From NCBI GenBank assembly GCA_030038475.1, contig JASHOU010000155.1:1-43817 (forward strand): DNA of 43,817 bases. The letters run 5' to 3'. The notes under the pieces are model-generated. The model did no database searches. It was not told the DNA's origin and saw nothing but the letters and a program-made list of their open reading frames with translations. The position numbers and the translations under genes are program-made. Within the stretch, counting starts at the first letter, position 1; every line of letters starts with the position of its first letter. Shown piece by piece: positions 1 through 43,817 of this stretch. This DNA is from Terriglobales bacterium. Lineage in GTDB: Bacteria > Acidobacteriota > Terriglobia > Terriglobales > Acidobacteriaceae.

Positions 1-318
1 GATGCGTTTCATGCTGCGATGGAGAATCTAGGATTACTGCGGACGATCATCCGCGATGGTAAGATGTTCCGCTTGCCAAGCGGCCTGTACCTCGGTATCA
101 ATGTGCCCACGTCCCTAAATGCCCTGAAGGTGATGATTAGTTTGGACGCGATGCGCACCACAGGAAGGGGCTGCGAGATTGCAGTTTGGCACGTGGATGA
201 CCCGGCGAACATTTCCATCCTGGGGCTTGCGGATGTCACTCCGAGTTTCTTTGACGAACTAGGCGTCGGATTGGGCGCGGTGCTTGGTCTGATGAGCACT
301 GCGCCGCCACGCGGCTAG
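1..318 (+). CDS. Hypothetical protein, 5' end outside the window
   Basis: The frame is open from the first base and ends at TAG 316-318, so the start may lie upstream. The first ATG in frame is at 19 and would give 99 residues. I recognise no family. The visible part is a small mixed alpha/beta-looking protein with no membrane segment and a Gly-rich end. It converges on the recombinase gene, and the two stop codons overlap by two bases on opposite strands. That tight packing suggests it belongs to the same accessory module. Nothing supports a function. Confidence 0.5.
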   Translation, partial: DAFHAAMENLGLLRTIIRDGKMFRLPSGLYLGINVPTSLNALKVMISLDAMRTTGRGCEIAVWHVDDPANISILGLADVTPSFFDELGVGLGAVLGLMSTAPPRG

Positions 319-1439
319 GCTTTCCACGTTGCGGTGACTAGGTTGTCGAGTCTGTCCTGTCGCCCCTTGACCCAGGCAGCGTACGCCTGTTCCGTCGTCT
401 TGATGGACTGATGACCAAGCAACTTGCTCACATCCTCCAACGGAACGCCCTTCTGCAATAGGTCTACAGCGAACGTATCGCGCAGCCGGTGCGACTTCAT
501 GTGTCCGTCGCCGCTGATCTTCGCTTTCTCAAATAAGGGCCGAATGAACTTCCGCGCCCAGACGCTACGCGGCGTGTCGGCCTTCTCATCACCGGCGATA
601 AAGAAGTAACGCGGATTGCCATTCAACACCGTTAGCAGTTCGTCGGCGACATCGCGCGGTATTGGCACCGACACGTGAACGCCGGTCTTCTGCCGCGATG
701 TGACGATGCGATAGAGATTCGCGGGCTTGTCGAATAGCAGTTCGTTCCTTTCCAGCTTGAGGGCGTCTCCCAGGGCCAATCCCGAATGACGCATGAGCCT
801 GATGAGTGCCCGGACCTTCGCGGCGTCTCCGGGGCTGTCTGTGGCTTCTGGGATGGCTTCTAATAGTCGTTTGTATTCGTCGTCGGTCAACGGCATCGTC
901 GGGGGCGTGTCGTCTTTGATGTTCGGCAACGCGGGTACGCGGTCAATCCACTTCTCTTGATGACCGTAGCGGAGGAAACAGCGCAGCCGCGCCCGTGCGA
1001 TGACGCGAGTGTAGGACGACGGGTACAGGTCGGCCCAGGTGCCCATGAACTCGGTTAACAGTTCGCGGGTAATCCGCTGGACGACGTAGACGCCCTTCGA
1101 TTGCAGGAACGTTTGCAGTCGGCCCAATTCCCGTCTGTAGCGGTCTACTTGCTTCGGGCTTTCGAGGGTCTGATGTTGTAGAAAAATCTCGACCGCCTCC
1201 GATAGCAATTTGCCCGCGCGCGAATCGGTCGGGATGCGTCCGGCCAATTGGTCTTCAAGCCGTCGCTTCTGCTCTTCCGCTTCGGCCCAGGACCGCGTAC
1301 CGGCCTTCTGCCGGTGTTGCTTGCCGTTCTGGGTCCATCGAAAATGCTTGCGGCAGCTACACCGTTTGCTGAATTCGTCGTCGGCATATTTGCAGCCCGC
1401 AGAATGCCGGACGTAAATCGTGATAACGGGCGTGCTCAT
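315..1439 (-). CDS. Tyrosine recombinase / phage-type integrase
   Basis: This 374-residue protein has the layout of tyrosine recombinases, which cut and rejoin DNA through a 3'-phosphotyrosine link. Residues about 75-165 form the SAM-like core-binding domain, and 185-360 the catalytic domain. I can see the beta-hairpin Lys (K251), the H-x-x-R box (H317, R320), the second His (H343, in LGHQS) and the nucleophile Y353. The region where catalytic Arg I normally sits reads SGLALGDAL (219-227) and has no Arg, so activity is uncertain. The N-terminus carries C16, C27 and C29 near H32, possibly a small metal-binding knuckle. Its ATG overlaps the stop of the ParB-like gene (ATGA), so the two are probably translated together. 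No attachment site or tRNA was found beside it. Confidence 0.88.
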   Translation of the reverse strand: MSTPVITIYVRHSAGCKYADDEFSKRCSCRKHFRWTQNGKQHRQKAGTRSWAEAEEQKRRLEDQLAGRIPTDSRAGKLLSEAVEIFLQHQTLESPKQVDRYRRELGRLQTFLQSKGVYVVQRITRELLTEFMGTWADLYPSSYTRVIARARLRCFLRYGHQEKWIDRVPALPNIKDDTPPTMPLTDDEYKRLLEAIPEATDSPGDAAKVRALIRLMRHSGLALGDALKLERNELLFDKPANLYRIVTSRQKTGVHVSVPIPRDVADELLTVLNGNPRYFFIAGDEKADTPRSVWARKFIRPLFEKAKISGDGHMKSHRLRDTFAVDLLQKGVPLEDVSKLLGHQSIKTTEQAYAAWVKGRQDRLDNLVTATWKA

Positions 1440-1777
1440 TTTGTTCTCCGTTCCCTTTTCAGCCGATCAGCCCTCAGACGGGACAGGAACCGTTTCAGGC
1501 GACCATTGAATTCTCTTTCCATGTCCGCGAGTGTGCCCGGAAAAATCTCGGCCCGCATTGTCTTCAGTCCATGTCTTCGTGCGGCTTCGACACGGTGAAA
1601 TCCGTCTTGCAGAAAATAGTTGCGGCCATCGAATCGCACTGTGAGCAGTGGCGGTTTTTCCCCGCATTCGAGGCGTGCGACGAACATTTGGACTTTGTGT
1701 TCGAGTAAATCTTCTGCGGGTTGAAAGTCCAATCGAATGTTCTTAATTCGCAGCGCTCGTACAGTGGGCGTGCTCAC
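1436..1777 (-). CDS. ParB/Srx-like domain protein, small
   Basis: The 113-residue protein resembles the N-terminal ParB/sulfiredoxin fold. An 'I-x-L-D-F-Q' opening (13-19) is followed by a strand-rich segment and the signature DGFHRVEAARRHG (58-70), which matches the DG-x-HR-x-x-A box. In this fold that box binds nucleotide (CTP in ParB) or phosphate. There is no ParB-type helix-turn-helix or dimerisation domain after it; the tail is a basic helix rich in Arg and Lys. It starts at GTG, which overlaps the stop of the small upstream gene (GTGA), and its own stop overlaps the recombinase start. It may be an accessory DNA-binding factor for the recombinase, but that rests on context only. Confidence 0.68.
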   Translation of the reverse strand: MSTPTVRALRIKNIRLDFQPAEDLLEHKVQMFVARLECGEKPPLLTVRFDGRNYFLQDGFHRVEAARRHGLKTMRAEIFPGTLADMEREFNGRLKRFLSRLRADRLKRERRTK

Positions 1778-1944
1778 AGACCGCCCTCAGTGGCGACGAC
1801 CACATGCCACGCATAACCCATATCCAAGGTGCGGTCGGGAACGGTCATGGTTTCTTGATGGAACGTCATACCGGAGTTGGAAAACATGGGGGAAAAGATT
1901 CCAGCGAGTAGCAGAACCGCGATGGCTAACAGTGTCGTTTTCAT
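1774..1944 (-). CDS. Small secreted or membrane-anchored peptide
   Basis: The ATG at 1944 gives a 56-residue product that opens with M-K-T-T and a run of about 16 hydrophobic residues, as in a signal peptide or single membrane helix. An alternative start 27 bases upstream would add nine residues ahead of the charged end and fits worse. The rest is short and unrecognised. The stop overlaps the GTG of the ParB-like gene, so it is the first cistron of a three-gene unit with the recombinase. It could simply be a leader cistron. Confidence 0.45.
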   Translation of the reverse strand: MKTTLLAIAVLLLAGIFSPMFSNSGMTFHQETMTVPDRTLDMGYAWHVVVATEGGL

Positions 1945-2116
1945 GCCCACACCGTAGCACAAAATTAGCACAATACAAACGGCACTCTAGTAATCTAATT
2001 GATTTTTAATGGGTTACTGTGTTGGAGAACGGTAGGAAACGTAGCGCGACATGAGTTCAGTCGCCGACCCCTGAACCAATTCGGAAGAAGCGGAAGTAAC
2101 TACTCACATGCAAACG

Positions 2117-2800
2117 TCACTCACAAGGATTCGAAGGACACGATGGACTAACGGGCGACGGATTTCGTGTCCATATCCAAATCGCAGCTCCGCCGATGAC
2201 AGCCAATCCACCGTAAACAACCGGCGCGGAACTCATGATTCCACCACCGGCAGCCGGCGCCGCCCCTGCGGCCTTGCGGTGCTTTTTCTTCTTTTTTTCG
2301 GTATCGCTCGTATCGTCCCGGGTGGTCTGCTGGCCCTGCGAGACGGTGGTCGTGCCCTTGTCGTCTTGCACGGTTACGTCGCCTTTGTCGGCCGCGATCT
2401 GCACCCGTCCATCCACGTCAGTGACCTGAAACTCGGTCCACGTATCGGCCGCGGGTTTTACAGTCACATCGCCAGCCCGAGCGGCCAATCCGCGGGATGT
2501 TGTCACCCGTACGGCGCCGTGCTCAAGCTCCACCTCAGGACCCTCAAATTTGATCAGTGAATCGGCTAGAACCAGCACGTTGGATCCCTTCGCCTGAATA
2601 TTAGCCGTTGAATCGGGCCGAGTTTGCAGCAAGTCGCCGGAGAAGACGGCAGCCGACTTTGGTACTTCGCTGCCGTTTAACCAAGCCGCACCATTCGTGT
2701 ACAGCATGGCGCTCGCAGCCTCGTCTGCCAGCATGATTTGCGCCGGAAAAACGATCACCAGCAGGCAACACATGGCATACCGAAGTTTCGACTGTGACAT
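2117..2800 (-). CDS. FecR-domain envelope protein
   Basis: The 227-residue protein begins with a signal peptide (hydrophobic to about residue 25, then ADEAAS). Residues about 30-165 look like a FecR domain: a run of short beta strands with 'GDLLQTRPDSTANIQ' and 'VLADSLIKFEGPEVELEHG' style segments, ending in a 'VSQGQQ' motif. FecR-like domains of this kind are usually periplasmic. A lysine-rich linker (about 169-176) and an Ala/Gly stretch lead to a C-terminal hydrophobic helix (about 195-212), so it may also be membrane-held by its C-terminus. No sigma factor or TonB receptor sits directly beside it, so it is probably not a classical iron-signalling FecR. Confidence 0.75.
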   Translation of the reverse strand: MSQSKLRYAMCCLLVIVFPAQIMLADEAASAMLYTNGAAWLNGSEVPKSAAVFSGDLLQTRPDSTANIQAKGSNVLVLADSLIKFEGPEVELEHGAVRVTTSRGLAARAGDVTVKPAADTWTEFQVTDVDGRVQIAADKGDVTVQDDKGTTTVSQGQQTTRDDTSDTEKKKKKHRKAAGAAPAAGGGIMSSAPVVYGGLAVIGGAAIWIWTRNPSPVSPSCPSNPCE

Positions 2801-2954
2801 GGTCGCGAATCACTCCCAAATTACTGATTTTTCGTTATCGTAAGCCTGCGCGGGGTTAACGGTCAACGCGAGTGTTCCCTGTTGTGCACTCCGTAGTCAC
2901 TACTTAGTGCCAGGAAGAATTAGTGCCAGAAACGGGAGATTGCCGATGCGGTGG

Positions 2955-4454
2955 TCAGGAAACCGGCGCTTCCCTCCCGACGAGCATCTCGCCATCCACT
3001 CCTTCGACTTTCACGTCCAGCCAGCAGTTCGGTTCGTGATGGCCGGAGATTTTTATCTTCAGGTAGTTGTCGGTGAGCGCTTCGGTGAAATCCGTTCCGC
3101 ATGATTGTAACGTGATCGCCTCGATAGCGGATCCAACGAGCGAGCGCATGAAAGCCGCTTTCTTTTTGGACGCAAGGTCGCGCAGTAGCCGGTTGCGCTC
3201 GCGCGCCACAACTGCGGAAACCTGCATGGGCAGAGCCGCCGCCGGGGTTCCCGGACGCGGCGAATAGGTAAAGACGTGCAAATAAGTAAAGGGTGACTCT
3301 TCAATCATGCGTCGCGTTTCCTCGAATTCGGTTTCCGTCTCGCCGGGAAACCCGACCATCACATCGGCGCCAATCGCCGCGCTGGGCATCGCTGCGCGGA
3401 TCTTCCGGATCTTCTCCCGGTAATGCCATGGGCGGTATTTGCGATGCATGCGGCGCAGAACAGCGTCGCTTGCAGACTGCATGGGAACATGGGCGTGCTT
3501 GGCAATTCGCGGAGACGTGGCTACCAACTCAATCAGTTCATCGCTCCAATCCATGGGCTCGACCGAACTGATGCGCAGTTTTTCGAGAGAGGTTTCGTCG
3601 AGGATGGCTCGAATGAGGTCGACCAGCCGTCGGTCGTTAGTCGTTGGTCGTTGGGACTTCTCCCCGGACTGCGAACTGGGAACCGAGAACTGAGAACCGC
3701 CGTCGAGGTCCCTACCCCATCGCCCGAGATTGATTCCCGAAATCACAACTTCGCGATAGTCCGCATCAACCAGCGTCTGCACCTCGGAGATCACGCGCGC
3801 CATCGGCAGTGATCGACTTTGTCCGCGAACGTAAGGGATCACGCAGAACGAGCAACGGTTGTCGCATCCATCCTGCACCTTGAGGTTGGGACGCGTGCGC
3901 TCGTTTGCCGCCTCGAACACAGGAGCGGCTAACAACTCGGTGTGCGCGAAGATGTCGCCAACGATCACGTGGGCGGATTGATCGCCAGAAGGCTGACCGT
4001 CGGAACGTTGATCCGGAAAAAAGCGATCTCCTGAAAAGTTGCGGGTCGAAGGCTGGTTTGGAGAAACATCCCTCAGCGGAATAAAACCGGAAGTGGATGA
4101 GGAACCCGGAAAAGAAAAAGATGAAGTCGCGATCTCGGCCGCGCGGTGCTTGTGTGAATTGCCGACGACCCAGGTCACTCCGGGCAGCGCTGCAACTTCC
4201 TGAGGCGCCCGCTGGGCATAGCATCCGGTCACCAGGATTTGGCAATCGGGATTTACGCGCTGCAGCCGCCGAATCGACGCGCGCGCATCTTTGTCGGCGC
4301 CATCGGTTACGGTGCAAGTATTGAGAATGACAATTTCGGCGTCGCGAGCCGCACTAGCGCGCTCCAATCCGCGATCGAGGCACTGGCGCTCGAGCGCTGC
4401 GCCATCAGCCTGCGTAGCGCGGCAGCCGAAATTCTCAATATAGAAGCGAGCCAC
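2955..4454 (-). CDS. mtaB: tRNA t6A37 methylthiotransferase MtaB
   Basis: MtaB adds a methylthio group to C2 of N6-threonylcarbamoyl-adenosine 37 in tRNA, using two iron-sulfur clusters. The 499-residue product has the N-terminal MTTase domain with cysteines C11, C47 and C78. A radical-SAM box follows (C197, C201, C204; CDNRCSFC), then the radical-SAM barrel and a C-terminal TRAM-like end. The opening FYIENFGCR and the box fit MtaB better than MiaB. Two in-frame insertions are odd: about residues 110-160, and 251-276. The second is encoded by short tandem repeats. The start is GTG. It is bounded upstream by a stop four codons away, and AGGAG lies only one base from it, an unusually tight spacing. 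It lies 62 bases downstream of the zinc-ribbon gene on the same strand. Confidence 0.88.
   Translation of the reverse strand: MARFYIENFGCRATQADGAALERQCLDRGLERASAARDAEIVILNTCTVTDGADKDARASIRRLQRVNPDCQILVTGCYAQRAPQEVAALPGVTWVVGNSHKHRAAEIATSSFSFPGSSSTSGFIPLRDVSPNQPSTRNFSGDRFFPDQRSDGQPSGDQSAHVIVGDIFAHTELLAAPVFEAANERTRPNLKVQDGCDNRCSFCVIPYVRGQSRSLPMARVISEVQTLVDADYREVVISGINLGRWGRDLDGGSQFSVPSSQSGEKSQRPTTNDRRLVDLIRAILDETSLEKLRISSVEPMDWSDELIELVATSPRIAKHAHVPMQSASDAVLRRMHRKYRPWHYREKIRKIRAAMPSAAIGADVMVGFPGETETEFEETRRMIEESPFTYLHVFTYSPRPGTPAAALPMQVSAVVARERNRLLRDLASKKKAAFMRSLVGSAIEAITLQSCGTDFTEALTDNYLKIKISGHHEPNCWLDVKVEGVDGEMLVGREAPVS
3627..3704 (-). repeat. Tandem-repeat insertion inside mtaB
   Basis: On the plus strand, three 9-base units close to GTCGTTGGT run together at about 3631-3655. 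After a short spacer come units close to GAACTGGGAACC/GAGAACTGAGAACC (about 3670-3700). The segment keeps frame and encodes a low-complexity Ser/Gln/Thr-rich loop (MtaB residues 251-276) that the family normally lacks. It looks like an intergenic-type repeat captured inside a gene. Confidence 0.6.
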
Positions 4455-4516
4455 GCTCCTATACTAAACGAGTGGGCTCGGCGGGCGAATACTGCCCTAA
4501 CTGGCTCTAGCAAATA

Positions 4517-4837
4517 TCAGGCGCTTACGATCTGGCGCCCGCGCTGAAAGCACTCGCGGCACAGCACCGGCCGTCCTTGCGTAGGCCGGAATGGCACCGT
4601 AGTCTCTTTGCCGCACTGCGAACAGTTGGTTCTAGTTTCCATGCGCTCGTGCGAATGCCCGCGAGACGACGTGTGCGACACCGTTCCAAGCACAGCCACG
4701 CGTTTGCCCTTGCAGTTCTTGCAGCGTTTGGGTTCGTTCTTAAACTGCTTGTCATGAAAAAACAGCTGCTCACCCGCCGTGAACAAAAACTCTGTGCCAC
4801 AGTCGACACATTTCAACACCTTGTCCTGGTATTCCAT
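4517..4837 (-). CDS. Zinc-ribbon protein with two treble-clef-like modules
   Basis: The 106-residue protein contains two four-cysteine metal sites: C10/C13 with C39/C42, and C72/C75 with C93/C96. The first half, with 'KCVDCGTEF-F' and 'EPKRCKNCK', matches the probable zinc-ribbon (zf-trcl) family. The second half, 'CSQCGKETTVPF' plus 'RPVLCRECF', is the related CxxC-to-RPV-x-C-x-x-CF module. Such proteins are small, cytosolic and of unknown job, probably nucleic-acid or protein binding. It lies downstream of rpsU and upstream of mtaB on the same strand, so a link to translation is plausible, but only by position. Confidence 0.82.
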   Translation of the reverse strand: MEYQDKVLKCVDCGTEFLFTAGEQLFFHDKQFKNEPKRCKNCKGKRVAVLGTVSHTSSRGHSHERMETRTNCSQCGKETTVPFRPTQGRPVLCRECFQRGRQIVSA

Positions 4838-4956
4838 TGAAGAGGCGCTCCCATTTCGCGTCCCTGCTCTGCACGGGAGACCCGAATAGGAAGGATCCGG
4901 TTCACTTCGTGGGCAGGGGATTTACATCCCCCTCGTGCTACCCTGGACTCGGCCCG

Positions 4957-4978
4957 CCATGCGGTGTGCACCGCATGG
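4957..4978. repeat. 22-base near-perfect palindrome
   Basis: The arms are CCATGCGGTG and CACCGCATGG with a two-base centre. It lies in the 288-base gap between rpsU and the zinc-ribbon gene. It could be an operator for a dimeric regulator of the zinc-ribbon/mtaB pair, or a hairpin in the readthrough transcript. A second small hairpin (GGGGAT, TTACA, ATCCCC-like) lies about 40 bases to its left. Confidence 0.45.
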
Positions 4979-5091
4979 TTACTGCTTTTACTGCTGCGAA
5001 TGCTCGCTAACCACTGGGAAGTGTGGACAACTTAGACTGAAACCGTTCGTAGATACTAACCACATTTTTCAACTTTGAACTGCGAGGAACT

Positions 5092-5113
5092 GGGCCGTTC
5101 CGCAGAACGGCCC
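5092..5113 (-). terminator. Hairpin terminator after rpsU
   Basis: A perfect 9-base stem (GGGCCGTTC / GAACGGCCC) with a 4-base loop starts 12 bases beyond the rpsU stop codon. The position and stability suit transcription termination or mRNA 3'-end protection. No strong U-run follows, so it may not act as a classic intrinsic terminator. Confidence 0.6.
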
Positions 5114-5125
5114 GATTCTTTAGTC

Positions 5126-5323
5126 TTAGTCTTGTTCCTTGCGCGCTTTCTTGCGGCTGCGCTTGCGTGCGAGCGCTTCTTTGACGCGTTTCTTTTCGCC
5201 AGGCTTCAGGTAAAACGAGTGACGCTTTACTTCTTTGATGATGTCCTCGGTTTGTACCTTCCGCTTGAAGCGCCGAAGCGCGTTTTCGAGGGATTCACCC
5301 TCTTGAAGTCGAACTTCCGCCAA
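5126..5323 (-). CDS. rpsU: 30S ribosomal protein S21
   Basis: The 65-residue, very basic protein matches S21 of the small ribosomal subunit, which contacts the 3' end of 16S rRNA and helps initiation. The typical opening with V-R-L and 'GESLENALRRFKR', the central 'EVKRHSFY-KPGEKKR' and the Arg/Lys-rich tail are all visible, and the length is usual. The start is TTG, supported by GAGGGGG six to ten bases upstream. No ATG gives an intact N-terminus. It appears to be monocistronic, with its own likely promoter upstream and a hairpin just after the stop. Confidence 0.93.
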   Translation of the reverse strand: MAEVRLQEGESLENALRRFKRKVQTEDIIKEVKRHSFYLKPGEKKRVKEALARKRSRKKARKEQD

Positions 5324-5343
5324 CGACTACACCCCCTCGCTCG

Positions 5344-5373
5344 TCCTTAGTCTGGACTGGTTAGTTATGTCAA
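5344..5373 (-). promoter_or_regulatory. Candidate sigma-70 promoter for rpsU
   Basis: Reading the minus strand, TTGACA (5373-5368) is followed after 18 bases by TAAGGA (5349-5344), about 20 bases ahead of the TTG start. A second TTGACT lies 20 bases further upstream (5393-5388), in a direct repeat. The -35 box is a full consensus match, but the -10 is weak, so this is tentative. Confidence 0.35.
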
Positions 5374-5422
5374 GCATTGGCCTGTTAAGTCAAGCGGAAT
5401 GTGCAAGAATCTTCACTAGATT

Positions 5423-8400
5423 TTAGAAATTCAAGCGCATGGAGAATTGCATTTGCCGAGGCGCGAACGCAACGGCGGGCTTCATAAGAGTGGTAGGTTG
5501 CTGATAATACGCAGGATAGTAGGTACCGTTCACGAATTGCTGGGATTTGATGAACTGGCCGGCCGTGCCTTCGAAACCATTGTCGGTGATTTCCAGGCGT
5601 TGATTGTCGCGATTGAAAAGATTGTACGACTCCGTGGTCAGCTCCAGGTGATATCGTGGACCCAAGTTCAGCATTCGTCCCATCTTCAGATCCATGCTGG
5701 CATAATCCGGGCCAGTAAATGCGTTGCGCCCATAACCGGCCAGACGATCATTGTCCAGGTTCCCATCCTGGTTGGGATCGCCGGAGACCATCGCATTCGC
5801 CGGACGCCCGCTGCCATAAGTCATAATCCCGGAGATCTTCCAGTGATTAAAAAGTGCGGCTGGCGCCTTCTCGCCATCTGCAAAGAGATGCGGCTCCTCA
5901 ATTGCTGCAATCGTCAGTCGGTTGCGCTGGTCAGTTACGCTTGGACCACGCTCGCTTTTCGTCGAATAGGAGTTCTGCACCGTTACCGGCTGTCCTGCAA
6001 TCAGCGCATCTTGTCCATCATCGATGGCATGTGCCCACGTGTATGCGAGGTTGAATTGCATTCCTCCCGACAAGCGTCGGCGCAAAGAAACGGTCATGCC
6101 GTTGTAGTCGCTCGTCGCCGCGCTCTCGAACTGGTCGATGGGCCCCAGCTGCGCGATGGGGCGAACCAACGGGTTGATACAGGGCGGATATGGGCAGCTT
6201 ATGCTGTAACTCGTCTGCCAGGTAGCGAAGGACCACACATTATAAAACTGGTTCTGGAAAGTGGTGCCGGTTGAGTCGAAGATCGGGTAGCTGTAATAAG
6301 TCGGTGGGGGTAAGTTCACGTCTCGAGCTCTGATCATATCTACGCCGTGAACGAACAAGTAAGACACGGTACCGGTGAATCCTCCAGCCAATTGCCGTTC
6401 CAGACTAAGGCTAGCTTGCTGCACGCGGGGTGTCTTGAATCCCGGTTCAAAAGCGGCCACTTGGCTGGTCGCATATTGTTGCCACGGCTCCGGTATGGTG
6501 CACGTGACCGATCTCGCGGACAGTTCACTGCCGCATTCGGGTACGTGGGAAATACCTGCGACTGGTTGTAATTCGTGTTATCGAGATAAATGGCGTTGTC
6601 AGAAAGTCCGTTGTAATCGATAACTGCCGTTTGATAAGCCTGCGGAATGCGGGTGAAGAAGATTCCAAATCCAGCGCGGACCATGACTGGCCTCTCGCTG
6701 TTGCCGAACGAATACCCGATTCCCGCACGTGGAGCAAAATTGGTCAGATTGAGCGGCATTTTGCCAACCTGCGGCCAGAGCGGATTGCTCACCATTCCGA
6801 TCTTCGAAAATGTTTGGAGATCGTAGCGAACTCCCAGGCTTAAGCTGAAATGCGGCGTCAGCCGCGCCGTATCCTGGATGAATGCGGCGTAGTCGTTGCT
6901 GTTCGGATGCGACACGGGATTGCCGAAATACTGCTCGTAATACCGCGCTACGTTGGCGGGCGGTCCCGTCCAAGTACCGGCATCCCAATTCCAGCTCGGC
7001 ATGATGGTATGCGCATAGGCGCGCAATGGGGTCAACTCCAGACCGCCAGGATTTGATGGCTCTGGCACAAACGTGAAGGGATCTACGTCAATATTATCGA
7101 AAAAATATTCTCCTCCAAATAACGATGGATAGTAATCGTAATCCCACGTCATCATGCCATCGGCGCCGAACTTCCACTGGTGGCGGCCGTGCGTCCAACT
7201 CAAAGTTTCTGCCAGTTGCAGGCGATGTTCGCTGGTCACATGCGGCATGGTCGAGGAATGGCCGAAATCCTCCATCCAGTTATAGACGCTGGCTTGCGTT
7301 CCGTACGTATTGGGGAACTGCTGCTCGAGATCGCGGGAAAATTGCACGCGTAGATGACTGGTTAACCGCGGTGAAAAACCGCTCAACAAACTGAGCGAGC
7401 CGCTTTCGGTGGATACATCCTCCTGCCCATTCGCGCTGATCGAGTCGAAGCTGATCGGAGTTCCCGGATCGAAAAAGACGTTGTTTTCGCCGTAGGAGCG
7501 GGATGCGCTCAGACGAGCGGTAAGATACTGGTGGGGCGAGAGAACTCGGTCGAGCTTGACAAACCCGGTTTGCCCCAGCAATTTCCCGTGAAACATCCCA
7601 CCCATGGTTGAAAGCTGCGTTGCCGCTGGCGACAAATTTGCAGGAACGCAGGGCGGCGCTCCCAAACTCGGCGGAGGGCAACCGGCTACGATCGCCTCAT
7701 CGCAAGCCGAGCCACCAATGGCGGGATTGCAGACCTCGTAATCCCCGGGTGTTGGATAGAGGCCGGGCAGCGGCGTCACCGACGTTTGGCCGTTATCGAA
7801 CTCGATTACGGCGGGAACGTTGAAAATATGCTGATCGTAACCGGCAAACAGAAACGTCTTGCTGCGTTGGATTGGCCCTCCGAGAGTCGCGCCAAACTGG
7901 TGCTGCTCATTGCGGGGATTGAAACCGACGAAGGGCGGAGCTGCTCCGCCCAATTCACTGTCACGCAAACGATAGAAGGTGCTTCCGTGCCAATGATTAG
8001 TGCCCGATTTGGTCACAACATTTACGACCGCGCCGCCGGCACGGCTCGATTCCGCCCCGTAGCCGCTCGATTGCACTCGGAACTCCTGGATAAACTCATC
8101 GGAAAATTGGTAGGGCGCTCGGTAGCGTCCCATCGCCTGGGCGTAGAAACCATTGTTGTTGTCGAGGCCATCCATCAAGTAGCTGGTGTTGTATCCACGG
8201 ATGCCGCCGTAAGAAAGATCGCCGTTCGAACCCGAAGTCAGCCCTCGCGGGTCCTGGGTCACTCCCGGTGAGAGCAACAGCAGATCGGTATACCTGCGTC
8301 CATTCAGCGGGAGATCTTGGATTTCCTGCTCATTCACCAGCGCCGAAACAGAACTGGGATTCGTTTCTTCGCGCGGCGCCTCCGAGACAGTGATTGTTTC

Positions 8401-8799
8401 TTTCGGCCCGGCAACCTTTAATTTAAAGGTCAATTGCGCTGAGGCCCCGACCTCCACGCGGATCACGGGTGAAATCTCTGGCGACATCCCGTCTGCTTCG
8501 GCGCGCGCTGAATATTCGCCCGGTGGAAGCAGATCCAGAGTGAATCGCCCGGCGGAATCCGTGGCTGAGTGGTAGCGGACGCCGGCCGATACGCGGATGG
8601 CAACGATATCGGCATTGGTGATCACCGCTCCCTGGGCGTCTAAGACAATTCCGCGCACAGCGCCGGTGGAGGCATCCTGAGCCAAGGCGATGGCAGTAAT
8701 CGCAATGATAAGAATGAGTTCAAAAAGGAATGCGCGGAAGAGAATTCTTGGAAAAAATTGACGAATCGCAAACAGAAGTGGCTCGCCGCAGCGGCACAT
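5423..8799 (-). pseudogene. Oar-type TonB-dependent receptor, split by a frameshift
   Basis: Two overlapping frames together encode one outer-membrane receptor of about 1,125 residues. The N-terminal part (ATG at 8799) has a long hydrophobic signal segment. It is followed by a carboxypeptidase-regulatory-like domain (about 45-130) with 'GAVRGIVLDAQGAVI', then a plug domain with 'LPLNGRRYTDLLLLSPGV' and the first barrel strands. After 'NAAVNCP' (around 6495-6525) the frame degrades. The other frame picks up at once with 'PWQQYATSQVAAFEPGF' and runs through the remaining barrel to a C-terminal aromatic residue (RLNF). The shift fits loss of one base (or gain of two). Both halves are otherwise intact, so the break is recent or a sequencing error. 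Such receptors import large or complexed nutrients in Acidobacteriota; the substrate is unknown. Confidence 0.85.
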
Positions 8800-8994
8800 A
8801 CCAATCCCCTCGTGTCCGAGACCTCGGAATCGGAGGGGATTCCGGAAATCCTCCGCATGTATATCAGAGTGCGCGACAGGAAAATGTGACGCAGCGCACC
8901 GGCAATATGTTCGGTTTTGCTGGCGCGGGGATCACATAGTGGAGGAGCAGGCGCCTCGCCCCGTGCAGCCGGACGGGACGCCATCGCTCTCCAT

Positions 8995-9603
8995 TCAGTG
9001 CGCTGGAGCGGTTGCTGGCGCAGTGGCTGGCTTCGTTCCAAAATCAACCTTGGGGACCTGACGCGAAGCTTCCGTGGCCTGGAAATAAGCCGGGTTCTGC
9101 TTGAAACCACCCCATTGCGCATAGACGCTGTTGGGGAACTGAAGCAAGTAAGTGTTGTAATCCTGAAGGGCATCGTTGTAGCGCTTGCGCTCGACCGCGA
9201 TGCGGTTCTCGGTTCCTGCGAGTTCATCCTGCAAACGCAAAAAATTCTCGTTCGACTTGAGCTGCGGATAATTCTCGACCACCACGAGCAAGCGTCCGAT
9301 GGCGCCATCCAATTGCTGGTTTGCGACAATCTTGTCTTGTGGAGTCTGCGCCGAGAGCAGCGCCGACCGCGCCTTGGCGATGTCGCCAAAAACGGTGACC
9401 TCCTGTTGCGCGTATCCCTTCACGGTCTCAACCAGATTCGGAATCAAATCCGCGCGCCGTTGCAGCACGATGTCGACCTGCGACCAGGCCGCCTTCACCG
9501 CCTGATCTTTCGCGACCAGGTTGTTGCGCACTCCGACATACTGTCCGAAGAATACCAGCGCGATCACCACCAGAACCACCAGTACGATCAAGCCCTTGCT
9601 CAT
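8995..9603 (-). CDS. LemA family membrane protein
   Basis: The 202-residue protein has one N-terminal membrane helix (about 4-22) followed by the long helical bundle typical of LemA. Recognisable segments are 'WSQVDIVLQRRADLIPNLV', 'GYAQQE' and 'NRIAVERKRYNDALQDYN'. LemA proteins sit in the membrane with the bundle exposed; their biochemical role is not settled. An AGGAG lies seven bases before the ATG. The gene is the last of a minus-strand set with a TPM-domain protein and a nucleotidyltransferase-fold protein, 23 bases after the latter. LemA next to TPM is a common pairing. Confidence 0.92.
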   Translation of the reverse strand: MSKGLIVLVVLVVIALVFFGQYVGVRNNLVAKDQAVKAAWSQVDIVLQRRADLIPNLVETVKGYAQQEVTVFGDIAKARSALLSAQTPQDKIVANQQLDGAIGRLLVVVENYPQLKSNENFLRLQDELAGTENRIAVERKRYNDALQDYNTYLLQFPNSVYAQWGGFKQNPAYFQATEASRQVPKVDFGTKPATAPATAPAH

Positions 9604-9626
9604 GGCATTCTCTCCTGAACATAGAT

Positions 9627-10361
9627 TTAAACAGTTGGATCGAGCATCTTGTCCACTGCGGATGTCACCTGCTCCAGCAGTTTCAGATAGCGGGCGAACA
9701 TATCATCGACTTTTACCGATTTGCGATCTTTTCGGCGCTCCCTGATATCGACCAGCTGGCCGTAGACGCTGGTGTCGATACCGGTTTTATCCGCCAGGAT
9801 GTTGGCTGCTTCGCGCTTGGTTCCGGAGGCTGGATCGCCCAGCGCAATCAGAGCGTGTCGAAACAGGGTTCCGAAAGCCGAGAGCGACCGCAGCAAAAGG
9901 TCCCACTTCGCGTCATCATTCCTGTTATTTCCTGCGACGGCAAGCAGCCCTTGACGCAACAGCAACGTCTTCTCGCGCAGTTCGTACTCGACCTGCGCGC
10001 GATGCAGGCGCATGGGAACCTCGAGCATCTTCAGGATATCTTCCCCCCACAACACGCGATAGTGCCGCCGCATGTCGAGAAACTCAATGGAGAAAACGTC
10101 AGCCGAGCGGCGCATCTCTTCCGCGCTCATGAGCAGGGGCAGACGATGCTTCTGCTTTTTCCACCATTCGATCGCTGGCACCACAGTCTCAATCGCAGCG
10201 TAAGAAGTCTCGCGCAAGGCGAACAGCAGGTTCACATCCGAATAGTCGGCAACATAATCTCCCGCAACGGCCGAGCCATAAAGAATCGCGGCCAGCAGAT
10301 TCGTTCCCGCCGCCGCGCGCATCCGTTCGACAAACTCGTTAATCAGTTTTTCCGGAACCAT
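9627..10361 (-). CDS. Nucleotidyltransferase-fold protein with altered active site
   Basis: The ATG at 10361 (GAGAGG upstream) gives 244 residues. The frame stays open further upstream, but that extension only mirrors the Gly-rich tail of the preceding gene. Residues about 24-50 hold the polymerase-beta-type motif: G29-S30, then 'YSDVNLLF' where the family expects D-x-D. The second carboxylate is Asn (D42-V-N44), so catalysis may be lost or changed. The rest is helical, with many Arg and Leu, resembling the helical partner domain of such proteins. It lies between a TPM gene and lemA on the same strand and is probably co-transcribed with both. The function is unknown. Confidence 0.75.
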   Translation of the reverse strand: MVPEKLINEFVERMRAAAGTNLLAAILYGSAVAGDYVADYSDVNLLFALRETSYAAIETVVPAIEWWKKQKHRLPLLMSAEEMRRSADVFSIEFLDMRRHYRVLWGEDILKMLEVPMRLHRAQVEYELREKTLLLRQGLLAVAGNNRNDDAKWDLLLRSLSAFGTLFRHALIALGDPASGTKREAANILADKTGIDTSVYGQLVDIRERRKDRKSVKVDDMFARYLKLLEQVTSAVDKMLDPTV

Positions 10362-10443
10362 GCCGTGCCTCTCAGTTTGCTCCGCAATAGCCAATAGCTG
10401 GATAAGACGCCCTTCGGTACGGACGCAGAATGCCGGCGCTAGA

Positions 10444-11298
10444 CTACCAACTGCCGCCTGCGCCGCCGCCGCCGGTGCTTCCACCACCAAAACCACCGAA
10501 GCCGCCACCGCCGAAACCGCCGCCACCACCAAACCCTCCCCCGCCCCAACCGCCGCCATAACCACCTGATCTCCCACCGCCGAGGTTGCTCAACAGCAAA
10601 CCCCAAAATAGTCCCGAGAGACATCCCGATCCGCCACCACTACGCGGACCGCGACCTCCAAATATCGCGCGAAAGATGGCGCTGATAATCGCAAATGCGA
10701 TAAAGATCAGAATCACCACTGCGCCGATGGGAATCCCATGCGTTGGGCGCGGCTGCCTGCGAACAACGTTCGGCTGATTGTCCAACGTCACTCCCGCATC
10801 CTGCGCGATCACCGAGGCAATGCGCGTAGTAATCAGCGTTGCCGCCGCCGAATAATTCCCGGTGCGCAGGATGGGAACCATCTCGCGTCCGAATCCACCG
10901 ACCTTGCCGTCCGGAAGAATCGGCTCGAGGCCGTAACCGACGTTCGTGTAGTATTTGCGATCGTTCGTCGCCAACAGGATGAGCACGCCTCGATCGCTTC
11001 CCTTTTTTCCGATTCCCCACTTCTGGTACAGATCAACTGCGTATTTAAAAATGTCTTCGCCGTCCGTAGATTTCACCGTAACCACGGCGATCTGCGCATT
11101 CGCCTTCTGCTCGACCTCATGGCAAAGAGCGTTTAATTTCGACTGTGTCGACACATCCAGCACGCCGGCGAAATCGTTGACGTAGTTGCTTGGATGCAAA
11201 GAAGCGATGGGTTCGGCAAACGCGCACACTGCGGCGGCAAGACAAATCCAGTGCAGGATCGCGCGGAGAATTAGCGGGATTCTTGCCGGTCGCATCAT
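10444..11298 (-). CDS. TPM-domain membrane protein (YgcG-like)
   Basis: From the ATG at 11298 (a second ATG follows directly) the product is 284 residues. It has a signal peptide (to about residue 27, ending CAFA) and a TPM domain (about 30-155) with 'NYVNDFAGVLD', 'QIAVVTVKS' and 'DRGVLILLATNDRKYYTNVGYGLE'. A membrane helix follows (about 185-205), then a C-terminal tail of glycine, serine and a few aromatics. TPM domains face the extracytoplasmic side and have been linked to phosphatase-like activity and photosystem repair in plants; the bacterial role is unclear. The longer frame to 11421 adds an unlikely basic leader. It heads the TPM-NTase-LemA gene set. Confidence 0.87.
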   Translation of the reverse strand: MMRPARIPLILRAILHWICLAAAVCAFAEPIASLHPSNYVNDFAGVLDVSTQSKLNALCHEVEQKANAQIAVVTVKSTDGEDIFKYAVDLYQKWGIGKKGSDRGVLILLATNDRKYYTNVGYGLEPILPDGKVGGFGREMVPILRTGNYSAAATLITTRIASVIAQDAGVTLDNQPNVVRRQPRPTHGIPIGAVVILIFIAFAIISAIFRAIFGGRGPRSGGGSGCLSGLFWGLLLSNLGGGRSGGYGGGWGGGGFGGGGGFGGGGFGGFGGGSTGGGGAGGSW

Positions 11299-11383
11299 TC
11301 GGGGAAATTGTACAGGAGCGTCGCCAGGCTTTTGCTTTGCTCTCAATAACACACAATCTTGCACATTTACTTTGGCGCGGGCT

Positions 11384-11729
11384 CTACCGGCGCTTTGGCG
11401 CGCGCTTCTTCGTACCTGCATTCTTTTCTATTCGCAGTTTCCACGCCGCGCGCAAAGCGCCGGCCAGTACATCTTCGCTAGCCTTCGTAAGGCGGATGTG
11501 AGTCGCTCCCATTCTTCCCCATCCTCCATGAACGGGCAGGAAAACATCCGGCAATTCGCCGACGAACTCGGCCTGCAGCTCTGGGGTGAGCATTAAATTG
11601 CCAAAACCCTGTTTCTCAGAAGCAAGCGAAGATTCTGCCTCCTATACGGAAGTCGGGCGCGCCCATGTGTGAGCTTTCCTTGGCGCCTTCGAGGCTGAGA
11701 GCAATTCTGCGGAAATCGGATGCGTTCAT
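11384..11729 (-). pseudogene. MmcQ/YjbR-like protein, frameshifted
   Basis: Starting at ATG 11729, the first frame encodes a typical MmcQ/YjbR N-terminus (MNASDFRRIALSLEGAKESS, then HMGAPDFRIGGRIFACF) and meets a TGA. The +1 frame carries the family's second half without a break: 'EKQGFGNLMLTPELQAEF', 'GGWGRMGATHIRL' and a basic tail ending at 11384. Rejoined, the product would be about 115 residues, the usual length. The switch, near 11625-11640, fits one inserted base or two lost. The family has a double-stranded-DNA-binding-like fold but no proven role. A downstream ATG could still give the 69-residue C-terminal piece. Confidence 0.82.
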
Positions 11730-11760
11730 ATCGAACTAAATCAATACCTTTCCGCTGCCG

Positions 11761-12270
11761 CTATCGCGACGATTTCGGGCGGCAGGAGAAGTAGAGCCGC
11801 ACGCGAACATTTTGAACCGGAAATTCCTTCGGCAAAGGCGGAAACGGATCCGAGCGAACGATACTCCCGCGAGCCAAGCGATCGAGAGAACTCGCTCCCG
11901 AGGAAGTTAGAACTGCTATGTCGTCGACGTCCACCTTCCCGTCTTTACCTATCGGAAAGACAACCGCCGCGGAGTCCGCTTTCTGCATTGCCGCATCTTC
12001 AAAACTGGGAAGCAGGATCTGCCAACTTTTGCGCACTGTCGCAACGATTTGCTTTACGTAGGCATCGAAATCTATCCCATTCGTCTCGCTTAGAATCGTT
12101 GGATGATACGGTCCCGCGTCGGCGCGACGGCAAGGATCCGCACTCGTTGCCGACTGAACGCCGGTTGCGGCATTCGCAACCTGGGACGAGTGGGCCGGCG
12201 CCGGCTGCCCCAAAGCGAGATGAGAAGCGGCCAACAACAAGCATGCCAGCAATTTTTGCCAAAGGGCCAC
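11761..12270 (-). CDS. TonB C-terminal-like periplasmic protein
   Basis: The 169-residue product starts at GTG with GAGAG upstream and has a signal peptide (about 1-21, ending ALG). After a linker, residues about 68-165 resemble the TonB C-terminal domain: 'DFDAYVKQIVATVRKSW', a strand with 'VVFPIGKDGKV', and a closing 'VQNVRVRLYFSC'. There is no Pro-rich spacer and no permanent membrane anchor, so it is not a complete TonB. Proteins of this type are abundant in Acidobacteriota next to TonB receptors and secreted enzymes. It is divergent from the carbonic anhydrase gene with 96 bases between them. Confidence 0.65.
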   Translation of the reverse strand: MALWQKLLACLLLAASHLALGQPAPAHSSQVANAATGVQSATSADPCRRADAGPYHPTILSETNGIDFDAYVKQIVATVRKSWQILLPSFEDAAMQKADSAAVVFPIGKDGKVDVDDIAVLTSSGASSLDRLARGSIVRSDPFPPLPKEFPVQNVRVRLYFSCRPKSSR

Positions 12271-12366
12271 GCGTCTCTCGCGAACTCACTTCCGAAATCC
12301 ATGCTGCCGAAATCCATGATATGTTTTCTGGTCGGAATTCAAGCGGCACAGTCGCTGCATAATCCC

Positions 12367-12891
12367 ATGATTCGTTCCTTCAAAGGCGTTACTCCTCAAT
12401 TGCCCAGCACCGCATACATTGACGACTCGGCACAACTGATCGGCGACGTTGTCATCGGCGAGCACTCCAGCGTTTGGATGAACGCTGTGCTGCGCGGCGA
12501 CGTTCACCAGATCTGGGTTGGTCACTACTCCAACATTCAGGACAATTCCGTCCTCCACGGCATGAAGGAACAATATGGAGTGTACGTCGGCGACTATGTC
12601 ACGGTTGGCCACAACGTCATTCTGCATGGATGCACCGTTGAAGCGCGCTGCCTGATTGGCATGGGCTGCATTATTCTGAATGGCGCGGTTATCGGATCCG
12701 GCTCCATCATCGCCGCCGGCACATTGATCCCCGAAAAGACAGTCGTAGAGCCCGGTTCGCTTTGGATGGGATCTCCGGGAAAATTTCGCCGTCGGCTTGA
12801 GGAGAAGGACCAGGAAACAATTCTCCGCTACGCCGAAAACTATCTGGGGTATAAAAAATCGTATTTAATGGAGAGAAGCGGGGGAGGGTAA
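12367..12891 (+). CDS. Gamma-class carbonic anhydrase family protein
   Basis: The ATG at 12367 gives 174 residues. The longer open frame upstream overlaps the divergent TonB-like gene and lacks family sequence. The body is a left-handed parallel beta-helix built from hexapeptide repeats ('VVIGEHSSVW', 'VTVGHNVILHG', 'AVIGSGSIIAAG'). The three zinc ligands of gamma carbonic anhydrases fit H64, H82 and H87; the last two keep the usual spacing of five. It is the short CamH/YrdA type without the acidic loop. It may interconvert CO2 and bicarbonate, but many short members lack measurable activity. Confidence 0.88.
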   Translation: MIRSFKGVTPQLPSTAYIDDSAQLIGDVVIGEHSSVWMNAVLRGDVHQIWVGHYSNIQDNSVLHGMKEQYGVYVGDYVTVGHNVILHGCTVEARCLIGMGCIILNGAVIGSGSIIAAGTLIPEKTVVEPGSLWMGSPGKFRRRLEEKDQETILRYAENYLGYKKSYLMERSGGG

Positions 12892-12918
12892 CCTATCCTG
12901 CTAGCTGTCTCGTTAAGG

Positions 12919-12976
12919 TTGCCCGGCCCGCCGCTTGGGTGGCGGCTGTGTGGGGTCGTGGGGTTAGGCCGGGCAA
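12919..12976 (+). terminator. Nested hairpin downstream of the carbonic anhydrase
   Basis: Perfect 10-base arms TTGCCCGGCC (12919-12928) and GGCCGGGCAA (12967-12976) enclose a smaller CGCC/GGCG hairpin (about 12929-12944). A pyrimidine-rich run (TTCCTTCTATTTCC) follows. It starts 28 bases after the stop codon, so termination is the simplest reading. The nested shape could also be a structured 3' element. The remaining sequence up to the ferredoxin start at 13165 shows no gene. Confidence 0.55.
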
Positions 12977-13164
12977 TTCCTTCTATTTCCAGGATTGCAA
13001 TTGCTTACTTTATAGCGCAGACGGCCTCGATCGGCCTGTGACCGCGATCACCGATCTAAGTGATGAAGATACGCACGACCGTGATGGAAGTCACAGCGAC
13101 GGCGGACACTACAACGTAAGCTGACGGTGAAATTTACTCCCGTAGATCAGGAGACAAGAAGATC

Positions 13165-13419
13165 ATGGCTTACGTAATCACCGACAACTGCATCAAGGAC
13201 GAGCTTTGCGTAGAAGTCTGCCCGACCGACTGCATTCATCCTAAGAAAGACGAGCCTGAGTTCGAGGCAGCGACGCAAATGTATGTGGACCCCGAAGGCT
13301 GCATCGATTGTGGCGCCTGCGTGCCCGCGTGTACCTCGGATGCGATTTTTGTTGCCGAAGAAGTGCCAGAGGACAAAAAAGAGTTTGTGGCAAAGAACGC
13401 CGCTCATTACGGCAAGTAA
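13165..13419 (+). CDS. Ferredoxin, 7Fe/8Fe bacterial type
   Basis: This 84-residue electron carrier has two cysteine clusters. The first is C9-x5-C15-x3-C19-x3-C23, with the CVEVCPTDCIHP context. The second is CIDCGACVPAC, a standard C-x2-C-x2-C-x3-C, after 'MYVDPEG'. The unequal first motif is typical of 7Fe ferredoxins that hold one [3Fe-4S] and one [4Fe-4S] cluster, where the first motif has lost the regular C-x2-C-x2-C pattern. An AGGAGAC lies about ten bases ahead of the ATG. It is flanked by a terminator-like hairpin and the M1 peptidase gene 79 bases downstream, so it is probably transcribed alone. The redox partner cannot be told from context. Confidence 0.9.
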   Translation: MAYVITDNCIKDELCVEVCPTDCIHPKKDEPEFEAATQMYVDPEGCIDCGACVPACTSDAIFVAEEVPEDKKEFVAKNAAHYGK

Positions 13420-13498
13420 CATTTTTCCTTTGTAACTATTGTCTTTGCGAGCGCGGGAAGCCGGTGCATAATGCTCAGTCGTGCTCGGAGCATCAGCT

Positions 13499-15928
13499 AT
13501 GGCTTCTCGTATCGCACTGGCTGCGATTACTTCGCTCTTATTACTTCTTCCCGTCAATGCTGCCGACAACCCGGCGGCCGCTCCTAACTCCGACCCTGCC
13601 TATCAGCAACTTCGCAATCTGACGCTTGAAAACGAGGCAGTCAGCGTCAATAACTTCGAGTTGAAACGCGATGCCGGTACATTTCACCTGCACTCCGGAG
13701 TGGTTTGCTTTGTGCCTCCGGTCAATGGAAAGGTGACGGGCGCCGTATTCACAGGAAATGGAAATTTCGTGCTCGATCCGCCAACTCCAGCCGAGCGGGC
13801 TTCCTTGAAATTGCTGACCAAAGAAGACGAATTCAGCGAGAGTTTCAGCGAATTGGTGTTGCGGTTTACCGATACGACCTACGACGAGATCAAAAAAGCC
13901 GGAACCCCAGGCGCATCCGGCTGCGATGCCGGTGCGCTGAAGGACAGCCAGCACACCACTCGACACAAGCGCAGGGAAAACCTGGAGGTTCGCATTCTGG
14001 AAGACGTATTGAGTCCGGAGCCGGGCGGATTGTTTGTGGCCTTCATTCACGGCAAGCGCTACAACGGCCAGGAACTCTACACGATCGATCCCCATACCGG
14101 ACGAGATCAGGTCGAATTCGAGACCTACGACGAGAACAGGTTGGGAGTATGGGCTTCTTTCCCCCTGTCGGATGCGGATATGTCCGGCGTTTACAAGGGC
14201 AAAATTGGACGGCCGGCCCGCATCGATCATCAGCAGCTGGACACGACTCTGGAGAAGAACGCCAATCTGATCGGCAAAGCCAAAACTACATTTACGGCAG
14301 AACTCAACGGCGTCAAAGTTGTGCCCCTGGATTTGTTTCCCAGTCTGCGAGTCAAGAGCGTCCATGCGGAGGACGGACAAGCGCTCTCATTTATTCAGGA
14401 AGACAAGCACGATGACGCAGACTTCGCCGTGATTCTTCCCAAGCCGCTGGCTGCCGGCGAACAATACACTATCACGAGTGAATACGAGGGCAAGGAAGCT
14501 GTGACCGGCGAAGGTGCGGGCAATTACTTCCCCGTGGCGCGGCAGGATTGGTATCCGAACAATCCCGGAAGCAGCTTCGGCGAATACGTAAGCTACGACA
14601 TGACTTTCCGCATTCCCAAAGGTATGCAGATTGCCGCGACCGGAAAGCGTGTGAGTGAGGGTAACGAAGGCGGGCAGAACATTACGGTGTGGAAGAGTGA
14701 AACGCCGCAGACCGTGGCCGGCTTCAGCATTGGCCGCTTCAAAATGGAAGAGGGGAAACTCGACAAGCCCGAGTATCTTGTTCAGTCGTTTGCTAATGAG
14801 CAATCTCCCGACTGGGTGGAGGATCTGAAGCGTGCCTCGCAGGGCGACGCCTTGCCGACGATGGGTTCGCACATGTCGGAAATGGCGCTGGGTTCGATGA
14901 GCACCACTGGTCTGAACAAGAAGGCGCTTGTTGAAGGCGAACTCGCCGTTCAACTCTATACAGATTATTACGGACCATCTCTGTTCAAGCACCTGCAGCT
15001 CACGCAGCAAACGGCCTGCAACTTTGGCCAATCCTGGCCGGAGCTGGTGTGGATTCCGATCTGTTACTACTTTGACTCGACGGTTCGGCATCAGTTGGGC
15101 CTGGAATGGGGCGGCGACAAAGGATATTGGAAGGTTGTCACGCCGCACGAAGTAGCGCACCAGTGGTGGGGACACACGGTAGGTTTCAGTTCCTATCGCG
15201 ACCAGTGGATGAGCGAGGGATTTGCCGACATGTCGGCCTCGTTGTATCTCTCGATGATCGAGAAAGATCCCAAGAAATTTGTCGAATTCTGGAACGATGA
15301 ACGCGATCTGCTGCTGGAACGCGACGCTCAGGGTTTCCGCGCCATTGACGCCGGCGCGCTGACCATGGGCTACCGCACCAGCAATTCGCGCACCGGCTTT
15401 TCAACCACCCGCCGGCTCATTTACCCCAAAGGCGCCTACGTTCTGCACATGGTCCGCATGATGATGTGGGACCGCAAGACAAGCGACCAGAACTTTAAAG
15501 CCGCCATGCAGGATTTTGTGAAAACCTATTCCGGCAAGTCGGCCACGACCGAGGAGTTCAAAGCGATGATGGAGAAACACATGACGCGGGAGATGGATCT
15601 CGACGGCAATCATCGCCTCGACTGGTTCTTCGACGAGTATGTCTATGGCACCGCAATCCCTAATTACAAAATCGCATACACATTCGACAAGAATGCCTCC
15701 GGCGATGTCGTCTTTGGCTTCAAGGTTACGCAGTCGGGAGTGGACGATAAGTTCAAGATGCTTGTTCCCATCTATCTCGAGCTGGCCGATGGACGCATGA
15801 CGCATGTAGGGCGCGCGCACTTGGTTGGCAACACAACAGTCGAGCAAAAAGTCCCGCTTGCAGGATTGAAAGACACGCCCAAACGAGCGCTTGTGAACTA
15901 CTACGACGACGTGCTGGCCACCAACTAA
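13499..15928 (+). CDS. Secreted M1-family aminopeptidase
   Basis: The 809-residue product from ATG 13499 (CGGAG eight bases before) has a signal peptide (to about residue 22, ending VNA). The GTG at 13481 would weaken it. The zinc site is clear: H550-E-V-A-H554, and E573 in SEGFADMSAS, the HExxH-x18-E of gluzincins. A long N-terminal beta region (about 30-420) precedes the catalytic domain, and a helical/beta C-terminal part follows. The canonical GAMEN exopeptidase motif is not apparent, so specificity may differ from classical alanine aminopeptidases. It likely trims peptides in the periplasm or outside the cell. It ends 11 bases from the convergent methyltransferase gene. Confidence 0.9.
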   Translation: MASRIALAAITSLLLLLPVNAADNPAAAPNSDPAYQQLRNLTLENEAVSVNNFELKRDAGTFHLHSGVVCFVPPVNGKVTGAVFTGNGNFVLDPPTPAERASLKLLTKEDEFSESFSELVLRFTDTTYDEIKKAGTPGASGCDAGALKDSQHTTRHKRRENLEVRILEDVLSPEPGGLFVAFIHGKRYNGQELYTIDPHTGRDQVEFETYDENRLGVWASFPLSDADMSGVYKGKIGRPARIDHQQLDTTLEKNANLIGKAKTTFTAELNGVKVVPLDLFPSLRVKSVHAEDGQALSFIQEDKHDDADFAVILPKPLAAGEQYTITSEYEGKEAVTGEGAGNYFPVARQDWYPNNPGSSFGEYVSYDMTFRIPKGMQIAATGKRVSEGNEGGQNITVWKSETPQTVAGFSIGRFKMEEGKLDKPEYLVQSFANEQSPDWVEDLKRASQGDALPTMGSHMSEMALGSMSTTGLNKKALVEGELAVQLYTDYYGPSLFKHLQLTQQTACNFGQSWPELVWIPICYYFDSTVRHQLGLEWGGDKGYWKVVTPHEVAHQWWGHTVGFSSYRDQWMSEGFADMSASLYLSMIEKDPKKFVEFWNDERDLLLERDAQGFRAIDAGALTMGYRTSNSRTGFSTTRRLIYPKGAYVLHMVRMMMWDRKTSDQNFKAAMQDFVKTYSGKSATTEEFKAMMEKHMTREMDLDGNHRLDWFFDEYVYGTAIPNYKIAYTFDKNASGDVVFGFKVTQSGVDDKFKMLVPIYLELADGRMTHVGRAHLVGNTTVEQKVPLAGLKDTPKRALVNYYDDVLATN

Positions 15929-15939
15929 CCGGCCCCAAA

Positions 15940-16734
15940 CTAACGGGCGGCTGGCGGGTTTAGACCGATCAGATAGGTAATCGGCGAATATTGCGTGGGT
16001 AACTCTCCGACCTCCCACTGGTATTCGCTCGCCGTCAGTTTTGCGACGATTTCGCGCATTTCCCGAGGCTTGTAGCTGCGCAAGCAGGAAACCACGCCAT
16101 CGAAGAGCAAGATAAAGGGAACGATGGGAATCAGATAGGTCCAAAGCAGGCGCGACCAGCGAAAGGGGCGAATCCACGCAGTTGCGATAGATAGAGCCAG
16201 GTCGAAGCCTAAGGTTAAGGCCAAGGTTCGCGGAGCGCGCCTGGTGATTTCAAAGACGGCAATGCCTTCGCCTGCATCGACGGCATTTTGCAGTATGGCG
16301 CGAGCCGCTTCCGGAGGAAAGTGATGGAACGAAGTAAACATCGTGCGCAATCCTTTGAGCTGCGACGTGACATTTGTCGCATCCACTGCGTCGGTATAGA
16401 AATCGATACGATTCTCGGAAGCTGCTCTGATGTTTTCGAATGCGGCGAGATTTGGATATCTGTCGGTGAGGCAAATCTGAAGAGCCGGTTGTTGGTCTCG
16501 CTGTGAAGCCTGCAGGCGCTCGGAAAGCTGCACCCACGGGCCGCCCGCGCCCGAACCCAAATCAACAATCGACCGGCTTCCGGTAGAATTGAGCGCGCGC
16601 TCGAGTAGCGGAGCAACGGACGCGTAAACATTGAAGAGATTGAAGCCGAACTGAAGCGCATCGGTAACGTAGTGGCGAAGAAACGATGGCACCCACGGCT
16701 GTTCATGGAGTTCGATGAACTGTATACGATGCAT
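15940..16734 (-). CDS. Class I SAM-dependent methyltransferase
   Basis: The 264-residue protein has a Rossmann-type SAM site: motif I 'IVDLGSGAGGPW' (about 56-67), an acidic 'TDRYPN' at the end of strand 2, and 'DFYTDAVDA' near motif III. Residues about 175-215 contain two hydrophobic stretches (around 'LSIATAWIRPFRWS' and 'LIPIVPFILLFDGVV'), unusual for a soluble methyltransferase, so it may touch the membrane and act on a lipid or quinone-like substrate. The substrate cannot be named. It is divergent from hisS and convergent with the M1 peptidase gene. Confidence 0.8.
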   Translation of the reverse strand: MHRIQFIELHEQPWVPSFLRHYVTDALQFGFNLFNVYASVAPLLERALNSTGSRSIVDLGSGAGGPWVQLSERLQASQRDQQPALQICLTDRYPNLAAFENIRAASENRIDFYTDAVDATNVTSQLKGLRTMFTSFHHFPPEAARAILQNAVDAGEGIAVFEITRRAPRTLALTLGFDLALSIATAWIRPFRWSRLLWTYLIPIVPFILLFDGVVSCLRSYKPREMREIVAKLTASEYQWEVGELPTQYSPITYLIGLNPPAAR

Positions 16735-16905
16735 GTCGACGCGGCCCGGTGAGTAGTATCAACGGTGTGAGAGTTCTCGTCTATTTGTCAGCGCAATCCG
16801 CAAAATGTCGATTCAACGTTAAACTAGTCAGGTTGCGCAGTCGCCAGAGGAATACCGAAAGCCCTGCCGAACGGCGTACCACTGACGACAACGACCAACG
16901 ACGGA

Positions 16906-18270
16906 ATGATCAAAGCCCCTCGAGGAACCCGCGACCTTCTGCCGCCCGATACGGCGCTGTGGAACTTCGTCGAAGCGGCCGTCCGCGATGTTTTCCGCGC
17001 CTACAATTTCCACGAAACTCGCACGCCGATCTTCGAGTCGACGGAACTGTTTGCGCGGGGAGTAGGCGAAGAAACCGACATCGTCACGAAGGAGATGTTC
17101 ACTTGGGAAGATCCGCAGCAACGCTATGTACAACTGCGTGACAGCTATATTGAAGCTTCTAACGCGTTCAAGGAAGGAAGGCCGCCCAGTGGAAAGCTGG
17201 TGCCCTTGGAGTTGCTGGCAGGAACGCAATCCCTGACTCTTCGCCCCGAAAACACCGCCGGCATCGTGCGCGCCTACATTGAACACAAACTCTGGGATCG
17301 CGGCCTGAACAAATTCTTCTCCATCGGCCCTATGTTTCGCCGCGAGCGCCCGCAGAAGGGACGCTACCGCCAGTTCTATCAAATTGACGCCGAGGTCATC
17401 GGCCCACCTTCATCGGGCAGTGAATCGCCGGCACGCGACGCGGAAATTCTCGAACTCGTCGCTACGCTGCTCGACCGCGTTGGCATCACCGGTTGGACTC
17501 TTCAGCTCAACTCCGTCGGCTGCCCGGTCGACCGCGCAAAATTCAACGAAGCGCTAAAGCAAGCCCTAGCGCCCGTGATCGATAAAATGTGCGTCGATTG
17601 CCAGCGCCGTGCCGTGACGAATCCGTTGCGCGTATTTGACTGCAAAGTTCCTGAAGACCAGCCGATTATTGCAACGCTGCCGACCATCAGCCAGTTTCTC
17701 GACGAGGCTTGCCGCGCGCACTATGAAGAAGTAAAAAGCATTCTGAACGCCGTCCAGATCCCTTACGTCGAAAACCCGCGTCTGGTGCGAGGTCTCGATT
17801 ACTACACGCGCACGGCGTTTGAATTCACGCATGGCTCGCTCGGCGCGCAGAACGCAATTCTCGGCGGCGGCCGCTACGATGGCCTCTCCAAAGCCCTGGG
17901 TGGCCCTGCCGCTCCCGGTATCGGTTTTGCCATAGGCGAGGATCGCCTTGTCCTCGCGCTCGCCGCATCTGTGGAGTCGGTCTATCGCAAGCCCGACGTT
18001 TACATCGCTCCGCTTGGGCCCGGGCTTAACGGTGAAGCCGCACGCTTAGCCCGCGAACTGCGCCGCCACGATCTGGTAGTCGAACTGGGCGATGGATCGT
18101 TCCGGCTGAAAAAGTCGTTCGAAGCGGCGGATAAAATGGGCGCACGATATATTCTCATCGTTGGTGAGAATGAAGTGGCGGCGAATGCTTTCGCGCTCAA
18201 GAATCTGGCGTCGGGCGAACAGGTGACAGTTCCCCGATCGGAGTTGGCGGAGCGGATTTTGCGGAAGTAG
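16906..18270 (+). CDS. hisS: Histidyl-tRNA synthetase
   Basis: HisS charges tRNA-His with histidine using ATP. The 454-residue product is of normal length for a class II homodimer. Visible are the N-terminal 'APRGTRDLLP', motif 1 around residues 38-60, motif 2 with 'MFRRERPQKGRYRQFYQ' (about 143-159), the histidine loops 'GLDYYTRTAFEF' and 'GGGRYDGL', motif 3 'GIGFAIGEDRLVLAL' and a C-terminal anticodon-binding domain with 'DVYIAPLG'. The ATG at 16906 has only a weak upstream ribosome site (ACGG). A stretch of CAACGACGG-like repeats lies just before it. It appears to be monocistronic. Confidence 0.96.
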   Translation: MIKAPRGTRDLLPPDTALWNFVEAAVRDVFRAYNFHETRTPIFESTELFARGVGEETDIVTKEMFTWEDPQQRYVQLRDSYIEASNAFKEGRPPSGKLVPLELLAGTQSLTLRPENTAGIVRAYIEHKLWDRGLNKFFSIGPMFRRERPQKGRYRQFYQIDAEVIGPPSSGSESPARDAEILELVATLLDRVGITGWTLQLNSVGCPVDRAKFNEALKQALAPVIDKMCVDCQRRAVTNPLRVFDCKVPEDQPIIATLPTISQFLDEACRAHYEEVKSILNAVQIPYVENPRLVRGLDYYTRTAFEFTHGSLGAQNAILGGGRYDGLSKALGGPAAPGIGFAIGEDRLVLALAASVESVYRKPDVYIAPLGPGLNGEAARLARELRRHDLVVELGDGSFRLKKSFEAADKMGARYILIVGENEVAANAFALKNLASGEQVTVPRSELAERILRK

Positions 18271-18275
18271 CTTTT

Positions 18276-18319
18276 AGCTGTCAGCTCTCGGCTGTCAGCT
18301 ATTGGCTGTCGGTTATCAG
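18276..18319. repeat. Degenerate 14-base tandem repeat downstream of hisS
   Basis: Three imperfect units close to GCTGTCAGCTATTG follow one another starting five bases after the hisS stop codon. It resembles the simple intergenic repeats I also see inside mtaB and at 21533-21590. The internal AGCTGTCAGCT parts are partly self-complementary. The function is unknown. Confidence 0.6.
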
Positions 18320-18404
18320 ATTTTAGTTTTCACTCGGCTAGAGAGTGAGCGCGGCGTACATTAGCGTAAACACAACACGAGCTGTTGATTTTTGGGAGGC
18401 GATC

Positions 18405-18857
18405 ATGCGGCGCAGTTTGTTGTTCCTACTTTCCGGTTTGTTTTGCGTAACGCTGGCGTTTTGTGAAGCTCCAAGTTCCGCACCCGTTTCCGCTTTCGAC
18501 GAGCAGCTTATTGATCAGGAAAAGCAACTTCTTCAGGCTGAGGCGAGCGACAAAACGGCTGAGGTCGATCACGCTGTTGCCGAAGATTTTCAGGGTATCG
18601 AAACCAATGGCGATTTCTACGATAGAGGTGACCTCATCGAGCCCGACGAGGCAGCACCTCGCGATATGCGCGCTTACGATTTTCGTGTGGTGAAACTGAA
18701 CGATAATGCCGCCGTCGTCGCCTACAACCTGATTCTTCCCAGAGAACATCCGCGCTATCGCCACATGGCCGACGCGTGGGCGAAAATCGACGGCCGCTGG
18801 CAGCTGAAATTCCGTCAGGTCACGCTCAACATCTGGAGCGCCAACGACACGGATTAG
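18405..18857 (+). CDS. Secreted NTF2-like protein (DUF4440/SnoaL-like)
   Basis: The ATG at 18405 follows a good GGGAGG. It gives 150 residues with a signal peptide (to about 20, ending AFC or CEA). The mature part has a helix with 'EKQLLQAEASDK', then 'EDFQGIETNGDFYDRGDLIE', and strands ending 'WAKIDGRWQLKFRQVT'. That order fits the cone-shaped NTF2-like fold of DUF4440. Members bind small ligands or act as scaffolds; no catalytic residues can be assigned. It stands alone between hisS and the next secreted protein. Confidence 0.72.
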   Translation: MRRSLLFLLSGLFCVTLAFCEAPSSAPVSAFDEQLIDQEKQLLQAEASDKTAEVDHAVAEDFQGIETNGDFYDRGDLIEPDEAAPRDMRAYDFRVVKLNDNAAVVAYNLILPREHPRYRHMADAWAKIDGRWQLKFRQVTLNIWSANDTD

Positions 18858-19039
18858 CTCGCGGCCCCAGCCGCGCGAAAACACAAGAACGAGCATCACC
18901 CGCACGCGATGAACGTTGACAATTCTCGTCTGCCCGCGTAAGGTTGCGTCGCCACGTGCAGCAGAAACAGGATTGGCAAATGCCGGCGTTCATCCTTCCC
19001 CCGCACCGGCGATTATTTTCATTTCCCGAGGAGAGAGCA

Positions 19040-19819
19040 ATGAGAAAAGAGTTGTGTGGGATTCTTGCGGCAATATGCGCAATCACAATGATCTTCGGCA
19101 GCGTTTCACCCGCCAGCGCGCAGGGCGAGCCCAAAGAAAAACCGCCGATGTATAGCTACGTCGCAAACTGGACCATCCCTCGCGCCCAATGGGCCGAGAT
19201 GGCCAAGACTGAAGAAGCCGACCGAGCCGTCGAGGAAAAAGCTCTGGCCGATGGCACCGTCGTCGGCTTCGGCACCGACGTCAATCTCGTGCACACCGAA
19301 GACGGCTACACGCATGACCAATGGTGGTCAGCAATGTCGATGGCGGGAATCCTCAACCTGCTCGATAAGTTCTACAGCAACGGCTCGGCGACTTCGACCG
19401 TGCTTAGCAGCGCCACTAAACATTCGGACAACATCCTCGTCAGCCGCTATTACAACTGGCATCCGGGCTCCTACAAAGGCGCCTACACTCGCCTAGCTGT
19501 CTACAAGCTGAAGACCGATGCTCCGAGTGATGCGCTGGAGATGGCGAGCAAGCATCTGTTCGCTCCACTGATGGAAAAATTGCTCGCCGACGGCACGATC
19601 CTGGAATATGAAATCGATACCGAAGCGATTCATACCCAGGATGCCGCAAACTTTTTTGTCGTCTTCGTCTCTCCAACCGCAGCCGGGCTGGACAAATTCG
19701 ATGCCGCTTTGCGGGAGGCGATTAAGAACGACCCCATGGGCATCGCGGCGTTTGTCTCGATGGTGGATTACGCTCCGCATCGCGACTATCTGGCCAGCTC
19801 GAACGGGATCTACAAATAG
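19040..19819 (+). CDS. Secreted protein with an internal duplication, unknown function
   Basis: The ATG at 19040 follows GAGGAGAGAG and gives 259 residues, with a signal peptide (to about 28, ending ASA). I recognise no named family. The mature protein appears to be duplicated: residues about 38-112 and 149-222 share L-A-D-G-T-(V/I), a later H-T-x-D, and a closing A-G-(I/L)-x..D-K-F. Each half looks like an alpha/beta unit of about 100 residues, as in ferredoxin-like dimeric barrels, so the chain may fold as a pseudo-dimer. A strong hairpin follows the gene. Confidence 0.7.
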   Translation: MRKELCGILAAICAITMIFGSVSPASAQGEPKEKPPMYSYVANWTIPRAQWAEMAKTEEADRAVEEKALADGTVVGFGTDVNLVHTEDGYTHDQWWSAMSMAGILNLLDKFYSNGSATSTVLSSATKHSDNILVSRYYNWHPGSYKGAYTRLAVYKLKTDAPSDALEMASKHLFAPLMEKLLADGTILEYEIDTEAIHTQDAANFFVVFVSPTAAGLDKFDAALREAIKNDPMGIAAFVSMVDYAPHRDYLASSNGIYK

Positions 19820-19851
19820 CTTGAGAATCGGCAACGGTGATCGTCTTCGCA

Positions 19852-19887
19852 GCGGGGACTGAGGCCTTCGAGCGCCTTAGTCCTCGC
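19852..19887 (+). terminator. Long hairpin, likely terminator
   Basis: A stem of 14 pairs (two of them G-T) joins GCGGGGACTGAGGC to GCCTTAGTCCTCGC with an 8-base loop containing TTCG. It starts 33 bases after the stop of the duplicated secreted protein. No U-run follows, so it may act with Rho or simply protect the mRNA end. Confidence 0.5.
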
Positions 19888-20079
19888 TTCATCGTTGCGA
19901 GACTTAACCGCGTCGCTGCAGCGATCGTTCCTAAGGCCGCGCGGCGCAAGCCACTACTCGGCCGCGGGCAGCGCCCGTATCTTCTTGAACACTCTGCTGA
20001 ACAATGCCTTACAGCCGATACGCGCTCGCGTGCGCTACAATCCGCTTAAGAACATTCATTACTGAGTGTGGAGGCATTT

Positions 20080-20874
20080 ATGCCCGATCTCGGGTTTCCG
20101 GTAATCGCCGTTGCTGTCGTCATCCTCATCATCTACGCACTGAGCTGCATCAAGATTCTAGCCGAGTACGAACGCGGCGTGGTTTTCAACCTGGGTCGAC
20201 TGAGCCCCAGTGCAAAAGGCCCCGGGCTCGTGTTTGTCTTCGGCCCGGTGCAGCGCATGGTGCGCATTTCGTTGCGGCAGGAAGCGCTGGAAGTTCCGCC
20301 GCAAGACATTATCACGCGCGATAACGTTACGTTAAAGGTAAACGCGGTGATCTTTTTGCGCGTGATCGATCCCAATAAAGCTGTGGTCGAAGTTTCGAAT
20401 TATGCCTATCAGACCTCGCAGTTCGCGCAGACAACGCTGCGCTCTGTGCTGGGCGAGCAGGAACTCGACGAATTGCTGGCCCACCGCGACAAGATTAACC
20501 TGCGGCTGCAGAGCATCCTGGACACGCACACCGCGCCCTGGGGCGTGAAAGTCGCGAACGTGGAAGTGAAGCAGGTAGATATGCCGGAGTCGATGTTACG
20601 CGCAATGGCCAAGCAAGCCGAGGCGGAACGCGAGAAGCGCTCGAAGATCATCCACGCCGAAGGGGAGTTCTCGGCGGCGCAGCGACTGGTGGACGCTGCA
20701 CATTTGTTATCTTCTGAACCGGCCAGCATCCAGTTACGCTATTTGCAGACGCTTACTGAGATCGGGGTCGAAAAGAACACGACCGTTGTGTTTCCCGTGC
20801 CGATCGATTTCTATTCCGGTTTGCAGAACTTGCTCGCAGGCGCGAAAACACAAACCGTGCCGGCAAGAAGCTAG
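20080..20874 (+). CDS. Slipin / stomatin-like SPFH protein
   Basis: The ATG at 20080 has GGAGG five bases before it; a GTG at 20068 would place that site inside the gene. The 264-residue product has an N-terminal membrane helix (about 5-25) and the SPFH/Band 7 domain (about 28-190). Visible segments include '[12 protein letters not shown]', '[12 protein letters not shown]', '[19 protein letters not shown]' and '[17 protein letters not shown]', and a coiled-coil '[19 protein letters not shown]' follows. Slipins oligomerise in the membrane and organise or guard membrane proteins. It is usually paired with an NfeD protein; here the next gene, 18 bases on, is instead a SPOR protein. Confidence 0.92.
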
Positions 20875-20892
20875 AGGTCAAAACTAGGTCTT

Positions 20893-21531
20893 ATGGCAAC
20901 CGCGCAGGATACGGAAATTACTCTTGGCACTGGCCGCATGCTGGCAATCTTCTTCAGCCTTGTGCTGGTGTGTGCATTCTTTTTTGCGATTGGCTTCTCG
21001 CTCGGCAGAAGGACCACGATCGCAGCCGCAAGCAACTGGCCGGGAATTGTGGCTGCCAGTCCTGCCACTGTGGTTCGCCCTTCGGCCGCGAAATCCGATG
21101 CAGCACAGACTGCACCTCAGCCGCAGGCTAACGATTTCAGCTTTTACAATGCTGTGGGCGCGAAAACTGCCAATTCAGGACTTTCCCCGCAGGATGGGAC
21201 GACATCAGCAACACCTGCCGCGAGTTCTCCTACTCCAGTTGCCGCCGTAACCACCACAGACGCGTCGTCGAACCTCGGAACGGCCACAGCAGCCGTTTCT
21301 CCGCCAACCAGCGGATACTTTGTACAGGTCGCGGCCGTAAGCCGGCAGGAAGATGCCGATGCGCTGGTGGAAGCGCTGAAGAAGAAGCAGTATCCGGCTT
21401 TCACGGTAAACAATACGTCAGCCGACAAGTTCTTCCACGTTCAGGTGGGGCCCTACGGGGATGTGAAAGACGCGGAGGCGATGCGGGCGAGGTTAATCAA
21501 TGACGGGTACAATCCAATCGTGAAGAGATGA
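20893..21531 (+). CDS. SPOR-domain membrane protein
   Basis: The 212-residue protein has a cytoplasmic N-terminus, one membrane helix (about 16-37) and an Ala/Pro/Thr-rich linker. Its C-terminal SPOR domain (about 137-212) shows 'GYFVQVAAVSRQEDADALV', 'FFHVQVGPYGDVKDAEAM' and 'GYNPIV'. SPOR domains bind peptidoglycan glycan strands stripped of stem peptides, as found at division sites. The layout is like FtsN or DedD, so a septal or wall-sensing role is likely. It is probably co-transcribed with the slipin gene. Confidence 0.9.
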   Translation: MATAQDTEITLGTGRMLAIFFSLVLVCAFFFAIGFSLGRRTTIAAASNWPGIVAASPATVVRPSAAKSDAAQTAPQPQANDFSFYNAVGAKTANSGLSPQDGTTSATPAASSPTPVAAVTTTDASSNLGTATAAVSPPTSGYFVQVAAVSRQEDADALVEALKKKQYPAFTVNNTSADKFFHVQVGPYGDVKDAEAMRARLINDGYNPIVKR

Positions 21532-21532
21532 G

Positions 21533-21590
21533 AATTGGCAATTGGCTATTTCGAAAACCCGGATGCAATGCGAATTTTCAATTACCAATT
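21533..21590. repeat. AT-rich inverted repeat between convergent genes
   Basis: AATTGGCAATTG (21533-21544) pairs with CAATTACCAATT (21579-21590) with one G-T pair. More AATTGCAAATTT-like units follow to about 21606. It lies exactly between the SPOR gene and the convergent kinase gene, so it may serve as a two-way terminator. Its repetitive make-up resembles the other short repeats in this window. Confidence 0.5.
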
Positions 21591-21607
21591 ACAAATTGCA
21601 AATTTCT

Positions 21608-24600
21608 CTAGGCGCCCGCGCCAGCCGTGAGTGCCGCTTCCTTGGGCTTTGCAGTTGGTTTTCCATCTCTCTGGCTCAGATTACGTACCTGCGAGATCAA
21701 ATCGGCCACTTCAAACGGCTTCGCCAGCGATGGCACGCCGCGTTGCTGAAGGAAGCTTCGTGTCTCAGCGTCAGTGACGGTCGAAAACGTCAGGAGCAGT
21801 CCCTTCTCTAGGCCGGGACAGTTTGCTTGGATCCACGTGTACATCTCCTGCGCACTGGTTCCCCCCGGCATGCGGCCATTCATCACGATCACGTCAAAGG
21901 AACCGTTGCGGAGCTTTTCCTGCGTGTCCTCTAGGCTCAGGGAGGTCGTGACTTCGGCACCGGCGCCGACCAGCACGTCGCGTTCGAACTCCAGCACCGC
22001 TTCTTCGTCTTCGACCAGCAGCATGCGGCCGGTCAGCAGCGACTCGCGCCGCGCCGGCGCCACGGTTTCTACCGTCGCCGGTTTTTCGCTGGCGAGTAGA
22101 CGGACTTCGATGGTGGCTCCGCCTTCTTCGCGGTTGCGCGCCACAATTTCGCCGCCATGCTCCTTGACGATGCCATAGCAGATGCTTAAGCCAAGACCGG
22201 TGCCTTTGCCGATGGACTTGGTCGTATAGAACGGATCAAAGATCCGGGTCGGGTCTTTGATTCCCGGACCGCTGTCTTCGAACTCGACGCACACATAGAC
22301 GTCTTTCTTAAATACGCGCACTTTCAGCACGCCGCTGCCATTGCTTTCGACCATGGCATCGAGCGCATTGTTGACGATGTTAAGGAAGACCTGCTCGAGC
22401 TGGTGCGGATCGCCAAGGACTGCGGGCACATCGTCGGGAATCTGGCGCTCAAGGGAGACATTGTTGACGCGCAAATCGTATTCGCGCAAGGTGAGCGATT
22501 CCTCCAAGACCTTGCGCAGGTCGACGTGCTGTTTCTGCGGCTTGCGCTGGCGCGCGAAGGAAAGCAGATTTTGCACCACGCGGTGTGTACGTTGCGCCTG
22601 CTTGAACAGCTTGCGCACGTAGTCGGCGGAACGATTATCAAGGCCCGCTCCTTCGAGAAGTTGCGCATAGCCGAGAATCGCGGTTAACGGGTTATTCAAT
22701 TCGTGGGCTACGCCGGAAATCAGTTGGCCGACAGCCGACATCTTCTCGCTCTGCAGCAACTGCTCCTGGGTTCGGCGCAAGTCCTCATATGCCCTGCAAG
22801 TCTCTTCGTAGAGCTGCACCTTTTCGATGGTCGTGGCCAGTTGGCGGCTGATGGCGACCAGCAGATTTTCATCGTTGGTCGAATAGTGCCGATCCTCTTT
22901 GCTGGCGATCCCCATGATGCCGATGGGCTTGTCCTTGCCCCAGAGCACAACCCAAATCCAGTAAGGCAAGCGGTCGGCAACGACAAACTCGACAACTGCG
23001 GGAGGCAAGTGCGGCATGAAATCCTGCGTGACCACTTCGGCTCGCGAGCGCATCACCAGATCGCCCAGGCCTTCAGGAAAAACAACGTCGGCCATGCGCA
23101 CGCGCGCCTCGCTGCGCGGGCCCCAACCCGCACGCCGCCGGAAGGTTCCTTCCGGTTCCGCGGCCAGATAGACCGAACCGGTTTCCGCGGCGAACAGCGA
23201 AATCACCTGGCGCAGCGTGAGGTTCAGAATCTCATCCAGATCGAAGGATTGGGTTGCGATCACGGCCATGGCGTTGAGCGCGTTCAACTCCCGGTTGCGC
23301 CGCCGCATCTCGTCTTCGGAACGCTTCTTCTCCGTGATGTCGAGCACAAAGCCCTGATAACGCTCAATTCGTCCCGAGGCATCGCGCGAGGCAAAACAGC
23401 TCTGCGCCACCGTTAGCAGCGTGCCATCTTTGCGCCGCACCGTGACTTCAAAGTTGCGTACGTAGTTGTGCGCCTCGATTTCCCGGAGAAAAGATTCGCG
23501 CTCCTCGGGAATCGCATTCAGCACGCTGCTCAGGTCGAGCGCCATCAACTCGTCGCGATTGCTGTAGCCGAGCATGGTGACGAAGGCATCGTTGCAATCG
23601 AGCAGATTGCCCTCGGGCGTTGCGACGAACACGCCTTCCTGCGCCTGCTCAAACAGCATGCGGTATTTCTCTTCCGCTATTTGCCGATCGGTGATGTCAT
23701 GCACCACATGGATGACGCCCTTCGGCTGGCTTCCCTGCTCGGCATACGACGAGGTTGAAACCACGGACTGCCCACCAAAACATGGGTCGATGCCTTCGGT
23801 GATGCCCGATCCGCGTTCGCAGTAGGGGCATCCGCTCCAGGCGCGGCGTTGGGGCAGAACCTCTTTGCAAAGGTTGCCCAACACATCGGCCGGAGCTTTT
23901 TCCAGCCGCTGGAGCAGGGCTTGATTGGTTTTGAGGATGTGGAAGTCGGCGTCGTGCGCGAGAATAAGGTCCTGGATGGAATCGAAGGTGTTCATCCACT
24001 GGCGCTGCGACCGCAGAACCTGTTCGAGCAAACGCAAATTCTCTGCCGCAATGCCGAGCGCCTGCGCAGCCGTTTCCAGAAACTCTAGCTCTTCACGAGA
24101 ATGGATGGGGCTTCCCGAACAACCGAGCGACAGCATCCCGATTACGGCCTTCTTGCCCATCACCGGCAGCAGCATCACATGATGAATGCCGTGCTTTGCC
24201 AGCAGCGCGCGCTCCTGCTCGGGCATTTCGGAGGGCTTGAGCACGGCCGCGCGGTTTTCCTGCAGCACGCGGAGTTTCAAGTCAGTGCTGGCGCTTTGTC
24301 CAATGCCTCGCAAGGATTCCGGTGAAAGGCCGACATGCTGTGTGGGGATGAAGCGTTCGCCTTCGATCAACTCGAACCATGCTGCCTTAGCGCCGACTAT
24401 GGCTCGAAGTTTCTCGAGCGCAGTCTGTATCATCGGGGCCTGGTTCTGGCTGCGCGAAATCGTGACCGTCAACTCATTTAAAACAGCCAGGCGGCGTATT
24501 CGCAGCCGCGAGTCGTCGAGCACGATCAACAGCAGGCTCGAACCGAACAACACTTCCGCCAACAAATAGCCTTCGCTCGGAATATGGCCGGCGACTGATG

Positions 24601-25180
24601 GCCAATTCAGGTTCAGCGCCAGGCCGCCGGCAAACAGAAACGAACCAATGCCGATGCGGCCGATGCGATGCCGCACCAGTTCGACGACGGCGAGCAAGGC
24701 AAGCAGCCGGCAAACCGCATCGAAACCAAGATCGAGGGCCCTGGAATCCGCAAAAAACAGTCCATTCGGAAAATAAAACGGACGCATGGCAGCAAAAACA
24801 ATCAGCACCCACGACAGCGCCGCAAGCACGGCCAACGCCCGACGCGCCTGCACCGACATCAGCGCCGCTGCCGCAAACAAGCCCACGGCCAGCACAAAAT
24901 CAATGTGCGCGAATGCGGTCAGGCTTTTCGATGTGGCGTGTATCTCGCCTGCACCCGCGCCGAGAAATGCTGCGTAGGCCAACCACGCCGCACCCCACAC
25001 CAGCAAGCATCGTTCACGAAAAGCACGGAAGAAGAGCAGACTGCCTGCTACCAGGATCAGGGCGGCAGTTTCCCGCGCCGTCAACGACGGGACGGTCAAG
25101 ATGTGAACCGAATTCCCAAACCGCCAGACAGGGCCCATAGAGTTGCGCCGCGCGACAGACGCACGGCGGGCATACGACAC
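21608..25180 (-). CDS. Hybrid sensor histidine kinase with degenerate receiver
   Basis: This 1,190-residue membrane kinase has, in order: a multi-helix membrane domain (about 30-235), GAF (about 255-400), PAS (about 415-520, with a CPYC and a further Cys), PAS (about 525-650), GAF (about 670-790), HisKA with H826 in AHELNNPLTAILGYAQLL, HATPase (about 925-1035; 'NIVNNALDAM', 'DSGPGI', 'GTGLGLSI') and a receiver (about 1050-1170). In the receiver the acidic pocket (VEDEE) and the Lys (AKPFE) remain, but the phospho-acceptor position is Asn (N1101 in VIVMNGRMPGG). It therefore should not accept phosphate in the normal way. The start is GTG, with AAAGG upstream. It is divergent from an HD-GYP response regulator, the likely partner. 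Confidence 0.92.
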   Translation of the reverse strand: MSYARRASVARRNSMGPVWRFGNSVHILTVPSLTARETAALILVAGSLLFFRAFRERCLLVWGAAWLAYAAFLGAGAGEIHATSKSLTAFAHIDFVLAVGLFAAAALMSVQARRALAVLAALSWVLIVFAAMRPFYFPNGLFFADSRALDLGFDAVCRLLALLAVVELVRHRIGRIGIGSFLFAGGLALNLNWPSVAGHIPSEGYLLAEVLFGSSLLLIVLDDSRLRIRRLAVLNELTVTISRSQNQAPMIQTALEKLRAIVGAKAAWFELIEGERFIPTQHVGLSPESLRGIGQSASTDLKLRVLQENRAAVLKPSEMPEQERALLAKHGIHHVMLLPVMGKKAVIGMLSLGCSGSPIHSREELEFLETAAQALGIAAENLRLLEQVLRSQRQWMNTFDSIQDLILAHDADFHILKTNQALLQRLEKAPADVLGNLCKEVLPQRRAWSGCPYCERGSGITEGIDPCFGGQSVVSTSSYAEQGSQPKGVIHVVHDITDRQIAEEKYRMLFEQAQEGVFVATPEGNLLDCNDAFVTMLGYSNRDELMALDLSSVLNAIPEERESFLREIEAHNYVRNFEVTVRRKDGTLLTVAQSCFASRDASGRIERYQGFVLDITEKKRSEDEMRRRNRELNALNAMAVIATQSFDLDEILNLTLRQVISLFAAETGSVYLAAEPEGTFRRRAGWGPRSEARVRMADVVFPEGLGDLVMRSRAEVVTQDFMPHLPPAVVEFVVADRLPYWIWVVLWGKDKPIGIMGIASKEDRHYSTNDENLLVAISRQLATTIEKVQLYEETCRAYEDLRRTQEQLLQSEKMSAVGQLISGVAHELNNPLTAILGYAQLLEGAGLDNRSADYVRKLFKQAQRTHRVVQNLLSFARQRKPQKQHVDLRKVLEESLTLREYDLRVNNVSLERQIPDDVPAVLGDPHQLEQVFLNIVNNALDAMVESNGSGVLKVRVFKKDVYVCVEFEDSGPGIKDPTRIFDPFYTTKSIGKGTGLGLSICYGIVKEHGGEIVARNREEGGATIEVRLLASEKPATVETVAPARRESLLTGRMLLVEDEEAVLEFERDVLVGAGAEVTTSLSLEDTQEKLRNGSFDVIVMNGRMPGGTSAQEMYTWIQANCPGLEKGLLLTFSTVTDAETRSFLQQRGVPSLAKPFEVADLISQVRNLSQRDGKPTAKPKEAALTAGAGA

Positions 25181-25293
25181 CTACCTTTTAAATATCACGC
25201 AGGCTCGTGATCGTCGGTGGTTTTCCGCGTCCACTTGGTTACTTTCGGAATATGAAATCGCAGCCTAAAATGGGCGATACATAACTCAGTTCT

Positions 25294-26370
25294 ATGCCTA
25301 ACGACCGCATTCTTGTCGTCGACGACGAGGAGACAATCCGCGAGATCGTGTGCTCCATGCTCGGGGGAGCGCACTTTCAGACACGCCAGGCCGCCAACGG
25401 AATCGAAGCGCTTTCGATTCTGGAGTCGGATGACGAATTCGACCTGGTTCTCTCCGACCTGATGATGGCCGAAATGGACGGGATTGCCCTTTTGGAGCGC
25501 GCCAAAGAACGCTATCCCGACATGCCGATCGTCATGGTCACCACCGTGCATGATATTTCGGTGGCGCTGCAGGCGATCCGCAATGGAGCGTACGACTATC
25601 TGCCCAAGCCTTTCGAGCGCGAACAATTGTTGGCTACGGTGCGGCGCGCGCTCGAGAATCGGCGGCTCAAACGCGAAAACGACGCGTATCGCAGCAATCT
25701 CGAAGTACTGGTAGCGGAACGCACCCAGCAATGGAAAACGGCGCTTTCAAACCTGGAAAAGTCTTACGACATCACGCTCGAAGTGCTGGGCGATGCGCTT
25801 GACCTGAAGGATGCTGAGACCGAGCACCACTCAAGGCGCGTCACCGCGTTTACCATCGCGATCGCGCGCAAGATGGGCCTGCCCAAAGAAGAGATCAACG
25901 TAATCGCCCGCGGCGCCTTTCTGCATGACATTGGCAAGATGGCGATTCCGGACTACATCCTGCACAAGCCCGGCAAGCTCACCGAAGAAGAAATGGCCAT
26001 CATGAAGGAGCACTGCTACCGCGGCTACAAGATCCTGTCTCGTATACCTTTTCTGACGGAGGCCGCGGAGATCGTTTATTCGCACCAGGAGCGCTTCGAC
26101 GGACTGGGATATCCGCGCGGCTTGAAAGGCGAAGAGATTCCGCTGGGCGCAAGAATTTTCGCGATTGCCGACACGCTAGACGCGATGCGGTCAGACCGCG
26201 ACTACCGCAAAGCCCAAAGCATGGAGGCGGTGCGAGCGGAAGTCGCGCTGTGGTCTGGCCGGCAATTCGATCCGCAGATCGTCAAAGTTTTTCTCGATAT
26301 GCCCGACAACATCTGGGAAGACCTGAGGAACGACATCAACGGGCCGAGTAACGCGATCCCCAAGGTATGA
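25294..26370 (+). CDS. Response regulator with HD-GYP phosphodiesterase domain
   Basis: The 358-residue protein joins a CheY-like receiver (about 4-120; D11/D12, phospho-acceptor D55, K105) to a coiled-coil linker (about 125-160) and an HD-GYP domain (about 165-345). The metal-binding HD pair is H211-D212 (FLHDIGKMAIPD), and the signature reads HQERFDGLGYP (264-274), with Q for the usual second H. HD-GYP enzymes hydrolyse cyclic di-GMP to GMP. Phosphorylation by the divergent hybrid kinase, which lacks a working receiver, is the natural guess. No clear ribosome site precedes the ATG. A 113-base shared control region separates the two genes. Confidence 0.93.
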   Translation: MPNDRILVVDDEETIREIVCSMLGGAHFQTRQAANGIEALSILESDDEFDLVLSDLMMAEMDGIALLERAKERYPDMPIVMVTTVHDISVALQAIRNGAYDYLPKPFEREQLLATVRRALENRRLKRENDAYRSNLEVLVAERTQQWKTALSNLEKSYDITLEVLGDALDLKDAETEHHSRRVTAFTIAIARKMGLPKEEINVIARGAFLHDIGKMAIPDYILHKPGKLTEEEMAIMKEHCYRGYKILSRIPFLTEAAEIVYSHQERFDGLGYPRGLKGEEIPLGARIFAIADTLDAMRSDRDYRKAQSMEAVRAEVALWSGRQFDPQIVKVFLDMPDNIWEDLRNDINGPSNAIPKV

Positions 26371-26813
26371 GCGCCGAAGCGGGGATTTTGTGGAATATTG
26401 AGTGTTCTCGCTACGAGGATCGACGCGACCTCCTGTTCTTCTCGTCGACGAACCAGGCATCGTTTTGACGGGCTTGCCTCATCCAAATTGGCAGTGAAGT
26501 GATTCCAAACGGCCCTCAGCGCGGTTCTGTTCCGCCGTTGTGAGATTGTGCCTGATTCGCATCTGGCGCGCTACCGGCGAATCGCAACTCCCGAAGCGAA
26601 CTAGGTTCGTCTCATCGCATTGCTTCCCTATCTTTTTCCGTTTTCCCCTTTCGAGTGCAATTTGCATCGCCTTGTCGCGTTCTAACGGTAGGAGGCGTAT
26701 AACCGAGATTCTGGACGCTTCGAAGATATTTTGGAAGACATCTGCTGGCATTGACGAGAGCCGAAGAGGACGATCCTCCGCCTTCGACTCATGTACGATT
26801 CGGGAGAAATCCG
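26371..26813. other. Gap of 443 bases without a supported gene
   Basis: I find no convincing coding sequence here. A 90-codon minus-strand frame (26479-26751) lacks family features and a good start. The stretch just before the SIMPL gene (26755-26813) probably holds its promoter; a GGGAGAAAT ribosome site lies at about 26802-26810. Confidence 0.5.
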
Positions 26814-27536
26814 ATGAAAGCTATTCTTGCCGCTTTCTGCGCCGCTTTCGTTTTGACTGGTGTCTCCATCGCGCAAACCTCCGCAGCCAACGCCATACCC
26901 AACACCATTCTCGTCGGCGCCGATGGAAAATTCGAGACCGCGCCCGATACTGCAGTGATCCAGTTCAACATCTCGGCGCAAGCCGACAGCGCCAAAGATG
27001 CCTACGACCAGGCCGCCAAACAAGCGGAGGCGACGCGCCAGGTTTTGCGCGCTAACGGCATCGATCCTAAGACTGCGGAAATTGGTTTCTTCTCGGTGAA
27101 TCCGCAATACGACTGGAAAAATCCGAAGCACAAAGTCATCGGCTATCAGGTCACGACTAGCGTCACGCTCAAGCTCAAGGATTTCTCCAGGATTGCGCCG
27201 GTCACGCAGCAGCTCGCCGACGCCAGCATTGGAGAAAGCCAGTCGCTCAGCTACACGCTCGAAGCAACTGAGGAAGCAAAATCCAAGGCCGTAGCCGACG
27301 CCTACCGCCGCGCCCGCGCTTCGGCCGAAGCTCTAGCTGCGGCCAGCGGACGCACCCTCGGCGAACTTTCTTCTGCGTCGGTCGACATTCTTGAAAATAC
27401 TCACGTAATTGTGCCCATGATACGCCATGCCACGGCGATGGCCATGAATGCGCCTACCCCCGCACCGACTGAGGAGTTCTCACCCCAGAACGTTACCGTT
27501 ACTGCTCACGTGAACGCCGTGTTTACGCTGAAGTAG
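26814..27536 (+). CDS. SIMPL-domain (DUF541) periplasmic protein
   Basis: The ATG at 26814, preceded by GGGAG, gives 240 residues with a signal peptide (about 1-21, ending SIA). The rest is the SIMPL/DUF541 domain: 'APDTAVIQFNISAQADSAKDA', 'ATRQVLRANGIDPKTAEIG', 'GYQVTTSVTLKLKDF' and a central helix 'KAVADAYRRARASAEALAAA' followed by 'GRTLGELSSAS'. SIMPL proteins such as BP26 and YggE form large periplasmic or outer-membrane ring assemblies and are tied to stress tolerance. The ORF continues upstream without family sequence, so the later start is preferred. It is a single-gene unit. Confidence 0.9.
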   Translation: MKAILAAFCAAFVLTGVSIAQTSAANAIPNTILVGADGKFETAPDTAVIQFNISAQADSAKDAYDQAAKQAEATRQVLRANGIDPKTAEIGFFSVNPQYDWKNPKHKVIGYQVTTSVTLKLKDFSRIAPVTQQLADASIGESQSLSYTLEATEEAKSKAVADAYRRARASAEALAAASGRTLGELSSASVDILENTHVIVPMIRHATAMAMNAPTPAPTEEFSPQNVTVTAHVNAVFTLK

Positions 27537-27587
27537 TCGCGGGAGCGATGAAACGACACCTTTGGCAGGAAAATTGGAACTTGGGCT

Positions 27588-28313
27588 CTAGTTGCTGCGA
27601 GCGACGGCGTCGGGGCGCGAGGCGATGCGGTTCGCGTCGACTGTCACTTCGCGCTGGATTTCCATTTGGATCGAGGCTCCCGGTTCCAGGCGAACGTCGG
27701 AACCGCGCGAGAGCATTCCTATCGCTAGGCCGGCCACTCCGCCGACACCAGCGCCAATTCCAGCGCCTTTCGCGCCATTGGCTACAGCTCCAATCACTGC
27801 ACCTGTAGTTGCCGCGCCGGCGACGGCCTCAGCTTTCTTTCCCGCGTCGCTATCCTGGCGAATCGTTCCCTCGGAATCCTTCACAGTTGTGTGCTCAGCT
27901 CCGGGCGTGTTCTCAACCGAGCCGCCGAGCATGACCGTATAACCGTTGGGATAAACCATCGACGTGAAATGGATCAGAATCTCGGCGCGTCCCTTGACGT
28001 GGCCGCCGCGATCGACGCGCTCGATCTTGCCCTGGATGTAGGTGCCGGCCGGAACCACGACGCGTTCATTGACCACATAGGGAAAAGCGGTCTCGGCGTA
28101 TACCGGGTCCCCGGTTTTCGCGTTCTTCGTTGAGATTGCCTGCTTCAGCGACAGTGGAATCATGGTGCCTGCAGGAATGGTCAGCACGGATTTCTCAGCT
28201 TCCACGACAGGCACAGTGGGGGTCGGCGCCTGTGAGGACTGTGCGGCCGCAAAAACCGCCAGCAGCACAACGACTAGGGTTGAACAACGGAGGACTGAGC
28301 AACGGATCTTCAT
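27588..28313 (-). CDS. Secreted protein with a glycine-zipper segment
   Basis: The 241-residue product has a signal peptide (to about 24, ending AAA). Residues about 45-135 form a beta-rich domain with 'LTIPAGTMIPLSLKQAIS', 'KTGDPVYAETAFP' and 'VVVPAGTYIQGKIERV'. This recalls the TrbI/VirB10-like beta-barrel repeats seen in many acidobacterial secreted proteins. Residues about 163-200 are an Ala/Gly-rich zipper (GAVIGAVANGAKGAGIGAG), which could insert in or pack against a membrane. A strand-rich end follows. No conjugation genes are near, so a role in secretion is not implied. It converges on the SIMPL gene. Confidence 0.6.
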   Translation of the reverse strand: MKIRCSVLRCSTLVVVLLAVFAAAQSSQAPTPTVPVVEAEKSVLTIPAGTMIPLSLKQAISTKNAKTGDPVYAETAFPYVVNERVVVPAGTYIQGKIERVDRGGHVKGRAEILIHFTSMVYPNGYTVMLGGSVENTPGAEHTTVKDSEGTIRQDSDAGKKAEAVAGAATTGAVIGAVANGAKGAGIGAGVGGVAGLAIGMLSRGSDVRLEPGASIQMEIQREVTVDANRIASRPDAVARSN

Positions 28314-28414
28314 CGAAATTCTACTTTTCCAAGAAAGTTAGAGAACAAGCTCGTAAACGCCGGTGCTCTACCAAAAACGCCGGTGTTCGACTATACGATT
28401 CTCGTCGGCGATCA

Positions 28415-28687
28415 TTAAACGTTGCTGCGCCGCATGCGGTTCTCGAGCACATTGCCCATGAACTGCGATTGCAGTTTCTGGGCGCAACCCTCGCCGCAAA
28501 CGTGCATGGCGCCTTCCTGGATGGCCAGCTTCTCGTCCCACGGGGCTAAATGCATCACCGGTACCTCGTAATCGTCGAACGAACTCCACATCACCCACCA
28601 GCGATCGCTGACGCCTTTGAGCACTCCGCAATTGGGACCGGCGCATCGGTAAAACGAACTTGGGATCAGAACCACATTTCCAGACAT
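28415..28687 (-). CDS. Small protein with paired cysteines, unknown
   Basis: The ATG at 28687, with GGTGGGA upstream, gives 90 residues; a GTG nine bases earlier is also possible. It has C-A-G-P-N-C near residues 15-20 and C-G-E-G-C near 64-68, enough for a single zinc site. The second motif, followed by a helix, resembles an MYM/treble-clef-like ribbon. Many Trp residues lie between them (WWVMWSSFDDYE). I do not recognise the family. It stands alone upstream of the zipper protein gene on the same strand. Confidence 0.55.
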   Translation of the reverse strand: MSGNVVLIPSSFYRCAGPNCGVLKGVSDRWWVMWSSFDDYEVPVMHLAPWDEKLAIQEGAMHVCGEGCAQKLQSQFMGNVLENRMRRSNV

Positions 28688-28845
28688 ACTTCCCACCTAC
28701 CACAAGCGATTGTAGCCATTGTAGCCGAGGAAGTTGGCCCGGCATAGGAATTCGGGCGGCCTGAGACTCTCCTTCCCTCCTCCCACGCCCCGAACGACGC
28801 GGGAACTGAAATGAACGGCCAAAAAACAGAGAGAACTCCGACCTG

Positions 28846-30174
28846 CTACGGGAAAACGAACCCACTGCCTGTGATCTCATACACCACACCGGTGTTGTTG
28901 CTGCCGCCTTCGAAGGTGGTGCCGAAGAGCGCAACCGTTTTGCCGGTCTTGACAGCAGTGAGTCCAGATTCCGGGTATGAGCCGTCTTTGGGCGCTCCCT
29001 TGAAGCTATAAAGAGTCTTTTCCGTCCAACCTCCCCCGGAAACCGGCGGCGAGAGTTTGAAGACAACGCCATTGTTTGCCATGCCACCGGCGGCAGTGGC
29101 ACTGTAAATCGAGCCGTTCGCATCCATGATTATGTCGTTGGCGGGCAGCGCGCCCGCCTTGCCGCCCGGAAACGCGTACAACACCTGTTCTGTCCAACTT
29201 GCTTGACCGCCGGTTGGCGGCGAAAGTTCAAACACTGTCCCGTAGTCGTCGCAGCCACCTCCGTCGGTCGTGCTATAGAAATTGCCGGAGGCATCTGCAA
29301 CGAGCCCAGCGTCCGGAAACTCCCCGTCGCAATCCCCCCAGCCGTTGAAGCTATAGAGCACAGTCTCCGTCCAAGTTGTTTGACCGCCGGTTGGAGGGAT
29401 TAACTGGAAGACGGCACCATTTCCACCATTCACGCCACCGGTAGTCGTGGTGCCGTAAAGAACGCCGTTCGGTCCCAGCGTGATATAGGTATAGGGGAAA
29501 CCTCCGTCGACCCCACCCGTGAAGGAGTAGAGCACGTTCTCCGTCCACTCGGTTTGTCCCTGGCCTGGAGGCGTCAACGAGTAGACTTCGCCCGCACTCC
29601 ACTGCCCGCCGCCCAAAGTCACGCCATAAAGGATGCCCGTCGTGGGATCAAGTGTCAAAGTCTCAACCGGATATTCGCCGTCCTGGCCGTGGAAGGCATA
29701 GATCACGTCTTCGGTCCAATTCTGCTCACCCTGGCCGGGAGGAGTTAGATGGTAAACGGTTCCACATGAAGTTTGTTCGAAAGCCGTGCACGGATTTCCT
29801 CCTCCGGTTGCCGTGCCGCCGTAGAACCCTCCCTGACCGTCCGGCGTGAGGCCACCCTGGGGGTGAGTGCCGTCGGTTCCACCCTGAAAGCTGTAAAGAG
29901 TTGTTTGCGTCCAAGAGCTTTGCCCCTTCGCAGGAGGGGTCAATGAAAACACGGCGCCTTCGCCGATCGACCCGCCGCCGTTCGCCGTTCCATAGAGCAC
30001 GCCGTCGTTGCCTGCAACCAGACCAGCTTCTGGAGCAGCGTTGGTCGTCAAACTGACAAGAACCGTCTCCTTGGCCTGCAACGGATACGCGACGAGCAGG
30101 GCTGAGAAAAACACACTTAAAACTAGAACTCTTCCCCAGCGGTTCGAACTACTAACAACACGATTCGCGCGCAT
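28846..30174 (-). CDS. Secreted GloVer-type tandem repeat protein
   Basis: From the ATG at 30174 (GGAGG upstream) the product is 442 residues, with a signal peptide (to about 34, ending LQA). The rest is seven repeats of about 57-60 residues, each with the pattern G-x-L/F-Y-G-x-T-x-x-G-G, then G-x-V-(F/Y)-x-L-(T/S)-P-P and W-T-E-x-x-L-Y-(S/A)-F. This matches the GloVer (TIGR03803-type) extracellular repeat. Seven units of this size suggest a seven-bladed beta-propeller. The repeats remain alike at DNA level too. No C-terminal sorting signal is obvious. The function is unknown, probably binding at the cell surface. The 241 bases upstream contain no gene. Confidence 0.87.
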   Translation of the reverse strand: MRANRVVSSSNRWGRVLVLSVFFSALLVAYPLQAKETVLVSLTTNAAPEAGLVAGNDGVLYGTANGGGSIGEGAVFSLTPPAKGQSSWTQTTLYSFQGGTDGTHPQGGLTPDGQGGFYGGTATGGGNPCTAFEQTSCGTVYHLTPPGQGEQNWTEDVIYAFHGQDGEYPVETLTLDPTTGILYGVTLGGGQWSAGEVYSLTPPGQGQTEWTENVLYSFTGGVDGGFPYTYITLGPNGVLYGTTTTGGVNGGNGAVFQLIPPTGGQTTWTETVLYSFNGWGDCDGEFPDAGLVADASGNFYSTTDGGGCDDYGTVFELSPPTGGQASWTEQVLYAFPGGKAGALPANDIIMDANGSIYSATAAGGMANNGVVFKLSPPVSGGGWTEKTLYSFKGAPKDGSYPESGLTAVKTGKTVALFGTTFEGGSNNTGVVYEITGSGFVFP

Positions 30175-30415
30175 AGACCCTCCGGAAAGCCCGTTTGGCT
30201 TCGATAACGGCCATGAGCATACAACTGTTTTCGGCCTGCTCGCGTAGTTAGATAGAATTTTCATTTAACGTTCACAAATCTGATAGTTGTTATCAGCAGT
30301 TAACAATTATGATTTGCGGCGTGTGGGAGGGCCGAACCACCGAGGAGTAACTTTTAGACTATATGCGAGCTAGCAGCGATGAACTTCGGTCTCTTCAATC
30401 AGCCGCTATCCGGAC

Positions 30416-32803
30416 TTACTTGTACAACAAGTACTTTTCCCTGAGCAAGACAAACTGATTCAGGCGCTCCTGCCAGTCTTCCGCAATTCGTCTTGGATCT
30501 TCACCGGTGTTGATCGCGTCGAACACGGACTGATTTACCAAAAGGTCCCCCATTTTTTCCAGCTTGAAATCGTTGGGATAGAGTCGATGTAGCGCCGCCG
30601 CCAGCTCAATTCCGAGCTCCGGCGAATCCAGAGTGTTGCGATCCTGTAGCACCAGGTTGACGCCCTCGCATCGTTCGCCGGCAAAGTTGCTCGATGCGGG
30701 AGTAAACACAATGGGCACGAAGCGCACGCTCTGAATCTCACGCTGGTTCAAATAGGCGGCCAGTTCCCTGCCCTTGATCCAGGGTGCTCCGATGACTTCA
30801 AACGGAGTATCGGTGCCGCGTCCGACTGAAACGTTCGTTCCTTCAATCATCGCCACTCCCGGATAAAGCGTCGCCTGATTCAGATCGCGCAAATTGGGCG
30901 AAGGATTCGTCCACGCAAGGCCGGTCGAATCGAACCAGTCCCCTCGTTGCCAATCCTCCATCGTAACCACCGTAAGTCGCGCGTCGATGTGCCGCTCGGT
31001 ATTGGTCATCTTTGCCAGCTCGCCAAGAGTCATTCCGTGACGCACCGGCTCAGGAAAGTAATTGGTAAACTTTTCGTGGCCTTCATCGGAAACCGGACCT
31101 TGCACGAATGAGCCGGCGATCGGATTCGGCCGGTCGAGAACGATGACTTCGATGCCCAGCTTGGCCGCAGCCTCCAGAAAATATCCGACTGTCGCTTCGT
31201 ACGTATAAAAGCGCACGCCAGCATCCGCCAGATCGATCACCACCGCATCGAGTTGCTTGAGCACGTCCATCGGCGGATGGCGAGCCGCGTCGCTCACCCC
31301 ATACACGCTATAGACCTGAACCCCGGTCACCGCGTCTTTTTCGTTCTTGACGTCGGTGGTATCGAGCGTTCCGGCCACGCCATGTTCGGGGCTGAAAATT
31401 GCATCAAGGGAAATCCCCGGCACATTCGCCAGCACATCGATGGTGCGCCGGCCTTCGGAATCTATGCCGGTCTGATTTGTCAGCAACCCAATGCTTCGCG
31501 GAGCACCGCCCTTCGCCGGATGCAGCGCCGCAAACTTTGTCTCCTCAAGCACGTCGATTCCGGTTTTCACCGTCCCGTTCCGCACAGCGAGCTTGCGTGC
31601 GGCACTCTGCATTTCGTTGTAGCCGGTGATGGTTGCTGCTCGCATCTTCTCCGCTTCTGCCGGATCGAGTGCCAGCGCCGCAGCCACGGCGGTCCCAATT
31701 TTTGTCCTGAGTGGTACGGCGCTTCCCTTGTCTTTGGGCGGCACAACACGCATGTGCACCGCATTCGTCAGCAGCACGATGTATGTTTTCGTCGTGGGAT
31801 CGATCCACAGCGAGGTTCCCGTAAATCCGGTATGGCCGAAGCTGCCCACCGGCAGTAACTCTCCGCGATTGGTAGATAAAGGAGAATCGATATCCCAGCC
31901 GAATCCGCGGAGCACCCTGCCGTCGACCGGCTGTTGGGGGGCAGTCATTTTGGCGATCGTCGCTGAGGTCAACACGCCGCGTCCGCCATCGAGCAAAGCC
32001 TGCGCGAAAATTGCCAGATCGTCCGCGGTAGAAAATACTCCCGCATGGCCCGCCACGCCGCCCATGCGACGAGCGCTGGGATCGTGCACCACACCACGCA
32101 GCAGCCGATGGTTTTCATCTTCTTCAGTTGGAGCGATGCGCGGTATCCACGACGCGGGAGGAAGAAAACGCGTCTCGTGCATCCCGAGCGGCATGAAAAT
32201 ATGCTTCGCAGAATATTCATCGAGTGACTCGCCCGAGAGCCGCTCGACCAGTGCTCCGAGCACTACAAAGTTGATATCGCTATAGACGAACGCCGCTCCC
32301 GGAGAGTGTTCCGGCGCGGCTTCATACGCCATGCGATACGCCGTTTCCTTGCCTTCCCAGGCCGTCGCCAAATCGAGATCGGGCGCAAGCCCCGAGTAGT
32401 GCACCAGCAATTGCCGGATCGTAATATCCTGCTTGCCGTTCTGGCCGAACTCGGGAAGATATTTCGCGACGGGATCGCTCATGCGAAACTTGCCCTGCTC
32501 CCAAAGCTGCATAATTGCGGTCGTCGTTGCGACCACCTTAGTGAGCGACGCACAATCGAAAACCGTGTCCAGCGTCATCGCTTCCGGGCGAGGTTCAATC
32601 GCGCGCCTGCCATACGCTTTGCGATAAGCCACACGCCCGTCGTGGCCGACGATGAGAACCGCTCCTGGAATCTGTTGCTGGGCGATCGCGTCGTTAATAA
32701 TGGAATCAAGAACGGCGAGTCGGGAGTCAAGTGGAACTTCGCAAAAGCCAACAGCGGGAAACAGCACGATGAAAAACAGCAGTTTGTGCGGTAAGCGTCT
32801 CAC
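30416..32803 (-). CDS. Fused AmiE-like serine hydrolase and NamZ (DUF1343) muramidase
   Basis: The 795-residue protein has a signal peptide (to about 20; the Cys after it lacks a proper lipobox). Residues about 25-375 form a beta-lactamase-family serine hydrolase with S86-L-T-K89, a Y-S-D-I-N motif and H-T-G in 'FGHTGFTG'. Residues about 415-795 are DUF1343, the NamZ family of exo-beta-N-acetylmuramidases, with 'IGLLTNQTGID', 'FSPEHGVAG', 'DLADAGVRFYTYE' and 'VLDRPNPIAG'. In Bacillus, AmiE (same hydrolase family) removes the peptide and NamZ releases the terminal MurNAc. One secreted chain holding both could act on wall fragments in sequence. It is divergent from a second hydrolase gene and murQ. 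Confidence 0.9.
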   Translation of the reverse strand: MRRLPHKLLFFIVLFPAVGFCEVPLDSRLAVLDSIINDAIAQQQIPGAVLIVGHDGRVAYRKAYGRRAIEPRPEAMTLDTVFDCASLTKVVATTTAIMQLWEQGKFRMSDPVAKYLPEFGQNGKQDITIRQLLVHYSGLAPDLDLATAWEGKETAYRMAYEAAPEHSPGAAFVYSDINFVVLGALVERLSGESLDEYSAKHIFMPLGMHETRFLPPASWIPRIAPTEEDENHRLLRGVVHDPSARRMGGVAGHAGVFSTADDLAIFAQALLDGGRGVLTSATIAKMTAPQQPVDGRVLRGFGWDIDSPLSTNRGELLPVGSFGHTGFTGTSLWIDPTTKTYIVLLTNAVHMRVVPPKDKGSAVPLRTKIGTAVAAALALDPAEAEKMRAATITGYNEMQSAARKLAVRNGTVKTGIDVLEETKFAALHPAKGGAPRSIGLLTNQTGIDSEGRRTIDVLANVPGISLDAIFSPEHGVAGTLDTTDVKNEKDAVTGVQVYSVYGVSDAARHPPMDVLKQLDAVVIDLADAGVRFYTYEATVGYFLEAAAKLGIEVIVLDRPNPIAGSFVQGPVSDEGHEKFTNYFPEPVRHGMTLGELAKMTNTERHIDARLTVVTMEDWQRGDWFDSTGLAWTNPSPNLRDLNQATLYPGVAMIEGTNVSVGRGTDTPFEVIGAPWIKGRELAAYLNQREIQSVRFVPIVFTPASSNFAGERCEGVNLVLQDRNTLDSPELGIELAAALHRLYPNDFKLEKMGDLLVNQSVFDAINTGEDPRRIAEDWQERLNQFVLLREKYLLYK

Positions 32804-32929
32804 GTCTGCTGTGACTTTACATGAGCAGCGAGACGCGGCTCAAGGCTGAGGTTACAAACGATGCTCTTGAGGTAACTCCCTGTTTGCCCCGCATCGGCTG
32901 CGTTTGCTATAACGCAATCAGTTCCAACA

Positions 32930-34078
32930 ATGGCCTTGAATCTGGCACCTGCGAACCCAGAATCCGGCTTTTCCTTCCTCGTGCGCAAGCTCGCGGGACA
33001 GGATGATCGGTTTCAAGTTGCCTTCGCCGTCGTTCAAAAGGCCATTGCGGCACGCGCGTTCCCCGCTTGCGCGTTGGCGGTTACCTTCCGCGGAGAGCTC
33101 ATCGCCCATAAAGCTTTTGGCCATTTCACCTACGATTCAGGCTCACCGGAAGTTTCGACGGCGAGCATTTTCGATCTTGCTTCGCTCACGAAAGTTGTAG
33201 CTACCACCACGATGGCAATGGTGCTCTACGAACGCGGGCTGCTTGACCTGGAAGCGCCCGTAGCGGCAATCGTGCCGGAGTTTGTTGGTCCAGCGACGGA
33301 AGATGATGCCCGGCGGCGCGAAGTTACACTGCGCATGTTGCTCGCTCACAGCTCGGGACTTCCCGCCTACGAAAAACTGTTCCTGCACGCCCGCACTCGC
33401 GAAGACCTGCTGCGAGCCGTGTTCGGCACTCCACTCGTCTCCGATCCCGGAACCCACGCCGAGTACAGCGACATCGGCTTCATCATTCTTGGTACCGCGC
33501 TGGAGCGCCTCGCAGATGAAGCCCTCGACGTTTTTTCCCAGCGGGAAATCTTCGGCCCCCTCGGCATGAGGCACACAACTTTTGCTCCAGCGTCAGACTT
33601 GAAAAACTCCATCCCCCCAACTGCCGATGATCGTAAATTTCGCCACCGAATCATCCAGGGCGAGGTGCAAGACGAAAACGCAAGCGTGCTCGGCGGCGTT
33701 GCCGCACACGCCGGCTTGTTTTCGACAGCCGATGATCTGGCGGTTTTCGCTCATGCCATGCTCAACGGCGGGCATCCCATCTTGCGCGCCGCAACGGTCG
33801 AACTGTTCACGCGGCGCGAATCGAAGCCCGCAGGGACCTCGCGGGCGCTTGGCTGGGACACGCCGTCGGCTCCATCGCAATCGGGAAAGTATCTGTCATC
33901 CCGCACCTTTGGGCATCTCGGTTACACCGGCACCTCCTTGTGGATCGACCCCGACCGCCAGGTTTCGATAACGTTGCTAACCAATCGCACCTGGCCCGAC
34001 TGCCAGAACGAGGCAATCAAACAAATCCGTCCGGCTTTTCATGACGCGGTGATCGAAGCCTTGGAGAAGAACGCTTGA
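32930..34078 (+). CDS. AmiE-like serine hydrolase, no signal peptide
   Basis: The 382-residue protein belongs to the beta-lactamase (PF00144) serine-hydrolase family. Its S85-L-T-K88 box (DLASLTKVVATTT) is nearly identical to that of the fused protein next door, and it has Y-S-D-I-G and H-L-G-Y-T-G. It lacks a signal peptide, so it should stay in the cytoplasm. Its stop overlaps the TTG start of murQ (TTGA), so the two are coupled. That favours a muropeptide role, as for AmiE of Bacillus, which splits MurNAc from its peptide, over beta-lactam resistance. An esterase role is not excluded. Confidence 0.85.
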   Translation: MALNLAPANPESGFSFLVRKLAGQDDRFQVAFAVVQKAIAARAFPACALAVTFRGELIAHKAFGHFTYDSGSPEVSTASIFDLASLTKVVATTTMAMVLYERGLLDLEAPVAAIVPEFVGPATEDDARRREVTLRMLLAHSSGLPAYEKLFLHARTREDLLRAVFGTPLVSDPGTHAEYSDIGFIILGTALERLADEALDVFSQREIFGPLGMRHTTFAPASDLKNSIPPTADDRKFRHRIIQGEVQDENASVLGGVAAHAGLFSTADDLAVFAHAMLNGGHPILRAATVELFTRRESKPAGTSRALGWDTPSAPSQSGKYLSSRTFGHLGYTGTSLWIDPDRQVSITLLTNRTWPDCQNEAIKQIRPAFHDAVIEALEKNA

Positions 34079-35034
34079 GGCGCAGAAACAAAAAACATAG
34101 CGCCTCGAATCTTCGAAGAACTGGCGTCGAACTCCGTCGCCTTACCACCGAGAAAATGAACTCGGCATCTGCCAACCTCGATAGCAAAAGCGCACTCGAA
34201 ATCGCCCGCATCGTCAACCGTGAGGATGCGAAGGTTGCGGCCGCTGTCAGTCGCGCCCTGCCGCAGATCGCGCGAGCGATCGATCTGATCGCCGATGCGC
34301 TCTCCCAAGGCGGACGACTTATCTATGTCGGAACCGGCACCAGCGGACGCATCGCCGCACTCGACGCCGTCGAATGCCCACCCACTTTTGACGTTGACCA
34401 AAGGCTCGTACAGTTCATCATTGCCGGTGGCAATAAGGCGCTCGCCGCTGCTGTTGAGGCCGATGAGGACTCTCGCGAACTCGGGCGCAGAGAAATCGCG
34501 AAAAAGAAGCCAACATCAAAAGATGTAGTCGTAGGAATCGCCGCCAGTGGGCGCACTCCGTTCACCGTCGCGGCCCTCGAATATGCGCGCGCTTACGGCG
34601 CAAAAACCGTTGCCGTTGTCTGCAATCGAAAATCTGCGCTCGGCAAGGTCGCTCATGTAGAAATCGTAGCGGAGGTTGGCGCGGAGGTTGTCGCCGGCTC
34701 GACCCGCATGAAAGCCGGTACGGCTCAGAAGATGATTCTAAACATGCTGTCGACAGGAGCGATGGCTCGCCTTGGCTATGTGTACGGAAACCTGATGGTG
34801 AATGTTCGCCCGAAAAACGAAAAGCTGGCCGAACGCGGAGTACGCATTCTGGAGAATGCCACGGGACTCGGCCGGCGAACCGCGCGCAGACTGCTTGCCG
34901 ATGCGCAAAACCGTGTTCCGGTAGCGTTGGTAATGGCAAAAGCTGGAGTCAGTCGCGTTGACGCCGATGCCGCGCTGAGAAAGGCTCAGGGTCAAGTCCG
35001 CCTCGCGATAAGGCGGTCAAAGGCCACATATTAG
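34075..35034 (+). CDS. murQ: N-acetylmuramic acid 6-phosphate etherase
   Basis: MurQ removes the lactyl ether from MurNAc-6-phosphate, giving GlcNAc-6-phosphate and D-lactate. The 319-residue product has the SIS fold with 'YVGTGTSGRIAALDAVECPPTF', split here as GTGTSGR (87-92) and the catalytic-type E100. Also visible are 'ADEDSREL' (E131), 'GIAASGRTPFTVAALEYA' and 'GSTRMKAGTAQKMILNMLST'. The start is TTG, with GGAG upstream; the conserved L-T-T-E-K-M-N comes at residue 23, so a later ATG would cut it. The first 30 bases contain a GAGGCGC/GCGCCTC hairpin that might tune translation. No MurNAc kinase is visible nearby. Confidence 0.93.
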   Translation: MRRRNKKHSASNLRRTGVELRRLTTEKMNSASANLDSKSALEIARIVNREDAKVAAAVSRALPQIARAIDLIADALSQGGRLIYVGTGTSGRIAALDAVECPPTFDVDQRLVQFIIAGGNKALAAAVEADEDSRELGRREIAKKKPTSKDVVVGIAASGRTPFTVAALEYARAYGAKTVAVVCNRKSALGKVAHVEIVAEVGAEVVAGSTRMKAGTAQKMILNMLSTGAMARLGYVYGNLMVNVRPKNEKLAERGVRILENATGLGRRTARRLLADAQNRVPVALVMAKAGVSRVDADAALRKAQGQVRLAIRRSKATY

Positions 35035-35076
35035 AATGAAGTCGGAGCTCGCACTTCTCGAGAACCACTTAAGTTT

Positions 35077-36378
35077 ATGGATAAGCTCATAATCCGCGGC
35101 GGCAATCCTCTGCTCGGCACGGTTCGCGTCAGTGGAGCAAAGAATGCCGCACTGCCGTGCATGGCGGCAGCGTTGCTGACCGACGAACCCGTGATTCTCG
35201 AAAACATTCCGCAAGTGCGAGACATCGAGACAACACGCAAACTGCTTGCCGCCATGGGCGCTGAAGTGGAACTTGGCTACGGGCGTGCGCATCACCGGAC
35301 GACGATTTGTGCGCGCACACTGGCCGCGCCCGAAGCCTCTTACGAACTGGTAAAGACTATGCGGGCCTCGACACTAGTCTTAGGGCCGCTTGTAGCGCGC
35401 TGCGGGCGCGCCCACGTCTCATTGCCAGGCGGATGTGCAATTGGTGCGCGACCGATCGATTTGCATATCAAAGGCCTCGAGCGGCTAGGCGCCAGGATCA
35501 CGCAAGAACACGGCTACGTCCAGGCTGTCGCCGACCGACTGAAAGGCGCGGAAATCGTTTTCGACAAAATTACCGTCACGGGCACGGAAGATCTGCTGAT
35601 GGCGGCAACGCTGGCCGAGGGCGAGACTATTATGCAGAATTGCGCTCGCGAGCCAGAAGTTGCCGATCTTGCCGCTTTGCTCCATGCCATGGGCGCGAAG
35701 ATTCAAGGCGCGGGAACGTCGACGATATACGTGAAAGGAGTCGCCAAACTTCACGGCGCGAAGCACCGTATCATTCCCGACCGCATTGAAGCGGGAACCT
35801 TCATCGTTGCGGGTGCACTGACCGGCGGCGACCTCAATGTTGCGGGATGCGATCCCACGCACCTTACTGCGATCCTGCAAAAACTCGCGGAGACCGGTGT
35901 GAAGACCACATTGAAAACCGACTCGGTGCGCGTCATGGGCGATCAACCGCTGGCGGCGGCCGACCTGAATACTGAAGAATATCCCGGCTTTCCCACCGAC
36001 ATGCAGGCGCAGTTTATGGCGCTCGCCACGCAGGCTGCGGGCACTTCGATAATCACAGAAAATATTTTTGAAAACCGGTTCATGCACGCGCTGGAACTGG
36101 TTCGCATGGGCGCGAACGTCAAGATCGAAGGCCGGCGGGCCGTCGTGCGCGGCGTGACTCCGCTTAGCGCCGCCGCCGTTCTCGCTTCGGATTTGCGCGC
36201 CTCGGCTTCGCTGGTGCTCGCAGCTTTGGTCGCCGACGGTGAAACCATCATCGACCGCATTTATCACCTCGACCGGGGCTACGAACATATTGAAGAAAAA
36301 TTCAAAGCCATCGGCGCTGAAATTCGCCGCGTAGGCGACATTTTCCCCAAGCGAGCTGTAGCTCCCGCCCACGCGTGA
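35077..36378 (+). CDS. murA: UDP-N-acetylglucosamine 1-carboxyvinyltransferase
   Basis: MurA makes the first committed step of peptidoglycan synthesis, moving enolpyruvate from PEP to UDP-GlcNAc. The 433-residue protein begins 'MDKLIIRGG', has the K22-N23 substrate pair, and carries the catalytic C120 in 'LPGGCAIGARPIDLHI'. That Cys is the residue attacked by fosfomycin. 'RIEAGTFIVAGALTGG' and the closing 'DRIYHLDRGYEHIEEKFKAIGA' complete the two-domain inside-out barrel. It follows murQ by 42 bases, so recycled amino sugar and new wall synthesis sit in one transcription unit. Confidence 0.96.
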   Translation: MDKLIIRGGNPLLGTVRVSGAKNAALPCMAAALLTDEPVILENIPQVRDIETTRKLLAAMGAEVELGYGRAHHRTTICARTLAAPEASYELVKTMRASTLVLGPLVARCGRAHVSLPGGCAIGARPIDLHIKGLERLGARITQEHGYVQAVADRLKGAEIVFDKITVTGTEDLLMAATLAEGETIMQNCAREPEVADLAALLHAMGAKIQGAGTSTIYVKGVAKLHGAKHRIIPDRIEAGTFIVAGALTGGDLNVAGCDPTHLTAILQKLAETGVKTTLKTDSVRVMGDQPLAAADLNTEEYPGFPTDMQAQFMALATQAAGTSIITENIFENRFMHALELVRMGANVKIEGRRAVVRGVTPLSAAAVLASDLRASASLVLAALVADGETIIDRIYHLDRGYEHIEEKFKAIGAEIRRVGDIFPKRAVAPAHA

Positions 36379-36691
36379 CAGGTAACGATAGTAACCAGCG
36401 TTTTGCTCCACTAAATGGATCTCTGGTCTGCTCGGCTTACTTGCCGACCCGTCAGACTTATTTTGCCGCAGGCACCCAGTCTACCGTGGACTCGAGTTGA
36501 TAAGTCAGACTCATTCGCCTCCCAAACGAATGCCTGGGTGACTTTGGTAACTCGAACTCATCCGCTCCCTGTGTGATAACTGGAATGCGGACCAGCAGTT
36601 TTGACGATAAGTAACTCGGATACGTTCGCTCACATTATTTACCAAGTAGCAAGTGTCGTCGTGTATCACAGGCGCTGCCAGGAATCGCAAT
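36379..36691 (+). promoter_or_regulatory. Control region of the sugar operon with three degenerate repeats
   Basis: No gene fits in this 313-base gap. Three related 22-base segments recur at about 36499, 36546 and 36610, with a core close to GTAACTCGAACTCATCCGCTC; the first copy is the most diverged. A reverse copy of the GTAACTCG core appears at 39842-39849, ahead of the epimerase gene. They may be binding sites for a regulator of the polysaccharide genes. A CATTCG/CGAATG hairpin lies in the first copy. The consensus is loose, so this remains a suggestion. Confidence 0.35.
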
Positions 36692-37474
36692 ATGAAAGTT
36701 GTCGTTCTGTGCGGTGGATTGGGCACCCGTCTCCGGGAGGAGACGGAATTCCGCCCGAAACCTATGGTCGAGATCGGAGGACGTCCCATTCTGTGGCACA
36801 TCATGAAGATGTATGCCCATTACGGCATGCGCGAATTTATTCTCTGCCTCGGCTATCGTGGCAACATGATCAAAGATTACTTCCTGAATTACGAGGCGAT
36901 GAACAGCGACTTCAAGATTTGTCTGGGACGCAAATCCCACATCCAGTTCATGGGCGCTCACCAGGAGCAGGATTTCGCCGTAACGCTTGCCGATACCGGC
37001 CTCGAGACCATGACCGGTGGCCGTTTGAAGCGGGTTGCGCGCTATCTCGAAAACGACGATACCTTTTTACTCACCTATGGTGACGGACTCAGCAACGTCA
37101 ATATCACTTGCCTGCTCGACTTTCATCGCAAGCACGGCCGCGTAGCGACGGTCACTTCAGTCCCTCCCGTCTCCCGCTTCGGCGTGCTCGAAACCGACGC
37201 GCAGGGCCAGGTCCAGCGCTTTATGGAGAAACCGAAGTCTAATGGTCTGATCAGCGCCGGGTTCTTCGTCTTCAACCGGCGCATACTCGATTATCTCGAT
37301 GGACCCCAGTGCATACTCGAACGCGAACCCATGGAACGCTTGGCGCGCGAAGGTCAACTTATGGCCTATCGCCACGACGGGTTTTTCTACGCCATGGATA
37401 CATACCGCGAGTACCAATACCTGAATGAGCTTTGGGCCAGTGACCGAACTCCATGGAAGGTGTGGTCGGAATGA
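36692..37474 (+). CDS. rfbF: Glucose-1-phosphate cytidylyltransferase
   Basis: RfbF joins CTP and glucose-1-phosphate to form CDP-glucose. The ATG at 36692 (AGGAA upstream) gives 260 residues. It shows the nucleotidyltransferase signature '[21 protein letters not shown]' (GGLGTRL at 9-15), '[21 protein letters not shown]', '[11 protein letters not shown]' and '[18 protein letters not shown]'. The E-x-x-x-x-P-K-P-M-V segment is typical of RfbF rather than of glucose thymidylyltransferases. It opens the operon, and its stop overlaps the next start (ATGA). Confidence 0.93.
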
Positions 37475-38475
37475 GTTCATTTTGGCGCGATCGCTCCGTC
37501 TTTGTCACCGGTGGCACAGGACTGCTTGGATCCTGGCTCGTGAAGCGGTTTATCGAGGCCGAAGCAAAAGTAGTTTGCCTGGTGCGCGACTGGGTTCCGC
37601 AAAGTGAACTTTTGCGCACTCGCCGTATCGAGCAAGTCAATACTGTGCGCGGCGACATCGTCGACCGCGAACTGTTGGAGCGCATTCTCGGCGAGTACGA
37701 AGTTGAAGTCGTCTTTCATCTCGCCGCCCAGGCCATTGTCGGGATCGCCAATCGTAATCCGATCTCGACTTTTTCCACCAACATACAAGGCACATGGAAT
37801 CTACTTGAGGCTTGCCGCCGCTCTCCATCGGTACTGTCTATTGTGGTGGCATCGTCTGACAAGGCCTATGGCAATCAGGACCATCTTCCTTACAACGAAA
37901 CGATGCCATTACAAGGTCGCCATCCTTACGATGTTAGTAAGTCGTGTGCCGACATGATTGCACAGACCTATGCGGCTACTTATAATCTGCCGGTCGCGAT
38001 CACGCGCTGTGGAAATTTTTACGGCGGCGGCGATTTGAACTGGAACCGGGTCGTCCCCGGCACGATTCGCTCCGTGATTCGCGGAGAACGGCCGGTGATT
38101 CGCTCCGACGGTAAATTCGTCCGCGATTATTTCTATATTGAAGATGGCGCCACTGCCTACATGCTGCTTGCCGAACGCCTCGCCTCGTATGCCGCCTTGC
38201 GAGGCCAAGCCTTCAATTTCTCAAACGAAAGCCAGGTTAGCGTGCTTGAGCTTGTTGATCTGATCTTGCGCAAAATGAAGTCTCCCCTGCGTCCCGATGT
38301 GTTGAACCATGCGAGTAATGAAATCCGCCACCAGTTCCTTAGCGCCGAACACGCACGAAGCGTGCTGAACTGGCAGCCACAGTTCACATTGGACTCCGGC
38401 CTCGATCGTACCATCGCCTGGTACCGAGATTTTCTTGGCGCACCCGCCGCGCTTGCCCATGCCGGTCGAGGATAA
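37471..38475 (+). CDS. rfbG: CDP-glucose 4,6-dehydratase-like SDR
   Basis: The 334-residue enzyme is an extended short-chain dehydrogenase. It has '[18 protein letters not shown]' for NAD binding, '[17 protein letters not shown]', the S-S-D-K-A-Y-G segment seen in CDP-glucose dehydratases (TDEVYG in dTDP ones), and the Y-D-V-S-K catalytic pair. It should make CDP-4-keto-6-deoxyglucose. The ATG at 37471 overlaps the rfbF stop; an ATG 18 bases earlier would lengthen the overlap. It ends seven bases before rfbH. It is slightly shorter than many RfbG proteins. Confidence 0.85.
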
Positions 38476-38482
38476 GTCATTC

Positions 38483-39829
38483 ATGACAATGATGACTCGC
38501 AAAACCGGCGCCCAGATTCGCGAAGAGATGCACGCGCTTGTGAAGGAGTACTATCACGTCGTTCTGGCACCGCAGGCCTTCGTACCTGGCGAAAGCACCG
38601 TTCCTGTTTCCGGCAAAGTGTTGGACTGGACCGAACTCGAACACCTCGTCGACGCCACGCTTGACGCATGGCTTACCACCGGACGCTTTGCCGCGCAGTT
38701 CGAACGCGAGTTTGCTGCCTTCATGGGAGTGCGCTGTGCCTCGCTGGTTAACTCCGGATCTTCCGCTAACCTGGCCGCTCTTTCCTGCTTGACCTCCGCG
38801 TCGCTCGGCGAACGTAGGCTCCGTGCAGGCGACGAAGTTATTACTGTCGCCGCTGGGTTTCCTACAACGGTCAATCCGATTGTTCAGAACAGACTTATCC
38901 CGGTATTTGTCGACGTCAACATTCCTACTTACAATGCAGACACAACTCAACTTGCGGAAGCAATTTCCGAACGCACTAAGGCCATCGTTCTGGCCCACAC
39001 TCTCGGCAATCCCTTTGATCTTGACGCCGTCATGGATTTGGCCGCGAGGCACAATCTTTGGGTCATTGAGGATTGCTGCGACGCCGTTGGCTCACTTTAC
39101 AAAGGACGTGGTGTCGGCACATTCGGCCAATTAGCCACAACCAGTTTTTATCCCGCGCACCACATCACCATGGGGGAAGGTGGGTGCGTACTTGCCCAAT
39201 CGCCTGCGCTCAAGAAGATAGTCGACTCCTTTCGCGATTGGGGCCGGGATTGCTGGTGCGATCCCGGAAAAGCTAACACTTGCGGCCGCCGTTTTGATTG
39301 GCAACTCGGGGATCTGCCCGCTGGATACGATCACAAATACATTTACAGCCACATTGGTTACAACCTCAAAGCGACTGACTTTCAGGCGGCTGTCGGTGTC
39401 GCGCAACTCAAGAAGCTGCCCGGCTTCATCGCCGCGCGGCGCGCGAACTTCGCCAAGTTACATGCCGCTTTGAGGGATCTCGAAGACATTTTCATTTTGC
39501 CCCGAGCCACTGATCATTCAGACCCAAGCTGGTTTGGCTTCCCGCTCGCCGTGCGAAAGGATGCGCTCACAACCCGTAATCAGATCGTTCGGTTTCTAGA
39601 ATCGCGAAAGATAGCCACACGCCTGCTTTTCGGTGGCAACCTGCTGCGTCAGCCGGCCTATCGCGATATTCCGCGGCGGCGCGTAATCGGCGATTTGCAG
39701 AACACAGACTTTGTCATGAACAACGTTTTCTGGATCGGCCTTTATCCCGGCATTACGCAACCGATGATCGATTACATGGTGGACATGTTCCATCAGATTC
39801 CGAGAGCCGCTGCCGTTCATGCGAAGTAA
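38483..39829 (+). CDS. rfbH: CDP-4-keto-6-deoxyglucose 3-dehydrase (E1)
   Basis: RfbH (E1) is a PMP-dependent, iron-sulfur dehydrase that removes the C3 hydroxyl with an E3 reductase. The 448-residue protein has the aminotransferase fold but His in place of the PLP Lys: [15 protein letters not shown]226 by alignment with the usual Lys. It keeps the [2Fe-2S] cysteines C257, C259 and C267, with C198/C199 near the fourth site. The ATG at 38483 follows GAGGATAAG. No E3-type ferredoxin reductase gene lies beside it in the window, so the electron donor must come from elsewhere. The product would be CDP-4-keto-3,6-dideoxyglucose. Confidence 0.94.
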
Positions 39830-39883
39830 CCTGCGAAAATACGAGTTACTGACAGTAAGTTGTCGGTCTATAAGTAAGTAATC

Positions 39884-40987
39884 ATGAACTACGCAACTCC
39901 AAACCGGTTGGCAGGCGATCTCGATAATATTCTCGAGCGAACCGAACCGTTGTGGCAGGAACTGCGCGGCCAGCGCATTCTGATTACGGGGGCCACGGGA
40001 TTTTTCGGATGCTGGCTGCTCGAAAGCTTCGCATGGGCAAATCGCCGGCTCGATCTTAACGCACAGGCCGTTGCATTAGCGCGGCATCCCGAGTCGCTTG
40101 CGGAGAAAGCTCCCCACTTAGCGCAGGATTCAGCCATCAGCATGCACGCCGCTGACGTTCGCCGCGGCGATTTTCCCAACGGTACGTTTTCCCACGTCAT
40201 TCATGCGGCGACCGAGGCCAGTGCAGAGTTAAACAAAAATGCCCCTCTGGTAATGTTCGACACAATTGTTGAAGGCACGCGTCGAGCACTTGAGTTCTCT
40301 CTTGCCCACTCCGTCGACAAATTTCTATTTGTCAGTTCGGGCGCCGTCTATGGCAGCCAGCCGGCCCAGGTTGCACAGCTAACTGAGTCTTTCGAAGGTG
40401 GTCCCGATCCTTTGGACCCAGCGAATGCCTATGCCGAGGGTAAGCGCGCCACAGAACTATTGTGCGCTCTTACAGCGTCAACGAGTTTACAAATCAAGCT
40501 GGCGCGCTGCTTCGCTTTTGTTGGTCCTTATATGAAGCTCGACACGCACTTTGCAATCGGCAACTTCATCGCTGATTCTCTGGAGCGGCGTCCGATTCGA
40601 GTTCATGGCGACGGCTCGGCGGTGCGCTCCTATCTTTATGCCTCCGACTTGATGGTTTGGCTCTGGACGATTCTGTTTAAAGGAAAGTCATTACGCGCCT
40701 ATAACGTCGGCTCCGAGGAAGCGCTGAATATCGCGACTCTTGCCCGCGAAGTCACTGCTGCGGTGGCACCCGAACTTGATGTCGAAATCGCTGCCAAGAC
40801 AAATGCGGGCGCACCTGTGCACCGTTACGTGCCGAGCACGGCTCGCGCGCGTGAAGAGTTGGGACTGAAGGCTGAGATACCGTTGCACGAAGCGATTCAC
40901 CGGACCCAAACATGGTTTTCGCAACGTGGATTCAGTCGTCAGGAGCTTTCTATAGCCAAAGTTACGGCCCGAGGCACCTATGTTTAA
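39884..40987 (+). CDS. NAD-dependent epimerase/dehydratase (SDR) of the sugar operon
   Basis: The 367-residue extended SDR has 'ILITGATGFFGCWLLESFAW' for the cofactor, 'FSHVIHAATEAS', 'FLFVSSGAVYG' and the Y-A-E-G-K catalytic pair. Its tail has 'VHRYVPSTARAREELGLK', as in nucleotide-sugar epimerases and reductases. After RfbFGH, a C4 reductase of the paratose/abequose type (RfbS/RfbJ) or a YerF-like reductase of a branched sugar would fit; the sequence alone cannot choose. It lies 54 bases after rfbH and 90 bases before the ThDP enzyme. Confidence 0.82.
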   Translation: MNYATPNRLAGDLDNILERTEPLWQELRGQRILITGATGFFGCWLLESFAWANRRLDLNAQAVALARHPESLAEKAPHLAQDSAISMHAADVRRGDFPNGTFSHVIHAATEASAELNKNAPLVMFDTIVEGTRRALEFSLAHSVDKFLFVSSGAVYGSQPAQVAQLTESFEGGPDPLDPANAYAEGKRATELLCALTASTSLQIKLARCFAFVGPYMKLDTHFAIGNFIADSLERRPIRVHGDGSAVRSYLYASDLMVWLWTILFKGKSLRAYNVGSEEALNIATLAREVTAAVAPELDVEIAAKTNAGAPVHRYVPSTARAREELGLKAEIPLHEAIHRTQTWFSQRGFSRQELSIAKVTARGTYV

Positions 40988-41077
40988 GCGCCGCCATTCT
41001 AACTTCTTAACTGTCTCTCGCGCGCGCAACTTTCGAAGCGAGGCGGAAAACAGCATCCAATCAGAGCTCCGTCAACC

Positions 41078-42883
41078 GTGAAACTTTCTGACTACATTGT
41101 CGGGCGCCTCAGCGAATGGGGTGTGCGCCACATTTTTCTTGTTACTGGCGGCGGCGCAATGCACCTCAACGACTCGATTGGCAATGAGCCGCGCATTCAG
41201 TACGTCTGTAATCACCATGAACAAGCATCCGCCATGGCCGCGGAAGCCTATGCGCGCATCAGCGGCCGGTCTGGAGTGGTCAACGTCACCACCGGGCCCG
41301 GCGGCCTCAATGCACTCAACGGAGTCTTTGGCGCGTGGACCGATTCGGTGCCGATGCTTGTCATCTCCGGCCAAGTGAAACGTGAAACCTGCATGCGCTC
41401 GCTGGGCATCACCGGCCTGCGCCAGCTCGGAGATCAAGAATGCGACATCATTGCCATGGTCGCGAACATCACGAAATACGCGCAGTTGATCGACGATCCT
41501 CTATCGATCCGCTATCACCTCGAGCGCGCCTGGCATCTCGCGCAGAGTGGACGCCCCGGCCCATGCTGGCTCGATATTCCGGTCGATGTGCAGTCTGCGG
41601 CGGTCGATACGGCGAGCCTTCGCGGCTATGACCCGGCAGCAGACAAATCTTCTCAGACAGTCGCCTGTGATCGCCAACAGCTCAAAAGCCATTGCCGTGA
41701 GGTTATCCGCCGGATCCGAAGCGCCAAACGGCCTGTAATTCTGGGTGGCACCGGAGTGCGCGCCGCCCGTGCTGTCGCCGAATTCGACGAGCTTATCCAT
41801 CGGCTCAAGATACCTGTGACCACGGCTTGGACTCATGATCTAATTGCCTCCGACGATCCGCTCTTTTGTGGACGCCAGGGCACCATCGGCGATCGTGCCG
41901 GCAACTTTACGGTGCAAAATGCGGACGTTTTGCTGATCCTCGGATCGCGCCTCACCGTTCGCCAAACCAGTTATAACTGGCGATCATTCGCGCCGCGTGC
42001 CTTCAAGATTCAGGTCGATATCGATGCGGCTGAGTTTCGCAAACCCATGGTCCAACCCGATATGCCGATTCAGTGTGACCTCAAGCAGTTTCTGCAAGAG
42101 CTTCTCAACCAGTGTGAGTCCGACAATTACAGCCCCGGAGCCCACGCGGCGTGGCTAGCCTGGTGCCGTGAGCGCGTCGAACGCTATCCGGCCGTGCATG
42201 ATCGTCAGCGCCAGCCCGGACCTCCTTTGAATCCTTATTACTTCGTCGAGCAACTTTCATCTAAGCTCGCCAACGACGATGTTATCGTCTGCGGCAATGC
42301 CAGCGCTTGCATCGTGCCCTTCCAGGCGATCCGCTTGCGCAAACACCAGCGACTTATCTCTAATTCCGGTTCCGCCTCCATGGGCTACGATTTGCCCGCC
42401 TCTATTGGAGCGGCTTTCGCGCGTCCCGGCCGACGAGTCATCTGCCTTGCCGGAGACGGCAGCATTCAGATGAACATTCAGGAATTACAAACCATAGTTC
42501 ATCATCGCTTACCGGTCAAAATTTTTGTCTTGAATAACTCGGGTTACCTCTCTATGCGCATGACACAATCCGGCTTCTTCAGCCGTCTTACCGGCGAAAG
42601 CGCCGCAAGCGGAGTTTCTTTCCCGGATATCGTCAAGGTGGCATGCGCCTATGCTATTCCGTCAATTCGTATCGACCGCCAGTCGCAGATGGAACAAATC
42701 GATCGGGCGCTGGCGGCTGATGGTCCAGCACTGATCGACGTCCTGCTCGACGGCAATCAAGAGTTCGAACCGCGGTCGAAGGCAAGGCAGCTGCCCGATG
42801 GAAACATCGTCTCCCCCAATCTAGAGGACATGTACCCTTTCCTGCCTGAGACTGAACTAATGGACAATATGATCGAGGAATAA
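41078..42883 (+). CDS. ThDP-dependent acetolactate-synthase-like enzyme (YerE-like candidate)
   Basis: The 601-residue protein has the three-domain layout of acetolactate synthases: an N-terminal Pyr domain with the activating E48 (NHHEQAS), a central FAD/structural domain, and a C-terminal PP domain with the ThDP motif G459-D-G-S ending at N486-N487. The start is GTG. Branched-chain amino-acid genes are absent, and it sits in a CDP-sugar operon. YerE of Yersinia, a flavoprotein of this family, adds a two-carbon unit from pyruvate to CDP-4-keto-3,6-dideoxyglucose in making yersiniose. RfbFGH upstream would supply that substrate. The assignment to YerE function is an inference. Confidence 0.83.
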   Translation: MKLSDYIVGRLSEWGVRHIFLVTGGGAMHLNDSIGNEPRIQYVCNHHEQASAMAAEAYARISGRSGVVNVTTGPGGLNALNGVFGAWTDSVPMLVISGQVKRETCMRSLGITGLRQLGDQECDIIAMVANITKYAQLIDDPLSIRYHLERAWHLAQSGRPGPCWLDIPVDVQSAAVDTASLRGYDPAADKSSQTVACDRQQLKSHCREVIRRIRSAKRPVILGGTGVRAARAVAEFDELIHRLKIPVTTAWTHDLIASDDPLFCGRQGTIGDRAGNFTVQNADVLLILGSRLTVRQTSYNWRSFAPRAFKIQVDIDAAEFRKPMVQPDMPIQCDLKQFLQELLNQCESDNYSPGAHAAWLAWCRERVERYPAVHDRQRQPGPPLNPYYFVEQLSSKLANDDVIVCGNASACIVPFQAIRLRKHQRLISNSGSASMGYDLPASIGAAFARPGRRVICLAGDGSIQMNIQELQTIVHHRLPVKIFVLNNSGYLSMRMTQSGFFSRLTGESAASGVSFPDIVKVACAYAIPSIRIDRQSQMEQIDRALAADGPALIDVLLDGNQEFEPRSKARQLPDGNIVSPNLEDMYPFLPETELMDNMIEE

Positions 42884-42923
42884 GGACATTACCATAAGAG
42901 TAAGTACCACAATCACCCATATT

Positions 42924-43817
42924 ATGAGCGGAACCGATATTTTCGAAGAGTTATTTGTCTTAGAGCTGGCCAACAACCACCTCGGCGACTTGCAGCGCGG
43001 CCTTAAGATCATCAGTAACTACGCCCAGGTGGTTCGCTTTAATAACGTACGTGCCGCCATCAAACTTCAGTTTCGCGATGTGGAGAGCTTCATCCACCGG
43101 GACTTCCGCCATCGCAACGACATCCGCTACGTCAAGAAGACGATCGAAACGCGACTGTCAGCCCTGGACTATGCCCAGATGGTGCAGGCCATTCGCGAAG
43201 CGAGCTGTATTCCAATGGCGACTCCGTTCGATGAGAGCTCGGTCGACTTTTGCTGTGAACTTGGGATTCCCGTCCTCAAGATCGCCAGCTCCGACTGCAA
43301 CGATTGGATTCTAATCGAGAAAATCGCGAAAACGAAGAAACCGGTCATCGTTTCGACGGGTGGCTCTTCATTAAAAGATATCGACGATTTAGTCACTTTT
43401 TTTGCTAATCGTCACATCCCTCTGGCCATCAACCACTGCGTCTCGCTTTATCCGTGTGAAGACGGCGACCTTGAGCTGAACCAAATCGATTTTTTGCGCA
43501 ATCGTTACCCCAATCACGTTATTGGGTTCTCCACACACGAGTATCACGATTGGGCCTGTTCCATGCTGATTGCCTACGCCAAGGGTGCGCGGACGTTCGA
43601 ACGGCACATCGACATCGAGAGCACGACGGTTTCTCCATACTGTTCCGTCCCGGAACAGATCGATACCTGGTTCAAGGCCTTTCAGCGGGCGAAGCAAATG
43701 TGTGGCGCTCCGGGAACGCAAAAACGCCTTCCACCGCAACAGGAAATCGCATACCTAGACGGGCTAGTCCGTGGAGTCTATGCCAAACGCAATCTGCCCG
43801 TGGGCCATGTTCTGCAC
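42924..43817 (+). CDS. Divergent NeuB-family (sialic acid synthase-like) enzyme, 3' end outside the window
   Basis: The frame runs open for 298 codons to the last base. It is a NeuB-type TIM barrel, which condenses PEP with an aldose: 'LELANNHLGD' (E-x-x-x-NH-x-G), 'AIKLQFRD', 'MATPFDESSV', 'VLKIASSDCND', 'VIVSTGGSS', 'CVSLYPCE', 'GFSTHEYHDWA' and 'FERHIDIE' all map to family motifs. The last residues begin a SAF (antifreeze-like) domain (RGVYAKRNLPVGHVL). The motifs differ from classical NeuB (NNH for INH, KLQ for KFQ, STHEY for SDH), so the substrate may not be ManNAc. It starts 40 bases after the ThDP gene with only a weak ribosome site. Confidence 0.85.
   Translation, partial: MSGTDIFEELFVLELANNHLGDLQRGLKIISNYAQVVRFNNVRAAIKLQFRDVESFIHRDFRHRNDIRYVKKTIETRLSALDYAQMVQAIREASCIPMATPFDESSVDFCCELGIPVLKIASSDCNDWILIEKIAKTKKPVIVSTGGSSLKDIDDLVTFFANRHIPLAINHCVSLYPCEDGDLELNQIDFLRNRYPNHVIGFSTHEYHDWACSMLIAYAKGARTFERHIDIESTTVSPYCSVPEQIDTWFKAFQRAKQMCGAPGTQKRLPPQQEIAYLDGLVRGVYAKRNLPVGHVLH

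What the first reader, a model, noticed from the sequence alone, without database searches (positions are those of the whole stretch)
36692..43817. CDP-sugar operon combining RfbFGH, an SDR, a ThDP enzyme and a NeuB-type synthase
RfbF, RfbG and RfbH should give CDP-4-keto-3,6-dideoxyglucose. Next come an SDR, an acetolactate-synthase-like enzyme and a divergent NeuB-family synthase, close together on one strand. RfbFGH plus a ThDP enzyme is known from yersiniose synthesis (YerE/YerF). Adding a PEP-condensing NeuB-type enzyme is not explained by that pathway. It could mean a new branched or chain-extended acidic sugar, or two sugar pathways in one operon.
Basis: partly seen in the sequence, partly recalled or inferred. 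Interest (0 to 1): 0.72.

Follow-up and report, generated by a model that had tools for sequence, protein, structure and literature searches.

The report
Sugar-branching operon with NeuB donor synthase
This bacterial gene cluster appears to build an unusual branched surface sugar, with a relative of sialic acid synthase making the carbon chain that a second, vitamin-B1-dependent enzyme attaches to the sugar; if so, many genes now labelled sialic acid synthase do a different job.

Summary
In detail: RfbF, RfbG, RfbH, SDR, ThDP enzyme and NeuB-like synthase lie in order on the + strand. NeuB continues onto contig C46 (197-base exact overlap), giving a 375-aa NeuB+SAF protein followed by a FkbM methyltransferase and a GT2. 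The next genes are not a nonulosonic acid set, and the ThDP enzyme is YerE-like (best PDB match JanthE), not IlvB. The NeuB protein belongs to a separate clade (100/100) with the orphan structure 3G8R. Of 80 relatives chosen by NeuB alone, 71 have the ThDP gene within 4.1 kb; 7 of the other 9 genomes carry it elsewhere. CMP-sugar synthetase matches occur at 18 of 21 canonical NeuB loci but 3 of 80 of these. Around other YerE-like enzymes NeuB is replaced by HpaI-like, DmpG+DmpF or HMGL-like aldolases, or canonical NeuB, usually with a KdsC-like phosphatase. Each can make a 4-hydroxy-2-oxo acid, the donor type ErwE prefers; some sets have no partner. Best reading: NeuB makes, from PEP and an aldehyde, the 2-oxo-3-deoxy acid that the ThDP enzyme decarboxylates onto CDP-4-keto-3,6-dideoxyglucose, giving a neutral long-branched sugar. 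Aldehyde and product are unknown; no activity was tested.

The parts
36692..37474 (+). RfbF, glucose-1-phosphate cytidylyltransferase, 260 aa
   Evidence: TIGR02623 340 bits over cut-off 300; ORF
37453..38475 (+). RfbG, CDP-glucose 4,6-dehydratase-like, 340 aa
   Evidence: best model TIGR02622, 217 bits, below cut-off 278
38483..39829 (+). RfbH, CDP-6-deoxyhexulose 3-dehydrase, 448 aa
   Evidence: NF011936 717 bits over cut-off 423; C-X57-C-X1-C-X7-C
39884..40987 (+). extended SDR, 367 aa; proposed reductase or epimerase of the branched ketosugar (YerF-like role, inferred)
   Evidence: PF01370 112 bits; a match found in the stretch of 31 of 80 relatives
41078..42883 (+). YerE-like ThDP decarboxylase/carboligase, 601 aa, GDG(24)NN motif at 459, Glu48
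   Evidence: PF02776/PF00205/PF02775; best PDB match 8rph 8e-115 against 5e-69 for the next, an acetolactate synthase; tree
42924..43817 (+). NeuB-like PEP-dependent synthase, first 298 of 375 aa; rest on contig C46 (L003 18831-19261, minus strand) with SAF domain
   Evidence: PF03102 130 bits, SAF 22 bits; exact 197-base overlap; AF2 model of the L037 ortholog pLDDT 86, best PDB match 3g8r

Best explanation
One pathway to a long-branched CDP-sugar. (1) RfbF, RfbG and RfbH make CDP-4-keto-3,6-dideoxyglucose (family knowledge; the E3 reductase is not in the operon and was not sought). (2) The NeuB-like enzyme condenses PEP with a still unknown aldehyde, giving a 4-hydroxy-2-oxo-3-deoxy acid; where a relative's cluster holds a HAD phosphatase, this would remove a phosphate (inferred). 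(3) The YerE-like ThDP enzyme takes this acid as donor, removes CO2 and adds the acyl anion to the C-4 ketone, creating a tertiary alcohol with a polyhydroxylated branch whose 2' carbon is deoxy, as in caryophyllose (inferred). (4) The SDR reduces or epimerises the product and the ArnC-like GT2 moves the sugar to a polyprenyl phosphate (inferred). Shown here: the genes, their families, the NeuB-ThDP coupling, the separate NeuB clade, and replacement of NeuB by other enzymes of families that form 2-oxo acids.
For: Coupling: 71 of 80 NeuB relatives have ThDP within 4114 bp, 69 of those 71 on the same strand; 7 of the 9 others have a ThDP gene of 50-69% identity elsewhere in the genome; 11 of 11 other genomes of the window's phylum with a NeuB relative have it within 1.8 kb. 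Replacement beside the ThDP gene: DmpG+DmpF above NCBIfam cut-offs (L149; by similarity in L231, L232), HpaI-like (L144, L227, L152, L239-L241), HMGL-like (L280, L286), canonical NeuB plus KdsC-like phosphatase in 7 of 7 (KdsC model passed in L289). L227 (HpaI) and L228 (NeuB) are sisters in the ThDP tree (100/99) and both run ThDP, DHQS-like, partner, GT2. CMP-sugar synthetase matches: 3 of 80, against 18 of 21 canonical loci. Chemistry: ErwE does not use pyruvate and prefers 4-hydroxy-2-oxo acids (PMC12247030, passages). JanthE groups with DmpG-partnered enzymes and accepts 4-hydroxy-2-oxovalerate, though also pyruvate and others (PMC12188165, passages). Caryophyllose's branch is 1,3,4,5-tetrahydroxyhexyl, so 2'-deoxy (PMC5706390, passage). 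PEP and metal residues are invariant (roles recalled).
Against: No activity was tested and the aldehyde is unknown. An Rfb gene was found in only 40 of 80 relative loci (many stretches are short), so the acceptor may differ in some. RfbG scores below its cut-off. The window operon has no phosphatase or kinase of its own. Some YerE-like genes have no such partner: 3 of 26 in the window's phylum and 11 of 40 in another sample; 7 of these 14 are compact RfbFGH-ThDP-GT2-SDR sets, one more (L285) looks alike but its contig ends, and 6 are unexplained or sit by an E1 pair. Some partnerless enzymes are as much as 44-50% identical to the window's. Two genomes have NeuB and ThDP genes but on different contigs or far apart among those followed (L237, L236). 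Neighbourhood cannot prove the order of steps.
Confidence: 0.76

Rival explanations
1. The NeuB-like enzyme acts after the ThDP enzyme, adding PEP to the branched or freed sugar and giving a chain-extended acidic sugar.
For: NeuB enzymes make ulosonic acids (family knowledge); gene order ThDP then NeuB in the window and in 52 of 71 relatives.
Against: A CDP-sugar has no free aldehyde. No CMP-sugar synthetase match is in the window, in L003 or in 77 of 80 relatives. NeuB's place is taken by enzymes of families that make 2-oxo acids from small aldehydes.
Confidence: 0.08
2. Two independent sugar pathways sit side by side: a yersiniose-like CDP-sugar and a nonulosonic acid.
For: Surface polysaccharide clusters often pool several sugar pathways; the same genome has a separate canonical NeuB gene with a CMP-sugar synthetase match about 4 kb away on contig C89.
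Against: The two genes are coupled in records of many phyla; no NeuC match in 80 relatives and CMP-sugar synthetase matches in 3 of 80. The clade is separate from canonical NeuB, 100/100.
Confidence: 0.07
3. The ThDP enzyme uses pyruvate, as YerE does, and the NeuB-like protein tailors something unrelated.
For: Clusters with RfbFGH and a YerE-like gene but no recognisable partner exist (L242, L274, L275, L277, L279, L283, L284), some with ThDP enzymes 44-50% identical to the window's, so pyruvate may be enough for some members.
Against: This NeuB clade is almost never found without the ThDP gene, and where it is missing its place is often taken by other makers of 2-oxo acids.
Confidence: 0.07

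Closest known systems
Yersiniose A pathway (YerE/YerF, Yersinia pseudotuberculosis)
   Same: CDP-4-keto-3,6-dideoxyglucose as acceptor; ThDP decarboxylase adds a branch at C-4 (PMC12247030, passages)
   Different: Pyruvate is the donor; here a NeuB-type synthase is coupled to the ThDP gene
ErwE / erwiniose (Pectobacterium atrosepticum) and MMAR_2332 / caryophyllose (Mycobacterium marinum)
   Same: YerE-like enzymes using hydroxylated 2-oxo acids as donors to form long branches; erwiniose has 10 carbons (PMC8657720, passage), which fits 6 + 5 - CO2
   Different: Their donor-making genes were not named in the passages read; the word NeuB does not occur in PMC12247030
JanthE (PDB 8rph, Janthinobacterium sp. 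HH01)
   Same: Best PDB match of the window ThDP enzyme, 35% identity
   Different: JanthE groups with enzymes next to DmpG+DmpF and shares the CDG motif of two of them, L231 and L232; the window enzyme has GDG and groups with NeuB-partnered enzymes
3G8R, putative SpsE of Chromobacterium violaceum
   Same: Best sequence and fold match of the NeuB-like protein; same side of the 100/100 branch
   Different: Structural-genomics entry named by similarity; falls with the second subclade of this NeuB group (86/89)
N-acetylneuraminate synthase NeuB
   Same: TIM barrel plus SAF; PEP and metal residues kept
   Different: 116 bits against the equivalog cut-off of 400; Asn184 and Arg314 positions are Ser and Ile; no CMP-sugar synthetase nearby

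Membership tests
YerE-like ThDP carboligase | ThDP-binding motif and catalytic Glu (recalled) | tested here: met
   GDG(24)NN at 459, Glu48
YerE-like ThDP carboligase | closer to a characterised YerE-like enzyme than to housekeeping acetolactate synthase | tested here: met
   JanthE 8e-115 against 5e-69; own IlvB 31% identity and outside the YerE-like set
YerE-like ThDP carboligase | adds a decarboxylated 2-oxo acid to an isolated ketone | not testable with these tools
   needs an enzyme assay
Pfam NeuB family | PF03102 above gathering score, with SAF | tested here: met
   130.4 bits (22.1) and 22.1 bits (21)
N-acetylneuraminate synthase (equivalog) | TIGR03569 cut-off | tested here: not met
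   116 of 400 bits
N-acetylneuraminate synthase (equivalog) | N-acetyl-sugar contact residues Asn184 and Arg314 (roles recalled) | tested here: not met
   Ser174 and Ile306 at these places (alignment, residues)
Nonulosonic acid pathway | CMP-sugar synthetase near NeuB | tested here: not met
   no match in window or L003; 3 of 80 relatives; 18 of 21 controls, some of them weak hits
CDP-3,6-dideoxyhexose pathway | RfbF, RfbG, RfbH | tested here: met
   RfbF and RfbH pass equivalog cut-offs; RfbG is best on TIGR02622 but below its cut-off
CDP-3,6-dideoxyhexose pathway | E3 reductase for the RfbH step | not tested
   not in the operon; the rest of the genome was not searched for it
Yersiniose pathway | pyruvate as donor, no donor-making enzyme | tested here: inconclusive
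   a coupled NeuB argues against it, but donor use was not assayed
Erwiniose/caryophyllose-type long-branched sugar | 4-hydroxy-2-oxo acid donor | not testable with these tools
   inferred from partner replacement

The most novel reading that the evidence does not exclude
A whole clade of NeuB-family proteins (573 matching stretches in one capped scan, of which 80 were examined; it includes PDB 3G8R) are not sialic-type synthases but donor factories: they make 2-oxo-3-deoxy acids from PEP that are spent by YerE-like ThDP enzymes. Donor synthesis is a replaceable module (this NeuB clade, canonical NeuB+KdsC, HpaI-like, DmpG+DmpF, HMGL-like), so the neighbour gene predicts the branch, and a PEP-derived ulosonic acid serves as a decarboxylated C-C building block instead of being CMP-activated.
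Probability: 0.65. Interest if true: 0.76.

Novelty: new variant of a known kind. Interest (0 to 1): 0.63.

Why it matters
Long-branched sugars such as caryophyllose and erwiniose are known, but the origin of their branch is not described in the passages and listings seen here. A rule 'the neighbouring 2-oxo-acid enzyme makes the donor' would make donor substrates of many uncharacterised YerE-like enzymes predictable, including that of JanthE, which is being engineered for tertiary alcohols. It would also correct the naming of a large NeuB clade and give the structure 3G8R a function.

Tried and rejected
Plasmid searches with the ThDP and NeuB proteins gave only acetolactate-synthase-level hits (17 records, 34.2% identity or less) and one Streptomyces NeuB-like hit. 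An AF2 model of the ThDP enzyme from one sequence was useless (pLDDT 31) and was not used. Rejected: 'ThDP enzyme is IlvB' and 'next genes complete a nonulosonic set'. My own label was wrong at first: L137, L138, L139 and L140 were called ALS by assumption. The loci of L137, L139, L140 and of G249 turned out to be HpaI-KR-DHQS-like-ThDP-SDR cassettes, and L138 sits by RfbFGH. The control of canonical NeuB loci left out G097, because its ThDP neighbour was already known; G136, G109 and G348 also have canonical-type NeuB next to ThDP. One control, L208, has a NeuB that groups with L145's and a KdsC-like match, yet no ThDP match in the stretch fetched. Some control CMP-synthetase hits are weak (39-50 bits, E limit 1e-4). 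The NeuB tree's bootstrap had not settled and it warns that long branches meet. The ThDP tree holds 59 rows picked before the 40-locus sample; those 40 are not in it. One search returned L155 again and L243, and L312; L243 and L312 were not used.

Papers: searches listed none that I could see linking a NeuB-type synthase to YerE-like enzymes; 'NeuB', 'sialic' and 'phosphoenolpyruvate' do not occur in the main text of PMC12247030. The library lacks most subscription papers, the JanthE discovery paper and Rombouts 2009, so this is not proof of absence from print. PMC13354803, PMC12507525 and PMC4403928 were searched for terms without use; PMC4183827 was opened by mistake (outline only).
Full report
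What is in the sequence. The six genes lie on the + strand in the order given: RfbF 36692-37474, RfbG 37453-38475, RfbH 38483-39829, an extended SDR 39884-40987, a ThDP enzyme 41078-42883 and a NeuB-like gene from 42924 to the window end. RfbF and RfbH pass their equivalog cut-offs (340 over 300; 717 over 423). RfbG's best model is CDP-glucose 4,6-dehydratase, but at 217 bits it is below the cut-off of 278. RfbH keeps the four-cysteine spacing C-X57-C-X1-C-X7-C (that this is the [2Fe-2S] site is recalled).

Beyond the window. The window is contig C25 of genome G000, and its last 197 bases are exactly the end of contig C46 on the other strand. Read across, the NeuB-like gene is in frame and gives 375 aa with NeuB and SAF domains. 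A FkbM-family methyltransferase and a GT2 that resembles PgfS and ArnC, below their cut-offs, follow. Then come, on the opposite strand, GtrA-like and PMT-like membrane proteins, and then a UbiA-HAD, DprE1-like and short-chain dehydrogenase set. The join is supported by L037, a single-contig relative with the order RfbF, G, H, SDR, ThDP, NeuB, FkbM, GT2 and, further on, UbiA-HAD (L037 has about 1.2 kb more between SDR and ThDP, read by eye as a methyltransferase gene). No CMP-sugar synthetase match is in the window or C46. The genome does hold another NeuB (303 bits, contig C89) with a CMP-sugar synthetase match about 4 kb away, so the window gene is not the genome's only NeuB-family gene.

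The ThDP enzyme. Its best PDB relative is 8rph (8e-115; next, an acetolactate synthase, 5e-69). PMC12188165 names 8rph as JanthE, a YerE-like enzyme from Janthinobacterium (passages). In a 59-row tree it sits with NeuB-partnered enzymes from many phyla; the genome's own IlvB (31% identity) lies outside.

The NeuB-like protein. It scores 116 bits on TIGR03569 (cut-off 400). Its best PDB match is 3g8r (4e-63), ahead of meningococcal NeuB (1.6e-22), and an AF2 model of the L037 ortholog (pLDDT 86) finds 3g8r first, then NeuB and PseI, later KDO8P and DAHP synthases. In a 59-row tree the two ThDP-associated subclades and 3g8r are one side of a branch (100/100) against 24 canonical NeuB proteins (bootstrap not settled, long-branch warning given). 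Three canonical proteins that sit by YerE-like genes (L145, L147, L148) fall in three separate places on the other side, so NeuB proteins seem to have been paired with such enzymes more than once. Glu14, Lys47, Gln49, Thr100, Lys119, Ser122, Tyr176, His205, Glu226 and His228 are invariant in alignments of 10 and of 18 proteins; they match PEP and metal residues of NeuB (roles recalled). The positions of NeuB Asn184 and Arg314 hold Ser and Ile. So the PEP half is kept and the N-acetyl-sugar half is not.

Coupling of the two genes. These were chosen by NeuB alone. In 71 of 80 a ThDP match lies within 4114 bp (median 264), on the same strand in 69 of 71. Of the other 9, whole-genome search finds a ThDP gene at 50-69% identity in 7; the last two (L082, L103, contigs of 3-4 kb) show only matches of 32-35%. 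In 396 genomes of the window's phylum (probably Acidobacteriota, from the closest named relatives), 12 have a NeuB relative at E <= 1e-30, and the 11 besides this genome all have ThDP within 1.8 kb. Record titles name Acidobacteria, Proteobacteria, Planctomycetes, Verrucomicrobia, Myxococcales, Microcystis, Actinobacteria, Elusimicrobia, Cyclobacteriaceae and others. As control, 20 canonical NeuB loci from the top of a PF03102 search plus the own C89 locus gave no ThDP match in 21 stretches; a 22nd, G097, was left out because its ThDP neighbour was already known. CMP-sugar synthetase matches occur in 18 of these 21 (union of two queries, 16 each, some weak), in 3 of 80 relatives and 0 of 11 phylum loci. 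Against a simple picture: at least one Rfb gene was found in only 40 of 80 loci, RfbF+G+H+ThDP in 29.

What replaces NeuB. I then searched with the ThDP protein and looked at its neighbours. In 396 genomes of the window's phylum, 26 hits in 25 genomes divide as: NeuB of the window's subclade 6, second NeuB subclade 6, canonical-type NeuB 4, HpaI-like aldolase 5, DmpG+DmpF 1, no such partner 3, contig end right after ThDP 1. In 369 genomes of the class of L067's genome, 7 hits: window-subclade NeuB 2, the same but unlinked 1, second subclade 1, HpaI-like 1, DmpG+DmpF 2. In the phyla of L076's and L099's genomes, 67 of 288 and 11 of 282 genomes have hits. Of the 67 I fetched 30 (odd ranks 1 to 59; the lowest eight were not sampled), and of the 11, ten. 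These 40 show NeuB 19 (window subclade 4, second subclade 7, both 1, canonical 7), HpaI-like 4, DmpG 2, HMGL-like 2, NeuB elsewhere in the genome 1, compact sets of RfbFGH, ThDP, GT2 and SDR without partner 7 (one, L285, with its contig ending before any Rfb gene), a neighbouring E1 alpha/beta pair 1, unexplained 3, short contig 1. The eleventh of the second phylum, G400, has RfbFGH, ThDP, SDR and GT2 together and its NeuB gene elsewhere (L236, L099). Model support: DmpG 399 bits over 286 and DmpF 375 over 282 (L149); HpaI-like 27.2 over 25 in L276 but 24.8, just under, in L144; HMGL-like over cut-off in L280 and L286. All 7 canonical NeuB cases also have a KdsC-like match (L289 passes TIGR01670, 127 over 107), against 1 of 21 canonical controls; L147 and L148 have none. 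A HAD phosphatase match is found in 30 of 80 window-subclade loci and in 0 of 21 controls.

Reading. The enzymes that take NeuB's place belong to families that, from pyruvate or PEP and an aldehyde, make 4-hydroxy-2-oxo acids (established chemistry of these families; the members here were not assayed). PMC12247030 (passages) reports that ErwE couples a hydroxy-functionalised 2-oxo acid to CDP-4-keto-3,6-dideoxyglucose, does not use pyruvate and prefers 4-hydroxy-2-oxo acids, and that MMAR_2332 of the caryophyllose pathway has a similar preference. Caryophyllose's branch is a 1,3,4,5-tetrahydroxyhexyl group (PMC5706390, passage): the missing hydroxyl at 2' is what a 2-oxo-3-deoxy donor would leave. 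Erwiniose has ten carbons (PMC8657720, passage), as 6 + 5 - CO2 gives. A further check: JanthE groups with DmpG-partnered enzymes and shares the CDG motif of L231 and L232, so the rule predicts 4-hydroxy-2-oxovalerate as its donor; PMC12188165 reports that it accepts this acid with benzaldehyde, but also pyruvate, 2-oxobutanoate and others (passages), so the check is weak. I therefore read the window operon as one pathway in which NeuB makes the donor for the ThDP enzyme. The acid is spent by decarboxylation, so the sugar should be neutral, not acidic. The compact sets without partner fit the yersiniose case, where pyruvate is the donor.

How sure, and what is open. The gene coupling and the replacement pattern are computed results. 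The direction of metabolite flow, the aldehyde, the need for a phosphatase in the window's own cluster, the role of the SDR and the final sugar are inferred. Searches of the open literature did not show this NeuB link, but most subscription papers are not held, among them the JanthE discovery paper.

Noticed in passing
L152, L239, L240, L241 and L227: A cassette of HpaI-like aldolase, FabG-like SDR, dehydroquinate-synthase-like protein, YerE-like ThDP enzyme and extended SDR; no Rfb match was seen in the parts shown for the first four, L227 has RfbFGH. The DHQS-like relative in L072 is best on TIGR04425, below its cut-off (280 of 400). It suggests a cyclised or cyclitol-like branched sugar.
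   Followed up: partly
L028 10956-12712; L050, L072, L075, L089: DHQS-like and FabG-like SDR genes also occur with the NeuB type, in L050, L072, L075 and L089 with an FGGY kinase-like match.
   Followed up: partly
L030-L035: The second NeuB subclade has a C-terminal cupin domain (Pfam Cupin_2 passed in L030 and L035, the two scanned; weak likeness to sugar isomerases); it too lies next to YerE-like ThDP genes.
   Followed up: partly
L150 and L301: YerE-like ThDP genes beside a dehydrogenase E1 alpha/beta pair (Pfam in L301, by eye in L150) and a short-chain dehydrogenase, with no aldolase found.
   Followed up: no
window 30416-36378: A beta-lactamase-like protein that seems fused to a NamZ-like part, a second beta-lactamase-like gene, a MurQ-like SIS protein and a MurA-family enzyme lie just upstream of rfbF; looks like muropeptide recycling (by eye; only the last two were run on Pfam).
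   Followed up: no
window 5423-8799, minus strand: A TonB-receptor-like gene (by eye) appears in two overlapping frames (ORFs 6340-8799 and 5423-6460), a probable frameshift.
   Followed up: no
L003 8049-11818, minus strand: UbiA-HAD fusion, DprE1-like and short-chain dehydrogenase genes of a decaprenylphosphoryl-ribose/arabinose type pathway near the sugar cluster.
   Followed up: no
L286 5741-8346: An HMGL-like aldolase next to a PfkB-family kinase whose best NCBIfam models are KDG kinase types, below cut-off; both upstream of a YerE-like ThDP gene.
   Followed up: partly
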